Source of the DNA: a virus
Virus record (IMG/VR): IMGVR_UViG_3300032770_000017
Span: 1-64,000 of that record
DNA length: 64,000 nucleotides
Reading direction: 5' to 3' (one strand)
The first letter of the stretch is position 1, and each line of letters begins with the position of its first letter. The position numbers and the translations under genes were made by a program. The notes beneath the pieces are model-generated. The model ran no database searches, had not been told where the DNA came from, and was given only the letters and a program-made list of their open reading frames with translations. Shown here in pieces: positions 1-64,000 of the stretch.

Positions 1-1
1 G

Positions 2-1234
2 GCCGTGCGCGACCTGCTCAGGGAGCACCAGGGCGTCCTGCGGTGCTCGCTGCGGCGTGACCAGCAACGGCAGGACCGGTTCGTCACCACCGCGGGCGGC
101 GGGGTGCTGGCGGCAGGGATCATGTCGGGCATCACCGGTTTCGGCGCCGACGGGGCCATCGTCGATGACCCGTTCAAGGACTGGCAGGAGGCCCACAGCC
201 AGGGCCGGCGCGACCTCGTCTACAACCAGTACCGCTCGGTCATCCGCCTGCGTCTTGAGTCCGAAGCCGCGTGGGTGATCGTGGTCCAGACCCGCTGGCA
301 CGAGGACGACCTCTCCGGGCGCCTGCTGCAGGCCATGGAGGATGGCACCGGTGAGGACTGGGAACTGGTCCGCATCCCCGCCCTAGCCGAAGCGCCGGAC
401 CCGGCATCGACCGACCCCCTCCGTCGCCTGCCGGACCCGCTCGGCCGCGACCCGGGTGAGGTGATCGAGCCCGAACGGTTCAGTGCCGAAGCCGTACGGC
501 AACGCCACGTCGCCCTTGGATCCTACCTGAGCGCCGGGCTCGAACAGCAACGTCCGGCACCCGAGGAAGGCGGCGAGCTGAAACGGGCGTGGTGGCGGCT
601 GGAAGACGCCATGCCCGAGAAGGCCGACCAGTGGCTGTCCTCGTGGGACATGAAGCTGAAGGACAAGGAGACGGGCGACTACGTCGTCGGGCAGGTATGG
701 GCGCGCACGGGCAAGGACTGTTGGCTCGTCGACCAGATCAGGGGCCAGTTCAACTTCGCCACCACCGTCAATGCCGTGGCCCTGATGCAGGTGCGCTGGC
801 CCCAGTGCCACCGCCACATCATCGAGAACGCCGGCAACGGGCCTGAGGTGATGCAGGCACTGAAGTCCTCGGCGATGGGCTACGACCTGATGGAGGAGAT
901 GGCCGGGCAACTCGCCATGACCGCCGACGAAGTGCCGAAGGTCCAAGCGCTCCGGCGCCGGGGGATGGCCGGCATCCTGCCCAACCCGCCGAAGGGCTCG
1001 AAGATCAGCCGAGCCCGGGCCGTGGCGCCGTACATCGAAGCCGGCGACGTGCACCTGCCCCGCCATGCCTCATGGCTCGGTGCCTTCTTGGACGAGCACT
1101 CGGGCTTCCCGAACGGCACCCACGACGATCAGGTGGACGCCACCTCCCAGGCCCTGGCCCACATGCACCATTTCGGGCAGATGGGACCGCGCCGCCTGAT
1201 GGGCCAGGTGACCGAGGGCCTCGGCTTGACCTGA
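2..1234 (+). CDS. terL: Terminase large subunit, C-terminal part (5' truncated by window edge)
   Basis: DNA-packaging motor: ATPase that pumps DNA into the prohead and nuclease that cuts concatemers. The frame is open to the window edge, so the start lies upstream and the P-loop is not visible. Visible parts are a Walker B-like GAIVDDPF near residue 50, the TRWHEDDL motif typical of terminases near residue 96, then an RNase H-like nuclease with the first acidic residue in SWDMKLKD (about 213) and the final acidic pair in HDDQVDA (about 375). The order ATPase then nuclease fits TerL. The next transcript begins immediately downstream with its own promoter, whose -35 lies in the last codons of this gene. 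Confidence 0.9.
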   Translation, partial: AVRDLLREHQGVLRCSLRRDQQRQDRFVTTAGGGVLAAGIMSGITGFGADGAIVDDPFKDWQEAHSQGRRDLVYNQYRSVIRLRLESEAAWVIVVQTRWHEDDLSGRLLQAMEDGTGEDWELVRIPALAEAPDPASTDPLRRLPDPLGRDPGEVIEPERFSAEAVRQRHVALGSYLSAGLEQQRPAPEEGGELKRAWWRLEDAMPEKADQWLSSWDMKLKDKETGDYVVGQVWARTGKDCWLVDQIRGQFNFATTVNAVALMQVRWPQCHRHIIENAGNGPEVMQALKSSAMGYDLMEEMAGQLAMTADEVPKVQALRRRGMAGILPNPPKGSKISRARAVAPYIEAGDVHLPRHASWLGAFLDEHSGFPNGTHDDQVDATSQALAHMHHFGQMGPRRLMGQVTEGLGLT

Positions 1235-1255
1235 GAACTTCACCGCGGTTAGGAT
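1226..1255 (+). promoter_or_regulatory. SigA-type promoter for near-leaderless transcript
   Basis: TTGACC (1226-1231), 18-nt spacer, TAGGAT (1250-1255), then 8 nt to the GTG at 1264. It is one of a recurring family in this window with the -10 hexamer a few bases from the start codon. Confidence 0.6.
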
Positions 1256-1263
1256 GAGGAGCC

Positions 1264-1569
1264 GTGGCTACACCTCCGGCGGTGGTCGTTGGTTCAAGGG
1301 AGATCGAGGGCGGCGGCTGGGAGATCGACGTCTCCATCGGCGACGCCATCGTCACCATGGAGTACCGCGACGGTGCTCTGGGCGCGGTCCCCGGCCCTTT
1401 CTGGCTGGAACCTGGGACTGTCGTCACGGAAGTGTCGAGAATGAGCCAATCCGGGGCGGTGGTCCTTTATCCGGTTGACCCGCCTTTCCGTGTCGATGCC
1501 ATGGGCTATTACCGGCCTCGCTTCGAGACGGATGGGACGGCGACCCTTGTCCCGGTCGCGGGGTCGTGA
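1264..1569 (+). CDS. Hypothetical protein, 101 aa
   Basis: Not recognised. It has a mixed beta-rich composition with no membrane segment or metal site. The GTG at 1264 sits 8 nt after a TAGGAT -10 hexamer, so the mRNA probably starts at or just before the start codon. The stop overlaps the next ATG (TGATG), which indicates translational coupling with the 62-residue protein that follows. Confidence 0.6.
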   Translation: MATPPAVVVGSREIEGGGWEIDVSIGDAIVTMEYRDGALGAVPGPFWLEPGTVVTEVSRMSQSGAVVLYPVDPPFRVDAMGYYRPRFETDGTATLVPVAGS

Positions 1570-1757
1570 TGGCTACAGGCTGGGACGCAGTCAACGAAAC
1601 CCTGGCCCGCGACGGTCTCGAACAGGTCGGTTGGTGGCACGACGAGCCCAAGGTGTGCAATCACTTCGCCTATGCGCAATTCGGCGAATGCGGGCGTGAA
1701 TCGGGAGAATGGAAGCCCGTCTATGTGCGGCGCATTGTGAAAGCGCGACGAAAGTAA
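1569..1757 (+). CDS. Hypothetical protein, 62 aa
   Basis: Not recognised. The ATG at 1569 overlaps the stop of the preceding gene; an alternative GTG lies one codon earlier at 1566. The protein is rich in Trp, His and Glu (DAVNETLARDGLEQVGWW, HDEPKVCNHF) and ends in a basic tail. It is small and soluble, and directly abuts the next start. Confidence 0.5.
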   Translation: MATGWDAVNETLARDGLEQVGWWHDEPKVCNHFAYAQFGECGRESGEWKPVYVRRIVKARRK

Positions 1758-1973
1758 ATGCCCCGCCTGCGCATGTCCCAACTGATCGCCCGCACGCGTC
1801 GCGCCAAGCGATTGAGCCCCGAGCGCCAGGTGATCAAGGCAGCCGAGGACCGGGAACGCAAAGAGAAGGCCAAGCGCATGGACCGCGACGCCCGCATCCC
1901 TCCCGAAGCGGAGAAGTTCGGCCTCGCGCCCTATGCCGGCCGACCGTTGCCGCCCATGTACCCCGAGGACTAG
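1758..1973 (+). CDS. Small basic hypothetical protein, 71 aa
   Basis: Starts one base after the preceding stop. The N-terminal two-thirds is strongly charged and probably helical (many Arg, Lys, Glu), followed by a Pro-rich tail (APYAGRPLPPMYPED). A nucleic-acid-binding role is possible from composition only. Its end is followed by GGAGGT, the ribosome site for the next gene. Confidence 0.5.
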   Translation: MPRLRMSQLIARTRRAKRLSPERQVIKAAEDRERKEKAKRMDRDARIPPEAEKFGLAPYAGRPLPPMYPED

Positions 1974-1987
1974 AGGAGGTCGCCCGA

Positions 1988-2932
1988 ATGAGCGAGATGG
2001 AGGAGTTCCCGCCCTTCACGAAGGAGGAGGCCCGCGAGCACGTTGAGTACCTGAAGGAGGCCATTGAGGCGATGGGCGAATCCATCGCCGATGGGCTATC
2101 CGAGGCATATGAGCGGAAAGCGCACGTCGCGCTGGGCTACTCCTCGTGGGAGGCCTTCGTCGAGACCGAGTTCAAGATGACCCGGCGCAACGCCGGCTAC
2201 ATCCTCGACCGGGTCCGTCTGGCCCTCACTGTGACCGCGGAATCGCAGGGGGGAAACGCGTTTCCCCCCGAGGCTCTGTCCACCCGCGCGGCCCAGGTGC
2301 TCAAGGGTGATCCCGAAGCCCCGGCTGAGATCGCGGCGGCCATTGACGCCGGAGCCCAGCCCGCCGCTGCCGTGAAGGCGGCAGTGGAGAAACGGGCGAA
2401 GCCGAAGAAGCAGGCGCCCGTCGTCATCCCCGCCAACGCCACGGTGAAGCCTGACCAGGACGTCTTGAAGCGGATGAAGGAGGAGATCGTCGCGGTCAAT
2501 GCCGAGAACCACCAACTCAAGAAGGATCTGGCCGACGCAGAGAAGCGTGTCGCCAAACTCGCCGACATGGTCGAGAAGGTCACCAAGGAACGCTCGGGCA
2601 TGAACCGCCCGGCGCCGGTCCACCCGCTCGTGGCGTTGAGCGAGATGAAGGGCGCGGCCCTCGCCACCGAGTTTCGCCACAAGGGAGGCATGGAACTGCT
2701 CAGGAAGGCCCGGGGCGTCCTCGACGCCATGGCTGTCGCCCTGGGCTCTGAAACGGCCCCACGGGCGCCCAAGGCGGCCTCTAACGGCGAATGCCCGCAC
2801 GGCAAGACCCACCAGCAACAGGGGGCGTTCGGGGTGATGGTGGTGTGCGACCAGTGCGACGCCCGGTTCACCACGGAGCAGTGGCGGGCCCGTCAGGCGG
2901 CGATGAGGGCCGCGGCGGTGCAGGGGGCCTAG
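1988..2932 (+). CDS. Putative DNA-binding regulatory protein with HTH-like, coiled-coil and zinc-ribbon regions
   Basis: 314 residues from the ATG at 1988, which has a good ribosome site (GGAGGT about 8 nt upstream); longer upstream in-frame readings overlap the previous gene. Residues about 30-80 contain the pattern AYERKAHVALGYSSWEAF...TRRNAGYILDR, which resembles the helix-turn-helix found in ParB/KorB-like and related actinobacterial regulators. Residues about 160-205 form a heptad-like coiled coil (Lys/Glu/Leu). The C-terminus has CPHG...CDQCDARFT, a probable zinc ribbon. The most likely role is DNA binding and transcriptional regulation, but no target is evident. Confidence 0.65.
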   Translation: MSEMEEFPPFTKEEAREHVEYLKEAIEAMGESIADGLSEAYERKAHVALGYSSWEAFVETEFKMTRRNAGYILDRVRLALTVTAESQGGNAFPPEALSTRAAQVLKGDPEAPAEIAAAIDAGAQPAAAVKAAVEKRAKPKKQAPVVIPANATVKPDQDVLKRMKEEIVAVNAENHQLKKDLADAEKRVAKLADMVEKVTKERSGMNRPAPVHPLVALSEMKGAALATEFRHKGGMELLRKARGVLDAMAVALGSETAPRAPKAASNGECPHGKTHQQQGAFGVMVVCDQCDARFTTEQWRARQAAMRAAAVQGA

Positions 2933-2941
2933 CCTCACGCC

Positions 2942-3088
2942 ATGGGCCGTCTCCTGCTCCCTGACCGCGCCCTGCGCTGGGGCCTCAACCGACCTCTGGC
3001 CGCGGGCGACGTATGGGTCGGCATGCGGTGGATCAGGCGCGGCTTCTACCGTTTCGATGGTGACGACTGGTACTTCGTGAGGTACTGA
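2942..3088 (+). CDS. Small hypothetical protein, 48 aa
   Basis: Short ORF in the gap after the regulator. It encodes an Arg/Trp-rich protein (LRWGLNRPLA, VWVGMRWIRRG, YRFDGDDWYF). Its TGA overlaps the ATG of the next ORF (TGATG), an arrangement seen throughout this genome for real genes. Function unknown. Confidence 0.45.
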   Translation: MGRLLLPDRALRWGLNRPLAAGDVWVGMRWIRRGFYRFDGDDWYFVRY

Positions 3089-3234
3089 TGGCCACCAAGC
3101 GCCCAGCGCGCCCCAAGGTGAAGAAGGTGGCCAAGCCGAAGATCGCCAAGGCCAGAGCGCCCAAGGTGGCCAAGGCGAAGTCCCACGTCCCCCGCCCGGC
3201 GAAGAAGGAAGCCCACATCCGCCGCCTGCCGTGA
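3088..3234 (+). CDS. Lys/Ala/Pro-rich histone H1-like basic peptide, 48 aa
   Basis: Starts inside the stop of the preceding ORF. Almost the whole protein is Lys, Ala, Pro, Arg and Val in irregular KxAKPK / KVAKAK repeats, the composition of histone H1 tails and of bacterial Lys-Ala-Pro nucleoid proteins. By composition it should be a disordered DNA-binding peptide that could neutralise DNA. The coding call rests on the overlap and the strongly non-random composition. Confidence 0.5.
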   Translation: MATKRPARPKVKKVAKPKIAKARAPKVAKAKSHVPRPAKKEAHIRRLP

Positions 3235-3238
3235 GGGC

Positions 3239-3267
3239 TTGACGCCCATCCTAATATCTGTTAGGAT
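3239..3267 (+). promoter_or_regulatory. Promoter with perfect dyad; leaderless start
   Basis: TTGACG (3239-3244), exact 17-nt spacer, TAGGAT (3262-3267), then 6 nt to the ATG at 3274. The spacer and -10 contain a perfect inverted repeat, ATCCTAA (3248-3254) and TTAGGAT (3261-3267) separated by 6 nt. A protein bound there would block RNA polymerase, so this is a promoter plus candidate operator. Confidence 0.75.
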
Positions 3268-3273
3268 CAAGCC

Positions 3274-3474
3274 ATGAGCAGCTTCGATGTAGTCGTCGAA
3301 TGGCCCGGCCCGATCTACCGCGTCGAAATTGACGGGGAGACGCTGATGGGCGCCTTCGCCACCCGTGAGATGGCCGAGCGCACCTGCGAGCGGATGCGCC
3401 TCGAAGAGATGCGCGACGAGGCCTACGCGGTCGAGCAGCGCGGCTGGCGGTTCACCCGTCCGGAGACGCAGTGA
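3274..3474 (+). CDS. Hypothetical protein, 66 aa (leaderless)
   Basis: Not recognised. A small acidic protein starting 6 nt after a TAGGAT -10 box, so it is translated from a leaderless mRNA. The N-terminal half looks beta-stranded (FDVVVEWPGPIYRVEID), the C-terminal half helical and charged. The stop overlaps the next gene (GTGA). Confidence 0.6.
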   Translation: MSSFDVVVEWPGPIYRVEIDGETLMGAFATREMAERTCERMRLEEMRDEAYAVEQRGWRFTRPETQ

Positions 3475-3728
3475 GCCTGGACGAGGCCTACCGCCTCCAG
3501 GTCGACAACGACGAGCGCATTGCCCGACTGGCCAAGCAGGGCGTGGGCGTGGACCAGGGCACGATCGAGATGCTCCGCTTCCGTGCCTACCTTGAGGTGC
3601 TCCTCGGCGATCAGTTGCCCGAGGGGCTCCTGCGCTTCCAGCAGGGCATCGCCGAGGCGCTGACGGGCGTGGAGTCCCAGGTCACCCGGGCCAAGTTGCT
3701 CGGTGGCGGCCCGAACGGCCCGCGATGA
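3471..3728 (+). CDS. Hypothetical protein, 85 aa
   Basis: The GTG start overlaps the preceding TGA, and the stop overlaps the ATG of the exonuclease gene. The predicted protein is mostly helical (SLDEAYRLQVDNDERIARLAK). Function unknown; position suggests co-expression with the exonuclease-like gene. Confidence 0.55.
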   Translation: MSLDEAYRLQVDNDERIARLAKQGVGVDQGTIEMLRFRAYLEVLLGDQLPEGLLRFQQGIAEALTGVESQVTRAKLLGGGPNGPR

Positions 3729-4324
3729 GCCGGCTCTGCTTCATCGACACCGAGACCGTCGGGCTCGATCCCGACGCGCACCCCATCTGGGAACTGGCGC
3801 TCATCATCGACGACCTCGAATACCTCATGCGCTTCGACGTGGACCCGAATGTGGGCGATCCGATCGCGCTCAACCTCTCTGGCTTCCATGAGCGGCACTG
3901 GCGAGGCAATCACGGTGGTGGCAAATGGATGGCGTCCTCGCCTGTTGTCGTTGACCGCTGGGAAAGCATTGACGCGGCCGAGACCTTGAAGGCGGAGGAT
4001 CCTGTCCCGCGATTCGGATCAGCCAAATCGGCTCTACAGACCATTGCCAGCCTGACGCACGGCTGCCATCTCGTCGGCGCCGTCGTGTCCTTCGATGAGG
4101 AACGCCTGCGCCGGTGGATGCACCGCGAGGGCGTTGTCCCATCGTGGCATTACCACCTGATCGATGTGGAGGCGCTCGTGGTTGGGCGTCTCGGGACGGC
4201 ACCGCCATGGGATAGCCAGTATCTGAGCACGTCCGTCGGCGTTGACCCAGACCGGTTTGATCGCCACACGGCGCTCGGGGATGCACGGTGGGCCAAGGCG
4301 CTGTACGAAGCGGTGATGTCGTGA
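3725..4324 (+). CDS. DnaQ-like 3'-5' exonuclease (DEDDh)
   Basis: Predicted single-strand 3'-5' exonuclease of the RNase H-like DEDD superfamily. Exo I motif is FIDTETVG with D8 and E10. An Exo II-type acidic region is GAVVSFDEERL. Exo III is HTALGD (His181 to Asp186), the histidine variant (DEDDh). At 199 residues it is the size of a stand-alone exonuclease domain with no polymerase. Overlaps with both neighbours imply translational coupling. Its location next to packaging genes rather than a replication module is unusual. It could act in DNA end-processing or nucleic acid scavenging. Confidence 0.8.
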   Translation: MSRLCFIDTETVGLDPDAHPIWELALIIDDLEYLMRFDVDPNVGDPIALNLSGFHERHWRGNHGGGKWMASSPVVVDRWESIDAAETLKAEDPVPRFGSAKSALQTIASLTHGCHLVGAVVSFDEERLRRWMHREGVVPSWHYHLIDVEALVVGRLGTAPPWDSQYLSTSVGVDPDRFDRHTALGDARWAKALYEAVMS

Positions 4325-4683
4325 CTCTGTTCGCCTTCACCCTGCTCTCTCTGGCTGCCTGGCGCGTGGCGATGATCGTCTCCGTGGATTCGATCGGCGA
4401 CCCCTTCCGTCGCGCCGTAGCCCTGCGCTGGAAGCCCGTAGAGGTGCCCCTGCGCGACGGCCGCGGCGACGAGGTGGTCGGCACAGCCACCCTCAGGCCG
4501 GCGTGGGTCACCGCCCTGGTGAACTGCCCGAGCTGCACCGACGTATGGACGGCAGGCGCCGGGGTGTTGCTCCTGCACGCGGCGGGACTGTGCGACCAGT
4601 GGCGATGGGTGGCCCTGGCTTGGCTGGCCGCGGCCGGTGTCGGTGTGCTGCTGTCCGATGTGAGCGAGAGGTTGAGCCGGTGA
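4321..4683 (+). CDS. DUF1360-like small membrane protein
   Basis: 120 residues from the GTG at 4321, which overlaps the preceding stop. It has an N-terminal hydrophobic helix (TLFAFTLLSLAAWRVAMIV), a central polar segment, the motif CPSCTDVW (a CPxCxxxW signature of DUF1360 proteins), and two further hydrophobic stretches. The DUF1360 family has no assigned activity; members are small integral membrane proteins. Family assignment is from recall of the pattern, not a search. Confidence 0.6.
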   Translation: MTLFAFTLLSLAAWRVAMIVSVDSIGDPFRRAVALRWKPVEVPLRDGRGDEVVGTATLRPAWVTALVNCPSCTDVWTAGAGVLLLHAAGLCDQWRWVALAWLAAAGVGVLLSDVSERLSR

Positions 4684-4955
4684 CCGCCGAACATCCGCAA
4701 CGCCACCGCTGCCCGACCTGCGACCATTTCCGCGCCCTGCGCGACGCCAAGGCTGCCCTCGCGACCTTGGAAGCGGCTGCAGACGCATGGCTCGATCAGT
4801 GCGCCGACCATGAGGGCGGGGAGTATTTCTACCGCGACGTGCTGTGGGAGATCCGAGAGATCCTCGCTCAGCCCACGACCAGCGCGGTGATGATCGACGG
4901 CATCAAGGCGGCGATGCGGTACGTGCCGGTGAAGCCCGCAGACAAGGAGGGCTAG
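4680..4955 (+). CDS. Hypothetical protein with N-terminal CxxC, 91 aa
   Basis: The GTG at 4680 overlaps the stop of the membrane protein gene. Residues about 10-16 give HRCPTCDHF, a likely half zinc-binding site, followed by a long helical segment (RALRDAKAALATLEAAADAW). Unknown function. Confidence 0.55.
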   Translation: MTAEHPQRHRCPTCDHFRALRDAKAALATLEAAADAWLDQCADHEGGEYFYRDVLWEIREILAQPTTSAVMIDGIKAAMRYVPVKPADKEG

Positions 4956-5135
4956 GTGACCAGCGCCGCCCTGACCAAGATGGAGGCCACCCAACAGATG
5001 GTCATCCTCGTGGAGCGCTCCTTCCGCAAGCACGCCGACGGCGACGACGTGCTCAGCGACCTCACGGCGTGGTTGCAGGCCAGAGGGCTGGTGCTGACCG
5101 GTGAGGGCGTCAAGCGGCTGAAAAAGGGCCGGTGA
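4956..5135 (+). CDS. Small hypothetical protein, 59 aa
   Basis: The GTG at 4956 follows the preceding stop directly, with GGAGGG about 7 nt upstream as ribosome site. Helical, charged protein ending GEGVKRLKKGR. Unknown function. Confidence 0.5.
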   Translation: MTSAALTKMEATQQMVILVERSFRKHADGDDVLSDLTAWLQARGLVLTGEGVKRLKKGR

Positions 5136-5209
5136 TGACCATCGAGCAAGCCAAGGCGGTCGGCAATCTCGCGTCGATGGCCGAGGCGTGAGAGGAAAGG
5201 TCGGTGACC

Positions 5210-5407
5210 ATGGCGAATAACCCGCTAGACGAGGTCTGCGCCAACTGCGGCCACCGCTGGGGCGAGCATGGCGCCGTGCGTGACGAGTGCCCCGGCAGCC
5301 GCAGCTTCGTGCCTACTGGCCGCTACGCGAGCGACCTGGAAGACATGGACCCATTCGCCATGGCCGACCTGAGCCAGCGGAGCCAGACCGACATGGAGAA
5401 GTCATGA
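5210..5407 (+). CDS. Small zinc-ribbon-like protein, 65 aa
   Basis: The start is placed at the ATG at 5210 (GAGGAAAGG upstream); a GTG two codons earlier (5204) is possible. The N-terminus contains CANCGHRWGEH and ECPG, a CxxC-H-C arrangement common in small actinophage proteins and likely to bind zinc. The C-terminal half is acidic and unstructured. Unknown function. Confidence 0.55.
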   Translation: MANNPLDEVCANCGHRWGEHGAVRDECPGSRSFVPTGRYASDLEDMDPFAMADLSQRSQTDMEKS

Positions 5408-5426
5408 GGGGTCGGGGAGGTAAGTG

Positions 5427-5567
5427 ATGGCTGAGAAGGTCATCTGTCGCCTCGTCGGCTGCACGAGCGTGTTCGCACGATGGTGGCGGTGGCCGCACGA
5501 GTTGTGCTCCTGGATGGTCGATGTGACGGGCTCGCTAGAGCACCGGGGGGAGGTAGCTGATGACTGA
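5427..5567 (+). CDS. Small Trp/Cys-rich hypothetical protein, 46 aa
   Basis: Ribosome site GGGGAGG is about 8 nt upstream of the ATG at 5427. The product contains FARWWRWPHELCSWM. Its end overlaps the start of the next gene by 8 nt. Unknown function. Confidence 0.45.
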   Translation: MAEKVICRLVGCTSVFARWWRWPHELCSWMVDVTGSLEHRGEVADD

Positions 5568-5955
5568 GCAACGGTCGGACTGCCCGCTGATGCAGACGTG
5601 CGAGTACCCGCTTGTTGGTTACGGCTGCGAGTTCGCCATCCGTTGCGGCCGCATCCGAGACAAGCTCGACGCGTGGGACCGGTACGCCAGCTTCAAGCTG
5701 TCAGACCTCGTCGGCATTGAGTGCCCGTCGTGCCACTTCGACCTCGGTGACCATACGGCCGCCGAGTTCGAAGGGGCCAGCGTGAGGCCGAACACGACAG
5801 GAGATGGATCGGCAGCGAGCCGGGTCCGGTGGCGCCTTCGCGCTCGGACGTTTCGCGCGACCCCACCGGACCCACGGCGCAGGCTATCGGGGCGCAAACT
5901 GACTGAGGAGCCCAACCTCCCACCACCCCCGGCGGTGCCGCTCGCTGACACCTGA
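5560..5955 (+). CDS. Cys-rich hypothetical protein, 131 aa
   Basis: Residues 1-60 have regularly spaced cysteines (DCPLMQTCEYPL, YGCEFAIRCG, ECPSCHFDLGDH) suggesting one or two zinc sites. From about residue 65 the composition becomes Arg/Pro-rich and low quality, so the C-terminal half may be disordered or the result of an old frameshift. Last gene before the portal. Confidence 0.5.
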   Translation: MTEQRSDCPLMQTCEYPLVGYGCEFAIRCGRIRDKLDAWDRYASFKLSDLVGIECPSCHFDLGDHTAAEFEGASVRPNTTGDGSAASRVRWRLRARTFRATPPDPRRRLSGRKLTEEPNLPPPPAVPLADT

Positions 5956-5964
5956 GCGCCTCGC

Positions 5965-8022
5965 GTGGCAGGCTATGGCGCGATGCCCCGCCGCGCCCCG
6001 ACGCCAACCGCGCCGGTCGCGGCCCGTCCCGCCGCCCGCAGGCCCCCGGAGACGCCCCTTCAACGCCGGGCCCGGCTGAAGTCCGAAGCGGTCGCCAGCG
6101 CCCGCAACACCAAGCCCTCAGGCGCCCGGGCGCTGCTCAAGGCCAGCCTCAACACCCAAAGCCTGACGGCGGCTGCCATGGTGCTCGACGGCGGATTAGA
6201 CGGGCTGGAGGCGCCGCTGCCCAATGCCGTCACCCGTACCTGGCAGTGGACAGCGACATCATTTTTGGACACTGTGCCCGAGTTGTCCGCTGCTCGCATG
6301 TATGTCGGAAATGCTCTGGCCAGGGTACGGCTGAAGGTGGGCAAGCGCAACCCGGACGGCACCGTGGTCGACGCCTTTGACGGGGCCGAGCCGGTGGAAG
6401 GGCTCGACCAGGCGATCGCGGATGAGGCGGCCGACATCATCGCCACCATCCGCACAGAGATCGGCGGGCAATCGGAGCTGATGCGGTCCTATGCCCAAAA
6501 GATGTTCGTCAACGGCGAGCTTTATTTAGTGCCGCGCGACTCACCAGCGGGGATGACATTCGAGGTGCTCTCGACCATGGAACTGCTCCGGTCGGGCAAT
6601 GACTTCACCATCTTCCGAGGGCCGGGCTTCCCCACCGAGCCCCTGGACCCTAACGTCACGCCCATTCGGATCTGGCGGCCAGACGACCGCTACAACTTCC
6701 TGGCCACGTCCTCGGTGCGGTCGTGCCTGGGGATCCTCTCGGAGCTGGACGTGCTCACCCGCCTGGTGATGGCCTCCAGCCTCTCGCGTATGAGCCTGTC
6801 GGGCATGATCGTGCTGCCGGACTCGGCCGACTCGCCCATTGACGACGGCACCGGGGAGGACGGCCAGACCTCCGAGCAGATGAACCCGCTGCTCGCCGAC
6901 ATCATCGTGCAGGGGTGCAAGGCAGTGGACGACCCATCGTCGCCGGCGGCCTTCATGCCTTATATCGCGCAGGTCCCGGATGAGGCTGTGAACCTGATTC
7001 ACCACGTCCCATTCCAATCTTCTGGCGTTGAGCACATGGACCAGCGCGCCGAGGCCATCGGGCGATTGGCAATGGGACTGGACCTGCCGCCGGAAATAGT
7101 GCTAGGGCATAAAGATTCCACTTTTACAAATGCGATCCAGATCAGCGAGGACACCTTCAAGGTCTATTTGCTGCCAATGGTGCAATTGCTGGTCGACGCG
7201 GTGACCATCGCGGTGCTGTGGCCGGCAATGGCGAAGAACCGCGGGCTCGACCCGGACCGCGTCAAGGCGGCGGGCTATCCCGAGGAAATCCTGACCGTCG
7301 CCGTACACTACGACGCTTCCGACCTGATCTCCCACCCGGACAAGTCCAAGGAACTGGCCGACCTCTACGTCAAAGACCTCACCTTCTCCGCGGTCAGGAC
7401 GTCCGAGGTGCGGATGGCGTACGGGCTTGACCCGACCGAGACAGTGGACGACGACGAGAAGTCGGCACGGCTCGACACCTACCAGCGGGCCCACATCCGG
7501 GAGACCATCACCCCGCTGCCCGGCGGTCAGGTCGACCTCTCCCTCGGCGCGCAGGGAACCTCCATCGTCACCGGTACCACCGGGGCCACTGGCCCGGCGG
7601 AGGAGCCCCAGGGCGTCACCGCGGCCCTGGCGTCACAGATCGCCGGGGCGGCCGACCTGCTCATGGAACGCGTGGCCGAGCGACTGGGGTCCAAGGTTCG
7701 CTCGGCGGTGCGCAACAAGCCCGATGTGGCCGAGTTCTCAGTGATCGGCGGCGTCTCGAACGAGAACATCACCCGCGTCCTCGGGCGGGCGTCAGTCGAG
7801 CGGTTGGTGACCGATCTGCCGGCCATGCTGCGCACCGAGCTGGACGGGTTCGCACGGGCGGTGACGAAGATGGCGGCACGCGCCGGGCACCCATCGCCGA
7901 AGCGGCTGGCCGAGCATCTGTCGCTCAAGCTGGCCGACATGCTCGACGCCCATCTCTACGGGCAGGGCAAAGAGGCGAGCCCGGACGTGTTCGCCCCTCT
8001 GGTCGACGCCTCTCTCGCCTGA
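5965..8022 (+). CDS. Portal protein
   Basis: 685-residue portal that forms the dodecameric ring at the unique capsid vertex, docks terminase and later the neck. After a basic, Pro/Arg-rich N-terminus, the sequence carries features typical of actinophage portals: WQWTATSFLDTVPELSAARMYV, the central MDQRAEAIGRLAMGLDLPPE with LGHKDSTFTNA, and the long helical stem region SEDTFKVYLLPMVQLLVDAV. Start is the GTG at 5965; an ATG at 5983 is an alternative. Position after TerL and before a MuF-type protein supports the call. The C-terminal 150 residues are Gly/Ala-rich and helical. Confidence 0.88.
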   Translation: MAGYGAMPRRAPTPTAPVAARPAARRPPETPLQRRARLKSEAVASARNTKPSGARALLKASLNTQSLTAAAMVLDGGLDGLEAPLPNAVTRTWQWTATSFLDTVPELSAARMYVGNALARVRLKVGKRNPDGTVVDAFDGAEPVEGLDQAIADEAADIIATIRTEIGGQSELMRSYAQKMFVNGELYLVPRDSPAGMTFEVLSTMELLRSGNDFTIFRGPGFPTEPLDPNVTPIRIWRPDDRYNFLATSSVRSCLGILSELDVLTRLVMASSLSRMSLSGMIVLPDSADSPIDDGTGEDGQTSEQMNPLLADIIVQGCKAVDDPSSPAAFMPYIAQVPDEAVNLIHHVPFQSSGVEHMDQRAEAIGRLAMGLDLPPEIVLGHKDSTFTNAIQISEDTFKVYLLPMVQLLVDAVTIAVLWPAMAKNRGLDPDRVKAAGYPEEILTVAVHYDASDLISHPDKSKELADLYVKDLTFSAVRTSEVRMAYGLDPTETVDDDEKSARLDTYQRAHIRETITPLPGGQVDLSLGAQGTSIVTGTTGATGPAEEPQGVTAALASQIAGAADLLMERVAERLGSKVRSAVRNKPDVAEFSVIGGVSNENITRVLGRASVERLVTDLPAMLRTELDGFARAVTKMAARAGHPSPKRLAEHLSLKLADMLDAHLYGQGKEASPDVFAPLVDASLA

Positions 8023-8029
8023 TTGCCCG

Positions 8030-8058
8030 TTTACCCTCGTCCTCATAAAGGTTAGGAT
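8030..8058 (+). promoter_or_regulatory. Promoter with near-perfect dyad for the Lsr2-like gene
   Basis: TTTACC (8030-8035), 17-nt spacer, TAGGAT (8053-8058), 6 nt, ATG at 8065. TCCTCA (8040-8045) and TTAGGA (8052-8057) are 6 nt apart, one mismatch from the dyad at 3248-3267. Leaderless promoter plus candidate operator. Confidence 0.7.
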
Positions 8059-8064
8059 GAGGGC

Positions 8065-8391
8065 ATGGCAACCCAGAAAATCACCATCGTCAGTTGCGAC
8101 CTGTGCGCCCAAGAAGGATCGCCCCACGCCGTCACCTTCGACGGCGACAGCTTCGAGATCGACCTGTGCAAGAACCACGGCGACGGCCTGGCCGAAACGC
8201 TCGCATCGTGGGCGGCGGCCGGTCGCCCGGTGGCCAAGCGCGCCCCCCGCGCCCCTCGCCCGCGCCCGGCACGCCCCGACAACAGCGCCATCCGAACGTG
8301 GGCACGCTCCGAGGGCCACGACATCTCCCCCCGTGGCCGCGTCCCGGCTGAGATCGCCGCCGCCTACGAGGCCGCCCACGCCGTAGCCTGA
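8065..8391 (+). CDS. Lsr2-like DNA-binding protein with N-terminal zinc-finger-like head
   Basis: 108 residues. The C-terminal part (about 75-108, IRTWARSEGHDISPRGRVPA then EIAAAYEAAH) matches the DNA-binding domain of actinobacterial Lsr2, a nucleoid protein that silences AT-rich foreign DNA through an RGR-type AT-hook-like contact. The N-terminus is not the usual Lsr2 oligomerisation region. It has CDLC and CKNH, a possible zinc site, joined by a Pro/Arg/Ala-rich linker. Phage Lsr2-like proteins can interfere with host silencing or regulate phage genes. It is expressed from its own leaderless, dyad-bearing promoter, so autoregulation is possible. Confidence 0.75.
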   Translation: MATQKITIVSCDLCAQEGSPHAVTFDGDSFEIDLCKNHGDGLAETLASWAAAGRPVAKRAPRAPRPRPARPDNSAIRTWARSEGHDISPRGRVPAEIAAAYEAAHAVA

Positions 8392-8395
8392 GGGC

Positions 8396-8572
8396 ATGGC
8401 CCGCAGGCGCGCCACCTACCGCCACGGCGAGCGGCGCACCTACTGCGCCCTCGGCTGCCGCTGTGTGCGCTGCAGGGCCGCCAACGCCAAAGCCTCCCGC
8501 CACTACCGGGCAATGGCCCGGAGGCGCCAGCGGGCGCTACAGGGGGCTCTCACACTGGACCTGACGGCATGA
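8396..8572 (+). CDS. Small Arg-rich protein with clustered cysteines, 58 aa
   Basis: Starts 4 nt after the Lsr2-like gene; its stop overlaps the next ATG. Sequence is strongly basic with CALGCRCVRC, a compact Cys cluster, and YRHGERRTY. Probably nucleic-acid or zinc binding by composition. Unknown function. Confidence 0.5.
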   Translation: MARRRATYRHGERRTYCALGCRCVRCRAANAKASRHYRAMARRRQRALQGALTLDLTA

Positions 8573-8838
8573 CCAGACGCGCCAAGCCTGACCGGCTGCT
8601 CGATGTGGACGCCATTGAGCGCGACCGCTGGCAGGGCTCACGCGAACTGGTGCGCATCGGCGAGGTCTGCCCCGAGGGCCACGGCCCCTTGTTGGCGGTC
8701 TCCACCATTCAGGGCGTGCTCATCCGCCACGGCGGCTACGGGGCCCCGGTACGCACCACGGAACTGATCTGCCCGGAATGTTTCTGGTCAGTCGTCTCGG
8801 CAGTGTCCGAAGTCCATCCGCGCGAGTTCGTGGCGTGA
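8569..8838 (+). CDS. Hypothetical protein with CxxC-type zinc site, 89 aa
   Basis: The ATG overlaps the preceding stop. Contains GEVCPEGHGPLL and ELICPECFWSV, two Cys pairs spaced as in a zinc ribbon. Its stop overlaps the GTG start of the MuF-like gene, so it is coupled to head morphogenesis genes. Function unknown. Confidence 0.55.
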   Translation: MTRRAKPDRLLDVDAIERDRWQGSRELVRIGEVCPEGHGPLLAVSTIQGVLIRHGGYGAPVRTTELICPECFWSVVSAVSEVHPREFVA

Positions 8839-9653
8839 AGCAACGTCTCGTGGCCCAGGACCATGTCGGCCAGTGGTCGGCCGAGGTCAGCAAGGCCATG
8901 CACGCGGCCTCCGACCGCATGCGCCGCTCGGTAGGCCAGCAGTTGACCGCCCACGGCCTCACTTGGGACACGCCGGTCCGTTCGAGTCCGGCGACGTTGT
9001 TCGATCCGAGCGCCTGGGCTGCGGCGGTCAACGCGGAGGTTGTCCCAATCGCGCAGAAGGCGGCACGTGCCACGTGGAACGCGGCCAGGGGCAAGCTCCC
9101 TCAGCGGGCGGTGGCGGGCGCGCCCAACCCAGTCGACCGCCTGACGGCCATGATCGTCGACCGGGCCATGCAGGGCGGCTCGGGCATCTCCCGGCGCATG
9201 GGCACGCTGGCAGTCACGGCGGCAGGCGTGGACATGGACGCCGTGCGGGCGAAGATCAACGCCGCGCCCACGTTGCCGCTGCACCCGACCAACCAGCCGA
9301 CCGTCGGGACGGCCTATCAGCAGGCCTACCAGGCGCTGGACCAGCTCGTGGCCAGCACCACCGCCCACCTCTCCGACGCGGCCACTGCCATCTTGGGCGA
9401 GACGGCTCAGGCGAATCTCGGCGCCACCGTCACCCACACCTGGAATACGCAAGAGGACGACAAGGTGCGCGACTCGCATGAGGTGCTCGACGGCGTGGAC
9501 GCCGACGCTGGCGATTCGTGGACCAGCGGGCTCGGCAATGAACTGATGTACCCGGGTGATGGGCCGGATGAGGACGCCTGCAATTGCCGCTGCTTCCTGT
9601 CCACGAACGTGCTCGATCAGGCTGGCGAGGTCGAGTCCTCCGACGTGGCATGA
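8835..9653 (+). CDS. MuF-like minor head protein
   Basis: 272 residues from the GTG at 8835. The C-terminal third has the Phage Mu protein F signature: HTWNTQEDDKVRDSHEVLDG, then YPGDGPDEDACNCRCFLS, with the conserved D-x-x-R-x-S-H and the terminal C-x-C-R-C. MuF-family proteins are minor head components near the portal, often ejected. The N-terminal half is Ala-rich and helical. Position directly after the portal region is canonical. No toxin domain is fused at the C-terminus. Confidence 0.85.
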   Translation: MKQRLVAQDHVGQWSAEVSKAMHAASDRMRRSVGQQLTAHGLTWDTPVRSSPATLFDPSAWAAAVNAEVVPIAQKAARATWNAARGKLPQRAVAGAPNPVDRLTAMIVDRAMQGGSGISRRMGTLAVTAAGVDMDAVRAKINAAPTLPLHPTNQPTVGTAYQQAYQALDQLVASTTAHLSDAATAILGETAQANLGATVTHTWNTQEDDKVRDSHEVLDGVDADAGDSWTSGLGNELMYPGDGPDEDACNCRCFLSTNVLDQAGEVESSDVA

Positions 9654-9853
9654 GCCTCGGCCGCAAGGTGGCGCGCCGCATTCAGCCCGGCCGCGCCAAG
9701 CGCTGCCCGTGGTGTGTGCAGTGGATGACCCATTCGGTCCTCTCGTCCACCGGCCGCGTGCTGGCCGAGGGATGCGCGTTCCATTGCCGGGCCTACGCAG
9801 CAGGGGCGAAGATGCCGCCGTTGATGGCTACCGGACCCCGCTCCGTGCCATAG
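9650..9853 (+). CDS. Small Cys/His protein, 67 aa
   Basis: The ATG at 9650 overlaps the stop of the MuF-like gene. Basic N-terminus (RKVARRIQPGRAKR) then CPWCVQW and CAFHC, suggesting a zinc-binding fold. Unknown function. Confidence 0.5.
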   Translation: MSLGRKVARRIQPGRAKRCPWCVQWMTHSVLSSTGRVLAEGCAFHCRAYAAGAKMPPLMATGPRSVP

Positions 9854-9874
9854 GCGGATAGTCCTTCGGGCCTA

Positions 9875-9903
9875 TTGACTCCCATCCTAACCGAGGTTAC
9901 CGT
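9875..9903 (+). promoter_or_regulatory. Promoter for the LysM/hydrolase operon
   Basis: TTGACT (9875-9880), 17-nt spacer, TACCGT (9898-9903). The spacer carries ATCCTAA (9884-9890) followed after 6 nt by TTA, a degenerate version of the TCCTAA-N6-TTAGGA dyad. Unlike the leaderless sites, about 35 nt of leader and a purine-rich ribosome site (AGAGAGGGGG) precede the ATG at 9945. Confidence 0.6.
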
Positions 9904-9944
9904 CCCACGGAGCGTGGTGACGACCACGGTAAGAGAGGGGGCCA

Positions 9945-11303
9945 ATGGCGCCGCGGCACAGCAAACGGCAGCGAGCACGCGAGCGCTCCCGCCAGGCGCG
10001 GGCTGCGGCCCAGGCCATCGAACGGGAGAAGTGGGCCAACGGTGAGATCGACCGCCGCAACTCTCGCCTGCCCGCCCACTGGTCGCCGTGGGCCAAACTC
10101 CTCGGCGCCACCGCGGTGCCTGCCACGGTCGTGTTCGGCATGGCCGCGGGCGCGGCCGCGTCACCGACGGTGCAGATCGCGGCCTGCACTACGGTCAAGG
10201 CCCAACCGGGCGACACGGTCGCCGGGCTCGTCTATTCGTGGGGCCTCGACTGGCGGAACATGGGCGACGTCTGGCAGGTGGCACAGGCCAACCCGGCCAT
10301 GGCCGACCCCAACGTCCTCGCCGTGGGCCAGACTGTGACCGACTGCCCGGGACCGGCGCCGAGCGGAGTCGGTACCGGCCCGGGCATCACGCTCACTCCC
10401 GGGCAGTCGCTGATCACGCTGGAGGACGCGGCCACAGGGCACTGGACGTGGCCCATTCCCGTGTGGCACCTGGCCCAGCTCAATCCCGGGCTCATCGCGC
10501 CCTTCGGCCTGCCCGCGGGCACGGTCGTGCACCTGCTCGACGCTCAGCCTGCGACGAACTTTGCCCCGAGCACTTATAAGCCTCCCGTGGCCGCTCAGAT
10601 CGCCCCCAAGCCTGCGCCCACGCCAGTTCCGGCGCCGCGGCCTGTCCCTGCCCTGCCGCCTGCCACGCTGCCGCCTGATCCTCCCAAGATCGTGGCCGAG
10701 CCCGAGCAACCGGCCCCGCCACCGGTCGATCCGCCGACGACGCCTCCCCCCACGTCGCCGACCACCTCCGCGCCTGTCGCTGCCGTCGCCCCCTCCGGCG
10801 TGGTCGCGGCAGGCGCGGCGCCCACCTTCGGCGCTGAGCACCCCTCGGTGGCCGCACTGGGCGCCATGATCCATTCGGGCTACGCCGGCAATCCCGACCC
10901 TGCCAACCCTGCCGTGGTCGCCCACGACTTCGCCCAGATGGCCGTGGACGACCCCACGCTCACGGTCAAGGGCGACGCCTGGCTGATCGGCGGCTTCATC
11001 CAAGAGTCCGGCCTGTCGCCGGCCGCCGACAACCCCCGCGAGGGCGCGCACGGGCTCGGCCAGTGGCGTGATGCCTACGGACGCCACTGCGGTGACTCGG
11101 CCGATGGTGACGCCCAGTTGGCCTGTGCGGCCACGGAACTGGAGCTGCACTACCCGACCGCCCAGGCGGTGCTCAGCGACCCCAACGCCACGCCTGAGGC
11201 CCTCGACGGGGCAGAGAAGACGTACGAGGGCTACGGCAAGGCCGGGCGCCGCGGCGAGTACGCCCGGGGCATCGCCGGCCAGATCCTGGGGGCGCAGCCG
11301 TGA
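9945..11303 (+). CDS. Membrane-anchored LysM protein with lysozyme-like C-terminal domain
   Basis: 452 residues. A basic cytoplasmic tail (1-45) is followed by a hydrophobic helix (about 49-73), so the rest is probably exported. Residues about 80-190 look like two LysM-type peptidoglycan-binding units (VKAQPGDTVAGLVYSWGLDW...NPNVLAVGQTV and TPGQSLITLEDA...LPAGTVV). A long Pro/Ala/Thr linker (about 195-285) leads to a C-terminal domain with IGGFIQESGLSPAADN and HGLGQWRDAYGR, matching the phage tail lysozyme-like pattern (catalytic Glu in QES, then GLGQW). It probably acts on peptidoglycan. Location between head genes, not in the lysis or tail module, suggests a surface-acting moron. Confidence 0.7.
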   Translation: MAPRHSKRQRARERSRQARAAAQAIEREKWANGEIDRRNSRLPAHWSPWAKLLGATAVPATVVFGMAAGAAASPTVQIAACTTVKAQPGDTVAGLVYSWGLDWRNMGDVWQVAQANPAMADPNVLAVGQTVTDCPGPAPSGVGTGPGITLTPGQSLITLEDAATGHWTWPIPVWHLAQLNPGLIAPFGLPAGTVVHLLDAQPATNFAPSTYKPPVAAQIAPKPAPTPVPAPRPVPALPPATLPPDPPKIVAEPEQPAPPPVDPPTTPPPTSPTTSAPVAAVAPSGVVAAGAAPTFGAEHPSVAALGAMIHSGYAGNPDPANPAVVAHDFAQMAVDDPTLTVKGDAWLIGGFIQESGLSPAADNPREGAHGLGQWRDAYGRHCGDSADGDAQLACAATELELHYPTAQAVLSDPNATPEALDGAEKTYEGYGKAGRRGEYARGIAGQILGAQP

Positions 11304-11524
11304 AGCACCGTCGCCGCGACGACGAACTCGACGAGGCGCTCGACGTGCTCGGCGACGACCGGCCGCTGTTCGCCCATCACACGCCCGAGCCCCGGCCCAC
11401 CGAGCCCGAGATGATCCTGCCCGACCTGCCGCCGCCGCACGGCCGCAAGGCCCACCGCCGCAAGCGCCGTCTCGGCGACCTGACGATCCAACTGGGCGAC
11501 ACGCTTCGAGGAGGCCAACGATGA
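11300..11524 (+). CDS. Small charged hypothetical protein, 74 aa
   Basis: Overlaps both neighbours by 4 nt. Acidic N-terminus (DDELDEALDVLGDD), Pro-rich middle, then a basic KAHRRKRRLGDL segment. No membrane segment. It may be a cytoplasmic partner of the flanking membrane proteins; this is inference from position. Confidence 0.5.
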   Translation: MKHRRRDDELDEALDVLGDDRPLFAHHTPEPRPTEPEMILPDLPPPHGRKAHRRKRRLGDLTIQLGDTLRGGQR

Positions 11525-12291
11525 GCACGATCCCCTACGCCGCGGGCAAGCGCGGCCTCGGCCTGGGCGTCAAGGTCGCCGCGGTGGCGATGGCCGGGCT
11601 GGTCGGCTTCGCCGGGGTGGACAAGCTCACGGGCTGGAGCCCGGTGCACTTCGGCTCGGTGCACGTCCCGGTTCCCCACCTGCCGCCGCTGTCGCACACG
11701 ACGCAGGGGCCGACCAAGATCGAGATCGCCCTCCAGCAGGTGCGCAACCTCCACGACCTGTCGGTGTTGTCGGCGAGCTACGGCTGGTCCGAGGACGTCT
11801 CGTCCAGCCACCAGACGCTCGGGATCACCACCGGCCATTCTCGCCACCACTTCGCCGTGTCGGGCTCGGCGACGTTCTCGGTCGACTTCGACCAGGCGGC
11901 GTTCTCCTCGGGCCCGCAGTCGGTGACGTACTACCTGCCCGCGCCCGTCCCCGGCCCGGTGGCGATCGACCCGACGAGCGTGAAGGAGATCAACTCCTGC
12001 TCGCACGACCTCGGGCCGGCGCACATCAGCCGCTCGTGTGGCGTGGACCCGGTGGCGCTGGAGGAGCAGGGCCAGGCGTCAATGGCCAAGACGGCAGCCG
12101 CCGACACCGCCCGCATCGACCAGGCGCGCGGCGACGTGGCCACCCTGCTCGCCTGCATCGTCCAACCAACAGGCTGGAGCGTCTCGGTGGCCTGGGACGA
12201 CCAGACCAAGCCGCCCGCCGCCGCCTCGTGCAGCAAGCCCCTACCCCAGCGCCTTGTTCCCTACGCGCCCACCACGACCGGAGCACCGTGA
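11521..12291 (+). CDS. Membrane-anchored exported protein (DUF4230-like)
   Basis: 256 residues with one N-terminal hydrophobic helix (about 15-32, GVKVAAVAMAGLVGFAG) and a large extracytoplasmic domain. The domain begins EIALQQVRNLHDLSVLSASY and continues with beta-rich sequence, reminiscent of DUF4230 proteins. That assignment is tentative. It ends with two Cys-containing segments and a Thr/Pro tail. Overlapping starts and stops place it in the operon of membrane proteins from 9945 to 12872. Confidence 0.55.
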   Translation: MSTIPYAAGKRGLGLGVKVAAVAMAGLVGFAGVDKLTGWSPVHFGSVHVPVPHLPPLSHTTQGPTKIEIALQQVRNLHDLSVLSASYGWSEDVSSSHQTLGITTGHSRHHFAVSGSATFSVDFDQAAFSSGPQSVTYYLPAPVPGPVAIDPTSVKEINSCSHDLGPAHISRSCGVDPVALEEQGQASMAKTAAADTARIDQARGDVATLLACIVQPTGWSVSVAWDDQTKPPAAASCSKPLPQRLVPYAPTTTGAP

Positions 12292-12872
12292 CCATCTACG
12301 ACCAGGACGAACCGACGATCGCCTACTGGGAGGAGTGTGACTTTCCCGGTAATAATATTCGGGCAAAAGTCACACCCCGCTCTGGCCAGCACTTTCGCGG
12401 CCAATCGCGCCATCCGCTGGCCAAGGGCGTCGCCATCGGCCTCCTGATCGCCGTAGGGCTGGCCGGGCTCATGTTCGGCGCCGTCTACGCCGTGAGGCCC
12501 CAGCACCCGGCTGTGGTGCGCCTCAGGGCCGTCTCAACGCCTCCTACGACTATCACCCCTCCCACGACCGCCGCGGCGCCCACGACGGCCGTACAGGCGG
12601 CTACCACGACCACTGTGCAGCCCGGGCCTCCGATGACGATCATGGCCAGCGCCCAGGCGGTGCCCAACCCGGTGATGACCAAGGTCCCCGGCGTGATCTA
12701 CACGGCCCAGGTCTACCCGGGCGCGCCGCAGATGGGCTTCGTGGCTGGTGACCACCCGGGCGTGGTGGACCCCGATGGCCGGAGCGTCTCGCAGTACCTG
12801 GCGGCCATGGGCCTGCCGGCCGGGACGCGGGTGGCCGTGGTGGGCTCGGTGGTCGTCGGCTACGTGCCCTGA
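12288..12872 (+). CDS. Single-pass membrane protein with Thr/Pro-rich exported part
   Basis: 194 residues from the GTG at 12288. A cytoplasmic N-terminus of about 45 residues precedes a clear transmembrane helix (about 48-68, AIGLLIAVGLAGLMFGAVYA). Outside is a Thr/Pro/Ala linker and a short C-terminal globular segment (VYPGAPQMGFVAGDHPG...GTRVAVVGSVVVGYVP). Unknown function. The first 30 codons span a striking DNA hairpin (12335-12375) with AT-rich loop and codons unlike the rest of the gene. Confidence 0.55.
   Translation: MTIYDQDEPTIAYWEECDFPGNNIRAKVTPRSGQHFRGQSRHPLAKGVAIGLLIAVGLAGLMFGAVYAVRPQHPAVVRLRAVSTPPTTITPPTTAAAPTTAVQAATTTTVQPGPPMTIMASAQAVPNPVMTKVPGVIYTAQVYPGAPQMGFVAGDHPGVVDPDGRSVSQYLAAMGLPAGTRVAVVGSVVVGYVP
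12335..12375. repeat. Long inverted repeat with AT-rich loop inside a CDS
   Basis: GTGTGACTTT (12335-12344) is the exact reverse complement of AAAGTCACAC (12366-12375). The stem continues inward with CCCG against CGGG with one bulge, leaving an 11-nt loop GTAATAATATT. This is strikingly AT-rich for the region. It could be an RNA hairpin early in the mRNA or a protein-binding palindrome. Confidence 0.7.
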
Positions 12873-12915
12873 GATTTCCCCTCAAGTCCACGCCTGGCCG
12901 GACGATAGATAGGGC

Positions 12916-13146
12916 ATGACCCTCACCCGATTCCTCAACCGCCGGGACTCGTCCTTCGACACACAGGACGGCCCCCTGACTCAGCGTGACCTCGCCAGCC
13001 GCGGCTTCGGTTCGCTCGACGACCGCCTTGCTCCGGTGCTGCCCGAGTCCGTGCGCCTCGACGATGCCATGGCATCCGAGGAGCCCATGGACCTGTCCGT
13101 GATCGTGCCCCGTCCCGCCGGCCGCCACTACCGGACCGAGTCATGA
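12916..13146 (+). CDS. Hypothetical protein, 76 aa
   Basis: Soluble, acidic protein (TQRDLASRGFGSLDDRLA) with no recognised domain. The 43 nt upstream hold a weak AT-rich element (GATAGATA) 4 nt before the ATG that might be a -10, but no -35 is visible. Its stop overlaps the next ATG. Confidence 0.5.
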   Translation: MTLTRFLNRRDSSFDTQDGPLTQRDLASRGFGSLDDRLAPVLPESVRLDDAMASEEPMDLSVIVPRPAGRHYRTES

Positions 13147-13340
13147 CACTTCAGATCACGACCGATATGTCCGAAGGCAAGCGCGCTTGCCTCAAGGAAG
13201 GCCCGAAGGCGATCTGCCCCGGTTGCCGCACCGGTGTGCCCCTGCGCGACCACGTTGGCGCCGTGGGTTACGCCGTCTTCTTCTGCCCGAACGGGTGCGA
13301 GCCATTCGGCCCGGGCGTCGAGCGGCGTAAGACCCCTTGA
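13143..13340 (+). CDS. Small zinc-ribbon-like protein, 65 aa
   Basis: Contains ICPGCRTGVPL and FFCPNGCEPF, a CxxC...CxxxC arrangement consistent with one bound zinc. Coupled by overlap to the preceding gene. Its last codons overlap the -35 of the next promoter. Unknown function. Confidence 0.55.
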   Translation: MTLQITTDMSEGKRACLKEGPKAICPGCRTGVPLRDHVGAVGYAVFFCPNGCEPFGPGVERRKTP

Positions 13341-13364
13341 CTTATTCCTAATAATCGTTAGGAT
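13337..13364 (+). promoter_or_regulatory. Promoter with dyad; near-leaderless
   Basis: TTGACT (13337-13342), 16-nt spacer, TAGGAT (13359-13364), 9 nt to the GTG at 13374. TTCCTAA (13345-13351) and TTAGGAT (13358-13364) form the same 6-nt-spaced dyad as at 3248-3267. Confidence 0.7.
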
Positions 13365-13373
13365 CAGTGCTCC

Positions 13374-13559
13374 GTGACCACATTCGCATTCGAGCACCAG
13401 GGCTACCGCTTCCGCGTGAGCCCGCAAGGCCAGGACGGCCTACGCGTCGATGTCTGGCGCGAGGACGACGGCCACAAAGGCGCGCATTGGGAGCGACTGC
13501 CCGAACTGCGCCCCGATGCAGCAAGCGCCGTGGAAATGGCGCGCAAGTCAGTCGCATAA
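13374..13559 (+). CDS. Hypothetical protein, 61 aa
   Basis: Begins 9 nt after a TAGGAT -10 box. Beta-rich N-terminus (FAFEHQGYRFRVSPQGQD) and a short C-terminal helix. Unknown function. It is followed after 28 nt by the LPXTG surface protein gene, probably on the same transcript. Confidence 0.55.
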   Translation: MTTFAFEHQGYRFRVSPQGQDGLRVDVWREDDGHKGAHWERLPELRPDAASAVEMARKSVA

Positions 13560-13587
13560 TCACCCAGCCAAGGATTGGAGCCTTTCA

Positions 13588-14352
13588 ATGCACTTCCCCC
13601 GTACCCTCGCCCGTCTGGCCCTGGTCAGCGGCCTCTCACTGCTCGGCCTGGTCATCGCCACCGCCGGCCCGGCATCTGCCCACATCGGCCAGATCACCAT
13701 TACCTGCGACACCATCACCGTCCACTGGTTCAATTTCCCGGGCGGCGCCAACTCGGCCACGGTGACGATCAACGGCACGCCCCAGACGGTGGGCTGGAGC
13801 GGCTCGTCGGACACGTTCAGCACCTCCCGGCCGCCTGTAGCGGTCACGGTGTCCTCGGCGTGGACAGCCGACGGCGGCGGCTCGGCTGGCCCGGTGAGCA
13901 ACTCGGGCGACGACTGCCACTTCCCCACGACCACCACCGCAGCACCCACCACCACGGCCGCGCCGACGACAACGACTGAGGCGCCGACCACAACGACCGA
14001 GCAGGTGACCACCACCACCCAACCGGCCGGCTGCGACGACGAGTGCCCCACGACCACGCTGGCGCCTCCTGCGGGCTGCGCGCATGATGAGGTCTGCCCG
14101 GGCACCTGCATCGGCCCTCCGGTGGCCTGCAACCCTCAGCCGACCACTACCATGCCTCCCACGACCGCGGCACCGACCACCCAAGCTCCGACGACGACCA
14201 AGGCGCCTGCCGTGCTCGCCATCCAACCACCCGCTGGTCCCGCCCTGCCGATGACCGGGAGCAGCCCTGTGCTGCCAGCGGTCGGTAGCGGGCTGGTGGC
14301 GTTGGGCCTGATCTCGCTGGGCGCGAGCAAGATGCGGCGGTCGAAGGCGTGA
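13588..14352 (+). CDS. LPXTG-anchored, Ig-like cell-surface protein
   Basis: 254 residues with a complete sortase-substrate architecture. Sec signal peptide (1-31, LVSGLSLLGLVIATAG then ASA) leads to an Ig/FnIII-like segment (about 32-105, ITITCDTITVHWFNFPGG...SATVTINGTP). A Thr/Pro/Glu linker with cysteine-containing islands precedes the C-terminal LPMTG (about 220-224), hydrophobic helix and basic tail MRRSKA. A host class A-type sortase would cleave between T and G and attach it to the wall. No virion role is obvious; it probably changes the surface of the infected or lysogenised cell. Ribosome site is weak; the ATG at 13588 gives a perfect signal peptide. Confidence 0.8.
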   Translation: MHFPRTLARLALVSGLSLLGLVIATAGPASAHIGQITITCDTITVHWFNFPGGANSATVTINGTPQTVGWSGSSDTFSTSRPPVAVTVSSAWTADGGGSAGPVSNSGDDCHFPTTTTAAPTTTAAPTTTTEAPTTTTEQVTTTTQPAGCDDECPTTTLAPPAGCAHDEVCPGTCIGPPVACNPQPTTTMPPTTAAPTTQAPTTTKAPAVLAIQPPAGPALPMTGSSPVLPAVGSGLVALGLISLGASKMRRSKA

Positions 14353-14618
14353 TGACTGAGCCGTGCAGGCGTGACTGTTCGTCGTTCCGAGGATGGACGA
14401 TTGAGCACTACCACGCCACCGACCGGCCATCGATCGTGGTGTTCCACACGCCCGAACAGCCGGGAGTGCTCGCAACCATGCACGAGGCGTGGGGCACTGA
14501 CGCCTGTGGCGAGACGGCGGTGTTCCCTACGGCAATAGAGGCCGTCAGGCACGCCAAGCTCCGCTATGGAGCGACCGTGACTCTCGCGGAGGAAGGGCCA
14601 CTTCCTGACCTGACCTAG
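14352..14618 (+). CDS. Hypothetical protein, 88 aa
   Basis: The ATG overlaps the preceding stop (TGATGA); a GTG one codon earlier is possible. Sequence RDCSSFRGWTIEHYHATDRP and a C-terminal helix-strand (AIEAVRHAKLRYGATVTL). No recognised domain. Confidence 0.55.
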   Translation: MTEPCRRDCSSFRGWTIEHYHATDRPSIVVFHTPEQPGVLATMHEAWGTDACGETAVFPTAIEAVRHAKLRYGATVTLAEEGPLPDLT

Positions 14619-14666
14619 TCGCACGGCGTACGCTTCCCGAGCGTGACCCCTCGCCCAGGAGGCCAG

Positions 14667-17186
14667 ATGCGACCGTCCCGCTGGCAGCGCCCGATCTTCG
14701 GGCCGTTCCGGAGGCAGGCCCACACGGGCGTGCCAGCCGATCACTTCCGACCCGCTGCGGAGATGACCGCCTATGGCGATGGGGTCAACGTCCTCGTCGC
14801 CCACGGTGAGCATTCCCTCGCCTCACTGGTGGCAGCGGCCTCAGGCGGCACCGACTGGCCGATTGCGGATCGCGATACCGCTTGGGATGGCGCAGCGGCA
14901 GCAAAGGATTGTCAGAAGTGGGCTTCTTCCGATGGCTCCGGTGACAAGGACAAGATCGATTTCACGAAGCTGGGCCGGTGCTTTTTCTGGAAAGACGACT
15001 CCGACGGCGACCCCTCCAATCTTGGAGATTTCAAGCTCGGCTTCGTCGCCAACGATGGCGGGACGATGAAGGCCATCCCCAAGGGCATCTTCGCCGTGGG
15101 CGGCGTCCTTTCCGGGGCGCGCGGCGGTGCCGACCTCGGGGGCGACGAGACGGCGGTCAAGGCCAAGGTGGCAGCGTGGTACCGCAAGCTGGCGGCCAAA
15201 TTCGATGACCCGTCGATCAAGGCCCCGTGGCTGCCCGACAAGGAGTCGAGCGCCAAGAGCAGGATCCTCGCCGCAGTGGACGTGCTGCCAGGCTTCCAGG
15301 CCTCCGAGGCGGCCACCAGCCTGATCGTCGCCATCGACGCGGCGGTGGACGAGCTGATGGAGGAACTGGGCATCGGGGACGACGACGGCGAGGACCAGAT
15401 GTCCGCGGCGGCCGCCGTGGCGCTGCGCCGGGCCCAGTTGGCGTTGGCCAAGGCCGAGATGGGCCCCGACCCCCTCGCGTCGGTGCACCCGCCCTTCACC
15501 GGCCGCCACAGCCATCCCCACTCGGCGTTCGGCCAGCAGGGCGGCGACGCCACCCACAGCCACAGCCACTCCCACAACGGCGACGCCACCCACGTCCACG
15601 CCCACGGGGCCATGGCGGAACTGCCGGAACGGTCAGGGCCGTCGCTGCACAACCTGAGCATCGAGGAGCGCCGACGGGTTGACGGGTCCAATGAGATCAC
15701 CGACCCTGCGGAGTTGGCCGCTCTCGTGGCGAGCGCCTTTGAGGCACGCGGCGGTATCGAGGCATGGTCGGCCCTACGTGCCTCTCTGGGACTCACCGCG
15801 GCGACCGGGGCGGACGGCAAGGTAGTCCCTGCCGCTTGGCACGGCTATGACGCGGTCGAGGGCATTCGCACTGACGATGGCCGAGAACTGTGTGCGGAGG
15901 CGTGCCTGTTCCCTGACCTGCCTGTGAGCATCCGGCTTCTCCTCGAAGATCAGGGCGGCCACTGGGGTGCGGTCACAGCGGGCCGCGTGGACACGATGGA
16001 ACGGGTGCCGCTCGGTCCTATCAGTGCGATCTACTCCGAGGGCATGTTCGGGTCAGACCCGAATGGGCAGCTCGCCGAGTTGATGGTGGCGGAACAGACG
16101 CAGCGGTTCCTTTCTATTGACCCTCGGCCTGACTTCGTCGGCGAGGTGGTATCGGTCACGATCTCAACCGGCGATGGCGATGGGTATTTCGGGGAACTGG
16201 ACGATGTGGCGGTCGACACCTGGCTGCGGATCCAGTCCTGCACCATCGGGGCCGTGACCATCGTCCCCATCCCGGCCTATCCCCAGTGCGTCATCACGCT
16301 TGCCGATCAGGCGCTCCCAGAGGCTCCCATTGCCATTGCGTCGGCACCTCCCGGCTTGCCGGCGGTGACTGCCGCTGGAGGCCCTGTAAGACCCTCTCGC
16401 AAGGCTTTCGACAACCCCGGGTTCTATGTGGGCGATCCTCGTCTGGTGCGCCAGAAGTCTGGCGACTACGCGTGCCCAGCCACGGTCAGCGAGGACGGCT
16501 CGCGCTGTTGGGGCCATCTTGCTGCCTGGAAGACGGCGCATACGGCCGGCGTGCGTGACGAGTACGGCCAACCACGCAAGCCCCCTCGCTCCAAGACCAA
16601 CTACGCCTACTTCCTCACAGGCGTTGTCGTCTGCGAGGACGGTAGCGAGGTCCCCGTGGGCAATCTGACCATGGGGACCGGACACGCCAGTGTGTACGCG
16701 CCGCTCCCCGACGTGCTCGCCCACTATGACGGCGGTTACGGTGCTGTATGCGTTGCGGACGTGACGGTGGGTGAGGACGATTTCGGCATTTGGTTCGCAG
16801 GGGCCATGCGTTCGGAGCTGACCGATGAGCAACTCAGGGAGTTCAGAGCGACGAACCTGTCGGGGGACTGGCGCAACCTTGGCGGCAACCTCGAACTGGT
16901 GGCCGTGCTTGCTGGCGTCCCTTCCCCCGGGTTCCCGATCGCGCGCCGAGCGGTGACGGCCGCTGGGACTCCCGTTTTCGCAGATGGCGAGGCGATGATC
17001 GCGGCCATGAACGGCGATCGCTGCCTCGCTCTTGTGGCGGCAGGGGTGGTGCAGAGGATCGATCCGTTGGAGCGACTGGCGGCTTTGGAGCGGGCCCATG
17101 AAATTCTATGGGCCGATTACCAGTCTCTCGCGGCTCGGGTACGCCCCATCGAACTGGAGCGATTGCGGGCTCAGTCGGGTCTGTGA
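14667..17186 (+). CDS. Capsid maturation (prohead) protease, large actinophage type
   Basis: 839 residues from the ATG at 14667, chosen because AGGAGG lies 5 nt upstream; a GTG at 14643 is in frame. The region around residues 440-560 (GPISAIYSEGMFGSDPNG, SCTIGAVTIVPIPAYPQC) matches the end of the U35-like prohead protease fold, with the conserved G-A-x-x-x-P-x-P-A. The C-terminal 250 residues (DGSRCWGHLAAWKTAHTAG, CVADVTVGEDDFGIWFAGA, NLSGDWRNLGGNLELVAVL) are the extension seen in many actinophage capsid proteases. A His-rich insert lies at about 280-315 (HSHPHS, HSHSHSHNGD, HVHAHG). The last about 30 codons have atypical AT-rich codons next to the HNH gene. Confidence 0.75.
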   Translation: MRPSRWQRPIFGPFRRQAHTGVPADHFRPAAEMTAYGDGVNVLVAHGEHSLASLVAAASGGTDWPIADRDTAWDGAAAAKDCQKWASSDGSGDKDKIDFTKLGRCFFWKDDSDGDPSNLGDFKLGFVANDGGTMKAIPKGIFAVGGVLSGARGGADLGGDETAVKAKVAAWYRKLAAKFDDPSIKAPWLPDKESSAKSRILAAVDVLPGFQASEAATSLIVAIDAAVDELMEELGIGDDDGEDQMSAAAAVALRRAQLALAKAEMGPDPLASVHPPFTGRHSHPHSAFGQQGGDATHSHSHSHNGDATHVHAHGAMAELPERSGPSLHNLSIEERRRVDGSNEITDPAELAALVASAFEARGGIEAWSALRASLGLTAATGADGKVVPAAWHGYDAVEGIRTDDGRELCAEACLFPDLPVSIRLLLEDQGGHWGAVTAGRVDTMERVPLGPISAIYSEGMFGSDPNGQLAELMVAEQTQRFLSIDPRPDFVGEVVSVTISTGDGDGYFGELDDVAVDTWLRIQSCTIGAVTIVPIPAYPQCVITLADQALPEAPIAIASAPPGLPAVTAAGGPVRPSRKAFDNPGFYVGDPRLVRQKSGDYACPATVSEDGSRCWGHLAAWKTAHTAGVRDEYGQPRKPPRSKTNYAYFLTGVVVCEDGSEVPVGNLTMGTGHASVYAPLPDVLAHYDGGYGAVCVADVTVGEDDFGIWFAGAMRSELTDEQLREFRATNLSGDWRNLGGNLELVAVLAGVPSPGFPIARRAVTAAGTPVFADGEAMIAAMNGDRCLALVAAGVVQRIDPLERLAALERAHEILWADYQSLAARVRPIELERLRAQSGL

Positions 17187-17225
17187 TATAAATGGACCGG
17201 GCGGCGCCGCGAACGCCCCCGGTCC
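17184..17225 (+). promoter_or_regulatory. Extended -10 promoter and hairpin ahead of HNH gene
   Basis: TG-A-TATAAA (17184-17192) overlaps the protease stop codon. It is followed by a perfect 8-bp inverted repeat, GGACCGGG (17194-17201) and CCCGGTCC (17218-17225), then GGAAGGA and the ATG at 17253. The same order (TATA-type -10, GC hairpin, ribosome site, endonuclease) recurs at the other mobile endonucleases. Confidence 0.55.
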
Positions 17226-17252
17226 TGGCCGATCCTCTGTGGAAGGAACGAC

Positions 17253-17927
17253 ATGGTTCACGGTACCTGCTCTGTGCCAGATTGCACCAGACCCGTTTAC
17301 GTGAGGTCCTGGTGTGTGGCCCATTACCAGCGTTGGCGCAAATACGGTGATCCTGCCTACCCGGTAAGAAGGACGGTGCAAAACCTCGGTTTGCCATGCA
17401 ATGTGGCCGGATGTAGCCGTCCCGCCTTCCTGCGCGGTATGTGCGGACCCCACTACCGCAGGTTCAAGAGCACTGGGACGACCGATCTGAGCCCGAGGCC
17501 TCGACGGTCGAAGGGCCCCTCTATCTGCAAGATCGAAGGATGCGACTCGATCGTTGAAGCCCACGGCTGGTGCCGTGTGCATCACTGGCATTATCAAGCC
17601 CACGGTGATCCGCTAGCAGGCCGTTTCCATGCAAAGGCTGGCGAGGGTTGGATCAACAAGAAGGGTTATCGAATGGTCCGACGGGGCAAAGGTCGGTCGA
17701 GGCCTGAGCATTGTTGGGTCATGGAGGAAATGCTCGGCCGGCCGCTAATGGTCGGTGAAGAAGTCCACCACATCAATGGCCAGAAAGCCGATAACCGCCC
17801 GCAGAACTTGGAGTTGTGGTCAAGATCGCATCCGGCTGGTCAGCGGGTAGAGGATCTGGTCGCGTGGGCTCGGGAGATCCTGGCCCGCTACGGCGACGAC
17901 TTCGTCCAGCCCAGGTTGTTGCTGTAG
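17253..17927 (+). CDS. HNH homing endonuclease with three zinc modules
   Basis: 224 residues. Three N-terminal modules of the form C-x4-C...WCxxHYxRWxxxGDP are visible: CSVPDCTRP...WCVAHYQRWRKYGDP, CNVAGCSRP...MCGPHYRRFKSTG and CKIEGCDSI...WCRVHHWHYQAHGDP. Each resembles a small zinc-binding DNA-recognition unit. The catalytic HNH_3-type motif is EEVHHINGQKADNRPQNLELW (split here for length: HHINGQKADNRP, residues about 187-200). It makes a double-strand break to drive its own spread. Inserted right after the protease gene, with its own promoter-like element and hairpin. Lower-GC codon use than its neighbours supports recent acquisition. Confidence 0.88.
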   Translation: MVHGTCSVPDCTRPVYVRSWCVAHYQRWRKYGDPAYPVRRTVQNLGLPCNVAGCSRPAFLRGMCGPHYRRFKSTGTTDLSPRPRRSKGPSICKIEGCDSIVEAHGWCRVHHWHYQAHGDPLAGRFHAKAGEGWINKKGYRMVRRGKGRSRPEHCWVMEEMLGRPLMVGEEVHHINGQKADNRPQNLELWSRSHPAGQRVEDLVAWAREILARYGDDFVQPRLLL

Positions 17928-17943
17928 GCGCCTTCACAGTGGT

Positions 17944-17949
17944 AAGGAT
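17944..17949 (+). promoter_or_regulatory. Probable -10 box (AAGGAT) of leaderless gene
   Basis: AAGGAT is exactly 6 nt before the GTG at 17956, the same spacing as the TAGGAT sites at 3262 and 8053. No convincing -35 is present. Confidence 0.4.
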
Positions 17950-17955
17950 GGCCGC

Positions 17956-18411
17956 GTGAACACCGGCGCAGGCGTCGAAGTGGACGTGATCACCACCTGC
18001 GACCCAGAGGGCTACGGTCACGTCGGGCTCATCCTGTTGGAGGACGACGGCAAGCACCGGTGCTCGATCTGCCATGAGGAGGCCGACCCGGGCGTGGACG
18101 ACGGCAACGTGACCATCGAAACGCGGGTGACGGGTAAGGGCGCGTTGATGCCCACCCTGCGCCCACCGTGCGAGCACACCGGCGTCACGCAGCAGGTGTT
18201 CTACGCCGTCACCCGCAATGACGCGGGCGTGGTCATCGACCGGGCGGCCAAGGTCAAGCTGAGGTGCTCGTCTTGCGGGCGACCGATGCGGTGGGTCATC
18301 CCCTCGGCGCATTTCTCCGAGGTCGACGGCGAGCGGGGCCTGGTCTGTTCGGTGGTGGCGATGACCGATACCGAGGCCGAGGATGGCTGGCAGGCGGTGG
18401 CCGAGGAATGA
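17956..18411 (+). CDS. Zinc-ribbon-like hypothetical protein, 151 aa
   Basis: Contains two Cys pairs: RCSICHEEADPG near residue 36 and LRCSSCGRPMRWV near residue 105, with an intervening HTGVTQQVFYAVTRNDAG strand-rich segment. This is consistent with a treble-clef or zinc-ribbon pair. The start follows the genome's leaderless rule. The stop overlaps the ParB-like gene. Unknown function. Confidence 0.55.
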   Translation: MNTGAGVEVDVITTCDPEGYGHVGLILLEDDGKHRCSICHEEADPGVDDGNVTIETRVTGKGALMPTLRPPCEHTGVTQQVFYAVTRNDAGVVIDRAAKVKLRCSSCGRPMRWVIPSAHFSEVDGERGLVCSVVAMTDTEAEDGWQAVAEE

Positions 18412-19010
18412 GCGATAACGACCGCGTCGATGAGGCAGGGAATCCGCCTATCCCTCACGACGCGGACGACCATCGCATCCCCGCCCGCAAGGCCGAATGC
18501 TGCCAGGCGCACGCCGACGAGCTGGGCCGACTCCCAATAGGTTGGTGTGGGCCGGGGTGCCTGAGAAGCAGGCTGCCTGATCCGTCACCGGGCGACAAGC
18601 TGCCGTTACCCTTCGCGGCCATGCCCACTCAACCCGTTGAGCACTGGGCCTCGGAGCCCGAAGCCCACGATTATCCGGCCGCTCTCGACTACCTGACCCT
18701 GATGATGCCTGCCAAGCAGGCCAAGGCCGCGGTCAGGGCGCTGAAGAAGGCGCCGCTCAGCCACCGTAAGGCCAAAGACCTACTCAGGGCGTCCGGCTTG
18801 GCCGCGTTGCCCAAGACGAATGTGCACGTCGCCAAAGACCTCGCCAAGGTGGCGGGAGGGACGAAGTTGTCGCCCGTCCTCATTGTGCGCGACGACACAT
18901 CGGTCGGGTCATTGCTGCTTATTGCCGACGGCTACCATCGCATTTGCGCCAGTTACATAATCGATGAGAACGCCGAAATCCCCTGTCGCCTTATCTCGTC
19001 AAAGGCGTGA
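18408..19010 (+). CDS. ParB-like domain protein
   Basis: 200 residues from the ATG at 18408 (overlapping the preceding stop). The N-terminal 60 residues have a Cys/His cluster (AECCQAH...WCGPGC). The C-terminal domain (about 85-200) has RKAKDLLRASGL, HVAKDLAKVAGGTKLSPVLIV, and IADGYHRICASYIIDENAEI then PCRLI. This combination matches ParB-like/Srx-fold domains, where the G-x-x-R/H-x-x-A segment binds nucleotide. Such stand-alone domains occur in bacteria and phages with little known function. It could bind a nucleotide or act as an ATP-dependent nuclease. Confidence 0.6.
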   Translation: MSDNDRVDEAGNPPIPHDADDHRIPARKAECCQAHADELGRLPIGWCGPGCLRSRLPDPSPGDKLPLPFAAMPTQPVEHWASEPEAHDYPAALDYLTLMMPAKQAKAAVRALKKAPLSHRKAKDLLRASGLAALPKTNVHVAKDLAKVAGGTKLSPVLIVRDDTSVGSLLLIADGYHRICASYIIDENAEIPCRLISSKA

Positions 19011-19447
19011 CCTCTAACCGCGATGAAATCGTGTTTGGCGGGCTTGATGGCCTGACCAGTGCCCTCGGCGTGATGGCCGGCGCCTACCTCGCCAACGCCC
19101 GGGCCAAGACGGTGCTGATCACCGGGCTCGGGCTCGCCATCGCCGCGGCGGTGTCCATGGCCGGCGGTGAGGCCCTGAGCGACGAGGAGGCCGATGGGCG
19201 GATCGTGCGGGCGGCATACATGGGCGGCGCTACCTTGGTCGGGTCGTTCCTGCCGATCGCCGGGTTCATCTTCGACCGCCGTGCCGGGCTGGTGTTCTGC
19301 ATCGTGATCACGGTGTGCGTGGGCGCCACTGTTGCCCATCTGCGCCCCGGCGCCTGGTGGCCATCGATCGTCAAGACCTTCGCCGTACTGGCGGTGGCGG
19401 CTGGGCTATCGGTGGTGGCAGCGGTCGCGATGGGGGCCACGGGTTAG
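19007..19447 (+). CDS. VIT1/CCC1-like small membrane protein
   Basis: 146 residues with four or five hydrophobic helices. The start, DEIVFGGLDGLTSALGVMAG, matches the first helix of VIT/CCC1 iron-manganese transporters (VFGLxDGLxSxLGxxAG), and SMAGGEALSDEE matches the conserved MxxGEYxS segment that follows. Full VIT proteins are about 230 residues. The cytoplasmic metal-binding helical hairpin is missing here, so this is a shortened form. The family exports Fe2+ or Mn2+ from the cytoplasm; whether this version transports is unknown. Its start overlaps the ParB-like gene. Confidence 0.65.
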   Translation: MTSNRDEIVFGGLDGLTSALGVMAGAYLANARAKTVLITGLGLAIAAAVSMAGGEALSDEEADGRIVRAAYMGGATLVGSFLPIAGFIFDRRAGLVFCIVITVCVGATVAHLRPGAWWPSIVKTFAVLAVAAGLSVVAAVAMGATG

Positions 19448-19516
19448 GCCATCACACCCCCTCTCGTGCGCCCCGCATAGCGTTGCGGCGCCCCCTTCGG
19501 AGCGAGGAGCCCTCCC

Positions 19517-20572
19517 TTGCGCAGATTCCTACTGGCCGCCATTGCCGCTGTGCTCGTCCTCTCTGCCTGCTCGGGGGGCACGAAGGGAAAGCCGCCCGTC
19601 CCGGCTGTGTCAGGCACCGTTGTCGGCGTATCTCTTTCCGCAAATGCCGCCAATAGGTACATGGCTGCAGGCGCGGTGTGGAACGTCTTTTGCCCGAACA
19701 AGCTGACCTCCTCGCAGATCGCCTCCAATGAGGTCCACCTCGTTTGCGCCGTCCCGGCGACGACCACGACGGCGCCCGCGACCACCACAACGGTGGCTCC
19801 CACCACGACTCGGCCAGCGACAACCACGACGTTGCCCGGCGGCACGACGACCGTGCCCGCGACCACGACGACCACCGTTCCGGCCACCACCACGACGGTC
19901 CCGACCAGTGGCACCTGTACGAGCCCGGTGTGGTCGAGCAGCGACGCTCAGGCCACCGACAACACCGACAGCGCCGGGTACTGGTGGGTGAACAACGACG
20001 CCTGGTCGGGCAGCCACGGCCCGCAGACGATCAACGTGTGCAGCGCGTCGTCTTGGTACGCGGTGTCCAACCAGACCGATCAGCAAGGCGCGGTTGAGAC
20101 CTATCCCGACACCGAGTATTTCGTCGGCGGCGGCGGTGGGGGCCACACGACCAAGACCATCTCGCAGTTCGCCAGCATCACTTCGACGTTCTCCGAGGCG
20201 TTCCCCACCACGACCGGCTTGTCGTGGGACGCGGGCTACGACCTGTGGACGAACAACTGGACGAATGAAACGATGATCTGGAACCAGTGGGTCGGCGACC
20301 CGGGCTACTGGCCAGGACAGGCGACCATCGCCGTGACGCTCGATGGCGTGCCCTACCACTTCCTCGACAACGGCGGCGAGCTGCTGTTCTTCAGGGACAC
20401 GCAGGTCGCCTCGGGCTCCGTGGACATCCTCGCTGCCTACCAGTGGGAGGTCGCCCACGGCTACGCCAAGGCCACCGACATCCCGACCAATCTGGAGTAC
20501 GGCGTGGAGGTCGTGGGCACGAACGGTGCGACCACATTCCCGCTGACCGGTCTGACCTTCAGCCTGTCGTGA
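19517..20572 (+). CDS. GH12-like secreted lipoprotein glycosidase
   Basis: 351 residues from a TTG start (GGAG about 10 nt upstream). Lipoprotein signal with lipobox VLSAC, lipidated Cys18; residues 19-78 may be LysM-like; a Thr/Pro linker covers about 80-130. The C-terminal domain (about 135-351) has the jelly-roll pattern of glycoside hydrolase family 12: GYWWVNNDAW near 155, AYDLW-like GYDLW near 241, NETMIW with Glu251 at the nucleophile position, and YGVEVVG with Glu331 at the acid/base position. It would be a beta-glucan or related polysaccharide hydrolase held on the cell or virion surface. The match is from motif recognition only; substrate is unknown. Confidence 0.65.
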   Translation: MRRFLLAAIAAVLVLSACSGGTKGKPPVPAVSGTVVGVSLSANAANRYMAAGAVWNVFCPNKLTSSQIASNEVHLVCAVPATTTTAPATTTTVAPTTTRPATTTTLPGGTTTVPATTTTTVPATTTTVPTSGTCTSPVWSSSDAQATDNTDSAGYWWVNNDAWSGSHGPQTINVCSASSWYAVSNQTDQQGAVETYPDTEYFVGGGGGGHTTKTISQFASITSTFSEAFPTTTGLSWDAGYDLWTNNWTNETMIWNQWVGDPGYWPGQATIAVTLDGVPYHFLDNGGELLFFRDTQVASGSVDILAAYQWEVAHGYAKATDIPTNLEYGVEVVGTNGATTFPLTGLTFSLS

Positions 20573-20889
20573 CCCCCTTGCGCGCCGTCGCCACCCGGGC
20601 AGTCAGTGAGCCCCGTCACTGGCCGCTGCGCAAGGTGGCGGCGATCGGGCTCCCGTTGCTGCTGCTCGGCGCCCTCGGGATCACGCTCGGCCTCCTGGCC
20701 CACGCCCACCACACCTACCGCACCGTGGTCCAGACGGCCACGGTCGGCGCCCAGCCGGCGACGGTGCACGCGGCCCCCACGGACCCGCAGAACACGATCG
20801 CTCTAGTGACCTGTGTCTGCGGCGTGGTCGCCACCCTGACCGGCGTGGGGACGTTCGTGGTCAGCCTGCGCAAGGCCCCAGCCTCGTGA
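20569..20889 (+). CDS. Two-helix membrane protein, 106 aa
   Basis: The GTG overlaps the lipoprotein gene stop. Two hydrophobic helices (about 25-45, AIGLPLLLLGALGITLGLLA, and about 75-98, IALVTCVCGVVATLTGVGTF) flank an exported Thr/Ala-rich loop. No recognised domain. Could be a holin-like or accessory membrane protein. Confidence 0.5.
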   Translation: MTPLRAVATRAVSEPRHWPLRKVAAIGLPLLLLGALGITLGLLAHAHHTYRTVVQTATVGAQPATVHAAPTDPQNTIALVTCVCGVVATLTGVGTFVVSLRKAPAS

Positions 20890-21356
20890 AACTGCACCGG
20901 CCTCATCCCCATCCGGCCGTCCGGCGACCCGACCAACTGACCCGGGGCGAGCGGGCGGCCGACGTGATGAAGGGCGCGCTGGCGACCTGGGCCGCGCTCG
21001 GGTTCATGGCGGCATTCATTGCCGGGTGGATGGTGCTCAATAGCCACCTTGCGGGGCGTAGCCACCACTTCGATCCATATCCCTGGATCCTCCTGAACCT
21101 CTGCCTCTCGACCTTGGCCGGGCTGCAGTGCTTCGTGCTCCTGATCGCCAACCGCCGGGGCGAGCAGATCGCGGCCGAAATCGCCGTGGCCACCAAGAAC
21201 AACACCGACGGGATCGCGGCGGAACTGGCGGTCAATACGACCCTCACCAAGGCCGTGCAGGCCAATACCGACCAGATCGCGGAGGTGCACCGCCACGTCA
21301 CGGCCCTCACCCGGCACCTCAATGTGCCCGCCGGGCGGTTCGATCCCGATACCTGA
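20886..21356 (+). CDS. DUF1003-like membrane protein
   Basis: 156 residues. Two transmembrane helices (about 36-52 and 66-88) and the segment FDPYPWILLNLCLSTLAGLQ, which matches the DUF1003 signature FDPYPFILLNLxLS. An N-terminal His/Pro-rich tail and a C-terminal coiled coil (KAVQANTDQIAEVHRHVTAL) follow. DUF1003 proteins are bacterial inner-membrane proteins of unknown function, so this looks like a host-derived gene. Last of the envelope genes before the capsid. Confidence 0.65.
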   Translation: MKLHRPHPHPAVRRPDQLTRGERAADVMKGALATWAALGFMAAFIAGWMVLNSHLAGRSHHFDPYPWILLNLCLSTLAGLQCFVLLIANRRGEQIAAEIAVATKNNTDGIAAELAVNTTLTKAVQANTDQIAEVHRHVTALTRHLNVPAGRFDPDT

Positions 21357-21518
21357 TCACTCCGCGCCATTGACGCGTTGTGGTATCTATCTGAGGGACC
21401 GCCCGACGTAGTTGGACGGTCGCAGCACCTCCGGTCCATAGGTGCCGGGTGGACGAGCCGACGCCGCCACAGGCAGGCGCATCCCGTTCCGACCGCGCCC
21501 AGAACCGGAGGACAACCC
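21357..21518 (+). promoter_or_regulatory. Leader region upstream of the major capsid gene
   Basis: 162 nt without a gene. TTGACG at 21370-21375 is a good -35, and TATCTATCT at 21384-21392 is AT-rich, but the spacing between them is wrong for a standard promoter. GACCG (21397-21401) and CGGTC (21417-21421) can pair. GGAGG at 21507-21511 is the ribosome site for the capsid start. A capsid promoter is plausible here but not pinned down. Confidence 0.4.
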
Positions 21519-23783
21519 GTGGACGCACTGCACATCAACCGATTCGCTGCGTTCGCCGCCGATGGCTCGATGACCAGCCTGGTGGCCGAGGGGCTGCCCG
21601 AATGGCCCACCGACGGCGCCCTCGGAGCGATCGCCGATGCCGACCTGTACGCGATGGAGCAGGCGTACCTCGCCGAGTTCGCCGCCATCGAAGCCGACCC
21701 GTCCCGCCCGGTGGGCGACGCCGTGGCCCTCGCCGAGCACGTTCGTGCCCTGCGCGACGAGGCCGAGCGCCGTATGGCCGCCGAGCCCGTCCCTGAGCCC
21801 ACGGCCGAGGAACTGGCCGCCCAGGCCGCAGCCGATGAGGCCGCGGCCGCGCTCGCCGCCGAGCGGGAGGCCCAACTGGCCGCCCTGCGCGCCGAGATCA
21901 CCCCCGAGCCCGGTGCGGGCGAGACCATCCCCGAGGGCACGGCGTTCAGCCGCGAAGACCTCGTGGCCGCCGTCACCGCCGGTGCCGAAGCCGCGGCACG
22001 GGCCATCGTGCCCGCCGTCACCGCTGCCATCGCCCAGGCTGCCCCGGTCACCGAGCCGGCCCCTGGCGTCACGATCACCCGCATGCGGGCCCGTGACCTC
22101 GGTGGCTATCGCCCCGACCACCTCGCCCCGGCGCCAGCCAACGGCGCCGAGCGCAGCCGGTTCACAGCCAAGGTCGTCTCAGCCACCGACTCGTCCGCGG
22201 TCGGCCTCGGCGGCGAGATCCAGACCATGGACCAGCTCGTGGACATCTTCACCGAGAAGGCTCTCGCCATCGGGCGGGCATCCGGTGTGGACAACGAGCA
22301 GGTCAAGTTGGCCTCGATCAAGCTCGACCGGGTGCCGCCGGAGATGGACCTGCGCGGTATCACCGACGGCCGGGAACTGCGCCGCAAGGTGCTGTCGGTC
22401 ATCGGCCCCGAGGCCGTTGGCGTCAACCCGTGGACCGGCCGTGAGGCCCCCATCGGGCGCGGCGGTGTCGTGCACGTCGGAGAGGGCCTGGTCGCATCCG
22501 GCGGGTTGGCCGCACCGGTCGAGCCGTACTACAACCAGCTCGTCATCGCCCAGGGCGCACGCCCTGTGCAGGCGGCGTTGCCGACCTTCGTGGCCGAACG
22601 AGGCGGGATCAAGCTCACGCTGCCTCCCTCCATCGGCACGATCGCGGCGGCCACCACGCCCGGGCAGTACACCGACGGTGTGACCAACACCGATACCTCG
22701 CTGGTGTCAGCCACGGCCACCTTCACCGCCGCCGATGCCGGCTCGTACATCTCCGGCTCGCCGACGATCTTCGCCGAGGGCACGATCATCGCCAGCGTCA
22801 CCAACTCGACGACGGTGGTCCTGTCGGCGGCCACGCTCACGACCACCACGGGCGTGACCTTCGTGATCCAGCGGCGCAACCCTTACAACCTCGGGCCTGC
22901 CGTTGGTGTCGTCACCGCCGCCCAGGACGCCGCAGGGCCGCCGAACGTGATCAAGTACACCTACGACGTGCCCGTCGGCACGCAGAACGAGTACGACGTC
23001 TATTCGGTCTACACGTCGCTGCAGTTCGGCAACCTGACCGGGCGCACCTTCCCCGAGCAGGTGGAGGCCAACATCCGCGTCGCCGACGCGCTGGCCGCCC
23101 GGACCGCGGACACGCAGATGCTGAACCTCATCAGCCTCTACTCGACGCTGTTCACCGGGGCCAAGACGTTCGGCACGGCACGCCAACTGCTCGCCCAGTT
23201 GGGCCACATGGGAGCGGTGTACCGCAACTCCGAGCGTATGGACCCGAGCGCCGTGCTGCGGGTGCTGCTGCCGGCGTGGGCGATCAACGCCATGCGGGGC
23301 GACTACATCGCCTCGTTCATCGGTGGCGGCGACGCCTGGGGCCTCTCCGACGACGAGATCGCCGGGTGGCTGGCCGACAACCACTTCATGCTCAGCCTCT
23401 ACCAGGACGGCCCGACGGACATCTCGCAGCTCTTCGTCACCACCGGCTTCTCGGGGGCGACGGGCAACGGGACCACGCTCGGGACGCCGATCGCCATCCC
23501 CGACTACCCGGGCACTGGCGCGACCACCTCGTTCCGCACGCAGGTGATCTCGTTCATGTGGGCCGAGGGGACGTGGCTCGGGCTGACCACCGGGGAACTG
23601 AATTTGGGCCTAGTTCGGGATAGCATACTCAATTCACAGAACCGATACCGTCAATTCTCTGAAGTGTGGGAGACTCCCGCTTTCGTGGGAACTCGCACGC
23701 TGCGGGGAGAGCACACGGTTGCGGCAGACGGCAGCTACGGCGCCGCCGTGTCGGTCACTCTTGGGGCCGGCAACGGGCTCTAG
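21519..23783 (+). CDS. Major capsid protein with N-terminal scaffold-like region and inserted beta module
   Basis: 754 residues from the GTG at 21519 (GGAGG 7 nt upstream). Residues about 1-190 are Ala/Glu-rich and helical, like a fused delta/scaffold domain normally removed by the prohead protease. The remainder has an HK97-type organisation (EPYYNQLVIAQGARPVQAAL, SLQFGNLTGRTFPEQVEANI, MLNLISLYSTLFTGAKTFGT, PSAVLRVLLPAWAINAMRGD). A module of about 68 residues (nt 22671-22872) interrupts it and resembles inserts in three other virion proteins. Codons in nt 23600-23700 (ATA, CTA, TCA, CGA) are unlike the rest of the gene and lie next to a LAGLIDADG gene. Confidence 0.82.
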   Translation: MDALHINRFAAFAADGSMTSLVAEGLPEWPTDGALGAIADADLYAMEQAYLAEFAAIEADPSRPVGDAVALAEHVRALRDEAERRMAAEPVPEPTAEELAAQAAADEAAAALAAEREAQLAALRAEITPEPGAGETIPEGTAFSREDLVAAVTAGAEAAARAIVPAVTAAIAQAAPVTEPAPGVTITRMRARDLGGYRPDHLAPAPANGAERSRFTAKVVSATDSSAVGLGGEIQTMDQLVDIFTEKALAIGRASGVDNEQVKLASIKLDRVPPEMDLRGITDGRELRRKVLSVIGPEAVGVNPWTGREAPIGRGGVVHVGEGLVASGGLAAPVEPYYNQLVIAQGARPVQAALPTFVAERGGIKLTLPPSIGTIAAATTPGQYTDGVTNTDTSLVSATATFTAADAGSYISGSPTIFAEGTIIASVTNSTTVVLSAATLTTTTGVTFVIQRRNPYNLGPAVGVVTAAQDAAGPPNVIKYTYDVPVGTQNEYDVYSVYTSLQFGNLTGRTFPEQVEANIRVADALAARTADTQMLNLISLYSTLFTGAKTFGTARQLLAQLGHMGAVYRNSERMDPSAVLRVLLPAWAINAMRGDYIASFIGGGDAWGLSDDEIAGWLADNHFMLSLYQDGPTDISQLFVTTGFSGATGNGTTLGTPIAIPDYPGTGATTSFRTQVISFMWAEGTWLGLTTGELNLGLVRDSILNSQNRYRQFSEVWETPAFVGTRTLRGEHTVAADGSYGAAVSVTLGAGNGL
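22671..22872 (+). repeat. Recurrent beta module, copy 1 (in major capsid protein)
   Basis: Encodes TDGV...SATATFTAADAGSYIS, IASVTNSTTVVLSAATL, GVTFVIQ. This pattern, (V)TDGV-x-SATAxFTxxDxG-x-IASVTNSTTV-x-S-x-GVTxxI, recurs in the proteins at 24715, 26110 and 60272. Confidence 0.75.
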
Positions 23784-24628
23784 GAGTCGTCGCCTTGTCC
23801 CTTTCGCCTCGCTCGGCTCTCTGCGGCCTGCACCCGTCGGTACTCGCGCGCCTCATCGGGCGTCAGGTCACGGCTGCGTTTGCCGAAGAGGCGAAAGGCC
23901 AGCGTTCCTCGGTAGTACTCCTCGGTGGTCTCCCGGCCATCGAGGAGTCGCTGCCGGTCGCGCTGGGCTTGGGACTTGGCTCGGTCGAAGGTTCTTCTTT
24001 CCTCCGGCGTGAGGTCACGAAGCCGCTTGCCGAACATCTGCCAGGCGGGCGTCTCGTGCACCCATCGGGAACTGGAGCCCTGAACGCGCGGGCCATGTTG
24101 GAGGAATGCAGTGAGCAGTTCGTGCGCCCGTTCCTTGCGCCGGGCGCCAAGCCATGCCCAGAAAAGGCAGACGATGTGCTGGAACTCTTCGTGACTGCCG
24201 ACCTGCCAGATCAGGATCGGTTTGCGGCCACCGGGCCGTTCCTTCGGTCCAGTGATGCTGCCGACCTGCACGATGGCAGCGAAGCGCTCGACTACGTCGT
24301 AGTCGGTCATCGCCAGTGTCGCCGTTGGCCCACCGCGGCCAGGGCTCCTAGAGAAACATCCCTCTCCCTCGAAGAGCGCGGCCGCCCAAGCGATTTCGGC
24401 CGCGCTCGGCATCACGAAAGATGCTCGGATCTTTCGCACTGGGACCGGCTCCGGTTTGCGCCCGCGTTGCTTGACCACCAGGGGATCACCCCATCGGTGG
24501 TAGCGACGGGCATGCTTCCCGCAGAGCGGCTCGCCTTCGGCGCCGGTGCCGTTGGCTGCTCGTCCACAGACGACGCCATCCTCAATGACGGCGCAGGCCT
24601 TGCCGAGAACCTCGTTACGCTGACTCAT
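23780..24628 (-). CDS. LAGLIDADG-type homing endonuclease with zinc-module N-terminus
   Basis: 282 residues, minus strand, start at ATG 24628 (GGAGGT about 7 nt upstream). The N-terminus (CAVIEDGVVCGRA...LCGKHARRYHRWGDPLV) is the same C...C...LCxxHxxRwxxxGDPL module seen in the HNH proteins. It is followed by one LAGLIDADG-like motif, EIAWAAALFEGEGCFSRS, and TLAMTDYDVVERFAAIVQVG. One motif implies a homodimer. The C-terminal half is charged, with two similar segments (FGKRLRDLTPEERRTF and FGKRSRDLTPDEAREY) that may be DNA-contacting repeats. It lies in the gap between the capsid and the next virion gene, and its stop overlaps the capsid stop tail to tail. Confidence 0.8.
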   Translation of the reverse strand: MSQRNEVLGKACAVIEDGVVCGRAANGTGAEGEPLCGKHARRYHRWGDPLVVKQRGRKPEPVPVRKIRASFVMPSAAEIAWAAALFEGEGCFSRSPGRGGPTATLAMTDYDVVERFAAIVQVGSITGPKERPGGRKPILIWQVGSHEEFQHIVCLFWAWLGARRKERAHELLTAFLQHGPRVQGSSSRWVHETPAWQMFGKRLRDLTPEERRTFDRAKSQAQRDRQRLLDGRETTEEYYRGTLAFRLFGKRSRDLTPDEAREYRRVQAAESRARRKGQGDDS

Positions 24629-24655
24629 GTCGGACCTCCTCACAGGTTCGGCCGG

Positions 24656-24698
24656 GGCCGGGGGTGCGCAAACACCGCCCGGCCCTCCCATTATAGCA
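24656..24698 (-). promoter_or_regulatory. Extended -10 promoter and leader hairpin of LAGLIDADG gene
   Basis: On the minus strand TG-C-TATAAT spans 24698 to 24690, followed by an inverted repeat GGCCGGG / CCCGGCC (24678-24684 and 24656-24662), then GGAGGT and the ATG at 24628. The -10 is the bacterial consensus, unlike the TAGGAT type used by the phage's own genes. Confidence 0.65.
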
Positions 24699-24714
24699 AG
24701 TGTAGGAGACGGCC

Positions 24715-26097
24715 ATGAGCGGGCCGACCATGTCGAGCGTCGTTGGGGTCGATTACACCCTGGACCCGGGACCGCCGCTCAAACTGCCGCCCCTCTCGTT
24801 GCTGTCGTTGGCATCGCCGTTGGTGGACATCGACGACCTGATTGGGCAGCAGCAGCAGGCGGCCGAGATGGTCCTGTCGGCACAAAGCGACCTGAGCGCC
24901 CTCGAAGCGCCCATGGATGCCGACGAGTCGATCGACACGCTGGAGCGCCAGCAGGCCACAGAGGCCGCGCAGAACCGCGTCCAGGAGGGCGAGGCGTGGC
25001 TGTCGGCGGTCAACAAGCGCCTGGCCGAGGTGCAGCGCTGGGAGCACGGGTTCCAGTACCTGCCCGAGTTATCCCAGTCGGCTGGCATGTCGATCTTCGC
25101 CCCCGACGGCGACCCGGCCATCACCAACCCCACCGTCGGCGCGATCAAGACGGTCGGGCCCAATCAGACGGCGTTCGCGTGGTACGACCCCTTCCAGGTG
25201 GTCGCCCTTGATTCGCGGTCGCTGTTCGGCTGGCCCAACACCGACTTCGCCTCACGGTCGCGCCGTGCCCTGCGGGCGCTGCAGAACCACGAGTCGTGGG
25301 ACGTGGAGCAGGAGTTCTGGAGCGGGAGCAGCATCCCGACGAACTACCACCTCTCCGCATCGCCCAGCACGCCGACCACATCACCGCACCGCACGGTCAC
25401 GGGTTGGCCCAACCCCACCGCCGCGTCAGGGACCACGCTTGGGACCGCGGTCGGGCTCGGTGCGTCGTTGGCCGCGCTTGACCAGTCAATCGCAGACGCA
25501 GACGCGGGCACCGGTGTCATCCACGCCACGCCGTACCTCGTGCAGCGCTGGGCGTCGGTGTACTCGTACCTGCGGGACTCCGACGGCCACGTCTACACGG
25601 TCAACCACAACCTGATCCTGGCGGGCTACGGCTACCCGGGCACCGGTCCCGACGTGGCCTCGCGCACGGTCACAGACGGTGTGCTGGCGTCGACCACCAC
25701 CGTCACGAGCGCCACCGCCAACTTCACGAACTTCGACATCGGCTCATCCATCTCCGCTGCCGACGGAAAGATCCCGGCTGGCGCCTACATCGTGAGCGTC
25801 ACCAACTCCACAACCGTGATCATCTCGGCCGCGGCCACGGCATCGGAGTCCGGGGTCACGATCACCATCGGCGCGTCGCAGGCCCACATCGGCGGCAACC
25901 GCTACCAGTGGGCCTACGCGACCGACTGGCTCTACACCTGCGCAGGCGCGGCCCAGATCTACCCGTGGGACTTCCGCCAGGGCTCACCCGACGTGCCACT
26001 CGACAACCTCGCCGAGATCCGCGTGGAGCGGAGCTGGGCCGTGCTTACGAACCAGTTGCTCAGAGCCGCCGTCCTCGTCGACACCGGCACGGCATAG
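24715..26097 (+). CDS. Capsid-associated structural protein with beta module
   Basis: 460 residues, ATG at 24715 with GGAGA upstream. An N-terminal coiled coil (about 40-115) precedes a globular part with DPFQVVALDSRSLFGWPNTD, LQNHESWDVEQEFWSGSSIP, GVIHATPYLVQRWA and YQWAYATDWLYTCAGAAQIY. These motifs recall a family of actinophage virion proteins encoded just after the capsid. A second capsid subunit or vertex protein is possible. One copy of the recurrent module is inserted (nt 25665-25875). Exact role is unassigned. Confidence 0.6.
   Translation: MSGPTMSSVVGVDYTLDPGPPLKLPPLSLLSLASPLVDIDDLIGQQQQAAEMVLSAQSDLSALEAPMDADESIDTLERQQATEAAQNRVQEGEAWLSAVNKRLAEVQRWEHGFQYLPELSQSAGMSIFAPDGDPAITNPTVGAIKTVGPNQTAFAWYDPFQVVALDSRSLFGWPNTDFASRSRRALRALQNHESWDVEQEFWSGSSIPTNYHLSASPSTPTTSPHRTVTGWPNPTAASGTTLGTAVGLGASLAALDQSIADADAGTGVIHATPYLVQRWASVYSYLRDSDGHVYTVNHNLILAGYGYPGTGPDVASRTVTDGVLASTTTVTSATANFTNFDIGSSISAADGKIPAGAYIVSVTNSTTVIISAAATASESGVTITIGASQAHIGGNRYQWAYATDWLYTCAGAAQIYPWDFRQGSPDVPLDNLAEIRVERSWAVLTNQLLRAAVLVDTGTA
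25665..25875 (+). repeat. Recurrent beta module, copy 2
   Basis: Encodes TVTDGVLAS...SATANFTNFDIGSSIS, IPAGAYIVSVTNSTTVIISA, GVTITIGA. It is close in pattern to the capsid copy, including the VTNSTTV core. Confidence 0.75.
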
Positions 26098-26109
26098 AAA
26101 GGAACGGCC

Positions 26110-27057
26110 ATGGCCAACGCTGGCGCAATCCCGATCCAAGGGTGCGCGATCGCCATCACGCAACTGCAGGCCAATGGCACCCCCGTCATCGGCTCGACGA
26201 GCTACGTGCAGGACGACAAGCCGTTCCTGAAGTTCACCGCCAAGCCGGTGATGGAGGAAGGCGTCGAGATCACGCCCAAGAGCGCATGCGGCGTGCCGAT
26301 CATCTCCTACAAGGACTTCAACTACTACAAGCGCTGGGATGTCACGCTCGACCTCGCCGACTTCGACCTGGACAAGATGTCCATTCTCGGCAACGGCACG
26401 CTGCTCACCGCCGGCTCGTCGTCGGGGCGCACCTTCACTGATGGCGTGGTCGTTACCAACTCGACGACCATCACGTCGGCCTCGTCGGCGTCCTTCGTGT
26501 CCACCGACGTGGGCCGCACGATCACCGGTGCCGATGTGCCAGCGAACACCTACATCACAGAGATCCTCGGCACGACTGGCGCGGTGATGAGCGCGGCGGC
26601 GACCGGTTCGACCGGTCCGGGGTCCTACACACTCGGCACGCTCGCTGCCCGCTCGATCGGCTACCAGTGGCCGCAGCTCATCTGCACGCCCAACACCAAC
26701 GGCGTCTCAATCGAAATCTGGATGAAGGCGATCGTGCGCTGCACCGGCTACCAGGGCACCACGCCCTACCCGAGCGCCGGTGGCACCCCGACCGGCCTCC
26801 CGTCCTCGGCATGGATCCGCTTCGGCGCCTTCCGGTGCTTCATGTACCACGCCGATATCGACATCGAGGACAAGGAATTCACCAACATGTTCACGGGGTG
26901 GGCGATCGAGAACCCGCTCTTCGGCACCGGACCGCGCAACGACTGGACGACCTCGGGCGTCTCGGGCGGCACGGCCGTGGACACCACCAAGGTCTTCGAC
27001 GCGATGTTCGATTTCCAACTCCCGTCCCCGCTCCAGGCCGGGTTCCAGGTCCCGTAG
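26110..27057 (+). CDS. Virion structural protein with beta module
   Basis: 315 residues; ribosome site AAAGGA about 6 nt before the ATG. The protein is beta-rich and mostly soluble (QDDKPFLKFTAKPVMEEGVE, CGVPIISYKDFNYYKRWDV, GAFRCFMYHADIDIEDKEFT). One copy of the recurrent module interrupts it (nt 26430-26646). Position between capsid proteins and collagen-like decoration proteins suggests a capsid accessory or decoration protein; a tail-tube role is less likely here. Family not recognised. Confidence 0.55.
   Translation: MANAGAIPIQGCAIAITQLQANGTPVIGSTSYVQDDKPFLKFTAKPVMEEGVEITPKSACGVPIISYKDFNYYKRWDVTLDLADFDLDKMSILGNGTLLTAGSSSGRTFTDGVVVTNSTTITSASSASFVSTDVGRTITGADVPANTYITEILGTTGAVMSAAATGSTGPGSYTLGTLAARSIGYQWPQLICTPNTNGVSIEIWMKAIVRCTGYQGTTPYPSAGGTPTGLPSSAWIRFGAFRCFMYHADIDIEDKEFTNMFTGWAIENPLFGTGPRNDWTTSGVSGGTAVDTTKVFDAMFDFQLPSPLQAGFQVP
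26430..26646 (+). repeat. Recurrent beta module, copy 3 (more diverged)
   Basis: Encodes RTFTDGVVVTNSTTITSASS, DVGRTITGADVPANTYITEI, SAAATGSTGPGSYTLG. Same order of TDGV, DVG, (I/V)PA-x-T-x-I and a closing Ser/Ala/Gly strand, with the VTNSTTV core replaced. Confidence 0.65.
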
Positions 27058-27066
27058 GAGGATCCC

Positions 27067-27549
<483 letters not shown>

Positions 27550-27562
27550 CCCTTCAGCGGCG

Positions 27563-27568
27563 TAGCCT
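27563..27568 (+). promoter_or_regulatory. Probable -10 box (TAGCCT) of leaderless gene
   Basis: TAGCCT fits TAnnnT and lies exactly 6 nt before the GTG at 27575. No clear -35. Confidence 0.4.
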
Positions 27569-27574
27569 GAGGCT

Positions 27575-28240
27575 GTGCGCCTTGTCTACGTCTCCCTCGT
27601 CGCTGACGCCGAGCGGTACGCGTCGGTGGCGGGGGCGCACATCCCCGAGCACGCCACCGCCGTCACGGTTGAAGGCGCGGCCTCTGCGGCGAGCGGGCTG
27701 AACCCGGTCCTCGAACGCTACGCGGCCGACCCATCGGTGGACGGCCTGGTGGTGCTGCACGAGGACGTGATCATCCGTGATCCCGAGTTCGAGCCGATGA
27801 TCGGAGCGCACCTGCGCGAGCAACGGGTGGGCCTGATCGGCGTGATCGGCGCCGTGCGGCCACCCGGGCTCAACTGGTGGGACGCCGCGGTCAAGCGGGG
27901 CGCGGTAGACGAGACACGAGGACGCATTGACTTCGGCTGGGGCGACGCCGATGTGGACGTGTGCGACGGGCTGCTCCACGTCATCGGCCGTCGAGCCCTT
28001 GACGCCGGCATCCGTTACGACGAGTGCTACGACGCCTTCCACGGCTACGACTTGGACCTGTGCCTGCAGGTGAGGGCGGCCGGGCTGCGGGTGGTCGTGG
28101 CGCCAGTGTGGGTGGACCACCGCACCCGTGGCGGCTATGGCGACGTGGACGCCTATCTGCGCGCCGATGCCCGGTTCCGCGCCAAGTGGTCAGGAACGGT
28201 GCGCGGCGACGCCGATGTTGGCGAGCAGGTGCGGCGGTAG
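27575..28240 (+). CDS. Glycosyltransferase family 2-like protein (StrF-type)
   Basis: 221 residues. GT-A-type features: GLVVLHEDVIIRDPEFEPMI with an acidic metal/nucleotide-sugar motif (HEDV), then ERxxD-like FHGYDLDLCLQVRAAGLRVVV. The layout fits the Glyco_tranf_2_5 (StrF) group, which uses nucleotide sugars. Substrate unknown. First gene of the glycosylation cassette and adjacent to the collagen-like proteins. Its 3' end overlaps the opposite-strand methyltransferase by 51 nt. Confidence 0.65.
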   Translation: MRLVYVSLVADAERYASVAGAHIPEHATAVTVEGAASAASGLNPVLERYAADPSVDGLVVLHEDVIIRDPEFEPMIGAHLREQRVGLIGVIGAVRPPGLNWWDAAVKRGAVDETRGRIDFGWGDADVDVCDGLLHVIGRRALDAGIRYDECYDAFHGYDLDLCLQVRAAGLRVVVAPVWVDHRTRGGYGDVDAYLRADARFRAKWSGTVRGDADVGEQVRR

Positions 28241-28906
28241 CTCCTCGGAGATGGCGCTCAACGCGTCGATCAGCCGCGGGTCCCATTCGAGCATCATCGA
28301 ATTCGGCACGACCTTGAGGAAGTAGCCGAAGCATCGCCCAAGCCGGAACCCCGCGGTCCATAGATCGGCATGTAGCTCGTCGCGCGTGTAGACCCGCCGA
28401 TGGCCTACGAGCCTGTCCCGGTCCGAGAGTGTGTCGAGACGTGGCTGCAAGCCCATCCTCACCGCCAGGCGCCGGTGCAGTGATTCGGCGTTGGGGACAA
28501 CGACCACGATGGTCCCGTATGGCTTCAGCCACGAACGCACGGCCTGCAGCATCGTGATCGGGTGCTCGACGTGCTCCAGCACATGCAGGCAGAGCACGCC
28601 GTCATAGGGCTCGGCCGGGGTGAAGTCCTCGAACAGGGAGTGGTGCACGACGAGCCCGGGATGGCGCTCGGCCGCCTCAGCGCACAGCGCCTCCGACCCT
28701 TCGACCACCTCCACGCTGAGGCCTCGCTCGATCAACGCGGCAGTGACCGCTCCGGTGCCGTAGCCCATCTCCAGCACCCGCTCTGCTGGCCTGAGGGCGT
28801 CGAGCACCGTGGGCAGGCTGGCGAGCTGCATGGACTCCTCAATAGCGATGTCCGGCACTGACGTGTTGAGGTAGTACCCACGGGCGAAGTCGTCGAGATC
28901 GGTCAT
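28190..28906 (-). CDS. SAM-dependent methyltransferase (class I) 1
   Basis: 238 residues, start at ATG 28906 inside an ATGA overlap with the upstream gene. SAM-binding motif I is VLEMGYGTGAVTAALIERG, an acidic end of strand 2 is in VEVVEGSEA, and motif IV is YDGVLCLHVLEHVEHP. This is the pattern of small-molecule methyltransferases in sugar and natural-product clusters. Likely O- or N-methylation of the cassette sugar. Distal gene of a five-gene minus-strand operon. Confidence 0.75.
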   Translation of the reverse strand: MTDLDDFARGYYLNTSVPDIAIEESMQLASLPTVLDALRPAERVLEMGYGTGAVTAALIERGLSVEVVEGSEALCAEAAERHPGLVVHHSLFEDFTPAEPYDGVLCLHVLEHVEHPITMLQAVRSWLKPYGTIVVVVPNAESLHRRLAVRMGLQPRLDTLSDRDRLVGHRRVYTRDELHADLWTAGFRLGRCFGYFLKVVPNSMMLEWDPRLIDALSAISEELPPHLLANIGVAAHRS

Positions 28907-30207
28907 ACCTGCTCCGCTGCCCACAGGCCCTGGGCGACCTGCTCGTTGAGGCTGTCGGCGCCGAACGCCATGGCCCCGCCGATCACGGTCACATCCTCCA
29001 GGATCGGCATGGCTTCGGTGCGGGCGGCGGCGAAGCGGCAGCGGTTGCCGGCTGTGGGCGCGGCGAAACCGGGGGCGTGCATCTCGTGCACCGGCCCCAG
29101 GCAGGCCCGCTCGCGCACGATGCCCAGTCGCTCCAGATCGGCCTGGGCGTGGGCCAGCCGTGCGCCTTCGATGCTGATCAGCCGTTCGTCCTCGTGGGCG
29201 CCTCCGTCGTTGACCCGGAAGGCGGTCACGGAAGGATCGGGCACCATCACGGTTGAGGGCAGCGAGAGGATGTCGCGCTCGGCCACCGACACCCAACAGA
29301 CCGTCAGCGGCACCCGCTCCAATCGCATGGGCGTGCCGGCAGCGGTGAACAGCGTCTCCGGGCCGAAGCCGATCACCGAGCCTTCTGGCAGGCGCACCTC
29401 TAGACGCCTCTGCCGGGCTTCCTCGAAGCGGAGAAATCCACGATCGAGCATGACGAGCGGTGGCGTCCTGATGACCTCTGCACGGCTCTGGAGCCGATCC
29501 AGCAGGCGCTTGACCACGCCATCGCCCTTGACGGTGTGGAACGGGCGCCGCGGTCGATAGGTGACGGCGTTGTTCGATGCCGCTTCCCAGACCGTCTCGC
29601 TGTGGAACAGCGGCATCCACAACTTGCGGCGCATGGTGGCAAGTACGCCCTCGGAACCCCAGCGATAGACCTTCAGACAGAACGGCTCTATGAGCAGCTC
29701 GTGGAACGTCGGACCATGCTGGCTAAGGGACGCCGCTGCCAGGGACCGACCCCAGAGATCGGCAAGGGTGCGGCCACTGTCGGCTTCTTTGGCGATGAGC
29801 CTGGCCTGCTCATCGGTGAGCGCCCCCCGCAGGCGGGTGAGGTCCACGGTGAGGTAGATGTCGGGCGCGCGCCGGCCGTTGACGAACATCTCCGGGCGTC
29901 CGGCTTCTACAAGGTCATCGCCGAGCAGGGAACGGTAGAAGGCCCGGACGTGGGCGATGTGGGGACGGTGACCGCTCATGCCCGGCACATAGGCCGAGAT
30001 GGGCGGTTCGTCGGGTGCCTCCTCGGGCCCGTAGGAGGTCTCCAACAGGCGCAGCCCGAACTGCAGGTCCCACGGCCCGAGGCGCATGGGCTCGAAGCCA
30101 CCGCCAATGCCACGCTCCGGCAGGTAGAGCGTGACGGGCTCGCCCCGTTCTGCGAGCGCGTCGGCTGCCACCAGGGCGGCCACGGTGTCACCGGCGACGA
30201 TGGTCAT
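28903..30207 (-). CDS. FAD-dependent oxidoreductase-like protein
   Basis: 434 residues. The N-terminus (TIVAGDTVAALVAADALAERG then VTLYLPE) is a beta-alpha-beta dinucleotide fold, but the usual GxGxxG is degenerate. GGGFEPMRLGPWDLQFG and RPFHTVKGDGVVKRLLDRL resemble the UDP-galactopyranose mutase / amine-oxidase superfamily. Its place in a sugar cassette suggests a sugar mutase or oxidoreductase. With the degenerate glycine motif, FAD binding is uncertain. ATGA overlaps on both sides. Confidence 0.5.
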   Translation of the reverse strand: MTIVAGDTVAALVAADALAERGEPVTLYLPERGIGGGFEPMRLGPWDLQFGLRLLETSYGPEEAPDEPPISAYVPGMSGHRPHIAHVRAFYRSLLGDDLVEAGRPEMFVNGRRAPDIYLTVDLTRLRGALTDEQARLIAKEADSGRTLADLWGRSLAAASLSQHGPTFHELLIEPFCLKVYRWGSEGVLATMRRKLWMPLFHSETVWEAASNNAVTYRPRRPFHTVKGDGVVKRLLDRLQSRAEVIRTPPLVMLDRGFLRFEEARQRRLEVRLPEGSVIGFGPETLFTAAGTPMRLERVPLTVCWVSVAERDILSLPSTVMVPDPSVTAFRVNDGGAHEDERLISIEGARLAHAQADLERLGIVRERACLGPVHEMHAPGFAAPTAGNRCRFAAARTEAMPILEDVTVIGGAMAFGADSLNEQVAQGLWAAEQV

Positions 30208-30893
30208 GCCCGGAAGGTCAGGTAGTTCACGGCGCAGTTGTCGGGGAAGCGGTGGGCGACCAGGCGGAAGCCTTCGAGCACTTCGACGGGCAGTCTGGCC
30301 ATCTCGTCGTTGGGCAACGGCTTGAACACGATGCCCTGGCGTCCGATGAGGCTGAACCCCGCATTCACGGCCAGCGCCTCCAGTTCAAAGGCGGTGTAGA
30401 GCCGGACCGTTCCCCATTGCCGACCGCGCTCGCTCACCTCAGAGCAGTCGCAGATCAGCCCGAGGTCCAAGGCGACGAGGCGATGCACCGATTCCGGGTT
30501 CTGCGAGGCGAGGTGCAGCATCCCGTCGTGGCGCAGCAGGTGATGGCAGTGGCGCAGGAACTGGCCGGGGTGCTCCAGTTCGTGGATCACGTTGGTCACC
30601 ACGACGTGGTCATACGGCACGCCGCTGCGGAAATGGGAGACGTTGTCCTGGACGAACGAGGCACTGATCAGGTGCCGCGCTCGGGCCCGGGCCAGGTAGG
30701 CCTCCGAGCGGTCGACGCCGACCACGGTGGCCCCGGCCGCGACGAACAGCGACGACATGAGCCCCGTGGCGCAGCCCATCTCCAGCACGCGGTCACGCGG
30801 CCCGAGGTGCTCAGCGATGGCCTCACCGGTGGCGATGGTGTAGAAGCGGTCGAAGTCGGTATCGGGGTCGTAGGAGTCCGAATAGTCCGTCAT
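30204..30893 (-). CDS. SAM-dependent methyltransferase (class I) 2
   Basis: 229 residues. Motif I VLEMGCATGLMSSLFVAAGA, motif II acidic in VVGVDRSEA, motif IV YDHVVVTNVIHELEHPGQ. It is only distantly like the other cassette methyltransferase, so the two probably modify different positions. ATGA overlaps with both neighbours indicate translational coupling. Confidence 0.75.
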   Translation of the reverse strand: MTDYSDSYDPDTDFDRFYTIATGEAIAEHLGPRDRVLEMGCATGLMSSLFVAAGATVVGVDRSEAYLARARARHLISASFVQDNVSHFRSGVPYDHVVVTNVIHELEHPGQFLRHCHHLLRHDGMLHLASQNPESVHRLVALDLGLICDCSEVSERGRQWGTVRLYTAFELEALAVNAGFSLIGRQGIVFKPLPNDEMARLPVEVLEGFRLVAHRFPDNCAVNYLTFRA

Positions 30894-31297
30894 GGCCGAT
30901 CCCCGCTGGGTAAACCGAGAGCGAACTTCGTCACGCCGTCATACTTCGTCTTGGACCGGCCGCCCAATGGGTTGCGTGTCTCGCCGTCATAACTGTGGAA
31001 CGCCTCTTCGCCCTGCATCTGAAAATCAATCGGCAGACCGGTGACATGACGGCCCCACAGGCTGATAGCCACATTCAGCGTATAAACGGCGAATGGCGAC
31101 ATCACGTCCTCTGCCCAAGGCAAGAGCATGCGCACGTCAACGTCACGCCAATCGCCACCGCGCTCGACGGAACCGACGAGGTAGGGCGTCTGCTCGAAGG
31201 CATCACGAAGCTGGCGACCCCACTGATCGAGCACAAACAACTCCGCAGGACTAAGGGTCGTACCTCGGCGTCTCGCCGTGCTAGCGGGATCCGTCAT
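30890..31297 (-). CDS. Nucleotidyltransferase-fold protein, small
   Basis: 135 residues from the ATG at 31297. YLVGSVERGGDWRDVDVRML has the GSx...DxD arrangement of minimal nucleotidyltransferase domains, followed by an uncommon SYDGETRNPLGGRSKTKYDG. Lower-GC codons than adjacent genes. In this context it could activate a sugar or modify a nucleotide; substrate unknown. Confidence 0.5.
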   Translation of the reverse strand: MTDPASTARRRGTTLSPAELFVLDQWGRQLRDAFEQTPYLVGSVERGGDWRDVDVRMLLPWAEDVMSPFAVYTLNVAISLWGRHVTGLPIDFQMQGEEAFHSYDGETRNPLGGRSKTKYDGVTKFALGLPSGDRP

Positions 31298-32220
31298 GGC
31301 CGCCACACCAGATCAAGGCGTAGGGACTGGCGGGCGCCCACGCTCTGCTTGAACTGCACGAGCCCAGCATCGGCCACGCCGTCCTTGCTGGACCGGCCGA
31401 GGTCGATCGTGAGGGCGCCCTGTTCGAGGCCCCACTGCACGAGCTTGTAGGCCAGATGGTTCATCGGCGAGCACGGTAGGTCGGTGGCATCGTCGCCCCA
31501 GTACACGACGAGGAAGCGCTGGGGCAGCACGCGGTAGACCAGCGCCGCCGCGCATCGCTTGAGACCATGCACGACGGTGAACATGTGCACGTCGCCGGGG
31601 AACGTGTCGCGCATGCGCAGCACGTATTCGCGGCTGAGCAGGAGCTGGCGCCCTTTGCGTGCCCGGTTGGTCTCCAGCACGTCGTAGGCCCGTTCCCATT
31701 CCTCGTCACCGATGGCCTCGAAGAAGGCGAAGGGCTCGCGGTGAGAGCGCAGCAGGGCCTTTCGTGCCTCGCGTTTGAGGGAGACGATGTAGTCGGCGAA
31801 CGTCTCAAGGACCGCGAGATCAATGTGGTGGTTCAGATCGCACGTCTCGACCCAGAACCCGGCATTGAGCAGGGCGAACTGCAGCGCCGTCTCGTTGCGG
31901 CTGTAGAACGCTGGCTTGCACCGGATGCGCACGCTCGGCCACTGGTTGAGCCGCGCCCAGTCCATGAGGTCATCGACCAGGGAGACGACATTGCCCACGG
32001 TCTCGGGCTCGCGGACGAAGTCGGGGCCACCGAAGGGCGCCGACCAGCCCGAATCGAACCCCTCGGCGGTCAGCACCCCGGTCACCGTGCCGATGGGCCG
32101 GATGCCGCTGAGCCGGGCGTGAGGCGCCTCGAATGCCTGGAAGCGGGAGCCGCAGGTGAGGTTGCGGGCGTGATAGGCCTCGCGGTTGAACAGGGCCAGA
32201 TGATGGTCACCGCCCGTCAT
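31294..32220 (-). CDS. GNAT/FemAB-like acyltransferase
   Basis: 308 residues from the ATG at 32220, chosen because a TAGGAT -10 box lies 8 nt upstream on the minus strand; longer readings run into the divergent gene. The C-terminal half has the FemAB-type acetyltransferase pattern (HMFTVVHGLKRCAAALVYRV, PMNHLAYKLVQWGLEQGALT, DLGRSSKDGV...VQFKQSVGA). In sugar cassettes such enzymes N-acylate amino sugars, which fits the aminotransferase encoded divergently. Head of the minus-strand operon 32220-28190. Confidence 0.65.
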   Translation of the reverse strand: MTGGDHHLALFNREAYHARNLTCGSRFQAFEAPHARLSGIRPIGTVTGVLTAEGFDSGWSAPFGGPDFVREPETVGNVVSLVDDLMDWARLNQWPSVRIRCKPAFYSRNETALQFALLNAGFWVETCDLNHHIDLAVLETFADYIVSLKREARKALLRSHREPFAFFEAIGDEEWERAYDVLETNRARKGRQLLLSREYVLRMRDTFPGDVHMFTVVHGLKRCAAALVYRVLPQRFLVVYWGDDATDLPCSPMNHLAYKLVQWGLEQGALTIDLGRSSKDGVADAGLVQFKQSVGARQSLRLDLVWRP

Positions 32221-32228
32221 GCTCCGTA

Positions 32229-32234
32229 ATCCTA
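32229..32234 (-). promoter_or_regulatory. -10 box (TAGGAT) of minus-strand sugar operon
   Basis: Minus strand TTAGGAT, 8 nt before the ATG at 32220. The plus strand of the same segment has TAACCT (32233-32238), 9 nt before the ATG at 32248, so divergent promoters may overlap within 28 bp. Confidence 0.55.
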
Positions 32235-32247
32235 ACCTCTGTTGCCT

Positions 32248-32664
32248 ATGACCACCACGAACAGGCCGACCGTTGACGACTGCCGCCTCGTCAACCTGCC
32301 GAAGATCGCCGACCCGCGGGGCAATCTGTCCTTCGTCGAAGGCGGTAGGCATGTGCCCTTTGAGATACGCCGTGCGTTCTGGTTATATGACGTGCCCGGC
32401 GGCGAGAGCCGGGCTGGGCACGCCAACAAGGAACTGGAGCAGTTGATCGTCGCCGTGAGCGGCAGTTTCGATGTGCAGCTCGACGATGGGCAATCCACGA
32501 AGACCGTCACTCTGCGCCGCTCCTATCGCGGCCTGTACGTGCCCGGGATGATCTGGCGGGATATCTACAACTTCTCGTCGGGCTCGGTGTGCCTAGTGCT
32601 GTGCTCGGGCCTCTACGACCCCGATGACTACTTCCGCGACTACGGCGAATTCGTGAACGCATGA
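32248..32664 (+). CDS. FdtA/QdtA-like dTDP-sugar 3,4-ketoisomerase
   Basis: 138 residues from the ATG at 32248; a TTG two codons earlier is possible. Cupin-fold isomerase that converts dTDP-4-keto-6-deoxyglucose to the 3-keto form. Visible family features: DPRGNLSFVE, RAFWLYDVPGGESRAGHANK, and GLYVPGMIWRDIYNFS. The catalytic H-x-H of FdtA/QdtA appears here as GHAN (His58, Asn60), so the second His is replaced, which may alter stereochemistry or activity. It overlaps the aminotransferase gene, the usual pairing for making 3-amino-3,6-dideoxyhexoses. Confidence 0.8.
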   Translation: MTTTNRPTVDDCRLVNLPKIADPRGNLSFVEGGRHVPFEIRRAFWLYDVPGGESRAGHANKELEQLIVAVSGSFDVQLDDGQSTKTVTLRRSYRGLYVPGMIWRDIYNFSSGSVCLVLCSGLYDPDDYFRDYGEFVNA

Positions 32665-33746
32665 CCACGCTGACCGTGCGCGTCCCCTTCCTCGACGTGG
32701 GCGCCACCTACCGGGCACTGCAGGGCGAGATCGACCGGGCCGTGGCTGATGTGCTGGCCAGCGGCTCCTACATCCTCGGCGAGCAGGTGGCGGCGTTCGA
32801 GCAGGAATACGCGGCCTTCACCGGCGCCCGGCACTGCGTGGGTGTGGGCAACGGGCTTGACGCCCTGACGCTGTGCCTCCTGGCCCTCGGGATCGGCACG
32901 GGCGACGAGGTGATCGTGCCTTCGAACACCTACATCGCCACTTGGCTGGCCGTGTCGCGCACCGGGGCCGTACCGGTCCCGGTCGAGCCCGACTTGTGGT
33001 CGTTCAACATCGACCCCGAGCGCATCGAGGCAGCCATCACCCCACAGACGCGGGCGATCATGCCCGTGCACCTCTATGGCCAGCCTGCCGATCTCGCTGC
33101 CATCATGGCCGTTGCCGATGCCTACGGGCTGGCCGTGGTGGACGACGCGGCCCAAGCCCACGGGGCGCGCCTCGGGCCGAGCACGATGACCGGCTGGAGC
33201 TTCTACCCGACCAAATGTCTCGGCTGTTTCGGCGACGGGGGCGCGGTGACCACCGACGAGGGGGCCCTGGCCGACTCGGTAAGGCGACTGGCCAACTATG
33301 GGCGCGTGAGCCGCTACCGCAACGATGACCAGGGCATCAACAGTCGGCTGGACGAGCTGCAGGCCGCCGTCCTGCGGGTCAAACTTCCGCACCTGACCGA
33401 GTGGAACCGGCGCCGGAAGGAGATCGCGGGCCGCTACACAGCCGCTTTCCAGGGCATCTCGGGGCTGATCGTCCCTGGCGAGGTGGGGCGTTCCGTCTGG
33501 CACCTCTATGTCGTGCGCTCGTTCCGGCGCGATGCCCTGGCCCTGCATCTGAGCGGATGGGGGGTGGAGACGGCGGTGCACTACCCGGTGCCGCCGCACC
33601 GCCAGCGGGCCTACGCCAAGGCGCGCCCGGCCTACCTGCCCAACGCTGATGAGCTGGGCAAGGAGGTGCTGAGCCTGCCCATCGGCCCGCACATGAGCGA
33701 CGAGGACGTGGACGCCGTGATCGAAGCCGTCCGGTCCTTCCGGTGA
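32661..33746 (+). CDS. DegT/DnrJ/EryC1-family sugar aminotransferase
   Basis: 361 residues, full length. PLP-dependent transfer of an amino group to a keto-sugar nucleotide. Features: VGVGNGLDALTLCLLALGIG (phosphate contact), DEVIVPSNTYIATWLAV, VVDDAAQAHGA with the PLP-pyridine Asp, and the Schiff-base lysine in FYPTKCLGCFGDGG (Lys185). With the isomerase upstream it should produce dTDP-3-amino-3,6-dideoxyhexose (FdtB/QdtB type). No RmlA or RmlB is seen here, so the substrate must come from the host or from elsewhere in the phage genome. Confidence 0.88.
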   Translation: MTTLTVRVPFLDVGATYRALQGEIDRAVADVLASGSYILGEQVAAFEQEYAAFTGARHCVGVGNGLDALTLCLLALGIGTGDEVIVPSNTYIATWLAVSRTGAVPVPVEPDLWSFNIDPERIEAAITPQTRAIMPVHLYGQPADLAAIMAVADAYGLAVVDDAAQAHGARLGPSTMTGWSFYPTKCLGCFGDGGAVTTDEGALADSVRRLANYGRVSRYRNDDQGINSRLDELQAAVLRVKLPHLTEWNRRRKEIAGRYTAAFQGISGLIVPGEVGRSVWHLYVVRSFRRDALALHLSGWGVETAVHYPVPPHRQRAYAKARPAYLPNADELGKEVLSLPIGPHMSDEDVDAVIEAVRSFR

Positions 33747-36700
33747 CCGATCACGCGGCTGCGATCGCCGAATCGGCGGCGGTCCTGGAGCGGCTGGAGG
33801 CTGACGCCGAGCGGCTGGCAGGGGCCAGCCAATCTGAGGCGGCGGCCGCGGTGGCGCAGGTCGCCGCCCACTTCGCATGGTTCAATCACCCGGGCCGCTA
33901 TGTCAGCCCGCGCCTAGAGGCTGTTCTGAGGGGCCTGTCGGGCTCGCTGGAGCCCGTTGGCAACGCCGTCGGCTCCCCGCCCCAGCGGGTCCTCCATGTC
34001 CTCACACAGGCCTACAGCACGGGAGGGCACACCCGCTACGCCAGGCGGTGGGCCGAATGGGACACGGCCCATGCCCATGCCTTCGCCCTTACGAATCAGC
34101 GCGGCGGCGGCATCCCCGAGGGGCTCATGCGTTACGACGTGCGAAGCCTCGAGGGCCCGATGCTCACCCGGGCCGCTCGCCTGCGGCAGTTGGCCTCGCG
34201 CGCCGATCTGGTCGTCTCCTTCGCCCATCCCTACGACGTGGTGCCGATGCTCGCCTTCGCCGCCTGGGAGGGCAGGCCGTCGGTGATCGTGGCTGACCAT
34301 GTTGACCATGCGTTCTGGCTCGGCGCCTCGATCGCGGACGTGGTGGCCTGCCATCGGGCCGAGGGGCGGCGGGTCGCCACCGAGCGGCGGGGCATCGAAG
34401 CCAGGCGCTGTGTGGACCTACCTATCCCCGCCGACGATTCACGCCCGTTTAGCCCGGCGGCTAAATCTGAGGCCAGGGCTGCCCTCGGGATCGCCGAGGA
34501 CGCCAAGGTGCTGCTCACCGTTGGCGATGCCTACAAGTACCTCACCGACGGCCCCGGCATCGTGGAGGTGCTCGCGCCGGTGCTCGACGCGGACCCCGAC
34601 GCTCTCCTCATTGCCGTGGGCCCGCAATCGGACGGCATGTGGGCGTCGCACCCGCAGGTGGTAGCCGTCGGGCGGGTGCCGTCGCTGGAGGGGTTCTGGG
34701 CGGCCGCGGACGTCTATCTCGACTCCTGGCCGTGCTCAGGGGCGACCTCGGCCATGGAGATGGCGGTGCGCGGTGTGCCGGTCGTGCAGTTCTGCCCCGA
34801 CCCCGAAGCCGAACGGTTCTACTACCCCGACGAGATTGGACCGCCGTCGCGCTGCCACACCGTGGAGACCTACCGGGCCCGCATCGAAGCCCTGCTCGTC
34901 AACCCGTCGCTGCGGGCCGGGCTAGGCCGCCAGCTCGCCATTGCCGCTCGGGCGCGGCACGGCAAGAAGGGATGGCTCAAGGCTCTGGGCAAGGTCTACG
35001 CCGCTGCCATCTCGGTCGGCCCCGCGCCCATGCTGGCGGCCGTCCCCGAACCGTCACCCACAGACACCGCCGATGGGTTCCTCGTCGACCTCGACGCCGC
35101 CCTCAGCCGGTTCTCGGGCCTCGGGGGCGCCATCGCCGAGCACGGCCATCTCATCCCTGCCGGCACCCATTGGAATAGCGTCACGTCGGCCATGAGCGCA
35201 TCGGTGGTCATCCCGGCGTGGAACGCCGCCGAGCAGACGCAGGCCTGCCTCGACTCGGTGCTCCCGACCTTGCGCGACGTGGACCGGGTGGTGGTGGTCG
35301 ACAACGGCTCGACCGACACCACACCTCAGATGCTGCGCAACTATGGCTGGCCGGTGTCGGTGCTGACCAACCCCGAGAACCGGGGCTTCGCCGCGGCCAA
35401 CAACCAGGGCGCCGACTTCACCGACAGCGACGTGGTCGTGTTCCTCAACTCCGACACGATCGTGCACGAGGGCTGGCTGGACGCTCTGTGCCTCCCATTC
35501 GCCGACGAGACGGTGGGTGCGGTGGGACCCCTCGGGACGAACGTGAGCGGCCCACAGGGCATCCTGGCGCCGAATTGGGAGGCCGTGCAGGTGGGAAGGC
35601 TGGTCGGGTTCTGCCTGGCCGTGCGGCGCTCGGCACTCGACGAGGTCAGCGGGTGGGACGAGGAGTTCACCGGCGGCTACGAGGATGACTGGCTCTGCCA
35701 CCGCCTCAGCGCCCGCGGCTGGCGCCTGGTCATCACCTCACAGACCATCGTGGAGCACGTCGGGCACGCGTCCTTCGATGCCAACGAGGTGGACTGGTAC
35801 GCCCGCCAGGAGTCCAACCGGCCGCTGTGGGAGGCCAGGCGCCACGAGGACATCGCCATGGTCGCCATCGTCCGCGACGAGGCGGCGGTCATCGAGCGCC
35901 TCCTGACCTCGGCTGCCCAGGTGTGCGGGCGGGCGGTGGTGGTGGACACGGGCTCGGTGGACAAGACGCCAGAGATCGTGGAGAAGGTGTGCGCCGACCT
36001 GGGCCTGGCCCTAACGCTGGAGCACCGGCCGTGGACCGACTTCGCCACCAACCGCACCGAGGCCCTCCGCATCGGCCAGGAATCAGGCGCCGGCTGGTTG
36101 CTGTTGCTCGACGCTGAGCAGACGCTCGAGGTGACCGGGCCGCTGCCGAACCTGTGCGGGGACGCCTATCAGGTGGCGATGAGCGTGGGCGGCCTGTACT
36201 ACACCAACGCCAAGCTGGTCCGGGCCCGGCGCGGCTGGCAGTTCATCGGCGCCGCCCACGAGTACCTCCACACCCTCGACGGCGAGGCCTACCAGGCCCA
36301 GCCGCTCGGGCCGTGCCTGACCGTGGTCGACCATCTCGACTCCGGCGACCGGATGGCCAAGATCGCCCGCAACCGGGTGCTGCTCGAAGCCGACCTCGAA
36401 CGGGACCCCGACAACCCGCGCACGGTGTTCTATCTGGGCGAGACCTACCGCGACCTCGGCGACCGGGAGGCGGCCAAGGCGATGTACAAGCGGCGGGCGC
36501 TGATGGAGGGCACGTTCGAGGAGGAGGGCTGGTACGCCCACTGGCAATGGGGCTCGCTTGTCAGCGAGGACGACCTGGACACCGCCTCGGTGATCCTCAC
36601 CCACGCCTTCGAGCGCCGTCCGCACCGGGCCGAGCCGCTCTGGGACCTCGGGCGCCACTACCGGTTCGCCAAGCGCTACCAGGCCGCCTACATGGTCCTC

Positions 36701-36916
36701 TCCCACGCCATCACCCTGCCGCTGCCGCCGGACACCCTGTTCGTCCACGCCGCGGTCTACGACCACCTGATCGCCTTCGAGCTGGCCATCGCCGCCTGGT
36801 GGACGGGGCGCTATGCCGAGTCCGACGGCCGGAACCGGGAACTGCTGGCCCGGGACGCGCTGCCCTCCAACATTCGCGAGGCGGTCGAGCGGAACCTCGC
36901 CATCCCGCACCCCTAA
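33743..36916 (+). CDS. Giant multi-domain glycosyltransferase (GT4-like + GT2 + GT2 + TPR)
   Basis: 1057 residues with four parts. About 1-430: GT-B fold, with VGDAYKYLTDGPGIVEVLAP and YLDSWPCSGATSAMEMAVRG. About 485-700: GT2, with SVVIPAWNAAEQTQACLDSV, VVVDNGSTDTTPQM, NRGFAAANNQGADF and FLNSDT. About 710-880: second GT2-like domain, with MVAIVRDEAAVIERLLTSA and VVVDTGSVDKTPEI. About 885-1010: TPR-like repeats (TVFYLGETYRDLGDREAAKA). Fused GT plus TPR architectures glycosylate proteins, the TPR holding the acceptor. It probably builds and transfers a short glycan onto a virion protein, with collagen-like Thr as candidate acceptor. Start overlaps the aminotransferase stop. Confidence 0.78.
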   Translation: MTDHAAAIAESAAVLERLEADAERLAGASQSEAAAAVAQVAAHFAWFNHPGRYVSPRLEAVLRGLSGSLEPVGNAVGSPPQRVLHVLTQAYSTGGHTRYARRWAEWDTAHAHAFALTNQRGGGIPEGLMRYDVRSLEGPMLTRAARLRQLASRADLVVSFAHPYDVVPMLAFAAWEGRPSVIVADHVDHAFWLGASIADVVACHRAEGRRVATERRGIEARRCVDLPIPADDSRPFSPAAKSEARAALGIAEDAKVLLTVGDAYKYLTDGPGIVEVLAPVLDADPDALLIAVGPQSDGMWASHPQVVAVGRVPSLEGFWAAADVYLDSWPCSGATSAMEMAVRGVPVVQFCPDPEAERFYYPDEIGPPSRCHTVETYRARIEALLVNPSLRAGLGRQLAIAARARHGKKGWLKALGKVYAAAISVGPAPMLAAVPEPSPTDTADGFLVDLDAALSRFSGLGGAIAEHGHLIPAGTHWNSVTSAMSASVVIPAWNAAEQTQACLDSVLPTLRDVDRVVVVDNGSTDTTPQMLRNYGWPVSVLTNPENRGFAAANNQGADFTDSDVVVFLNSDTIVHEGWLDALCLPFADETVGAVGPLGTNVSGPQGILAPNWEAVQVGRLVGFCLAVRRSALDEVSGWDEEFTGGYEDDWLCHRLSARGWRLVITSQTIVEHVGHASFDANEVDWYARQESNRPLWEARRHEDIAMVAIVRDEAAVIERLLTSAAQVCGRAVVVDTGSVDKTPEIVEKVCADLGLALTLEHRPWTDFATNRTEALRIGQESGAGWLLLLDAEQTLEVTGPLPNLCGDAYQVAMSVGGLYYTNAKLVRARRGWQFIGAAHEYLHTLDGEAYQAQPLGPCLTVVDHLDSGDRMAKIARNRVLLEADLERDPDNPRTVFYLGETYRDLGDREAAKAMYKRRALMEGTFEEEGWYAHWQWGSLVSEDDLDTASVILTHAFERRPHRAEPLWDLGRHYRFAKRYQAAYMVLSHAITLPLPPDTLFVHAAVYDHLIAFELAIAAWWTGRYAESDGRNRELLARDALPSNIREAVERNLAIPHP

Positions 36917-36982
36917 CCGTCTCCGGGCGCGTCCCGTGCCCTATCATCCCGACGATGGCCGACGGCGTAGGAGGCTGAACAG

Positions 36983-37642
36983 GTGCCCTCAAGTGCCAAC
37001 TGGGTAACGCACGCCTTCGACCAGGCCTTTTCCGGGAATATCAACTGGGCGTCCGACACGATCAAGATGGCCCTGTTCACCGCGAGCCCGGGCACCATTT
37101 CCTCGGTTACGCACTATTCGGACCTGGCCAACGAGGTGCCGAACGGCTCGGGCTACACCACGGGTGGTGCCACCCTCGGCACCAAGACCCACACGGTGAC
37201 GGCGGCCAACTCGTTCGGCGTCTCCAACGGCAACTTCACCTCGGGCATCTGGATCGCTTCCACCGTGGCGGCCGTGGGCAACATCGTGCGCCCGATCACC
37301 ACCAACGGGTACCTGTTCCTCTGCGTCGCCGTGACCTCCGACGACCAGACGGGCGGCTCGGAGCCGACGTGGCCGAGCGTGCAGGGCCAGACGGTGGTCG
37401 ACAACCACGTCACATGGTCCTGCCTCGGCGAGTCCATCACGATCTGGTCGAGCGCCTCGCCGACATGGTCCACAGCCACGTTCACGGCGACGAACTACGC
37501 GATCTATGACGCGCAGAGCGGCACGGGGTCGACTGAGCCCGTGCTGGTCCTCGGCGCGCTGTCGCCCTCGCTCACCCCGGTCTCAGGGACCGCGACGGTG
37601 ACTGCGCCGGCTTTGGGTTGGGCGTGGACGACGCCGAGCTGA
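36983..37642 (+). CDS. Virion decoration-like protein, 219 aa
   Basis: The GTG at 36983 has TAGGAGG upstream. N-terminal pattern THAFDQAFSGNINWASDTIKM then ALFTASPGTISS is shared with the protein encoded at 49856, so both belong to one structural family. A middle segment RPITTNGYLFLCVAVTSDDQ...GGSEPTWP...VTWSCLGE resembles carbohydrate-binding or fibre-associated repeats common in phage proteins. First structural gene after the glycosylation cassette. Exact role unknown. Confidence 0.6.
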   Translation: MPSSANWVTHAFDQAFSGNINWASDTIKMALFTASPGTISSVTHYSDLANEVPNGSGYTTGGATLGTKTHTVTAANSFGVSNGNFTSGIWIASTVAAVGNIVRPITTNGYLFLCVAVTSDDQTGGSEPTWPSVQGQTVVDNHVTWSCLGESITIWSSASPTWSTATFTATNYAIYDAQSGTGSTEPVLVLGALSPSLTPVSGTATVTAPALGWAWTTPS

Positions 37643-37647
37643 GATGA

Positions 37648-40089
<2,442 letters not shown>

Positions 40090-40090
<1 letters not shown>

Positions 40091-40440
40091 TGCCCGCCAC
40101 CTATGCCATCGGCCAAGTGCTGCCTAATGGGGCCCGCGTCACGACCGACGAGGTCACGACTGCGCCCGACGGTTCCACGGTCGAGCACATCGTCGCCCAC
40201 TACCCGAACGGCGCATGGGACGAGGAGACGATCTTCACGCCCGGCCCGGGGACGCCCGAGGCGAACCGGCAGATGACTCATCAGCGCGTCCGTGACGGGC
40301 TCATTGACCATGCCACCTATCTCGCCGATCCGGCGACGACGTTCGAGGCCCTCGTTGCGCAGGTGGAGGCGTTGACCCGCCAGGTCAACCGACTGGCCCG
40401 CATCGTCCTGAACGAGCACGACACCACCGCAGGTACCTGA
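40090..40440 (+). CDS. Small virion-associated protein, 116 aa
   Basis: The ATG overlaps the stop of the collagen-like gene. N-terminus is beta-rich (ATYAIGQVLPNGARVTTDEV), C-terminus is a coiled coil (FEALVAQVEALTRQVNRLAR). It could be a fibre chaperone or adaptor; no known family recognised. Confidence 0.5.
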
Positions 40441-40441
40441 G

Positions 40442-41950
40442 ATGGATCCGCGCGGCGTTGTCGGCCACGTCCTCCCGCAGCGCCAGGGTCCCGACCGGTT
40501 CGCGCTCAAGTATGCGCACGAATACCTGAGCACGCCACTGCCGACGCCGACCTATCCAATCGACATCACCAGCGGCCTAACCGCGTGGGGTGGGTTCGGC
40601 AACAGCGGAGAGATGCCACCGCAGTACCCCAACCCTGTCGGGGATTGCGTTGATGCGGCGAAGTACCACCTCTATATGTCAACGGCACTTGGCGCCGGGC
40701 AACCGCTGCCGGCCCTCACGACGCTGCAATGCATCACCGACTACTTCGCTCAGACAGGCGGCAAGGACACGGGCGTGCGGATCTCCGACTCGCTCCTGTG
40801 GTCCTACAACCGCGGCGACATCCTCGCCTTTGCCCCCGTTGATTACACGAACCTCGCCGTGCGTGACGGGCTGTGCCAAGCGGGCTGGGGGATCATCCTC
40901 GGCATGTGGCTGCCCACGGCCAACAACGGCCAAGGCGGCGGCCATTGCGTGGTGCTCGCCAAGGTCGTCGCGCAAGGGGGCGACGAGTTCTTCATCACCT
41001 GGGGCGACGTGGAGTCCTTCAAGGACGAGACGTACCTGTACACCATCGACGAGGCGTGGCTCGTCGTGACCCACGAGGAGCAGCTCGCCGCTTTTGAACC
41101 GGCGTTGTTGGCCGATATCACCGCCTTGGGAGGCACTGGCGGGCCGCCTCCACCGCCCCCGGTCTATCCGACCCCTATCGCAGGAGAGACCGTGCTCATT
41201 CAGACTGTCGGGACCCCTTTCGGTGGCACCCCGACCGCGGTTCAACAGGCGATCAATGTGCAGAACACCGGGGCCACCCTGCTCGCCTTCGTCTGCGGCA
41301 GCACCGCCACTTCGCCGATGGCATCGTCGGTCTCTGGAGCTGGGGCAACTTGGACGCGCCGGGGCTCGCGTTTTGACCACCCGGGCACCGTTGAGGTGTG
41401 GGAGGGGACAGGCGCGGCGGCTGGGGTGCAGACGGTTACGGCTTCGCTCGTCGGTCCGATCGCCAACTGCGCGTTCATCGTGCAGGAATGGACCGGGACC
41501 GGGTCGACCGCGCCGGACTCTGTTACCTACGGCTCTTCCTCCGCTCCTCCATCGGTGATCGTCAGCCCGCAGGCTGGGGATGGAGTGTCGGCGTTCATCT
41601 TCTGCGGCAATGGCATCATCAATGTTGCCGCACCCTTCACGGGCGAGATCACGCTCCCGATGGTGAACGTCTCATCCTGCGTTGCACCGGTTACTGGCGC
41701 ACTAGCCGCGGCATGGGTGACAGGGGGAGGGGCGTGGAACGGGCTCGCGATCGCCCTGCCAGCCGGATCGGCTCCTCCTCCTCCTCCTCCATCACCACTG
41801 CCACCGCCTTCGCCGACCTCGTTCCTGGACCACATCAAGAGCGAACTGCAAGCGCTTGACGCCACATTGCAGGCGATCATCGCTGAGATCACCGCGCAGG
41901 ACGCCGCCACGTTCGGTGGATCGTCCTACGGCGGCGGCGCGACGGGATGA
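40442..41950 (+). CDS. Papain-like cysteine peptidase fused to beta domain
   Basis: 502 residues. N-terminal about 215 residues are homologous to the protein at 58484 and look like a papain-fold cysteine peptidase: candidate nucleophile Cys69 in PVGDCVDAAKYH, candidate His168 in GGGHCVVLAKV, then FFITWGDVESF. A Pro stretch leads to a lectin-like beta domain (about 240-435, ETVLIQTVGTPFGGTPTAVQ, ATWTRRGSRFDHPGTVEVWE), a second Pro linker and a C-terminal helix. It may be virion-borne and cleave a surface or wall peptide. The catalytic assignment is inferred from conserved positions in the pair. Confidence 0.6.
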   Translation: MDPRGVVGHVLPQRQGPDRFALKYAHEYLSTPLPTPTYPIDITSGLTAWGGFGNSGEMPPQYPNPVGDCVDAAKYHLYMSTALGAGQPLPALTTLQCITDYFAQTGGKDTGVRISDSLLWSYNRGDILAFAPVDYTNLAVRDGLCQAGWGIILGMWLPTANNGQGGGHCVVLAKVVAQGGDEFFITWGDVESFKDETYLYTIDEAWLVVTHEEQLAAFEPALLADITALGGTGGPPPPPPVYPTPIAGETVLIQTVGTPFGGTPTAVQQAINVQNTGATLLAFVCGSTATSPMASSVSGAGATWTRRGSRFDHPGTVEVWEGTGAAAGVQTVTASLVGPIANCAFIVQEWTGTGSTAPDSVTYGSSSAPPSVIVSPQAGDGVSAFIFCGNGIINVAAPFTGEITLPMVNVSSCVAPVTGALAAAWVTGGGAWNGLAIALPAGSAPPPPPPSPLPPPSPTSFLDHIKSELQALDATLQAIIAEITAQDAATFGGSSYGGGATG

Positions 41951-41951
41951 G

Positions 41952-42473
41952 ATGCGCGTCCTCGTTCCCTTCACTGCGCGCCATATAGAGACGATCGCGG
42001 GCGCGCCCGCCAACGCTGAGTGGGTGGATGTCTCCCGATCCTCCACCGCGTACTGGGAGACGTTGTGCGAGTTCTGGAATAGTGGCGATGACCTGCTGAT
42101 CATTGAGCACGATGTGGTCTGTCGTCCTGATGTAATTGAGCAACTGGAGATGTGCCCTGAGCCGTGGTGCGCGTTCGGCTACAGCGATATGTGCCATCCC
42201 GAATGCATGGAGGCATGGGCCAACGCGTTTGGCTGCACCCGGTTCCGTAAGGAATTGATGGCCGCCGCGCCCGACGCGGTGTCCTCTATCCCCGAGGGCT
42301 ACGGCCGGGACTGGCACAACCTGTGCGACTACGTCTCGGGCATGCCTTGGCTGAACCCGGAGATGCGGCCCCAATGCCTGCGGGCGCGCGGCTTCTGGCA
42401 CCACTGGCATTACCCGGCGGTCAGGCACCACAAGATGAGCCTTGAAAGCTACAAAGCCCTGATCGGCGGCTAG
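41952..42473 (+). CDS. Glycosyltransferase-like protein (GT-A fold), small
   Basis: 173 residues. Begins RVLVPFTARHIETIAGAP and contains LLIIEHDVVCRPDVIEQLEM, a DxD-like acidic motif, then YGRDWHNLCDYVSG and a His-rich C-terminus (FWHHWHYPAVRHHKM). It resembles small nucleotide-sugar transferases encoded in phage structural regions. Possibly another enzyme of virion glycosylation, separated from the main cassette by the collagen-like genes. Confidence 0.5.
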   Translation: MRVLVPFTARHIETIAGAPANAEWVDVSRSSTAYWETLCEFWNSGDDLLIIEHDVVCRPDVIEQLEMCPEPWCAFGYSDMCHPECMEAWANAFGCTRFRKELMAAAPDAVSSIPEGYGRDWHNLCDYVSGMPWLNPEMRPQCLRARGFWHHWHYPAVRHHKMSLESYKALIGG

Positions 42474-42477
42474 TGCA

Positions 42478-43005
42478 ATGAGCTTCGGCGGTGCGACCTA
42501 TGGCGGCCTGGCCTATGCCGGAGGCCCGACCAGTGTCAACACGACGATCAAAGCCGCTGCTGCGGGCGCCATCGCCGCCGCTGTCTCCCCCGCCGTCCAT
42601 GCCGATGCCACTGTTCTCGCCGCTTCGGCCGGTTGTCTTGCCGCCGCCCTTCCCGGTACCGCTTCGGTCACCGTCACCAGAGAGGCCGTCCCGGCCCAGG
42701 CCCTGGCTGCCGCTCTTCCCGGGCTCGGGCAGAACGAAAGTCTCTCCGAGGCCGTCCCCGCCGCCGCCCTGGCCGCGGCGTCCGGTGCCCTGCCCGAAGT
42801 CCTCCAATGCGTCCTCCCGCCCACCCTCGTGCGCCTCGACGCACCCGATCCGACAGGGTTCTCGCCAGATGACATCGCGCCGGCCTTCACGATGCTGGAC
42901 GCACCGGGCAAGGCATGTTTCGTTCCCGATCTGGTCGTGCCGACCGGGGTCCTGCTTGACGCCCCCGACCGGTCCTTTGTGGGGGCCAGTTGCGGCAAGG
43001 TCTAG
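42478..43005 (+). CDS. Ala-rich virion protein, 175 aa
   Basis: Begins SFGGATYGGLAYAGGPTS, followed by Ala/Val/Pro-rich low-complexity sequence, then two similar C-terminal units (VRLDAPDPTGFSPDDIAPA, TMLDAPGKACFVPDLVVP). Similar in style to the protein at 50993. Its stop codon region contains TAGGCT, used as -10 for the next gene. A structural protein by context; family not recognised. Confidence 0.5.
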   Translation: MSFGGATYGGLAYAGGPTSVNTTIKAAAAGAIAAAVSPAVHADATVLAASAGCLAAALPGTASVTVTREAVPAQALAAALPGLGQNESLSEAVPAAALAAASGALPEVLQCVLPPTLVRLDAPDPTGFSPDDIAPAFTMLDAPGKACFVPDLVVPTGVLLDAPDRSFVGASCGKV

Positions 43006-43008
43006 GCT
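43003..43008 (+). promoter_or_regulatory. Possible -10 box (TAGGCT)
   Basis: TAGGCT overlaps the stop codon of the preceding gene and lies 7 nt before the GTG at 43016, the start-proximal arrangement seen elsewhere. No -35 identified. Confidence 0.35.
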
Positions 43009-43015
43009 GAACGCG

Positions 43016-43363
43016 GTGACCATCGTCGAGACGCCGTTCGCCTGGCCGATGGGCCAGGGCGATACGTTGCCGGCCTTGACGGGCACCCTGATCGGCTCCA
43101 ACGGCGTCGCCGTGGACCTGACCTATGCCATCTCGGTCGTCTTCAACATGGCCTCCCGGGACGGCCGCAAGGTGGTCACCGACGGCACCGTCACCGTGCT
43201 CGACGCCATGGCGGGCCGGGTGGAGTACGCCTGGCAGGCGGGTGACACCGACATCGCGGGCGACTTCACCTACTCGTTCACGGCGACCTTCCCGAGCGGC
43301 ACGCTGACGTTCACCAACGCCGCGCCGAAGGGCATCGTGCGGATTTCGCCGAGGGTGCCATGA
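43016..43363 (+). CDS. BppU-like N-terminal domain protein
   Basis: 115 residues from the GTG at 43016. TLPALTGTLIGSNGVAVDLT, then VTVLDAMAGRVEYAWQAGDT and GDFTYSFTATFPSG match the baseplate upper protein (BppU) N-terminal beta-sandwich, which attaches fibres to baseplates. Here it is a stand-alone domain, so it may link decoration proteins to the capsid or tail. The stop overlaps the next ATG. Confidence 0.6.
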   Translation: MTIVETPFAWPMGQGDTLPALTGTLIGSNGVAVDLTYAISVVFNMASRDGRKVVTDGTVTVLDAMAGRVEYAWQAGDTDIAGDFTYSFTATFPSGTLTFTNAAPKGIVRISPRVP

Positions 43364-44208
43364 GCAACATGCAGGCAGAGGGCGTCATCCCCGCGAGCAC
43401 TCACACTTTGCACCCCTATTGCTCGGAGAGCGACCTTCCTGCCGAGCGCATCAAGCGCATTACCGATGTCCCGCTCGGATGGCTGATCGCGGCGGCGACT
43501 GATTTGCTCTATGTGCTGACGCAGAGGAAATACCGCTCGGGCCGGTCCGTCGTGCGCCCCACGGCCCGCTTCCCTGCCAATCAGGGCTGGTGGTACAACT
43601 ATCCGTGGTCGTCGATGAGCGGCTACGGCTCGGGCTGGGGCTATGCGGCGGGCTGGGCCTGGTCATCGGTGGGGCTCGGGTTCTGGCAGGGCCAGTCCAG
43701 TGACCTGTCCACCGTCGTACTGCAGGCGCCTGTTTTGGCTATTCACGAGGTGCTGCTGAACGGCCAGCCGCTGGCGCCGACCGATTACACGCTCTACAAC
43801 CGCCGCGACCTCGTTCTCACCATTGCCACCGAAAGCGGCGAAGGAACGGGCAATGCCTGGCCTTGGGAGCAGGTGCTGGCCATCCCGGCCACGCAGCCTG
43901 GCACGGCGCAGATCGATTACTCGTGGGGCATTGACCCGCCAGAGATCGGGCGTATGGCCTGCGCGGAACTGGCGATCCAATTGGGCCTCGCTTTCACGGG
44001 CGCGAACGACTGCCGACTCCCGACGCGCGTGCTCACCGTTGCCACCGAGGGCGTCTCGGTCGCGGTCGGAGATGCCTTGACGTACATCCGCGAGAAGCTG
44101 ACGGGCCTCCCGATTTGTGACATGTGGATCCAGGCTGAGAACCCGCAAAAGGCCCAACGTCGCTCGATGTTTGCTGGCCCCAACACGTACCTGAACCACA
44201 CGGTATGA
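43360..44208 (+). CDS. Head-tail connector-like protein
   Basis: 282 residues. N-terminal helices (RIKRITDVPLGWLIAAATDL), a Trp/Tyr/Gly-rich segment (NQGWWYNYPWSSM), then beta-rich sequence and GRMACAELAIQLGLAFTGAN. The layout matches head-to-tail adaptor proteins (gp6-like) of actinophages. First of four overlapping neck genes. Confidence 0.6.
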   Translation: MSNMQAEGVIPASTHTLHPYCSESDLPAERIKRITDVPLGWLIAAATDLLYVLTQRKYRSGRSVVRPTARFPANQGWWYNYPWSSMSGYGSGWGYAAGWAWSSVGLGFWQGQSSDLSTVVLQAPVLAIHEVLLNGQPLAPTDYTLYNRRDLVLTIATESGEGTGNAWPWEQVLAIPATQPGTAQIDYSWGIDPPEIGRMACAELAIQLGLAFTGANDCRLPTRVLTVATEGVSVAVGDALTYIREKLTGLPICDMWIQAENPQKAQRRSMFAGPNTYLNHTV

Positions 44209-44810
44209 CCGTCGTCACACTGACGCCCTACGGGCCGTCGTGGCTCCAGCAGGCAGACCCCGACCAGTTCAACCTCACGGCCGAGGCGATCATGAACACC
44301 GCCGTCGCCGCCTTCCAGGCCTACGGCGCGTCCGACCCCGAGACAGGCGAGCGCATCGTCTACGCCCGCCAGATCATCGGCCATGGCAAGGTGCCGATCA
44401 TCCCTGCCACCGACAACGGCGCCGGCTATCAGATCGTGCTCGGGCTCGATGACGTATCCCTCGGTGAGGCAGGCGCGGTGCAGTTCCGCTTTCCCCAGGG
44501 CTCGCCGGGCAAGTTCGGCTACGAGTTCGTCACCTACACCCTGGAGATCGCCCACCCATGGCCGATGGCGGCCGGGCAGGAACGCCTGCTCACCGACCCC
44601 GACATCATCGACAAGTGGCGCCGTCCCCTTTGGTTTAACGGGAGATTGCTTTGGATGGCCCTCAAGGCCCTGGCCCTCGGCGGCGTCTCGCCTCCTGCCG
44701 CGCCCTTACCCATCTCCAGCGACCAGTTGCATATCGGGCCGCTCAGCCCCGTCGGCCCCCGCGGTGGTACGGCAGGGTGGTCACTGCAAATCGCCGTGCA
44801 GCTCCAATGA
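44205..44810 (+). CDS. Neck or tail-completion protein, 201 aa
   Basis: The ATG overlaps the preceding stop. Mixed alpha-beta protein (AEAIMNTAVAAFQAYGASDP, FGYEFVTYTLEIAHPWPMAA). Position between a connector-like protein and a gp10-like protein suggests a head-closure or tail-terminator role. Not recognised by sequence alone. Confidence 0.5.
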   Translation: MTVVTLTPYGPSWLQQADPDQFNLTAEAIMNTAVAAFQAYGASDPETGERIVYARQIIGHGKVPIIPATDNGAGYQIVLGLDDVSLGEAGAVQFRFPQGSPGKFGYEFVTYTLEIAHPWPMAAGQERLLTDPDIIDKWRRPLWFNGRLLWMALKALALGGVSPPAAPLPISSDQLHIGPLSPVGPRGGTAGWSLQIAVQLQ

Positions 44811-45004
44811 GCGCGCCGCCTCAGGGCTTCGTGCGGGTGTTGCCCCGGGTCGGCCTGCCGGGGATGGTGGCGCTTCGGTGGGCCGACGTGCGTACCACCC
44901 ACCCGCAGCTCCAGGACTGGATCGACTCGGGCCTCGTCACCACCACGGGCCTGCGGGGCGAGCCGCCGCCCGACGAGCTGCCCCGGCGCTGCTGCGGGCG
45001 ATAG
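44807..45004 (+). CDS. Small neck-region protein, 65 aa
   Basis: The ATG at 44807 overlaps the preceding stop and ends 1 nt before the next start. Sequence VRVLPRVGLPGMVALRWADV then RTTHPQLQDW; ends in CCGR. Unknown role. Confidence 0.5.
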   Translation: MSAPPQGFVRVLPRVGLPGMVALRWADVRTTHPQLQDWIDSGLVTTTGLRGEPPPDELPRRCCGR

Positions 45005-45439
45005 ATGGCGAACGTCAACGTCCGGTTCGTCGGTGTCCCGGCGCCGGTCCTGCGGGAGATCGTCAGCCTAGAACCCGGCTGGCGCACCATCGGCATGCGC
45101 ATGTACGAGCGTGCGGTGGAGACGTGCCCGGAGTCCAAAGACCTCGAAGGCGACTATCAGGGCCCGCACCTGAAGGACACGCTGGTGGTCCACTTCGTCA
45201 CTGGCACCGATCCCCGAATCCTCATCGGCTCGGAGAAGAAGGGCCAGGTGCTCTCGTGGGTCACGGACGGCACGACGCCGCATGAGATCGTGCCCGTCAA
45301 CGCCAGGGCTCTGCGCTGGACGGTCCCGGGTGGCACGGTGGTGTTCGCCCAGCATGTGAACCACCCCGGGACCAAGCCCAATCCGTTCCTGCTCGACGCC
45401 GTGCGGGCAATTGCCCAGGAGACGACAATCGCGGTCTAG
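45005..45439 (+). CDS. HK97 gp10-like neck/tail-completion protein
   Basis: 144 residues. The C-terminal motif HVNHPGTKPNPFLLDAVRAI is the hallmark of the HK97 gp10 family (HPGTxPxPFL), which completes the neck or tail joint. Preceded by the GTDPRILIGSEKKGQVLSWV strand segment. Its end overlaps the opposite-strand gene by 4 nt. Confidence 0.8.
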   Translation: MANVNVRFVGVPAPVLREIVSLEPGWRTIGMRMYERAVETCPESKDLEGDYQGPHLKDTLVVHFVTGTDPRILIGSEKKGQVLSWVTDGTTPHEIVPVNARALRWTVPGGTVVFAQHVNHPGTKPNPFLLDAVRAIAQETTIAV

Positions 45440-45957
45440 GCCGCCGGCTTGCCCCTCGTCGTATGCGGTAGCAGCCCAAGATCATGGCGGGCAACCATCA
45501 CCCATCGGGCAGCTGTGCTCTTGGATGTCATCCACGTCTCGCGGATCACCGCCAAGGGGTCGGCGCCGATGGCCACGGCTTCCCTGTAGACCGTCGCTAC
45601 GGCCCCGTAATGGCCGCGTGGGAACCGATGAGGCCAGGTGGCCCTCAGCGCCTCCACGGCGCCTAGAGCGGCCTCTCGTCGGTCGCCTTCGGCTTCGAGC
45701 GCCTCGGCTTCGAGCGCCTCAGCCATCTGGGCTCGTGCCTGGGCGGCAATGCGGTCGAGCGGGAGATCGCGCAGGGCGCTGGCCGGGAGCGGTTCTGGCG
45801 GCAGCAGTAGACCAGTCAGCGAGCCGGCGGCTTCGGTGCGGATTTCGACTCCGATGAGCGCGGCCGCCCTACCTGCCATGGTCAGACCGACATGGAGGGG
45901 ACCATCCTCGGGGTCGGGCCAGCGGAGCCAGACGGTCCATTCCGGGTTCAGCCCCAC
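45436..45957 (-). CDS. Minus-strand moron, HTH-like C-terminus
   Basis: 173 residues from the GTG at 45957, which lies exactly 6 nt after a minus-strand TAGGAT box, so it is leaderless. N-terminal half is beta-rich (EWTVWLRWPDPEDGPLHVGL); the middle is an Ala/Glu helix; the C-terminus (VIRETWMTSKSTAARWVMVA...LGLLPHTTRGKPAA) has the look of an actinobacterial HTH tail with SxSTAARWV and LPxTTRG. Encoded against the direction of the surrounding tail genes and independently transcribed, so it may be a regulator expressed outside the late programme. Confidence 0.65.
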   Translation of the reverse strand: MGLNPEWTVWLRWPDPEDGPLHVGLTMAGRAAALIGVEIRTEAAGSLTGLLLPPEPLPASALRDLPLDRIAAQARAQMAEALEAEALEAEGDRREAALGAVEALRATWPHRFPRGHYGAVATVYREAVAIGADPLAVIRETWMTSKSTAARWVMVARHDLGLLPHTTRGKPAA

Positions 45958-45963
45958 GACCAG

Positions 45964-45969
45964 ATCCTA
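45964..45969 (-). promoter_or_regulatory. -10 box (TAGGAT) of minus-strand moron
   Basis: Minus-strand TTAGGAT followed by exactly 6 nt and the GTG at 45957. Confidence 0.6.
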
Positions 45970-45993
45970 AGGTTCCGAAAGCGTGGCGGCGAA

Positions 45994-46359
45994 ATGACAA
46001 CGTTTGGGCACCCACGGAAGGCGGCCGAGGTGCCACGCTCGGGGCCGATGACCGCACGCACCTACTCCTCGGCCTCCTATGCCGCCAACGACCTCCCGGT
46101 TGAGATCACCATCGACGAGACGACGTGGAAGGCCTATCCCCAGCGCTGCCCCGCCTCGGTGGTGCTCGACTTCAACCTCTCGGAGCTGAGCGACACGACC
46201 AACCCCACCCGCGATTTCTTCGCCGCGGTGATCGAGGACTACGACGGCTTTGCGGCCTTCCTGCGCGAGCGCAAGGTGCCCGCGGCCATGCTCACCGACA
46301 TCGCCCGGGACCTGCTGGAGGAGACGACCGGGCGCCCTACGCAGCCGTCCAGGCCCTGA
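45994..46359 (+). CDS. Tail assembly chaperone (short form)
   Basis: 121 residues from the ATG at 45994. Position just before the tape measure and overlap with a second frame make it the upstream tail assembly chaperone (lambda G type). Core is beta then helical (VEITIDETTWKAYPQRCPAS, FFAAVIEDYDGFAAFLRERK, DIARDLLEETTGR). The sequence after ETTGR in this frame is short and stops at 46357. Ribosomes that shift -1 near 46320-46340 would continue into the next frame. Confidence 0.7.
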   Translation: MTTFGHPRKAAEVPRSGPMTARTYSSASYAANDLPVEITIDETTWKAYPQRCPASVVLDFNLSELSDTTNPTRDFFAAVIEDYDGFAAFLRERKVPAAMLTDIARDLLEETTGRPTQPSRP

Positions 46360-46652
46360 CGGGCTGGGCGGTCGAGAACTGGCTCCTGGTCGACGGCCGA
46401 TGCGCTCTCGCCGGCTTCGACCCGTTGGCGCTCCCGGCGCGCCGGCTCATCTCAGTGCTGTACTGCATGCTCGTGGACCAGCCGGTATTCACCGAGGAAG
46501 CGGAGAAGCACCGCCAGGACATCATCATTGCCTTGGAATGGCCCGAGGTCGGCGAACAGATGCAGCTCGAAGCCGACGACAAGCAGGCGCGCGCCGCGCT
46601 GGCACAATTCGGCATTTCCCTGCCAGTCGGTATCGAGTTCGTACCGGAATGA
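46323..46652 (+). CDS. Tail assembly chaperone, frameshift extension (GT-type)
   Basis: Second reading frame, coding-like from about APYAAVQALTGWAVENWLLV through QMQLEADDKQARAALAQFGI. No ATG, GTG or TTG precedes the conserved start of this segment in frame, which argues for expression as a -1 fusion with the upstream chaperone. I could not identify a classic slippery heptamer; the shift should fall between about 46310 and 46345. The fused product would be about 230 residues. Confidence 0.6.
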   Translation, partial: DDRAPYAAVQALTGWAVENWLLVDGRCALAGFDPLALPARRLISVLYCMLVDQPVFTEEAEKHRQDIIIALEWPEVGEQMQLEADDKQARAALAQFGISLPVGIEFVPE

Positions 46653-46661
46653 GCGCCTGAG

Positions 46662-49307
46662 ATGCCTTCGATCATTGGCACGGCCTTTTTGGATGTGCGA
46701 CCCGAGACGACCAACTTCGAGTCCGATCTGAAGAAGAAGATCTCCGGCTTCGGCGGCATCGCCCCCGTCATCGGCACCTTGGCCGCCGCCGGTGTCGCAG
46801 TGGGCGGCGCGCTGTTCGACATCGGCTCCAAGTTCGAGGATGCATTCAACAAGATCAAGGTGGCCACCGGTGCGACCGGCTTGCAACTGGCCGGGCTCGG
46901 CGTGTCATTCAAGGACGTGTTCTCCAAGAGCGCGTCGTCAATGACAGATGTGGCCACCGCTATCTCCGAGGTCTCGGTCCGCACCCATCTGACCGGTACT
47001 GCGCTCGACGACCTGTCCAAGAAGTTCGTCGACCTGAGCCGCATCACAGGCACCTCGGTGGCGACGAACGTGCAGACGGTCACGGCGCTGTTCAACAACT
47101 TCGGGGTGGCGACAAAGAACCAGTCGGCTGAGCTGGACGTGCTGTTCAAGGCCGCCCAGCAGTCAGGGGTGGGCATCGACAACCTCGTCTCCTCGGTGCA
47201 GGCGGCGACGCCCACCGCCCAGACCCTCGGGCTCAACATCAACCAGACGACCGCGCTCGTCGCCCAGTTGACCCAGGCGGGATTACCGGCGACCAAGGTG
47301 ATGATGGGCCTGGGCATGGAGTTCGCCAAGGCGGCCAAGGCCGGGCAGGACCCGACCTCAGTGATCGCCAAACTGGTCGCCGAGATCAAGGCGGCACCGA
47401 ACGCTACCGACGCGGCGACGTTGGCGGTCAGAAACTTCGGCGTGAGCGCGCGCCAGGCGGCCACGCTGGTCGATGCTGTGCGGGCGGGGACCCTGAACTT
47501 CGGCGCCACGCTTGCGTCAATTACGAGCGGTGGCGGGGGGATCGAAGCGGCCACGAATGCCACCTTGACCCTCGGTGACAAGTTCAAGATCCTGCGCAAT
47601 ACCGCGCTCACCGCGTTGGAGCCGATCGCCATGAAGGTGGTCGACTTCGCCAACTTGCTTGCCGACAGGATCCCGGGCGCCATCCGTACGACTGTCGATG
47701 TGATCAAGGGTGCTATCGGCGGCCTTGTCGGCGGCTTCAGCGGCCAGGCACTCGCCGCCTCTGGGTTCGTGCGGGTATTCGGTGAGATCGGCCGCACGGC
47801 CCGCGACATCTTCGACTTCATCCGTGCCCACAAGGCCGAGGTGCTCGGCGCGCTCGCCGGTATCGGTGCGATTGTCCTCAGCGCAGTGATCCCGGCCTTT
47901 GTCGGTTGGGCTGCCGCCGCGGGTGCCGCTGCTGCCGCGACCATTGCCGCCGCTGCGCCCTTCATCGCCGCGAGTGCCGCTGCCGCCGCTGTGGGCTACG
48001 GCCTCGTCTACGCCTACACACACTTCGTGATCTTCCGCGACATCGTGAAGGACGTTGCCAAGGTCATCGTGGACGTGGCGGTGTTCGCGTTCCGTCAGGT
48101 GCGGTTGGAGATCGAGACGGTCGTCGCCGTGTTCACCGACCTGATCAAGTTCTTCTCTGATGTCTTCCAAGGCAAGTGGTCGGCAGCGTTCAAGGCGCTA
48201 GAGGACATTCCCAAGCGACTCTTCGAGTACGTGCGGGATACGGTGGGCAACATCGTCAAGCTGTTCGAGAGCCTTCCCGCTCAGGTGCTTGGCGGGATCG
48301 AATCTCTCGGCGGCGCGATCGGCCGGTTCTTTGAGGGGTTACCTGCGGATGCGGTGACTGGGCTCAAGACGCTCGGCAGCGCCCTGTTGACCGCGTTCAA
48401 GAACGGCATCGTGGCACTCGTCACCGGGCTACCGGGCCTGCTCATTGACGTAGCCGTGTTCTTCGAGGTGAAGCTACCGCTGCTCATCCTCGAATGGACC
48501 GCCAATGCTGCTGTGTGGCTTGCCGGTGTCGGGGTGAAGTTGATCGTCGGGTTCGTCTCCGATCTCATCTCGGCGCTGCCCACCGTGGCCAAGTTCTTCC
48601 TGGACCTGCCGGGCGAGATCCTCACCTTCATCGGCAATGCCGCGCTGTGGCTCGTGCACGTCGGCATGGACATCCTCACCGGTCTGTGCAACGGGCTTAT
48701 CGCCACCGTGCCCGCGCTGTTCCGGTTCTTCACCGGCCTACCGAGCAAGATCCTCGACCTGCTCAAGGACGCGGGGACATGGCTCGTCAAGGTGGGCCAG
48801 GCCATCATCGACGGGCTGATCAAGGGCATCGGCAACGAGGCCGGGAAACTGGAGTCGAAAGTCAAAGATTCGATCCTCGGGCCGATCAAGAAGATCCCGA
48901 TCGTCGGTGGCCTGATCGGTTCACCGTCGCCCTACTTCACGACCGTCGGCGAGGCCATCGTGCAGGGCCTGGCGCTCGGCATCGCCAACAAGGCGAACCT
49001 GCCGCAACAGGCGTTGGCCGGCGTGAAGATCGGCGGTCCCACTGTCGCGCCGGTCGGCCTCGGGACGCCATCGGCGATCGCAGCGGCAGGCCCGACGGCC
49101 GCGACCACCGCGACGACAACGGCGCTGGCGACGCAGACCAAGGCCACGATGACAACCAATGACATTCTCAAGGAGATCCTCGCTTTCATCCGAGAGCAGG
49201 CGTTGACCGCCAACGCTGCCGTGACCCAGAACACGCAGGCACTGAAGGCTTCGACGACGGAGTCGATCCTGGCCCTGCGCGCCGAGCAGGTCCAGAGAGG
49301 CCGCTGA
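46662..49307 (+). CDS. Tape measure protein
   Basis: 881 residues; sets tail length and helps eject DNA. N-terminal phage tail minor domain (KSASSMTDVATAISEVSVRT, SRITGTSVATNVQTVTALFN). A long Ala-rich hydrophobic segment at about 395-450 (GAIVLSAVIPAFVGWAAAAG) is a typical membrane-active stretch. C-terminal half has repeated units with Trp (ALWLVHVGMDILTGLCNGLI, TWLVKVGQAIIDGLIKGIGN), and ends with the common GSPSPYFTTVGEAIVQGLAL motif. At about 1.5 Å per residue the tail would be about 130 nm. Confidence 0.9.
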   Translation: MPSIIGTAFLDVRPETTNFESDLKKKISGFGGIAPVIGTLAAAGVAVGGALFDIGSKFEDAFNKIKVATGATGLQLAGLGVSFKDVFSKSASSMTDVATAISEVSVRTHLTGTALDDLSKKFVDLSRITGTSVATNVQTVTALFNNFGVATKNQSAELDVLFKAAQQSGVGIDNLVSSVQAATPTAQTLGLNINQTTALVAQLTQAGLPATKVMMGLGMEFAKAAKAGQDPTSVIAKLVAEIKAAPNATDAATLAVRNFGVSARQAATLVDAVRAGTLNFGATLASITSGGGGIEAATNATLTLGDKFKILRNTALTALEPIAMKVVDFANLLADRIPGAIRTTVDVIKGAIGGLVGGFSGQALAASGFVRVFGEIGRTARDIFDFIRAHKAEVLGALAGIGAIVLSAVIPAFVGWAAAAGAAAAATIAAAAPFIAASAAAAAVGYGLVYAYTHFVIFRDIVKDVAKVIVDVAVFAFRQVRLEIETVVAVFTDLIKFFSDVFQGKWSAAFKALEDIPKRLFEYVRDTVGNIVKLFESLPAQVLGGIESLGGAIGRFFEGLPADAVTGLKTLGSALLTAFKNGIVALVTGLPGLLIDVAVFFEVKLPLLILEWTANAAVWLAGVGVKLIVGFVSDLISALPTVAKFFLDLPGEILTFIGNAALWLVHVGMDILTGLCNGLIATVPALFRFFTGLPSKILDLLKDAGTWLVKVGQAIIDGLIKGIGNEAGKLESKVKDSILGPIKKIPIVGGLIGSPSPYFTTVGEAIVQGLALGIANKANLPQQALAGVKIGGPTVAPVGLGTPSAIAAAGPTAATTATTTALATQTKATMTTNDILKEILAFIREQALTANAAVTQNTQALKASTTESILALRAEQVQRGR

Positions 49308-49308
49308 C

Positions 49309-49833
49309 ATGGCTGGCCCCACCGGTGCGACCGGCACGACCGGATCGGTCACGCCTTCGAGCGGCCGCCTGTGCCCGGACCTGTCGATGGGCACGCTCAC
49401 CATCTCGGGCGTGGAACTGGTCAACACCTATGCCTGGTCGATCACCGACCTGCGGCCCCTGTGGGACTCGGCCGATGTACGTGGCACCGACCGCATCCTG
49501 CCCGGCGTCATTGGCGTGATCCCCTATCAGCGCCGCTGGACGGTGACGAAGATTAACCTGCCCATGGTCATCTCGGGCTACGTCGACCAAGCCGGGTCGA
49601 TCTATGACAACCCCTTCGTCGGGCTGCAGGTCAACCAGGCGTACCTGCTCGACAACGTCGTCGCCCCCGTCGGTTCCAACCCTGGCACGCGCCCGGCCGT
49701 GCTCACCATGCCTGACACCACCACGCGCTCGGGCGACGTGACGGTGGAGACGCTCAAGTTCGGGCCGATGGCCGGCGCCATCTCCTGGCCCTGCGTGCTC
49801 GTGATCAGCATCCCTGGAGGGATGCTGACGTGA
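49309..49833 (+). CDS. Minor tail protein with short collagen-like N-terminus
   Basis: 174 residues, starting 1 nt after the tape measure stop. Begins with Gly-X-Thr triplets ([10 protein letters not shown]), then a beta-rich body (GTLTISGVELVNTYAWSITD, VRGTDRILPGVIGVIPYQRR) of the type seen in tail-tube or distal-tail proteins. The body could be a tail-tube-like or Dit-like domain. Position immediately after the tape measure favours a distal tail role. Confidence 0.55.
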   Translation: MAGPTGATGTTGSVTPSSGRLCPDLSMGTLTISGVELVNTYAWSITDLRPLWDSADVRGTDRILPGVIGVIPYQRRWTVTKINLPMVISGYVDQAGSIYDNPFVGLQVNQAYLLDNVVAPVGSNPGTRPAVLTMPDTTTRSGDVTVETLKFGPMAGAISWPCVLVISIPGGMLT

Positions 49834-49855
49834 GGCGCGGAAGGGGTGACCCGCG

Positions 49856-50263
49856 ATCAACCAAGTAACACCCTTCTGCAGGCAGGAGTTCCTCGCCGCC
49901 GCGGCCAACTGGCAGTCCGACACATTCCGCATCGTGGCGGTGTCCTCGGGCTACTCGTTCTCCACGAGCGACCACTACCTGTCGGCCATCTCCGGTGGGG
50001 ACATCATCGCCACCTCGGCCGCGCTCACCAGCACCGACCCCACCGACGGCAACGCTTCGGCCGATCCGGTGGTGTTCTCCTCGGTCGGCGCGGGCTCGAC
50101 CATCGCCGGGTTGTGGCTCTACCGCGACACGGGATCGAGCAGCACGTCGCAACTGCTGGTGTGGTGGGACCAGGACGCCACCAACTTCCCGTTGGCCATC
50201 GTCACCAATGGTGGAGATATCACGTTGACGTTCCCAAGTGGGGGGACCTTATTTATACTATGA
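49856..50263 (+). CDS. Structural protein of the 36983 family (no canonical start codon)
   Basis: About 135 residues. The region FCRQEFLAAAANWQSDTFRI aligns with AFDQAFSGNINWASDTIKMA of the protein at 36983, so the conserved N-terminus begins near 49856. But there is no ATG, GTG or TTG between the in-frame stop at 49847 and the GTG at 49934. An ATC at 49856 has a purine-rich GGAAGGGG about 8 nt upstream and is the best candidate. The 3' end, TFPSGGTLFIL, is repeated downstream of the inserted HNH gene (50956-50990) in a different codon spelling. Confidence 0.55.
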   Translation: MNQVTPFCRQEFLAAAANWQSDTFRIVAVSSGYSFSTSDHYLSAISGGDIIATSAALTSTDPTDGNASADPVVFSSVGAGSTIAGLWLYRDTGSSSTSQLLVWWDQDATNFPLAIVTNGGDITLTFPSGGTLFIL

Positions 50264-50276
50264 CGTCGCCCTCGTT

Positions 50277-50285
50277 TGCTATGAT
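50277..50285 (+). promoter_or_regulatory. Extended -10 promoter of HNH gene
   Basis: TG-C-TATGAT, followed by 7 nt and the ATG at 50293. The extended TG motif can substitute for a -35. Confidence 0.6.
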
Positions 50286-50292
50286 GTTGTCC

Positions 50293-50955
50293 ATGCGAAC
50301 CAAATCTCCGCTCGTTTACGAGGATGAGCATGGGCAGTGGTGGTACAAGACGGCGACCGGTGCTCGGCAGCGCGCTGTGATACGGAATTGCTCCACCTGT
50401 GGTGAGCAATTCGTGTGCAGGTCAACAAAGGCGAGCCCCTTCTGTTCGGAGGCATGCTGGCGACGTACATGCCTGACCTGCAACACGGTGTTCACCCCAT
50501 CAACGACACGGCAGCAATATTGCAGCTACAAGTGCCGGCGCGGGACGCGCACCTGTATCGAGTGCGGACGTGTGTTTATTACCGTGGCAAACAGCCATGG
50601 GAAATATTGCTCGCAGGAGTGCCACTACAACCACAAGGTGCCGGTTGGGTCCGTCCGGTTACTCAAGCGAACCGGTTACACCATAATCAAGCTCCCCTTT
50701 GGCCGCTATGGCGGGGCAGGTGGCAAATATCGTCGTGAGCATTGGATGCTAGAGCATCGATACGTGATGGAGCAGATAATTGGGCGACCACTTCTCCCGT
50801 CCGAGCATGTTCACCACAAGAACGGCGATCGCGCGGATAACCGTCCAGAGAATCTAGAGCTCTGGAAGAACAAGAGCGGTAAGGGCGGGCATCCCTACGG
50901 CGTTCGTCTTGACGATTATCACTGTCCCGGTTGCCGATGCGGGGAAGATCGATGA
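50293..50955 (+). CDS. HNH homing endonuclease with zinc-knuckle array
   Basis: 220 residues from the ATG at 50293; earlier in-frame ATGs (50281, 50284) lie inside the -10. N-terminal half has three or four zinc knuckles (CSTCGEQFVC, FCSEACWRRTCLTC, YCSYKCRRGTRTCIEC, YCSQECHYNH). Catalytic HNH_3 motif HVHHKNGDRADNRPENLELW is at about residues 172-192. Codon use is much AT-richer than the flanking tail genes. It sits exactly at the 3' end of the tail gene at 49856, with a recoded copy of that gene's last codons on each side. Confidence 0.9.
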   Translation: MRTKSPLVYEDEHGQWWYKTATGARQRAVIRNCSTCGEQFVCRSTKASPFCSEACWRRTCLTCNTVFTPSTTRQQYCSYKCRRGTRTCIECGRVFITVANSHGKYCSQECHYNHKVPVGSVRLLKRTGYTIIKLPFGRYGGAGGKYRREHWMLEHRYVMEQIIGRPLLPSEHVHHKNGDRADNRPENLELWKNKSGKGGHPYGVRLDDYHCPGCRCGEDR

Positions 50956-50990
50956 CGTTCCCGAGCGGCGGGACCTTGTTCGTTCTTTAG
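50952..50990 (+). pseudogene. Displaced 3' end of the interrupted tail gene
   Basis: Reads TFPSGGTLFVL then stop, nearly identical in protein to the TFPSGGTLFIL end of the gene upstream of the HNH insert, but with GC-rich codons (CCG AGC GGC GGG) instead of the AT-rich ones (CCA AGT GGG GGG). This is the original gene end. The upstream version was brought in by the HNH element. Confidence 0.8.
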
Positions 50991-50992
50991 CG

Positions 50993-51292
50993 ATGCCGTC
51001 CTCCACCGTCGCCGCAGCGCCCGCTCAGAGCCTCACAGAGGCCCCCATCTCGTCGTCGAGCTACACGGTCAACACCGTCTACCCGCCCGCCTCTGGCGCC
51101 CTTGCAGCGGCCCCTATCGCCCTCGCCGCACTGGACACCGTCACCGGCGCGCCGGCTGTGGCTCTAGCCGCGGCCGGAGTGCCACCGAGCCCCAACTCCA
51201 CCACAGCGGCCGTAGCTGCCGGTGCGCTCAGCGCCACGCCTGGGCCGACTGTCGTGACGCCGACCTCCTACGTGATCGGGACGGCGACATGA
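50993..51292 (+). CDS. Ala/Ser/Pro-rich small structural protein, 99 aa
   Basis: Low-complexity protein (TVAAAPAQSLTEAPISSSSY, GALAAAPIALAALDTVTGAP) similar in composition to the protein at 42478. The stop overlaps the next ATG. Likely a tail-tip or decoration component by context only. Confidence 0.5.
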   Translation: MPSSTVAAAPAQSLTEAPISSSSYTVNTVYPPASGALAAAPIALAALDTVTGAPAVALAAAGVPPSPNSTTAAVAAGALSATPGPTVVTPTSYVIGTAT

Positions 51293-52575
51293 CCGGCGCG
51301 GTGGCCTTCGGGCCCACGATCACCCAAAGCGGCATCACCCCGCCGCCTGTCTACACACCGGCGATCACCTGCGGGGTCTACGACCGCTCGGGGACGTTGC
51401 TCAAGGCGCTCCCCAACTCCTACAACCGCCACTGGCAGGACCAGCTCAATGTGGAGGGCACCGGCTCGGCGGTGGTGCAGATATTCGACCCGACCACGGA
51501 ATTGATCGTGTCGTGCGACATCCCATGGCGCTCTATCCTGATCTTCTCGATCGACACCATCCCTCGCTACGCCTCGATCATCGAGCACATGGTGGAGAAG
51601 CTCGTCGCCCAGGGCGAAGAGGTGGACGAGACGCTGGAACTGTCCGGGCGCGGGACGTTGGCGCTGTTCGAGGAGGCGGTCTGCTACCCGGAGAACGGCC
51701 TCAGCCGCCAACCCTTCACCGACACCCGCCTGTTCTCCTACGCGTCGATCGACTTCGATGACTCCATGTGGGCCTCGGCCGTGCAAGTCAAGCTCCAATC
51801 GGACCCGACCTCGGGCCTGCCGTGGGACGGGGCGCCACAGGACTGGCCGGACCACAACGCCTATTGGATCTGGGACCGCGCGGTCACTTCCGCCACGCCC
51901 TGGCCGACGGGCAATGTGTACTTCCGAAAGCAGATCACCATTCCCTCCGGTGGCGATGTGGTGCGGTTCTTCATCACCGCCGACGATGGTTTCGAGTTGT
52001 ACGTGGACGGCGGCCTGCTCCAGAGCGACACCGAGGCGTACCTGTGGGGGGTGACCAGACAGGTCGATCTCTTCCTCGACAGTGGGACTCATCTCGTCGC
52101 GATCAAGGGCACGAACCTGTCGCGGGCCTCGTCGAGCACGAACTATGCCGGCATCATCTGCTCGATGTACGTCGCCAATGGCGACGGCTCGCTGGGCGGC
52201 CTCATCGCCCACACCGACTCGTCATGGAAGATGCTTGCCTATCCGCCCAATCCGCCTGGCTACACCGTGGGGCAGATCCTGCGCATCCTCACCGAAGAGG
52301 CCCAGGCGCGGGGGACGCTATCAGGGATCAGTCTTTCGTTCAATGACACCAACGACTCCAACGGCGTTCCCTGGGCGACGCTGGCCGAGGTGCCGATACA
52401 GGTGGGCGACGACATGCTGACCACGATCAAGCAATTGGCTTCGGCCTATTGCGACGTGGCCATGGGCATCGGCACGCCCGTCCTGTTCGCCTACAACACG
52501 CGCGGCAGTTCGGTGAGCACCACCTTCTCCCGCGGCGTGAACCTGGGCGACTGGACGCAGGATGGCGCGGTCTAA
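51289..52575 (+). CDS. Tail-tip protein (Gp37-like), N-terminal part, interrupted by HNH insertion
   Basis: 428 residues. Start and middle (DRSGTLLKALPNSYNRHWQD, LSGRGTLALFEEAVCYPENG, VPIQVGDDMLTTIKQLASAY) fit the siphovirus Gp37-like tail-tip family. Residues about 160-310 are an inserted lectin-like domain (FRKQITIPSGGDVVRFFITA, DDGFELYVDGGLLQSDTEAY, HLVAIKGTNLSRASSSTNYA) that looks like a galactose-binding or PA14-type fold and may bind host glycans. The frame stops at TAA (52573) after NLGDWTQDGAV, where homologues would continue; the continuation is found after the HNH gene at about 53178. Confidence 0.7.
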   Translation: MTGAVAFGPTITQSGITPPPVYTPAITCGVYDRSGTLLKALPNSYNRHWQDQLNVEGTGSAVVQIFDPTTELIVSCDIPWRSILIFSIDTIPRYASIIEHMVEKLVAQGEEVDETLELSGRGTLALFEEAVCYPENGLSRQPFTDTRLFSYASIDFDDSMWASAVQVKLQSDPTSGLPWDGAPQDWPDHNAYWIWDRAVTSATPWPTGNVYFRKQITIPSGGDVVRFFITADDGFELYVDGGLLQSDTEAYLWGVTRQVDLFLDSGTHLVAIKGTNLSRASSSTNYAGIICSMYVANGDGSLGGLIAHTDSSWKMLAYPPNPPGYTVGQILRILTEEAQARGTLSGISLSFNDTNDSNGVPWATLAEVPIQVGDDMLTTIKQLASAYCDVAMGIGTPVLFAYNTRGSSVSTTFSRGVNLGDWTQDGAV

Positions 52576-52589
52576 ATGGCCCAGAACGG

Positions 52590-52635
52590 TATGCTTGAAC
52601 GACGTTGTCCCCGCGCTGCTGGCGCAGCCGGGGAC
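52590..52635 (+). promoter_or_regulatory. Promoter and hairpin ahead of HNH gene
   Basis: TATGCT (52590-52595) as -10, then an inverted repeat GTCCCCG (52607-52613) / CGGGGAC (52629-52635), then GGAGGT (52652-52657) and the ATG at 52663. Same layout as at 17184 and, on the minus strand, 24698. Confidence 0.5.
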
Positions 52636-52662
52636 GTGCCCGAACCTTGCTGGAGGTCCGAG

Positions 52663-53205
52663 ATGGTCAAGCGTATATGCCTCAAGCCCGATTGTGGTCG
52701 TCCGGTGCTCGCGCGGGGTCTTTGCGGTCGTCACTATCAGCAGTACCGCAATAGTCCCGAATGGCAGCCGATGGAGCCTTTGACTGTAGAGCAACGGTTT
52801 TGGATGAAGGTCACCACGCAGGGCAGTATCCCGCCGTTCCGTCCAGACCTAGGACCATGTTACGAATGGACAGGAGGCAAAGGACATGGCGGTTATGCAC
52901 TGTTCCATCCTGTCGCGGGCGTATCCGCTCCTGCTTACCGATGGATTTATGAGCAGGAGAACGGAGCAGTCCCCAAGGGACTTGAGTTGGATCATCTGTG
53001 CCGAAACCCTGGTTGTGTGCGTCCATCGCACTTAGAGGCCGTCACTCACCTGGAGAACGTTCGGCGTGGGGTTGATGCCTACGAACTGAAGGACACCTGT
53101 CGACGTGGTCATTCCATGATTGGAGTGACTCCGTCGAGCGATGGCTACCGCCATTGTCTTGCCTGTCGCCGATTGACGTGGCGTGCGAGGAGGGGAAGGA
53201 CATAG
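52663..53205 (+). CDS. HNH homing endonuclease interrupting a tail gene
   Basis: 180 residues from the ATG at 52663 (GGAGGT 5 nt upstream). One N-terminal zinc module (CLKPDCGRPVLARGLCGRHY), then an AP2/HNH-type core YEWTGGKGHGGYALFHPVAG, the catalytic stretch GLELDHLCRNPGCVRPSHLE (His near 109 and the C-x-x-x-x-C-x-x-P-x-H-L-E motif), and a C-terminal CRRGHSMIG...CLACRR zinc site. Lower GC than the surrounding gene. Its stop codon TAG (53203) overlaps the first conserved codons of the resumed tail gene. Confidence 0.9.
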   Translation: MVKRICLKPDCGRPVLARGLCGRHYQQYRNSPEWQPMEPLTVEQRFWMKVTTQGSIPPFRPDLGPCYEWTGGKGHGGYALFHPVAGVSAPAYRWIYEQENGAVPKGLELDHLCRNPGCVRPSHLEAVTHLENVRRGVDAYELKDTCRRGHSMIGVTPSSDGYRHCLACRRLTWRARRGRT

Positions 53206-54026
53206 CACAGAACGTTCTGACGAGCCTCTTGATCCGATGGGCCGGCGGGTTCACCTCGGTCGATGATGCCGATGGGATCGCGTCGTTCGGCGTGATCGAA
53301 GGGTTCCTGTCGCTCGGCAACGTCATCGACGAGGCCACGGCCATCACGTTGGGGAACGCAGTGCTCGCCGATCAGGCATCAGTGCAGCTCACGCAGACGG
53401 GCACCATTCAGCCCGCAGGGAGTAGCGATACGCCGTATGTCGGTTTCAACGTGGGCGATGTCGTCACTGCGCCCGACCTCTGTCTCGAAGAGGACGTGTT
53501 CCGCGTCCAGACGATCCAGGTGCAGGAGGACCAGGAGGGCAACCCGATCTACCCGGTGCAGGTCGGCACGCAGCAACAGATCCGAGACGTGCGCATCCAA
53601 TCGTGGCTGCAGCGGATGAACGCCGGCACGCTGGCGGGTACTGCGCAGTCGGCCGCCCCGGCTTCCGGTTCCACACCGCCTGCGGCCACCACGCAGGGGA
53701 TCCAGAACGTCTGGCATATGCCGGGCTCGCTCACGGTGATGACCTCCGACGATTGGTCGCCGCCGCGCTCGGGGACGATGATCCGCCTCGACCTGCGCCT
53801 CACCACGGCCGGGTCAACGGCGACCACGGTCATCCTGTCGATCAACCACACCACGGTGATCGGGTCGAGCACGATTGCCGCTGGCCAGAACATCCCGACG
53901 ACGCCCTTGCTGCTTGACACGCCCGTACTCGGTGTGGGTACGCCGAACGCGACGATCATCAACCTCTACGTGATGACGGCGGGGACTGGCGCGGCCGGGC
54001 TGGTGATGACGCTCACCATTCTCTAA
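53178..54026 (+). CDS. Tail-tip protein (Gp37-like), C-terminal part after HNH insertion
   Basis: About 282 residues. The conserved portion begins AQNVLTSLLIRWAGGFTSVD and continues SFGVIEGFLSLGNVIDEATA, YVGFNVGDVVTAPDLCLEED, IQSWLQRMNAGTLAG, as expected for the second half of the protein at 51289. Start is unclear: GTG at 53178 is given here. TTG at 53154 is in frame, and GAGGAGGGG (53187-53195) sits ideally for an ATA at 53202, which overlaps the HNH stop (ATAG). The final 100 residues are a beta domain with Thr/Ser-rich strands. Confidence 0.6.
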   Translation: MACEEGKDIAQNVLTSLLIRWAGGFTSVDDADGIASFGVIEGFLSLGNVIDEATAITLGNAVLADQASVQLTQTGTIQPAGSSDTPYVGFNVGDVVTAPDLCLEEDVFRVQTIQVQEDQEGNPIYPVQVGTQQQIRDVRIQSWLQRMNAGTLAGTAQSAAPASGSTPPAATTQGIQNVWHMPGSLTVMTSDDWSPPRSGTMIRLDLRLTTAGSTATTVILSINHTTVIGSSTIAAGQNIPTTPLLLDTPVLGVGTPNATIINLYVMTAGTGAAGLVMTLTIL

Positions 54027-56242
54027 TGACGGCGAACTCGGAAATCTATGCATCACCGGATGGTGTCACTTGGACGTTGATGGCTGGCCCTGGCGATAGC
54101 GGAGGACTTGCACTTACCTCGATCGCATGGGACCCCTCATCTGGGGTGTTCACCACAAGCGGGTCGAATAACGTTTACTCAACCGATGGTGTGACCTGGA
54201 CGCTGGTCAGCAACGTGACCAGCCTCTCAAATGTTACGCAGCGTGTGACCTACTCACCGTTGTTCGGGCTTCTCGTTGCGAACAACAACGGCACCGGTGG
54301 CATCACGCCGATGATCGCCACAACATCGGATGGCCACACGACGACATCGCGTGCCCACTACACGGGCGGATCGACGGGAAGCCACACCTTCCGAGACTCG
54401 GTGGACAACGGGTCGATCCTCTGCACAGTTGGGCGGAACCAAACCGGCCTCACCGGGCCAGTGCAAATCAGCGGCTTGGGAACGGTCTACACCGTATCGG
54501 TGGCCACGGGGACGTGGACCGCCAACACGACCAATTCCCCCTTCGGTGCGAACTCCGTCACGAACTCGCCCTTCGGTGACTACACGGCCTCTGCACCGGG
54601 CTCGATCCAGGCGCTCGGTACGGCCATTGGGTGCGACGGGACCACGTTCGCCGCGGCAGGGACCGTCAATGCCAGCAATGGCAGCCGCACCGGTCTCGGG
54701 TTCATCTATACAACGAGCCCCTCCGGATCATGGTCAGCAGGGACCTCTCCCTGGGACTCAAGCACGGTCGCCGTCGTCAACCGTATCGCCTGGGGATCGG
54801 GCGCCGGATGGGTAGCTGTCGGGACGAACGGGCTAACGGGCGCGTCATGCAAAGTCTTATTGACCTCATCGGACGGGCACACATGGACGCAGCAGTCGAC
54901 TCCGATCGATGGCAGCACCAGCGCCGTGCTGAAGGATGTCGTCTGGTCGTCTGCCCTCAGCCTATGGACAGTCGTTGGCAGCGATGGTGCGGGTGACGCA
55001 GTCGTCCTGACATCGCCTGACGGCGCGACTTGGACACGGCGGGACAACGGCGACTCTGGGGTCTGGAACGGGATTGCCTGGTCATCGTCCCTAGGTTTAT
55101 TGGTCGCCGTCGGTCATGTCCTCATTCCTACTGGGCCAGCAATCTGGACGAGCCCTGACGGTTCCACATGGACACAGCGGAGCACGCCCGCCGGTTGGGC
55201 CACCACCGGTGCCGGTGTCACGGTGGAATGGGCGAACTACACCAACGGCAGCGGGACGGTGCAAGAGTTCGTCGCGGCTGCCACGACGACGAGCACGACG
55301 ACCGGCCTCCACCTTGCTCGCAGCACTGATGGCATCAACTGGACCGATGTAACAGGACCACCGACCACGGACAACCCCCAGGCCATCGGCGTGCCCTCCC
55401 CTGGGCTCAGCCTTGGCTCGGCCTTAGCACTTATCACAGATTTCAGCCTGTCAGGTCCCCTCACGATTTACGGCAGTAATGATGGGGTGACCCTGACGTT
55501 GTATTCGGCCACTGATGCCCATGGGCTGATAGCAACCGCCGCGGCCGGACTGATCTATTCGACAATTTCGGGCAAGTGGGTGTTCTCCTCTAATGGCAGT
55601 AATGTGGTCGCGACATCACCTGATGGGCTCACCTGGACGAGCGCCAACCTGACCGGGCTCCTCCAGTTCACGCACTTCAACGCGCTGGCAACGGACGGTT
55701 CCACCTACGTCGTCGGCATGGGCCAGACATCGGGAGGCGGGTCAAACTCGGCGACCGGTTATTCGACCGATGGCGGTGTGACGTGGAATTCGACCAATGA
55801 CTTCGGCCTCAGTGACGTGTGGCATGACTGCGCGTATTGCGGTGGGACCATCGGGTTCGTTGGCGTCGGGACAGCGAACCTGTCTGGCGTCGTTGCTGCC
55901 ACGCTCACCGGAGCAGGTGGCGCAACGTGGTCGGCGCACAATCTGAGCGCCACGTTCGGGAACATCATCGCGCTGGACTATGCGCCCTCGCTCGCGAAGA
56001 TCGTCATGTTGGGCAAGGCGCCCCCGGAGTCCTCCGCGGCCGGCAACCGTGTCGGGACGAGCACCAACGGCACAACCGCCTCAGTCACCGGTTTCGAGAC
56101 AGCCAACCCGTATGCCACCGTCTATGACGTTGCCTGGTCGCCTCAGCTCGGTCTGTTCGTCATCGTCGGATCAGGACCGCCAGCCCCGGCGCCCTCTGTT
56201 CCTTCTTTCATCGTCGGTGAGATCCGTATGCAGGCGGCTTAG
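54026..56242 (+). CDS. Beta-propeller (BNR/Kelch-like) receptor-binding tail protein
   Basis: 738 residues; the ATG overlaps the preceding stop. At least seven repeats of the pattern (Y/V)-x-S-x-DG-x-TW(T)... followed by W-x-x-G/S-x-LGL-x-VAVG are visible: ASPDGVTWT, STDGVTWT, TSSDGHTWT, LTSPDGATWT, WTSPDGSTWT, STDGINWT, TSPDGLTWT, STDGGVTWN. Such repeats build a multi-blade propeller, as in sialidase BNR domains, without the catalytic Arg triad being evident. Large, beta-rich, after the tail-tip gene and before lysin: likely the main receptor-binding protein. Confidence 0.7.
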   Translation: MTANSEIYASPDGVTWTLMAGPGDSGGLALTSIAWDPSSGVFTTSGSNNVYSTDGVTWTLVSNVTSLSNVTQRVTYSPLFGLLVANNNGTGGITPMIATTSDGHTTTSRAHYTGGSTGSHTFRDSVDNGSILCTVGRNQTGLTGPVQISGLGTVYTVSVATGTWTANTTNSPFGANSVTNSPFGDYTASAPGSIQALGTAIGCDGTTFAAAGTVNASNGSRTGLGFIYTTSPSGSWSAGTSPWDSSTVAVVNRIAWGSGAGWVAVGTNGLTGASCKVLLTSSDGHTWTQQSTPIDGSTSAVLKDVVWSSALSLWTVVGSDGAGDAVVLTSPDGATWTRRDNGDSGVWNGIAWSSSLGLLVAVGHVLIPTGPAIWTSPDGSTWTQRSTPAGWATTGAGVTVEWANYTNGSGTVQEFVAAATTTSTTTGLHLARSTDGINWTDVTGPPTTDNPQAIGVPSPGLSLGSALALITDFSLSGPLTIYGSNDGVTLTLYSATDAHGLIATAAAGLIYSTISGKWVFSSNGSNVVATSPDGLTWTSANLTGLLQFTHFNALATDGSTYVVGMGQTSGGGSNSATGYSTDGGVTWNSTNDFGLSDVWHDCAYCGGTIGFVGVGTANLSGVVAATLTGAGGATWSAHNLSATFGNIIALDYAPSLAKIVMLGKAPPESSAAGNRVGTSTNGTTASVTGFETANPYATVYDVAWSPQLGLFVIVGSGPPAPAPSVPSFIVGEIRMQAA

Positions 56243-56245
56243 GAT
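56240..56245 (+). promoter_or_regulatory. Probable -10 box (TAGGAT) for the endolysin gene
   Basis: TAGGAT includes the stop codon of the preceding gene and lies 8 nt before the GTG at 56254. No -35 seen. Confidence 0.5.
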
Positions 56246-56253
56246 CACTGGAC

Positions 56254-57054
56254 GTGACCGAGACGTGGATGCCCGGGGTGACCATTGAGCGCGGCCCATT
56301 CGACAACGGCGCCCATGGTGGCCCAGTGACGGCCCACAACGGCATCGTCGAGCACGTCACCACCAACTGGGCCGACCCGGGCCCGTACTTCTCCCAGCCG
56401 ATCAATCAGGCCTCGTCGCATTTCTGGCTGCGCCAGAACGGGGAGATCGTGCAGTTCCTGCCGCTCGAAGTGGCCTCATGGGCACAGGCCGCCGGCAATT
56501 ACTCCTACGTGAGCGTGGAGACCGACGGCGTACCTGAGGTGGCGCTATCGGATGCCCAGGTGCTGGCCTTTGCCGCCGTCTACCGGTTCGTGGAAACCGC
56601 GGCCGGGCTCGGTGGGTTCGGTTACCGCGTGGCCGAGGTGCCAGGGCAGCCCGGGCTCGGCTGGCACGGCATGGGCGGCGCAGCGTGGGGTGGCCACCTT
56701 CAGTGCCCTGGGGACGTCAGGAAGGCCCAGCGGGGCGCCATCCTGTATCTCGCCGGCGGTGCGGCCCCCGCCGTGACGGTGCCGCCGGCGATCTACCCGT
56801 CGCCCACCCTGACGGCGCCGCTGGTGGACTGGCACATGACCGGGTTCTTCCCGGCCGGCGCGTTGCTGCTCACCCAGGACGGCGCGATCTGGACCTTGGG
56901 CAATGCCCAGTACGCCGGAGGCGCCAACACCCTGCCCGCCTTCGCCGGGCGCACAGCGGCCCGGTTCGGCGCGCTCACCGATGCCGAGGTGGCGGCCAAG
57001 AAGCTGTACGTTGTCCTTGACACGGTCGCGGAACGGTACGCTTTCCCTGCCTGA
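56254..57054 (+). CDS. Endolysin: N-acetylmuramoyl-L-alanine amidase (amidase_2/PGRP fold)
   Basis: 266 residues. Cleaves the lactyl-amide bond between MurNAc and the stem peptide. Zinc ligands are expected at His34 (GIVEHVTTN), His about 138 (LGWHGMGG) and Cys about 153 (HLQCPGD). SSHFWLRQNGEIVQFLPLE is the typical second strand pair of the family. C-terminal about 80 residues (LVDWHMTGFFPAGALLLTQD, GRTAARFGALTDAEVAAKKL) are probably a cell-wall-binding region. It opens the lysis module; holin candidates follow. Confidence 0.85.
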   Translation: MTETWMPGVTIERGPFDNGAHGGPVTAHNGIVEHVTTNWADPGPYFSQPINQASSHFWLRQNGEIVQFLPLEVASWAQAAGNYSYVSVETDGVPEVALSDAQVLAFAAVYRFVETAAGLGGFGYRVAEVPGQPGLGWHGMGGAAWGGHLQCPGDVRKAQRGAILYLAGGAAPAVTVPPAIYPSPTLTAPLVDWHMTGFFPAGALLLTQDGAIWTLGNAQYAGGANTLPAFAGRTAARFGALTDAEVAAKKLYVVLDTVAERYAFPA

Positions 57055-57085
57055 CGCCATTCCGCGCGCGGAGAGGGACGGTCAG

Positions 57086-57091
57086 TAGGGT
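57086..57091 (+). promoter_or_regulatory. Possible -10 box (TAGGGT)
   Basis: TAGGGT lies 9 nt before the ATG at 57101. Same start-proximal arrangement; no -35 identified. Confidence 0.35.
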
Positions 57092-57100
57092 TAGCCCGCA

Positions 57101-57319
57101 ATGGCCTACGTCCCGTCCCTTGAGGAGCGTAGGGCGGATTTCTGCTTCCTCGTCCGTTCCGTCTTGCCGCGATCCATGGCTGACGCCGTCACCGACCGTG
57201 ATATCGACGAGGCGCTCGACGAGGCGCTGTGGGGCGTCCCCTTTGAGCGGGTCGCCACCGATCGGCTGGGCCCGCTCGCCGATGTGATCGCCGTGCGGCT
57301 GCGGGTGAGGTTGGGGTGA
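57101..57319 (+). CDS. Small hypothetical protein, 72 aa
   Basis: Acidic, helical protein (TDRDIDEALDEALWGVPFER) with no membrane segment. The stop overlaps the start of a membrane protein gene. Possibly a lysis regulator by context. Confidence 0.5.
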   Translation: MAYVPSLEERRADFCFLVRSVLPRSMADAVTDRDIDEALDEALWGVPFERVATDRLGPLADVIAVRLRVRLG

Positions 57320-57615
57320 TCGCGCTCGTCGCCCAGGTGGGCTCGGCGAGTTATGACCCCCTCGGCATCGGGGTCGTGGGCGTGCTGTTCGTCTCGTTCG
57401 TCGGGTTCTGGTTAGGGGGCAAGATCATTTCGGGTAGGGAGTACGAGCGTGTGCTCCAGATCAACGACAAACTGTCAGCCGATAACGACCGCCTGCGGGA
57501 ACGGTTGATCGACTCGGCAGACAGACGCGAGGAGAACGCCACGGCGCTGAGAGAGACAGCGGCTGTGCTCAGGGACGTGCTGGTCGTGCTGGAGGTCAAA
57601 AGGCAGGCGGGATGA
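57316..57615 (+). CDS. Holin-like membrane protein with coiled coil, 99 aa
   Basis: One N-terminal transmembrane helix (about 16-38, GIGVVGVLFVSFVGFWLGGK) and a long coiled coil (about 40-95, YERVLQINDKLSADNDRLRE). This is the architecture of the second small membrane protein found after lysins in many actinophages. Could be a holin or a holin regulator. Confidence 0.6.
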   Translation: MIALVAQVGSASYDPLGIGVVGVLFVSFVGFWLGGKIISGREYERVLQINDKLSADNDRLRERLIDSADRREENATALRETAAVLRDVLVVLEVKRQAG

Positions 57616-57806
57616 GCCTGCGCCGCCACCGGGAACCGCAGCCACCACGGGAGATCGAGCACGTCATCGATCGTGACGAGCGCGCCATCCGCGCCCAGGA
57701 GACGGCAGCCGCGCTGATGCACAACGCGCTCGAAGAGGTGCGCAGGGCGATCGAAGACCTGCAGCAGGAGCAAGGAGAGCGCCGCAATGGCACCACCCCT
57801 GAGTGA
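57612..57806 (+). CDS. Small helical protein, 64 aa
   Basis: Charged, entirely helical (EIEHVIDRDERAIRAQETAA, NALEEVRRAIEDLQQEQGER). It overlaps both membrane-protein neighbours, by 4 nt upstream and 20 nt downstream. Unknown function. Confidence 0.5.
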   Translation: MSLRRHREPQPPREIEHVIDRDERAIRAQETAAALMHNALEEVRRAIEDLQQEQGERRNGTTPE

Positions 57807-58221
57807 CATCCCCGAACTGATCGAACGGATCAACGCCGCCATCGCAGAGTCAGAACAGGCACGGGCGGCCAGTGACCGGGCCACGGAGGAACTGGCCTCG
57901 GAACGCCGCTGGCGGCGGTGGGCGGCCGTGTTCGCCGTCGTCCTGGCCGTGGTGATCATCGCCGTGGGCGTGGTCGGCGTCGTGATGATGGTGAGCGTGC
58001 GGGCCACCCAACGCGACAACCACCGGACGCTGATCGCGATCCAACAGGCCACGACGCCCTCATCTGCGCAGGTGAACACCGCGCAGTCACTGATCACGCG
58101 GGTCGTCAACGAGCCCAACTGCGGGCTACGCGAGGACATCGCGCAGGTCGTGCACCTTGCCGTGCCCTCAGTGCCCGCTGCATTGCCCGCTACGGCGTTC
58201 TGCCCGGCATTCACCCCTTGA
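57787..58221 (+). CDS. Single-pass membrane protein, 144 aa
   Basis: N-terminal coiled coil (about 8-45, LIERINAAIAESEQARAASD), a transmembrane helix (about 47-70, AAVFAVVLAVVIIAVGVVGV), and an exported domain with two cysteines (PNCGLREDI, TAFCPAF). This arrangement resembles a spanin- or holin-associated protein but no family is recognised. The long overlap with the preceding gene suggests coupled expression. Confidence 0.5.
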   Translation: MAPPLSDIPELIERINAAIAESEQARAASDRATEELASERRWRRWAAVFAVVLAVVIIAVGVVGVVMMVSVRATQRDNHRTLIAIQQATTPSSAQVNTAQSLITRVVNEPNCGLREDIAQVVHLAVPSVPAALPATAFCPAFTP

Positions 58222-58258
58222 CGGGTGGGCGCGCCCCGAATGGGGTACAGATGGCTCT

Positions 58259-58444
58259 ATGGCAGCAATCCTGTTCCTGTTGGCGTTCATCCTGGCGGCC
58301 ATCCACTGGGGCGGCGGTACCCTGCTCGGCCACCATTACCTTGACGCCTTCTTCACCCTCCTGGCCGCCGGCCTATTCCTGATGGCCATGGGCTGGGGCG
58401 CCATCCCGGTGGCCTTCACCGTGAGACGCCCACCGCCCGGCTAA
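58259..58444 (+). CDS. Two-helix holin candidate, 61 aa
   Basis: Almost wholly hydrophobic: helix 1 about 2-25 (AAILFLLAFILAAIHWGGGT) and helix 2 about 28-52 (LDAFFTLLAAGLFLMAMGWG), short charged C-terminus (RRPPPG). Size and topology fit a class II holin. Confidence 0.6.
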   Translation: MAAILFLLAFILAAIHWGGGTLLGHHYLDAFFTLLAAGLFLMAMGWGAIPVAFTVRRPPPG

Positions 58445-58483
58445 CCGCCGCGGCGCAGATGGCATGGCGTACCATCCGGTGCC

Positions 58484-59599
58484 ATGCCGACCGCTGGCCT
58501 ACGGGGCCGCCTTCCCAAGCGCGAGGGAGCCGACAAGCTCCCCCTGCGCTGGGCCCATGAGTACCTGACCGTTCCCCTTCCGGTGCCGAACTACCCGGTG
58601 GACGTGTCGGGCGGCCTCAAGGATTGGGGCATGCTCGGCAACGACACCTACGGCGACTGCGGGGAGGCTGGGCAACTCCACGTCCAAATGGCCACGGCCA
58701 TCGGCGCCGGGGTGCCGACGCCGCAGTTCAGCACCGAGCAGGCGGTGAACGAGTACCTCGCCTACACCGGCGGCCAGGACTCGGGCGTGGTGCTCGCCGA
58801 CTTCCTGCTCTGGCTCTACAAGAAGGGCGAGATCCTGGCCTTCGCGCCGGTGGACCACGCCAGCCGCGCCAACTGCGACGGGCTCATGGAGATGGGCCAC
58901 GGGCTGTACTGCGGCGTCAACCTCACCGATCAGGACGAGGCCGATTTCGGCGTCCGCCCGTGGGGATCGGAAGGCGACCCGAAGCCGGACAGTGCATTGG
59001 GCCATTGCATTGTGAAAATTGGCGCCGATGGGGCCGAGCAGGACGCATGGGTGACCTGGGGCGCCGTGCAGCTATCGACCACAGCGTGGACCGCGGCCTG
59101 CCTTGACGAGTCGTGGCTCATAGTTACGACCCAAGAGCAGCTCGCTAAGTTCGAGCCGTCGCTGCTCGGCGACATTCAAGCGCTCGGCGGCACCGGGGGC
59201 GAGACCGTCCCTCCCGCTCCGGTGCCGCCGGCACCCGAGCCTCCCCCCACGCCTGAGCCTCCTCCGGCTCCCGAACCGCCCCCAGAGCCGGCACCGCCGC
59301 CCGACCCAAGCCTGCTCGAACGCATCGAGGAGGAGATCGACGCGGTCATCGAGGACGTGGAGAAGATCGCCAAGGATGTGGAGCACTACATCGTCGGCGA
59401 GCCCGTCCCCGCCTTCGGGCCCGGCACCGCTCAGCGCCATATCGACTCAGTGACCGAGCCCGGCCACACGGTCGTGCACGAGGTGGCCGGGTCGGTCGAA
59501 CAGGACAACGTCAGCGGCGCCCAGGCCACCGTGCGGCGCGATCTGGACGGCAATGTGGTGAACGAGTCCATCCGTCCCGTCCCGGGCGCCGAGGGCTAG
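58484..59599 (+). CDS. Papain-like cysteine peptidase, second copy
   Basis: 371 residues. Residues 1-245 are paralogous to the N-terminus of the protein at 40442 (EYLTVPLPVPNYPVDVSGGL, DSGVVLADFLLWLYKKGEIL, ESWLIVTTQEQLAKFEPSLL). Conserved candidate catalytic residues are Cys59 in NDTYGDCGEAG and His174 in ALGHCIVKIG. A Pro-rich linker leads to a C-terminal helical domain (SLLERIEEEIDAVIEDVEKI) and a beta tail. Located among lysis genes, so it might act on the host wall or surface proteins during lysis. TACCAT lies 8 nt before the start as a possible -10 box. Confidence 0.58.
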   Translation: MPTAGLRGRLPKREGADKLPLRWAHEYLTVPLPVPNYPVDVSGGLKDWGMLGNDTYGDCGEAGQLHVQMATAIGAGVPTPQFSTEQAVNEYLAYTGGQDSGVVLADFLLWLYKKGEILAFAPVDHASRANCDGLMEMGHGLYCGVNLTDQDEADFGVRPWGSEGDPKPDSALGHCIVKIGADGAEQDAWVTWGAVQLSTTAWTAACLDESWLIVTTQEQLAKFEPSLLGDIQALGGTGGETVPPAPVPPAPEPPPTPEPPPAPEPPPEPAPPPDPSLLERIEEEIDAVIEDVEKIAKDVEHYIVGEPVPAFGPGTAQRHIDSVTEPGHTVVHEVAGSVEQDNVSGAQATVRRDLDGNVVNESIRPVPGAEG

Positions 59600-59602
59600 G
59601 CC

Positions 59603-59893
59603 GTGTTCAGCATCGCCTGGCTGAAGAACGCTGTGCACGTCGTCGTGCTGACCTTCGTTGCCGGTTTCGTCGGCGTGGTGTCGGCAGCGGGCGCCAACGT
59701 GCTCTCTCTGGCCACGGCCAAGGCGGCGGCGACTGCGGGCCTGATCGCAGCGGCGGCGGCCCTACAGGCCCTCCTGGCGCCTCTGATCAGCGTCCCGAGC
59801 GACAACCCGACGGCGTCGATCTTCTCGGCCATGCGGACCCGGATCGGCAACGGCGCGCCGACGGCGGGGCGCCACTTCGCTACGAGCGAGTAG
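59603..59893 (+). CDS. Holin-like membrane protein, 96 aa
   Basis: GTG start 4 nt after the peptidase stop. Two hydrophobic helices (about 10-34, HVVVLTFVAGFVGVVSAAGA, and about 42-62, AAATAGLIAAAAALQALLAP), then a polar tail. The layout is typical of r1t-type actinophage holins. Confidence 0.6.
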   Translation: MFSIAWLKNAVHVVVLTFVAGFVGVVSAAGANVLSLATAKAAATAGLIAAAAALQALLAPLISVPSDNPTASIFSAMRTRIGNGAPTAGRHFATSE

Positions 59894-59897
59894 CCCT

Positions 59898-60275
59898 ATG
59901 TGGCCGTTCGATCACCCGTTCAGCGCTTACACCTGGCCGGGGCCGTTCGGGTGGTTCGCCCGGGAGTGCCCGGGCAACATCGTCGCCGGCTTCGCCCAGG
60001 GGGCCATCGCCGCCGTAGTCGCCATGCTGCTCTGGCCGCCGACACGCCACGCCATCCACCGCTTCGTCGATGAGAAGCTCAAGCCGGTGCACGAGCACTT
60101 CGCCCGCCAGTCCGAGCACAACCGGTGGATGGCCGAGCACATGGCGCGCGTCCACCTGGCGGCGACGGGTGAGCATGCCGCCGATCACCCCGAGCACGGC
60201 GCGCTGACACACCCCGAGCCGACGCCGCCACGGTCCCACCACAAGAAGCAGGCAGTGGGCGGTGATGCGGCATGA
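59898..60275 (+). CDS. Membrane protein with His-rich tail, 125 aa
   Basis: Aromatic N-terminus (MWPFDHPFSAYTWPGPFGWF), one transmembrane helix (about 28-46, IVAGFAQGAIAAVVAMLLW), then a basic helical and His/Pro-rich C-terminus (HEHFARQSEHNRWMAEHMAR). Probably accessory to lysis; unknown family. The stop overlaps the next gene. Confidence 0.5.
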   Translation: MWPFDHPFSAYTWPGPFGWFARECPGNIVAGFAQGAIAAVVAMLLWPPTRHAIHRFVDEKLKPVHEHFARQSEHNRWMAEHMARVHLAATGEHAADHPEHGALTHPEPTPPRSHHKKQAVGGDAA

Positions 60276-60808
60276 GCTTCACCCCGATCGTGCTCACCGG
60301 TCAGTGGCAGAAGCCCGACGGCTCACCGGCGGCGGGGTCGGTGGTGGCGAGCCTCACTGAGGGTCTGGTGAACACCTCGCAGCCAGCGGCGCAGATCGTC
60401 AACTTCGCCTATCTGGACGCCAACGGCAACCTGGCCATGCCCGTCTACGCGGACAACGACACTGGCACCAATCCCGTCGGTTCGCAGTACTACTGCACCG
60501 TCACCATCATCGGGTCGCCGCGCACAGCGGGCTACATCGTTGTGCCCGCGGTGCCAGCAGGATCGCGTTCCGTAACTGACGCCGTGATCGCCGAAAGCTC
60601 CACCACACTCACCAGCGCCACCGCTTCGTTCACTGGCGCGGATGTGGGGAAGTTCGTCTACTCGCCGGATCTGGTCGTCGGCACCGCGATCGCCAGCGTG
60701 ACGAACTCGACCACCGTGGTGGTGAGCCTGCCGGCCCTCGCGTCGGGCACGGGCCAGACGCTGCTCATCGGCGCCAGCGCGAGCCTGCCGGCGCTACTCG
60801 CGGCCTAG
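60272..60808 (+). CDS. Beta-module protein, 178 aa
   Basis: N-terminal about 95 residues are a beta-sandwich-like segment (IVLTGQWQKPDGSPAAGSVV, QYYCTVTIIGSPRTAGYIVV) common in fibre and decoration proteins. The C-terminal about 75 residues are a fourth copy of the recurrent module. Its place after the holins is odd for a structural protein. It may be a secondary tail or head decoration. Its 3' end overlaps the opposite-strand gene. Confidence 0.55.
   Translation: MSFTPIVLTGQWQKPDGSPAAGSVVASLTEGLVNTSQPAAQIVNFAYLDANGNLAMPVYADNDTGTNPVGSQYYCTVTIIGSPRTAGYIVVPAVPAGSRSVTDAVIAESSTTLTSATASFTGADVGKFVYSPDLVVGTAIASVTNSTTVVVSLPALASGTGQTLLIGASASLPALLAA
60567..60780 (+). repeat. Recurrent beta module, copy 4
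   Basis: Encodes RSVTDAVIAESSTTLTSATA, SFTGADVGKFVY, AIASVTNSTTVVVSLPALAS and a closing TLLIGA. It is very close to the capsid copy in the SVTNSTTVV core. Confidence 0.75.
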
Positions 60809-61024
60809 AACGTCAGAAGCCGCCCCGATAACCTGCTCGATGGGCTGGTCGGTGTTGTCAATGGTGTCCGAACCGGAAGGCGCCCGATCAGCCCAGCGCC
60901 ATCCGCTCGCTGTTCCGTGCTTGCCAGGGTGTCCGACCGGGAACTCACACCACCGGGGCGTTCCTGTACCTGCTGGCTTCACGCTCGGACAGTTGGGGGC
61001 GTCGTCCGAGTGTTGCTCACCCAT
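60794..61024 (-). CDS. Small Cys-containing protein, 76 aa (minus-strand early-type gene)
   Basis: Start at ATG 61024 with GGAGGAGGT upstream; a GTG at 61027 is also in frame. Contains CPSVKPAGTGTPRWCEFPVG then HPGKHGTASGWRWAD, a C...C-H-H arrangement widespread among small actinophage proteins. Last gene of a minus-strand run, convergent with the late genes. Confidence 0.55.
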   Translation of the reverse strand: MGEQHSDDAPNCPSVKPAGTGTPRWCEFPVGHPGKHGTASGWRWADRAPSGSDTIDNTDQPIEQVIGAASDVLGRE

Positions 61025-61027
61025 CAC

Positions 61028-61363
61028 TTACCTCCTCCGCTCGGGGTCGACGAGGACCTCGAACGATGATGATGAGGTGAGGTCAGTGTCACAAGCAACG
61101 CAACGCCACCACCCTTCGTACTCGTACGCCTCGGTGTGCGGGCACCGGAGAAGGGCTTTGAGCGCCTCAGGATTGTGCGGCAGAGGTATGGCCGAATCCC
61201 ACTCGGCCCGGACGGCGTTGAGCACGACGTCGACCTTGGCGTAGTCGTAGGCCCCCGGCTCGCAGTCGTCGCGGGTGCAGAGCACACCGTGCTGGCACCA
61301 CGACAGGTGGAGGTCTCTTGCTGCCCGCTCACGGGCGGCTTGGGTCAGAACCGCCTCAATCAC
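61028..61363 (-). CDS. Hypothetical protein with zinc-ribbon C-terminus, 111 aa
   Basis: N-terminal helix (AVLTQAARERAARDLHLSWC), a CQHGVLCTRDDCEPGAYDY segment, and a C-terminal CPHTEAYEYEGWWRCVACDT zinc ribbon. Its start overlaps the end of the RNA ligase gene by 8 nt. Unknown function. Confidence 0.55.
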   Translation of the reverse strand: MIEAVLTQAARERAARDLHLSWCQHGVLCTRDDCEPGAYDYAKVDVVLNAVRAEWDSAIPLPHNPEALKALLRCPHTEAYEYEGWWRCVACDTDLTSSSSFEVLVDPERRR

Positions 61364-61928
61364 GTTCGGTCACGTTCTCCCCAACGGGGAAGTCGCGGCG
61401 CTTGAGCTTTGCCATGCGGCCGTCCGGGTGATGCCAGACGATCCCCTCGAAGTCGCTGTCGGCCAGCCAGTCACGTAGGCCGTCGAAATCGCGCGGCAAC
61501 TCGGTGATCTCAGCGATGCCGTGACGAATCAACGAGTGGACGGTGTAACCCTCGGGGTTGCCGTTGACCCGTGGGCCGCACAGCTCATAGGTGCCAGGCT
61601 CGATATCGCCACGGTCGGTCAGCGCCTCCTCAATCCATATGGCAAACCCGGACTGCTCGGCTGGGAGCCAGCCGACCGTCTTGCCGGTCGTCTCGTCATG
61701 CTCGACCTCGACGAAGTTGGCGGGCGGCATCTTGCCGGGCTTGACCTCGCGACGGGCGTACGCCTTCACGGCGACGCCGTCGCGGCGGATGAGGACGCAG
61801 GTGCCGTCGAACTTGCGGGTCGGGACGCCTTCCCCGGCGAGCACCCACTCGCAGCCGGGGTTGACCTCGGGTATCACGTACTTGCGGTTCTCCGGGTCGC
61901 GGACAAACAGCGTCGGGATCTTACGCAC
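61356..61928 (-). CDS. RNA ligase of the RLIG1/DUF5565 type
   Basis: 190 residues from the GTG at 61928, preceded by a strong ribosome site (AGGAGAGGAG). Features of the covalent nucleotidyltransferase superfamily: motif I KFDGT with nucleophile Lys39, a motif III/IIIa-like YELCGPRVNG, motif IV FEGIVWHH and motif V-like MAKLKRRDF. The short length and the N-terminus IPTLFVRDPENRKYVIPEVN match DUF5565 proteins, the bacterial and phage relatives of human RLIG1 (C12orf29), a 5'-3' RNA ligase. The expected role is ATP-dependent RNA repair, for example after host tRNA cleavage. No partner kinase-phosphatase is visible here. Confidence 0.8.
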   Translation of the reverse strand: MRKIPTLFVRDPENRKYVIPEVNPGCEWVLAGEGVPTRKFDGTCVLIRRDGVAVKAYARREVKPGKMPPANFVEVEHDETTGKTVGWLPAEQSGFAIWIEEALTDRGDIEPGTYELCGPRVNGNPEGYTVHSLIRHGIAEITELPRDFDGLRDWLADSDFEGIVWHHPDGRMAKLKRRDFPVGENVTERD

Positions 61929-62000
61929 TCGTCTCCTCTCCTAACCCTCAGCGACCAGACTCGGTGTCATTGGGACCGCCCGGGACGGGAACGCTGGTGG

Positions 62001-62150
62001 TCATCGCCCCTCCTTCCAGGCAGGCCGCCGCCGGGTGGCCGTCATCCAGTTCGGTCGGGCCATCTGGACCGGGCGAGAAACTGGACCGAAAACTACCCGG
62101 CCCAACGGACGGCGGCGGCCCGCGCGGCAGATGGTAACGAGCCTGGTCAT
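62001..62150 (-). CDS. Small basic protein, 49 aa (leaderless)
   Basis: The ATG at 62150 is exactly 6 nt after a minus-strand TAGGAT box, the spacing used elsewhere. It encodes an Arg/Trp-rich peptide (TRLVTICRAGRRRPLGRVVF, NWMTATRRRPAWKEGR). Its stop overlaps an ATG (62004) with AAGGAGG upstream that opens an 18-codon frame ending at 61948. An alternative 68-codon frame starts at 62154, only 2 nt after the -10, which is less likely. Confidence 0.45.
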   Translation of the reverse strand: MTRLVTICRAGRRRPLGRVVFGPVSRPVQMARPNWMTATRRRPAWKEGR

Positions 62151-62156
62151 GCATCT

Positions 62157-62162
62157 ATCCTA
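62157..62162 (-). promoter_or_regulatory. -10 box (TAGGAT) of the minus-strand RNA-ligase operon
   Basis: Minus-strand TTAGGAT then 6 nt to the ATG at 62150. It would transcribe the small basic gene, the RNA ligase and the two distal genes down to 60794. Confidence 0.55.
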
Positions 62163-62189
62163 ACTCAAGTGAAGAACGGGGGCAAGGGG

Positions 62190-62195
62190 TAAGGT
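62190..62195 (+). promoter_or_regulatory. Possible -10 box (TAAGGT)
   Basis: TAAGGT (TAnnnT) lies 7 nt before the GTG at 62203, divergent from the minus-strand promoter 28 bp away. No clear -35. Confidence 0.4.
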
Positions 62196-62202
62196 TCGCG
62201 GC

Positions 62203-62919
62203 GTGCCCGTGGCGCCGAGCATCACCGACAGGCTGAAGGAATTGGCCAAAGACCTCGGGCTCGACGACGGCCGCATCGAAGCCATGCTCTCGGTACTCAC
62301 CACCGACGTGGCCTTCGACGCCACGGTGCTCTACCACCAGGCCCAGCAACTGGCCCACGACGTGGTGCGCCTGGCCGAGGACGAAGAGGCCGAGCTGGGC
62401 GTGATCAGCCAGATGCAGGCCGACGTGGCCACCCTTGGCGCCGAGGTGGCCGGGCTCCAATCCGCCCTTACTGACCTCAAAGCCGACGTAGACGCCGGGG
62501 TCGCGGCCATACTGGCCGCACTCGTGGGACCGCCCGCGAGCCCCGCTGTAGCCGCTCAAATCACCTTCACAGGAGGCACCGTGCCCGCATCCATCAGCAT
62601 CGACGACACGACCGGAGCCGCCAGCCTCGAATGGCTGGACGACCATGGCGACACCGACGCCGCCGCCCCCACCGGCAACGACGGCAACCCGGTCGTGGTC
62701 ACGTTCTCCACGGATAACGCGGGCGTGGCCACCATCGACCCGTCCTCGGGCGTGCTCAGCCCGGTCGCCGAGGGCTCGGCCAACGTCCTTGTGACGGTGA
62801 CCAACACCGATGGGTCGCCGGCCGACTTCGCCAACGGCAACCCCATCACTGCCGACCCTGCGCCGTTCTCCATCGTCGCCGGTCCCGCGGACCAGTTGGT
62901 GGTCGCGGTCAATCCCTGA
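62203..62919 (+). CDS. Coiled-coil protein with BIG2/Ig-like domain
   Basis: 238 residues from a GTG. Residues about 1-105 are helical and coiled (TDRLKELAKDLGLDDGRIEA, MQADVATLGAEVAGLQSALT). The C-terminal about 130 residues are an Ig-like domain with the BIG2 pattern (VVVTFSTDNAGVATIDPSSG then VLSPVAEGSANVLVTVTN). Such Ig domains sit on virion surfaces or fibres and bind cell carbohydrates weakly. Encoded away from the structural module, near early genes, so its virion role is uncertain. Confidence 0.6.
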   Translation: MPVAPSITDRLKELAKDLGLDDGRIEAMLSVLTTDVAFDATVLYHQAQQLAHDVVRLAEDEEAELGVISQMQADVATLGAEVAGLQSALTDLKADVDAGVAAILAALVGPPASPAVAAQITFTGGTVPASISIDDTTGAASLEWLDDHGDTDAAAPTGNDGNPVVVTFSTDNAGVATIDPSSGVLSPVAEGSANVLVTVTNTDGSPADFANGNPITADPAPFSIVAGPADQLVVAVNP

Positions 62920-63000
62920 TCCCAGCGGGGGAATGCCGACGGCCCCGGTACCTGCTCACCCCCCCGGGCAGGTAGCCGGGGCCTCGGCGCGTCTGGGCCC

Positions 63001-63029
63001 TTGCCATGGACCTTCACATGGGTTAGGAT
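63001..63029 (+). promoter_or_regulatory. Promoter upstream of HNH gene
   Basis: TTGCCA (63001-63006), exact 17-nt spacer, TAGGAT (63024-63029). Unlike the leaderless sites it is followed by a leader of about 110 nt before the GTG at 63147. Confidence 0.65.
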
Positions 63030-63078
63030 TGCGGGCAGGCCCGTCCCATTGGGCGCATTCTTCCTGTCTGGGCGCCCA

Positions 63079-63116
63079 CCTCCTCCGTCTGCAAGGGGGA
63101 AGGCCGTCGGAGGAGG
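63079..63116 (+). repeat. Leader hairpin upstream of HNH gene
   Basis: Perfect 9-bp inverted repeat CCTCCTCCG (63079-63087) and CGGAGGAGG (63108-63116) with a 20-nt loop. The right arm could mask or mimic a ribosome site. GAAGGAGG, the real ribosome site, follows at about 63134-63141. Confidence 0.6.
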
Positions 63117-63146
63117 ACGGGCCCCATCCCCCGAAGGAGGCGACGA

Positions 63147-63776
63147 GTGCAGGACGAGCCATCAGGTCTGATCGGTCAAAGTCTCTGTCGCGTCCCTGGC
63201 TGTCCTCGGCCCGTGCGTGCACGAGGCTGGTGCTTCGCCCACTGGCAGAAATGGCGGAAATACGGCGATCCACTCGTCGGTAAGACACGTCTAGTCGTCT
63301 ACAGGTCTGCTGAGGAAGCATTCTGGGCGCGCGTTTGTGTTGCCAGCCCGGATGAATGCTGGCTCTGGACCGGATCCATATCTGATGGCGGCTATGGGCG
63401 GCTGACGTTCGGAGGTCGTCAACGCTACGCGCACCAATGGTGTTATGAACTGAATATCGGACCCATCCCAGACGGGTTGGTCATTGACCACCTCTGCCAC
63501 AATGCCGATCGTGATTGTATTGAGGAGAGGCGTTGCCCTCACCGGCGGTGCTGCAACCCGGCCCATCTTGAAGCGACGACTATGGCCGAGAACCTACGGC
63601 GTGGTAACGGGCTCATAGGCCAGAATAATCGTAAGACGCATTGCAAGTACGGCCACGAGTTCACGCCCGAGAACACCGCATATAACAAAGGATGGAGACA
63701 ATGTCGACGATGCGCGGCGATCCGGCAGGGACAGATAAGGATGCGGCGACGTATGTCAGCCTTGAGGAGTTCATGA
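63147..63776 (+). CDS. HNH homing endonuclease
   Basis: 209 residues from a GTG with GAAGGAGG upstream. N-terminal zinc module CRVPGCPRPVRARGWCFAHW then QKWRKYGDPLVG, almost the same as the first module of the HNH protein at 17253. Core WARVCVASPDECWLWTGSIS, GYGRLTFGGRQRYAHQWCYE, and the catalytic GLVIDHLCHNADRDCIEERR...CCNPAHLEATT region. C-terminal zinc segment CKYGHEFTPENT...CRRCAAIR. AT-richer than its surroundings. Its last 76 nt overlap the start of the next gene, as expected for an insertion close to a start codon. Confidence 0.9.
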   Translation: MQDEPSGLIGQSLCRVPGCPRPVRARGWCFAHWQKWRKYGDPLVGKTRLVVYRSAEEAFWARVCVASPDECWLWTGSISDGGYGRLTFGGRQRYAHQWCYELNIGPIPDGLVIDHLCHNADRDCIEERRCPHRRCCNPAHLEATTMAENLRRGNGLIGQNNRKTHCKYGHEFTPENTAYNKGWRQCRRCAAIRQGQIRMRRRMSALRSS

Positions 63777-64000
63777 CGGCCGACGAACCACCCCAGCCGT
63801 TCCAAATAAGAGACCTTCGGAGTGCCGAGTGGGCGATGACGAAACTGGTCATGGCTCATCGGCGGTTGCTCGAATTTGAGCGCCAGGCCGAGGAATGGAA
63901 AGCAAAGGTGGACGCGTGGCTCGTCCAAGTGAGCGCTGCTGATGTGCAATCGTCCGAATACTTTGAGGGTTTGCTCCAGCGCTATGTGCTGGCCCTGCGC
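63701..64000 (+). CDS. Gam-like host-nuclease inhibitor (partial, runs off window)
   Basis: At least 100 codons, 3' truncated. The ATG at 63701 (GGATGGAG upstream) is preferred over the ATG at 63773 because TYVSLEEFM is protein-like and in frame. The visible helical segment RSAEWAMTKLVMAHRRLLEF...FEGLLQRYVLAL resembles the long coiled hairpin of Mu Gam proteins, which bind double-strand DNA ends and shield them from RecBCD- or AdnAB-type nucleases. The family call rests on helix pattern only. It would mark the start of the recombination and replication genes. Confidence 0.5.
   Translation, partial: MSTMRGDPAGTDKDAATYVSLEEFMTADEPPQPFQIRDLRSAEWAMTKLVMAHRRLLEFERQAEEWKAKVDAWLVQVSAADVQSSEYFEGLLQRYVLALR

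Follow-up and report, generated by a model that had tools for sequence, protein, structure and literature searches.

A predicted host-sortase substrate encoded by a moron-like gene in the structural region of a probable actinobacteriophage

The locus and its genomic setting

The stretch of DNA analysed here (the window) covers positions 1-64000 of a virus record that is 80,207 bases long. The record is that of an uncultured siphophage, and that it represents a phage genome is beyond doubt: genome annotation places in the window the large terminase (5-1234), portal (5965-8022), head morphogenesis (8835-9653), maturation-protease-like (14643-17186), major head (21378-23783), major tail (26110-27057), and tape measure (46662-49307) genes and an amidase-type endolysin (56254-57054), with recombination and replication genes past the window end in the 80-kb record. 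The maturation-protease-like protein carries an N-terminal His-rich stretch (HSHPHS...HSHSHSHNGDATHVHAHG) that is kept across the clade and is perhaps metal-binding. A non-exhaustive search of the annotated genes turned up neither an integrase nor a repressor. Relatives of the portal among cultured phages belong mostly to phages of Mycobacterium, Gordonia, Microbacterium, Arthrobacter, and Streptomyces, and a clade-specific pattern found terminase relatives in only two bacterial genomes, an Actinomycetes MAG and a Streptomyces. Our best guess is that the host is probably an actinobacterium, an assignment made at the phylum level.

The gene under study is an open reading frame on the plus strand at 13588-14352 that encodes a protein of 254 aa (the LPXTG protein). 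Its ATG is preceded by a purine-rich stretch, AAGGATTGGAG, its coding score is good, and its GC3 of 0.86 matches that of the phage's main genes. An alternative start at 13450 (300 aa) was rejected, as it would move the signal peptide off the N-terminus and overlap a small ORF at 13374-13559. Read by eye, residues 1-31 (13588-13680) form a predicted Sec signal peptide with cleavage at PASA|H; the N-terminal sequence MHFPRTLARLALVSGLSLLGLVIATAGPASA|H has the hydrophobic core of such a signal, in line with the original prediction, and there is no lipobox. A head domain of about 82-83 residues follows (13681-13926), predicted by a low-confidence model to be all-beta and with one Cys close to either end. 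The head is succeeded by a Thr/Pro-rich stalk (13927-14241), where the long Thr linker originally described is indeed found: 105 aa with 31% Thr and 19% Pro, split by a six-cysteine segment (GCDDEC...CAHDEVCPGTC...AC, at about 14032-14132) that the earlier description had left out. The protein ends in a putative cell-wall sorting signal (14245-14349), consisting of LPMTG (residues 220-224; 14245-14259) and a 30-residue tail in which hydropathy over 16 residues reaches a maximum of 1.97 and which closes with the basic end KMRRSKA.

The sorting signal exceeds chance

That the C-terminus constitutes an LPXTG sorting signal with hydrophobic tail and basic end was the central claim of the original prediction, and the claim holds. 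When the whole protein was shuffled 200,000 times, a single shuffle satisfied the C-terminal sorting-signal rule; 17 of 200,000 did so when only the last 45 residues, and thus the C-terminal composition, were shuffled. Among 7,300 six-frame ORFs from phage and prophage loci totalling 1.2 Mb the LPXTG gene was the sole match to the rule; a looser version had no match in a further 1.35 Mb, and in about 170 related phage loci we found no LPXTG-type tail other than that of this gene. The NCBIfam profile LPXTG_anchor barely reached its cut-off (15.9 bits with in-frame neighbours, E 0.003), with a match that falls exactly on the sorting signal and has no second place in the 80 kb, and this profile is unspecific, passing in 9 of 14 control genomes, some of them Gram-negative. 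The Pfam profile Gram_pos_anchor did not match the LPXTG protein.

The head domain has no detectable relative

The head had been called Ig-like, a label that we could not establish. No family in Pfam, PHROG, NCBIfam, or PDB matched it, and the sole structural model, a single-sequence AlphaFold2 prediction of the head alone, is of low confidence (pLDDT 52), its six beta strands being compatible with an Ig-like sandwich without amounting to proof. Homologues of the whole protein were absent from viral contigs, genome contigs, and the phage collection, and searching PDB, plasmids, and phages with the head by itself returned only chance-level matches. Weak matches to the head in 396 Actinomycetota genomes were likewise set aside as chance: the best had an E value of 3e-4 per genome, which is not significant over 396 genomes, and the matching ORFs lack a stalk or LPXTG tail.

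A three-gene cassette behind a predicted host-type promoter

The LPXTG gene appears to be the middle member of a three-gene cassette. The first gene, a small ORF of 61 aa on the plus strand (13374-13559; ORF list and coding score), ends 28 nt before the LPXTG gene starts, and the start of the last, of 89 aa (14349-14618, plus strand; ORF list), overlaps the LPXTG gene at its stop codon. Searches for relatives of the two small ORFs gave no match. Upstream of the cassette lies a predicted host-type promoter, TTGACT-16-TAGGAT (13337-13364, plus strand), recognised by the recurrence of its pattern in the genome, and the start codon of the first gene is 9 nt past the -10 element. Allowing at most one mismatch in the TTGAC-like -35, we found nine GTTAGGAT sites with such a -35 in the 80 kb, the 13337 promoter among them, at 1248, 3260, 8051, 13357, 62164 (minus strand), 63022, 70709, 72987, and 76772; in the window, the pattern TTGACN-(16-18)-TAGGAT extends over 1226-1255, 3239-3267, 8030-8058, and 13337-13364. 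All nine sites are intergenic, compared with 13% of the genome being noncoding by our own gene calls, and Markov-simulated genomes contained 0-3 sites with a mean of about 1. In its strict form, the pattern was not found in the loci of eight relatives. The promoter contains a palindrome, CCTAA-N6-TTAGG, and a palindrome-like CCTAATN4-5GTTAGG occurs at both 3250 and 13347, as a possible operator.

Housekeeping promoters of the likely hosts have the form TTGACN / TAGRRT. Because the element resembles these and also precedes genes near the replication genes, the natural reading is that the cassette is predicted to be transcribed by the host RNA polymerase, possibly early. At six of the nine sites the distance from the -10 element to a start codon is 6-9 nt, a spacing that would yield leaderless or nearly leaderless mRNAs. 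Leaderless mRNAs are common in actinobacteria, and the case of Mycobacterium smegmatis has been treated in PMC7148126.

An accessory hot spot between portal and protease

The cassette sits at the end of a 6.6-kb interval between the portal and maturation protease genes (8023-14642) where comparison with relatives reveals an accessory-gene hot spot. In four relatives that are further removed (L094-L097), the protease gene comes immediately after the portal gene. Members of the nearer clade (L127, L129-L131, L134, L135) carry the head-morphogenesis gene and a varying set of other genes between portal and protease: by sequence inspection, L130 has a deformylase-like protein (3065-3706), L129 a membrane protein, and L131 a secreted protein with kinship to the lipoprotein encoded at 19517-20572 in the window. 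Inspection of L135 also revealed a 518-aa protein resembling TROVE/Ro (8029-9585), near or in the hot spot. In the window, the interval holds, besides the head-morphogenesis gene, several envelope proteins and the LPXTG cassette: region 9945-12872 encodes a LysM and Phage_lysozyme2 protein with an N-terminal membrane segment, then a DUF4230-like membrane protein and, as the neighbour of the cassette, a plain Thr-linker membrane protein (12288-12872).

None of the relatives compared was seen to carry an LPXTG gene at its locus, which makes it an accessory gene that is either recent or quick to change. It resembles a moron. That label describes its behaviour, and the strict definition fits only in part: the gene is an accessory between conserved phage genes that is missing from relatives, and its own promoter is present as a sequence pattern at 13337, whereas no terminator-like site was found in 12800-14760.

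Anchoring would depend on the host's sortase

No sortase is encoded in the 80-kb record, so that a host enzyme must act on the signal. In Actinomycetota, the probable phylum of the host, 205 of 246 sampled genomes (83%) have a sortase above the Pfam cut-off, as have the two bacterial genomes in which terminase relatives were found. Class E sortases, prevalent among actinobacteria of soil and water, favor LAXTG (PMC5148588), so anchoring here would call for a host enzyme of the LPXTG type. Taken alone, anchoring by host sortase is probable, and the LPXTG protein is most likely a host-sortase substrate displayed on the infected cell. Covalent display through the host's sortase, as originally proposed, thus survives as regards a phage-encoded sortase substrate, given a signal far above chance, a clear phage context, the lack of a phage sortase, and the frequency of sortases in the phylum, and falls short as regards the Ig-like identity of what is displayed.

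Alternative explanations

Display may be real and yet serve the host, with the gene a captured or host-like surface protein for adhesion, aggregation, or attachment and the phage at times carried in living cells. The signal peptide, Thr-rich stalk, and LPXTG tail do look host-like, the cassette has its own promoter, and the staphylococcal prophage protein SasX offers a precedent (PMC10232760). However, lysogeny is unsupported by the non-exhaustive search of the annotated genes, and the head had no host homologue in our searches; we consider this reading rather unlikely, though it fares best among the alternatives. A second explanation, which we regard as improbable, is that the protein is held in the membrane by its C-terminal helix, with the head shown from there and LPMTG either fortuitous or unused by the host. 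The failure of Gram_pos_anchor to match, the unspecific and borderline LPXTG_anchor hit, the LAXTG preference of the class E sortases of many actinobacteria, and the adjoining Thr-linker membrane protein (12288-12872) speak for this account, but an LPxTG correctly spaced from a helix and basic end is rare even at the same C-terminal composition, as the 17 in 200,000 shuffles indicate. Finally, small beta-sandwich domains are frequent head decorations and the gene sits amid head genes, from the morphogenesis protein to the maturation protease, but a virion component produced with the structural genes, such as a head decoration, is very improbable for a protein with a signal peptide at one end and a sorting signal at the other, encoded behind its own promoter and missing from all relatives that share the head genes.

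Proposed mechanism and purpose

Sortase-anchored display remains the explanation that we favor, with the LPXTG gene read as a moron that lies among the structural genes of an actinobacteriophage and has a host-type promoter of its own. The three-gene cassette is predicted to be transcribed from the 13337 promoter by the host RNA polymerase, after which the signal peptide would route the LPXTG protein through Sec and the hydrophobic tail and basic end would retain it in the membrane. From the form of the signal, a host sortase is predicted to cleave LPMT|G and to couple the Thr to a peptidoglycan precursor. The Thr/Pro stalk, perhaps O-glycosylated, may then raise the beta-rich head above the wall, where the head could alter what binds to the infected cell. 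The likeliest benefit would be a hindrance to adsorption, either by rival phages or by sibling virions that meet infected cells or debris; aggregation or adhesion is the second candidate. The purposes originally suggested, namely receptor masking, aggregation, and exclusion of other phages, are hypothetical. Display before lysis is made more plausible by the host-type promoter that fronts the cassette.

Confidence in this scheme differs among its parts. Display has good support, and the function is inferred. The combination of sortase-anchored display with adsorption blocking as its leading, but not certain, purpose we hold to be about evenly balanced between right and wrong, and adsorption blocking as the main benefit is put forward tentatively. 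It is speculative that the protein is an early, host-promoter-driven sortase substrate forming a covalent wall barrier against rival phages or against the loss of progeny on debris, which would amount to superinfection exclusion anchored by sortase instead of lipid.

Relation to known systems

The closest precedent is SasX of Staphylococcus aureus, which a PhiSPbeta-like prophage encodes and which is anchored to the cell wall (PMC10232760). Both are phage-encoded surface proteins for the host's own sortase, and both are accessory to the phage. SasX, however, belongs to a Firmicutes prophage and acts in aggregation and colonisation, whereas the LPXTG gene lies in the structural region of an actinobacterial-type phage in which no sign of lysogeny was seen. 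No sequence kinship between the two surfaced in the family searches. The Ltp-type lipoproteins of Streptococcus thermophilus phages are phage-encoded surface proteins able to exclude phages (PMC3952083); like the LPXTG protein they are exposed on the host surface and come from moron-like genes, and a shared purpose is possible. Unlike it, they are lipid-anchored in the membrane, while the LPXTG protein has a sorting signal and no lipobox, and exclusion in our case is only putative. In its order of signal peptide, head, stalk, and sorting signal the protein resembles the Thr/Pro-stalked LPXTG surface proteins of actinobacteria, from which it differs in being phage-encoded and in having a head without a detectable relative in 396 genomes of the phylum.

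The literature on phage-encoded LPXTG proteins and sortases, as far as it was covered, yielded SasX and streptococcal genomes and no actinobacteriophage example. Genes for sortase substrates are rare in phages, though not without precedent; notable here are the place in an actinobacteriophage structural region, the gene's own promoter, and a head of no known family. Most of the known phage-encoded gatekeepers of Gram-positive infection are lipoproteins or membrane proteins; sortase-anchored exclusion in an actinobacteriophage, if true, would provide a further route that is covalent and long-lived, and an idea on phage competition that can be tested. The portal-protease hot spot is a place to seek more host-modifying genes in this group of phages.

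Other envelope and surface genes

The envelope-protein neighbours of the cassette, together with an island encoding a glycosyltransferase and an aminotransferase, suggest a phage that reworks the surface of its host. The island (28190-36916), in the tail region and partly on the minus strand, encodes methyltransferases, a FemAB/GNAT-like protein, a DegT aminotransferase, and a glycosyltransferase of 1057 aa, and likely modifies surface or virion glycans. The lipoprotein at 19517-20572 has an LSAC lipobox and a long Thr linker, its C-terminal domain weakly matches PRK06215, and its homologue in the portal-protease hot spot of L131/L098 carries a signal peptide; it is a second phage-encoded envelope protein, perhaps with a role in superinfection exclusion. 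Region 19007-19447 encodes a VIT-family membrane protein (VIT1, Pfam E 6e-12), whose cellular family transports iron or manganese.
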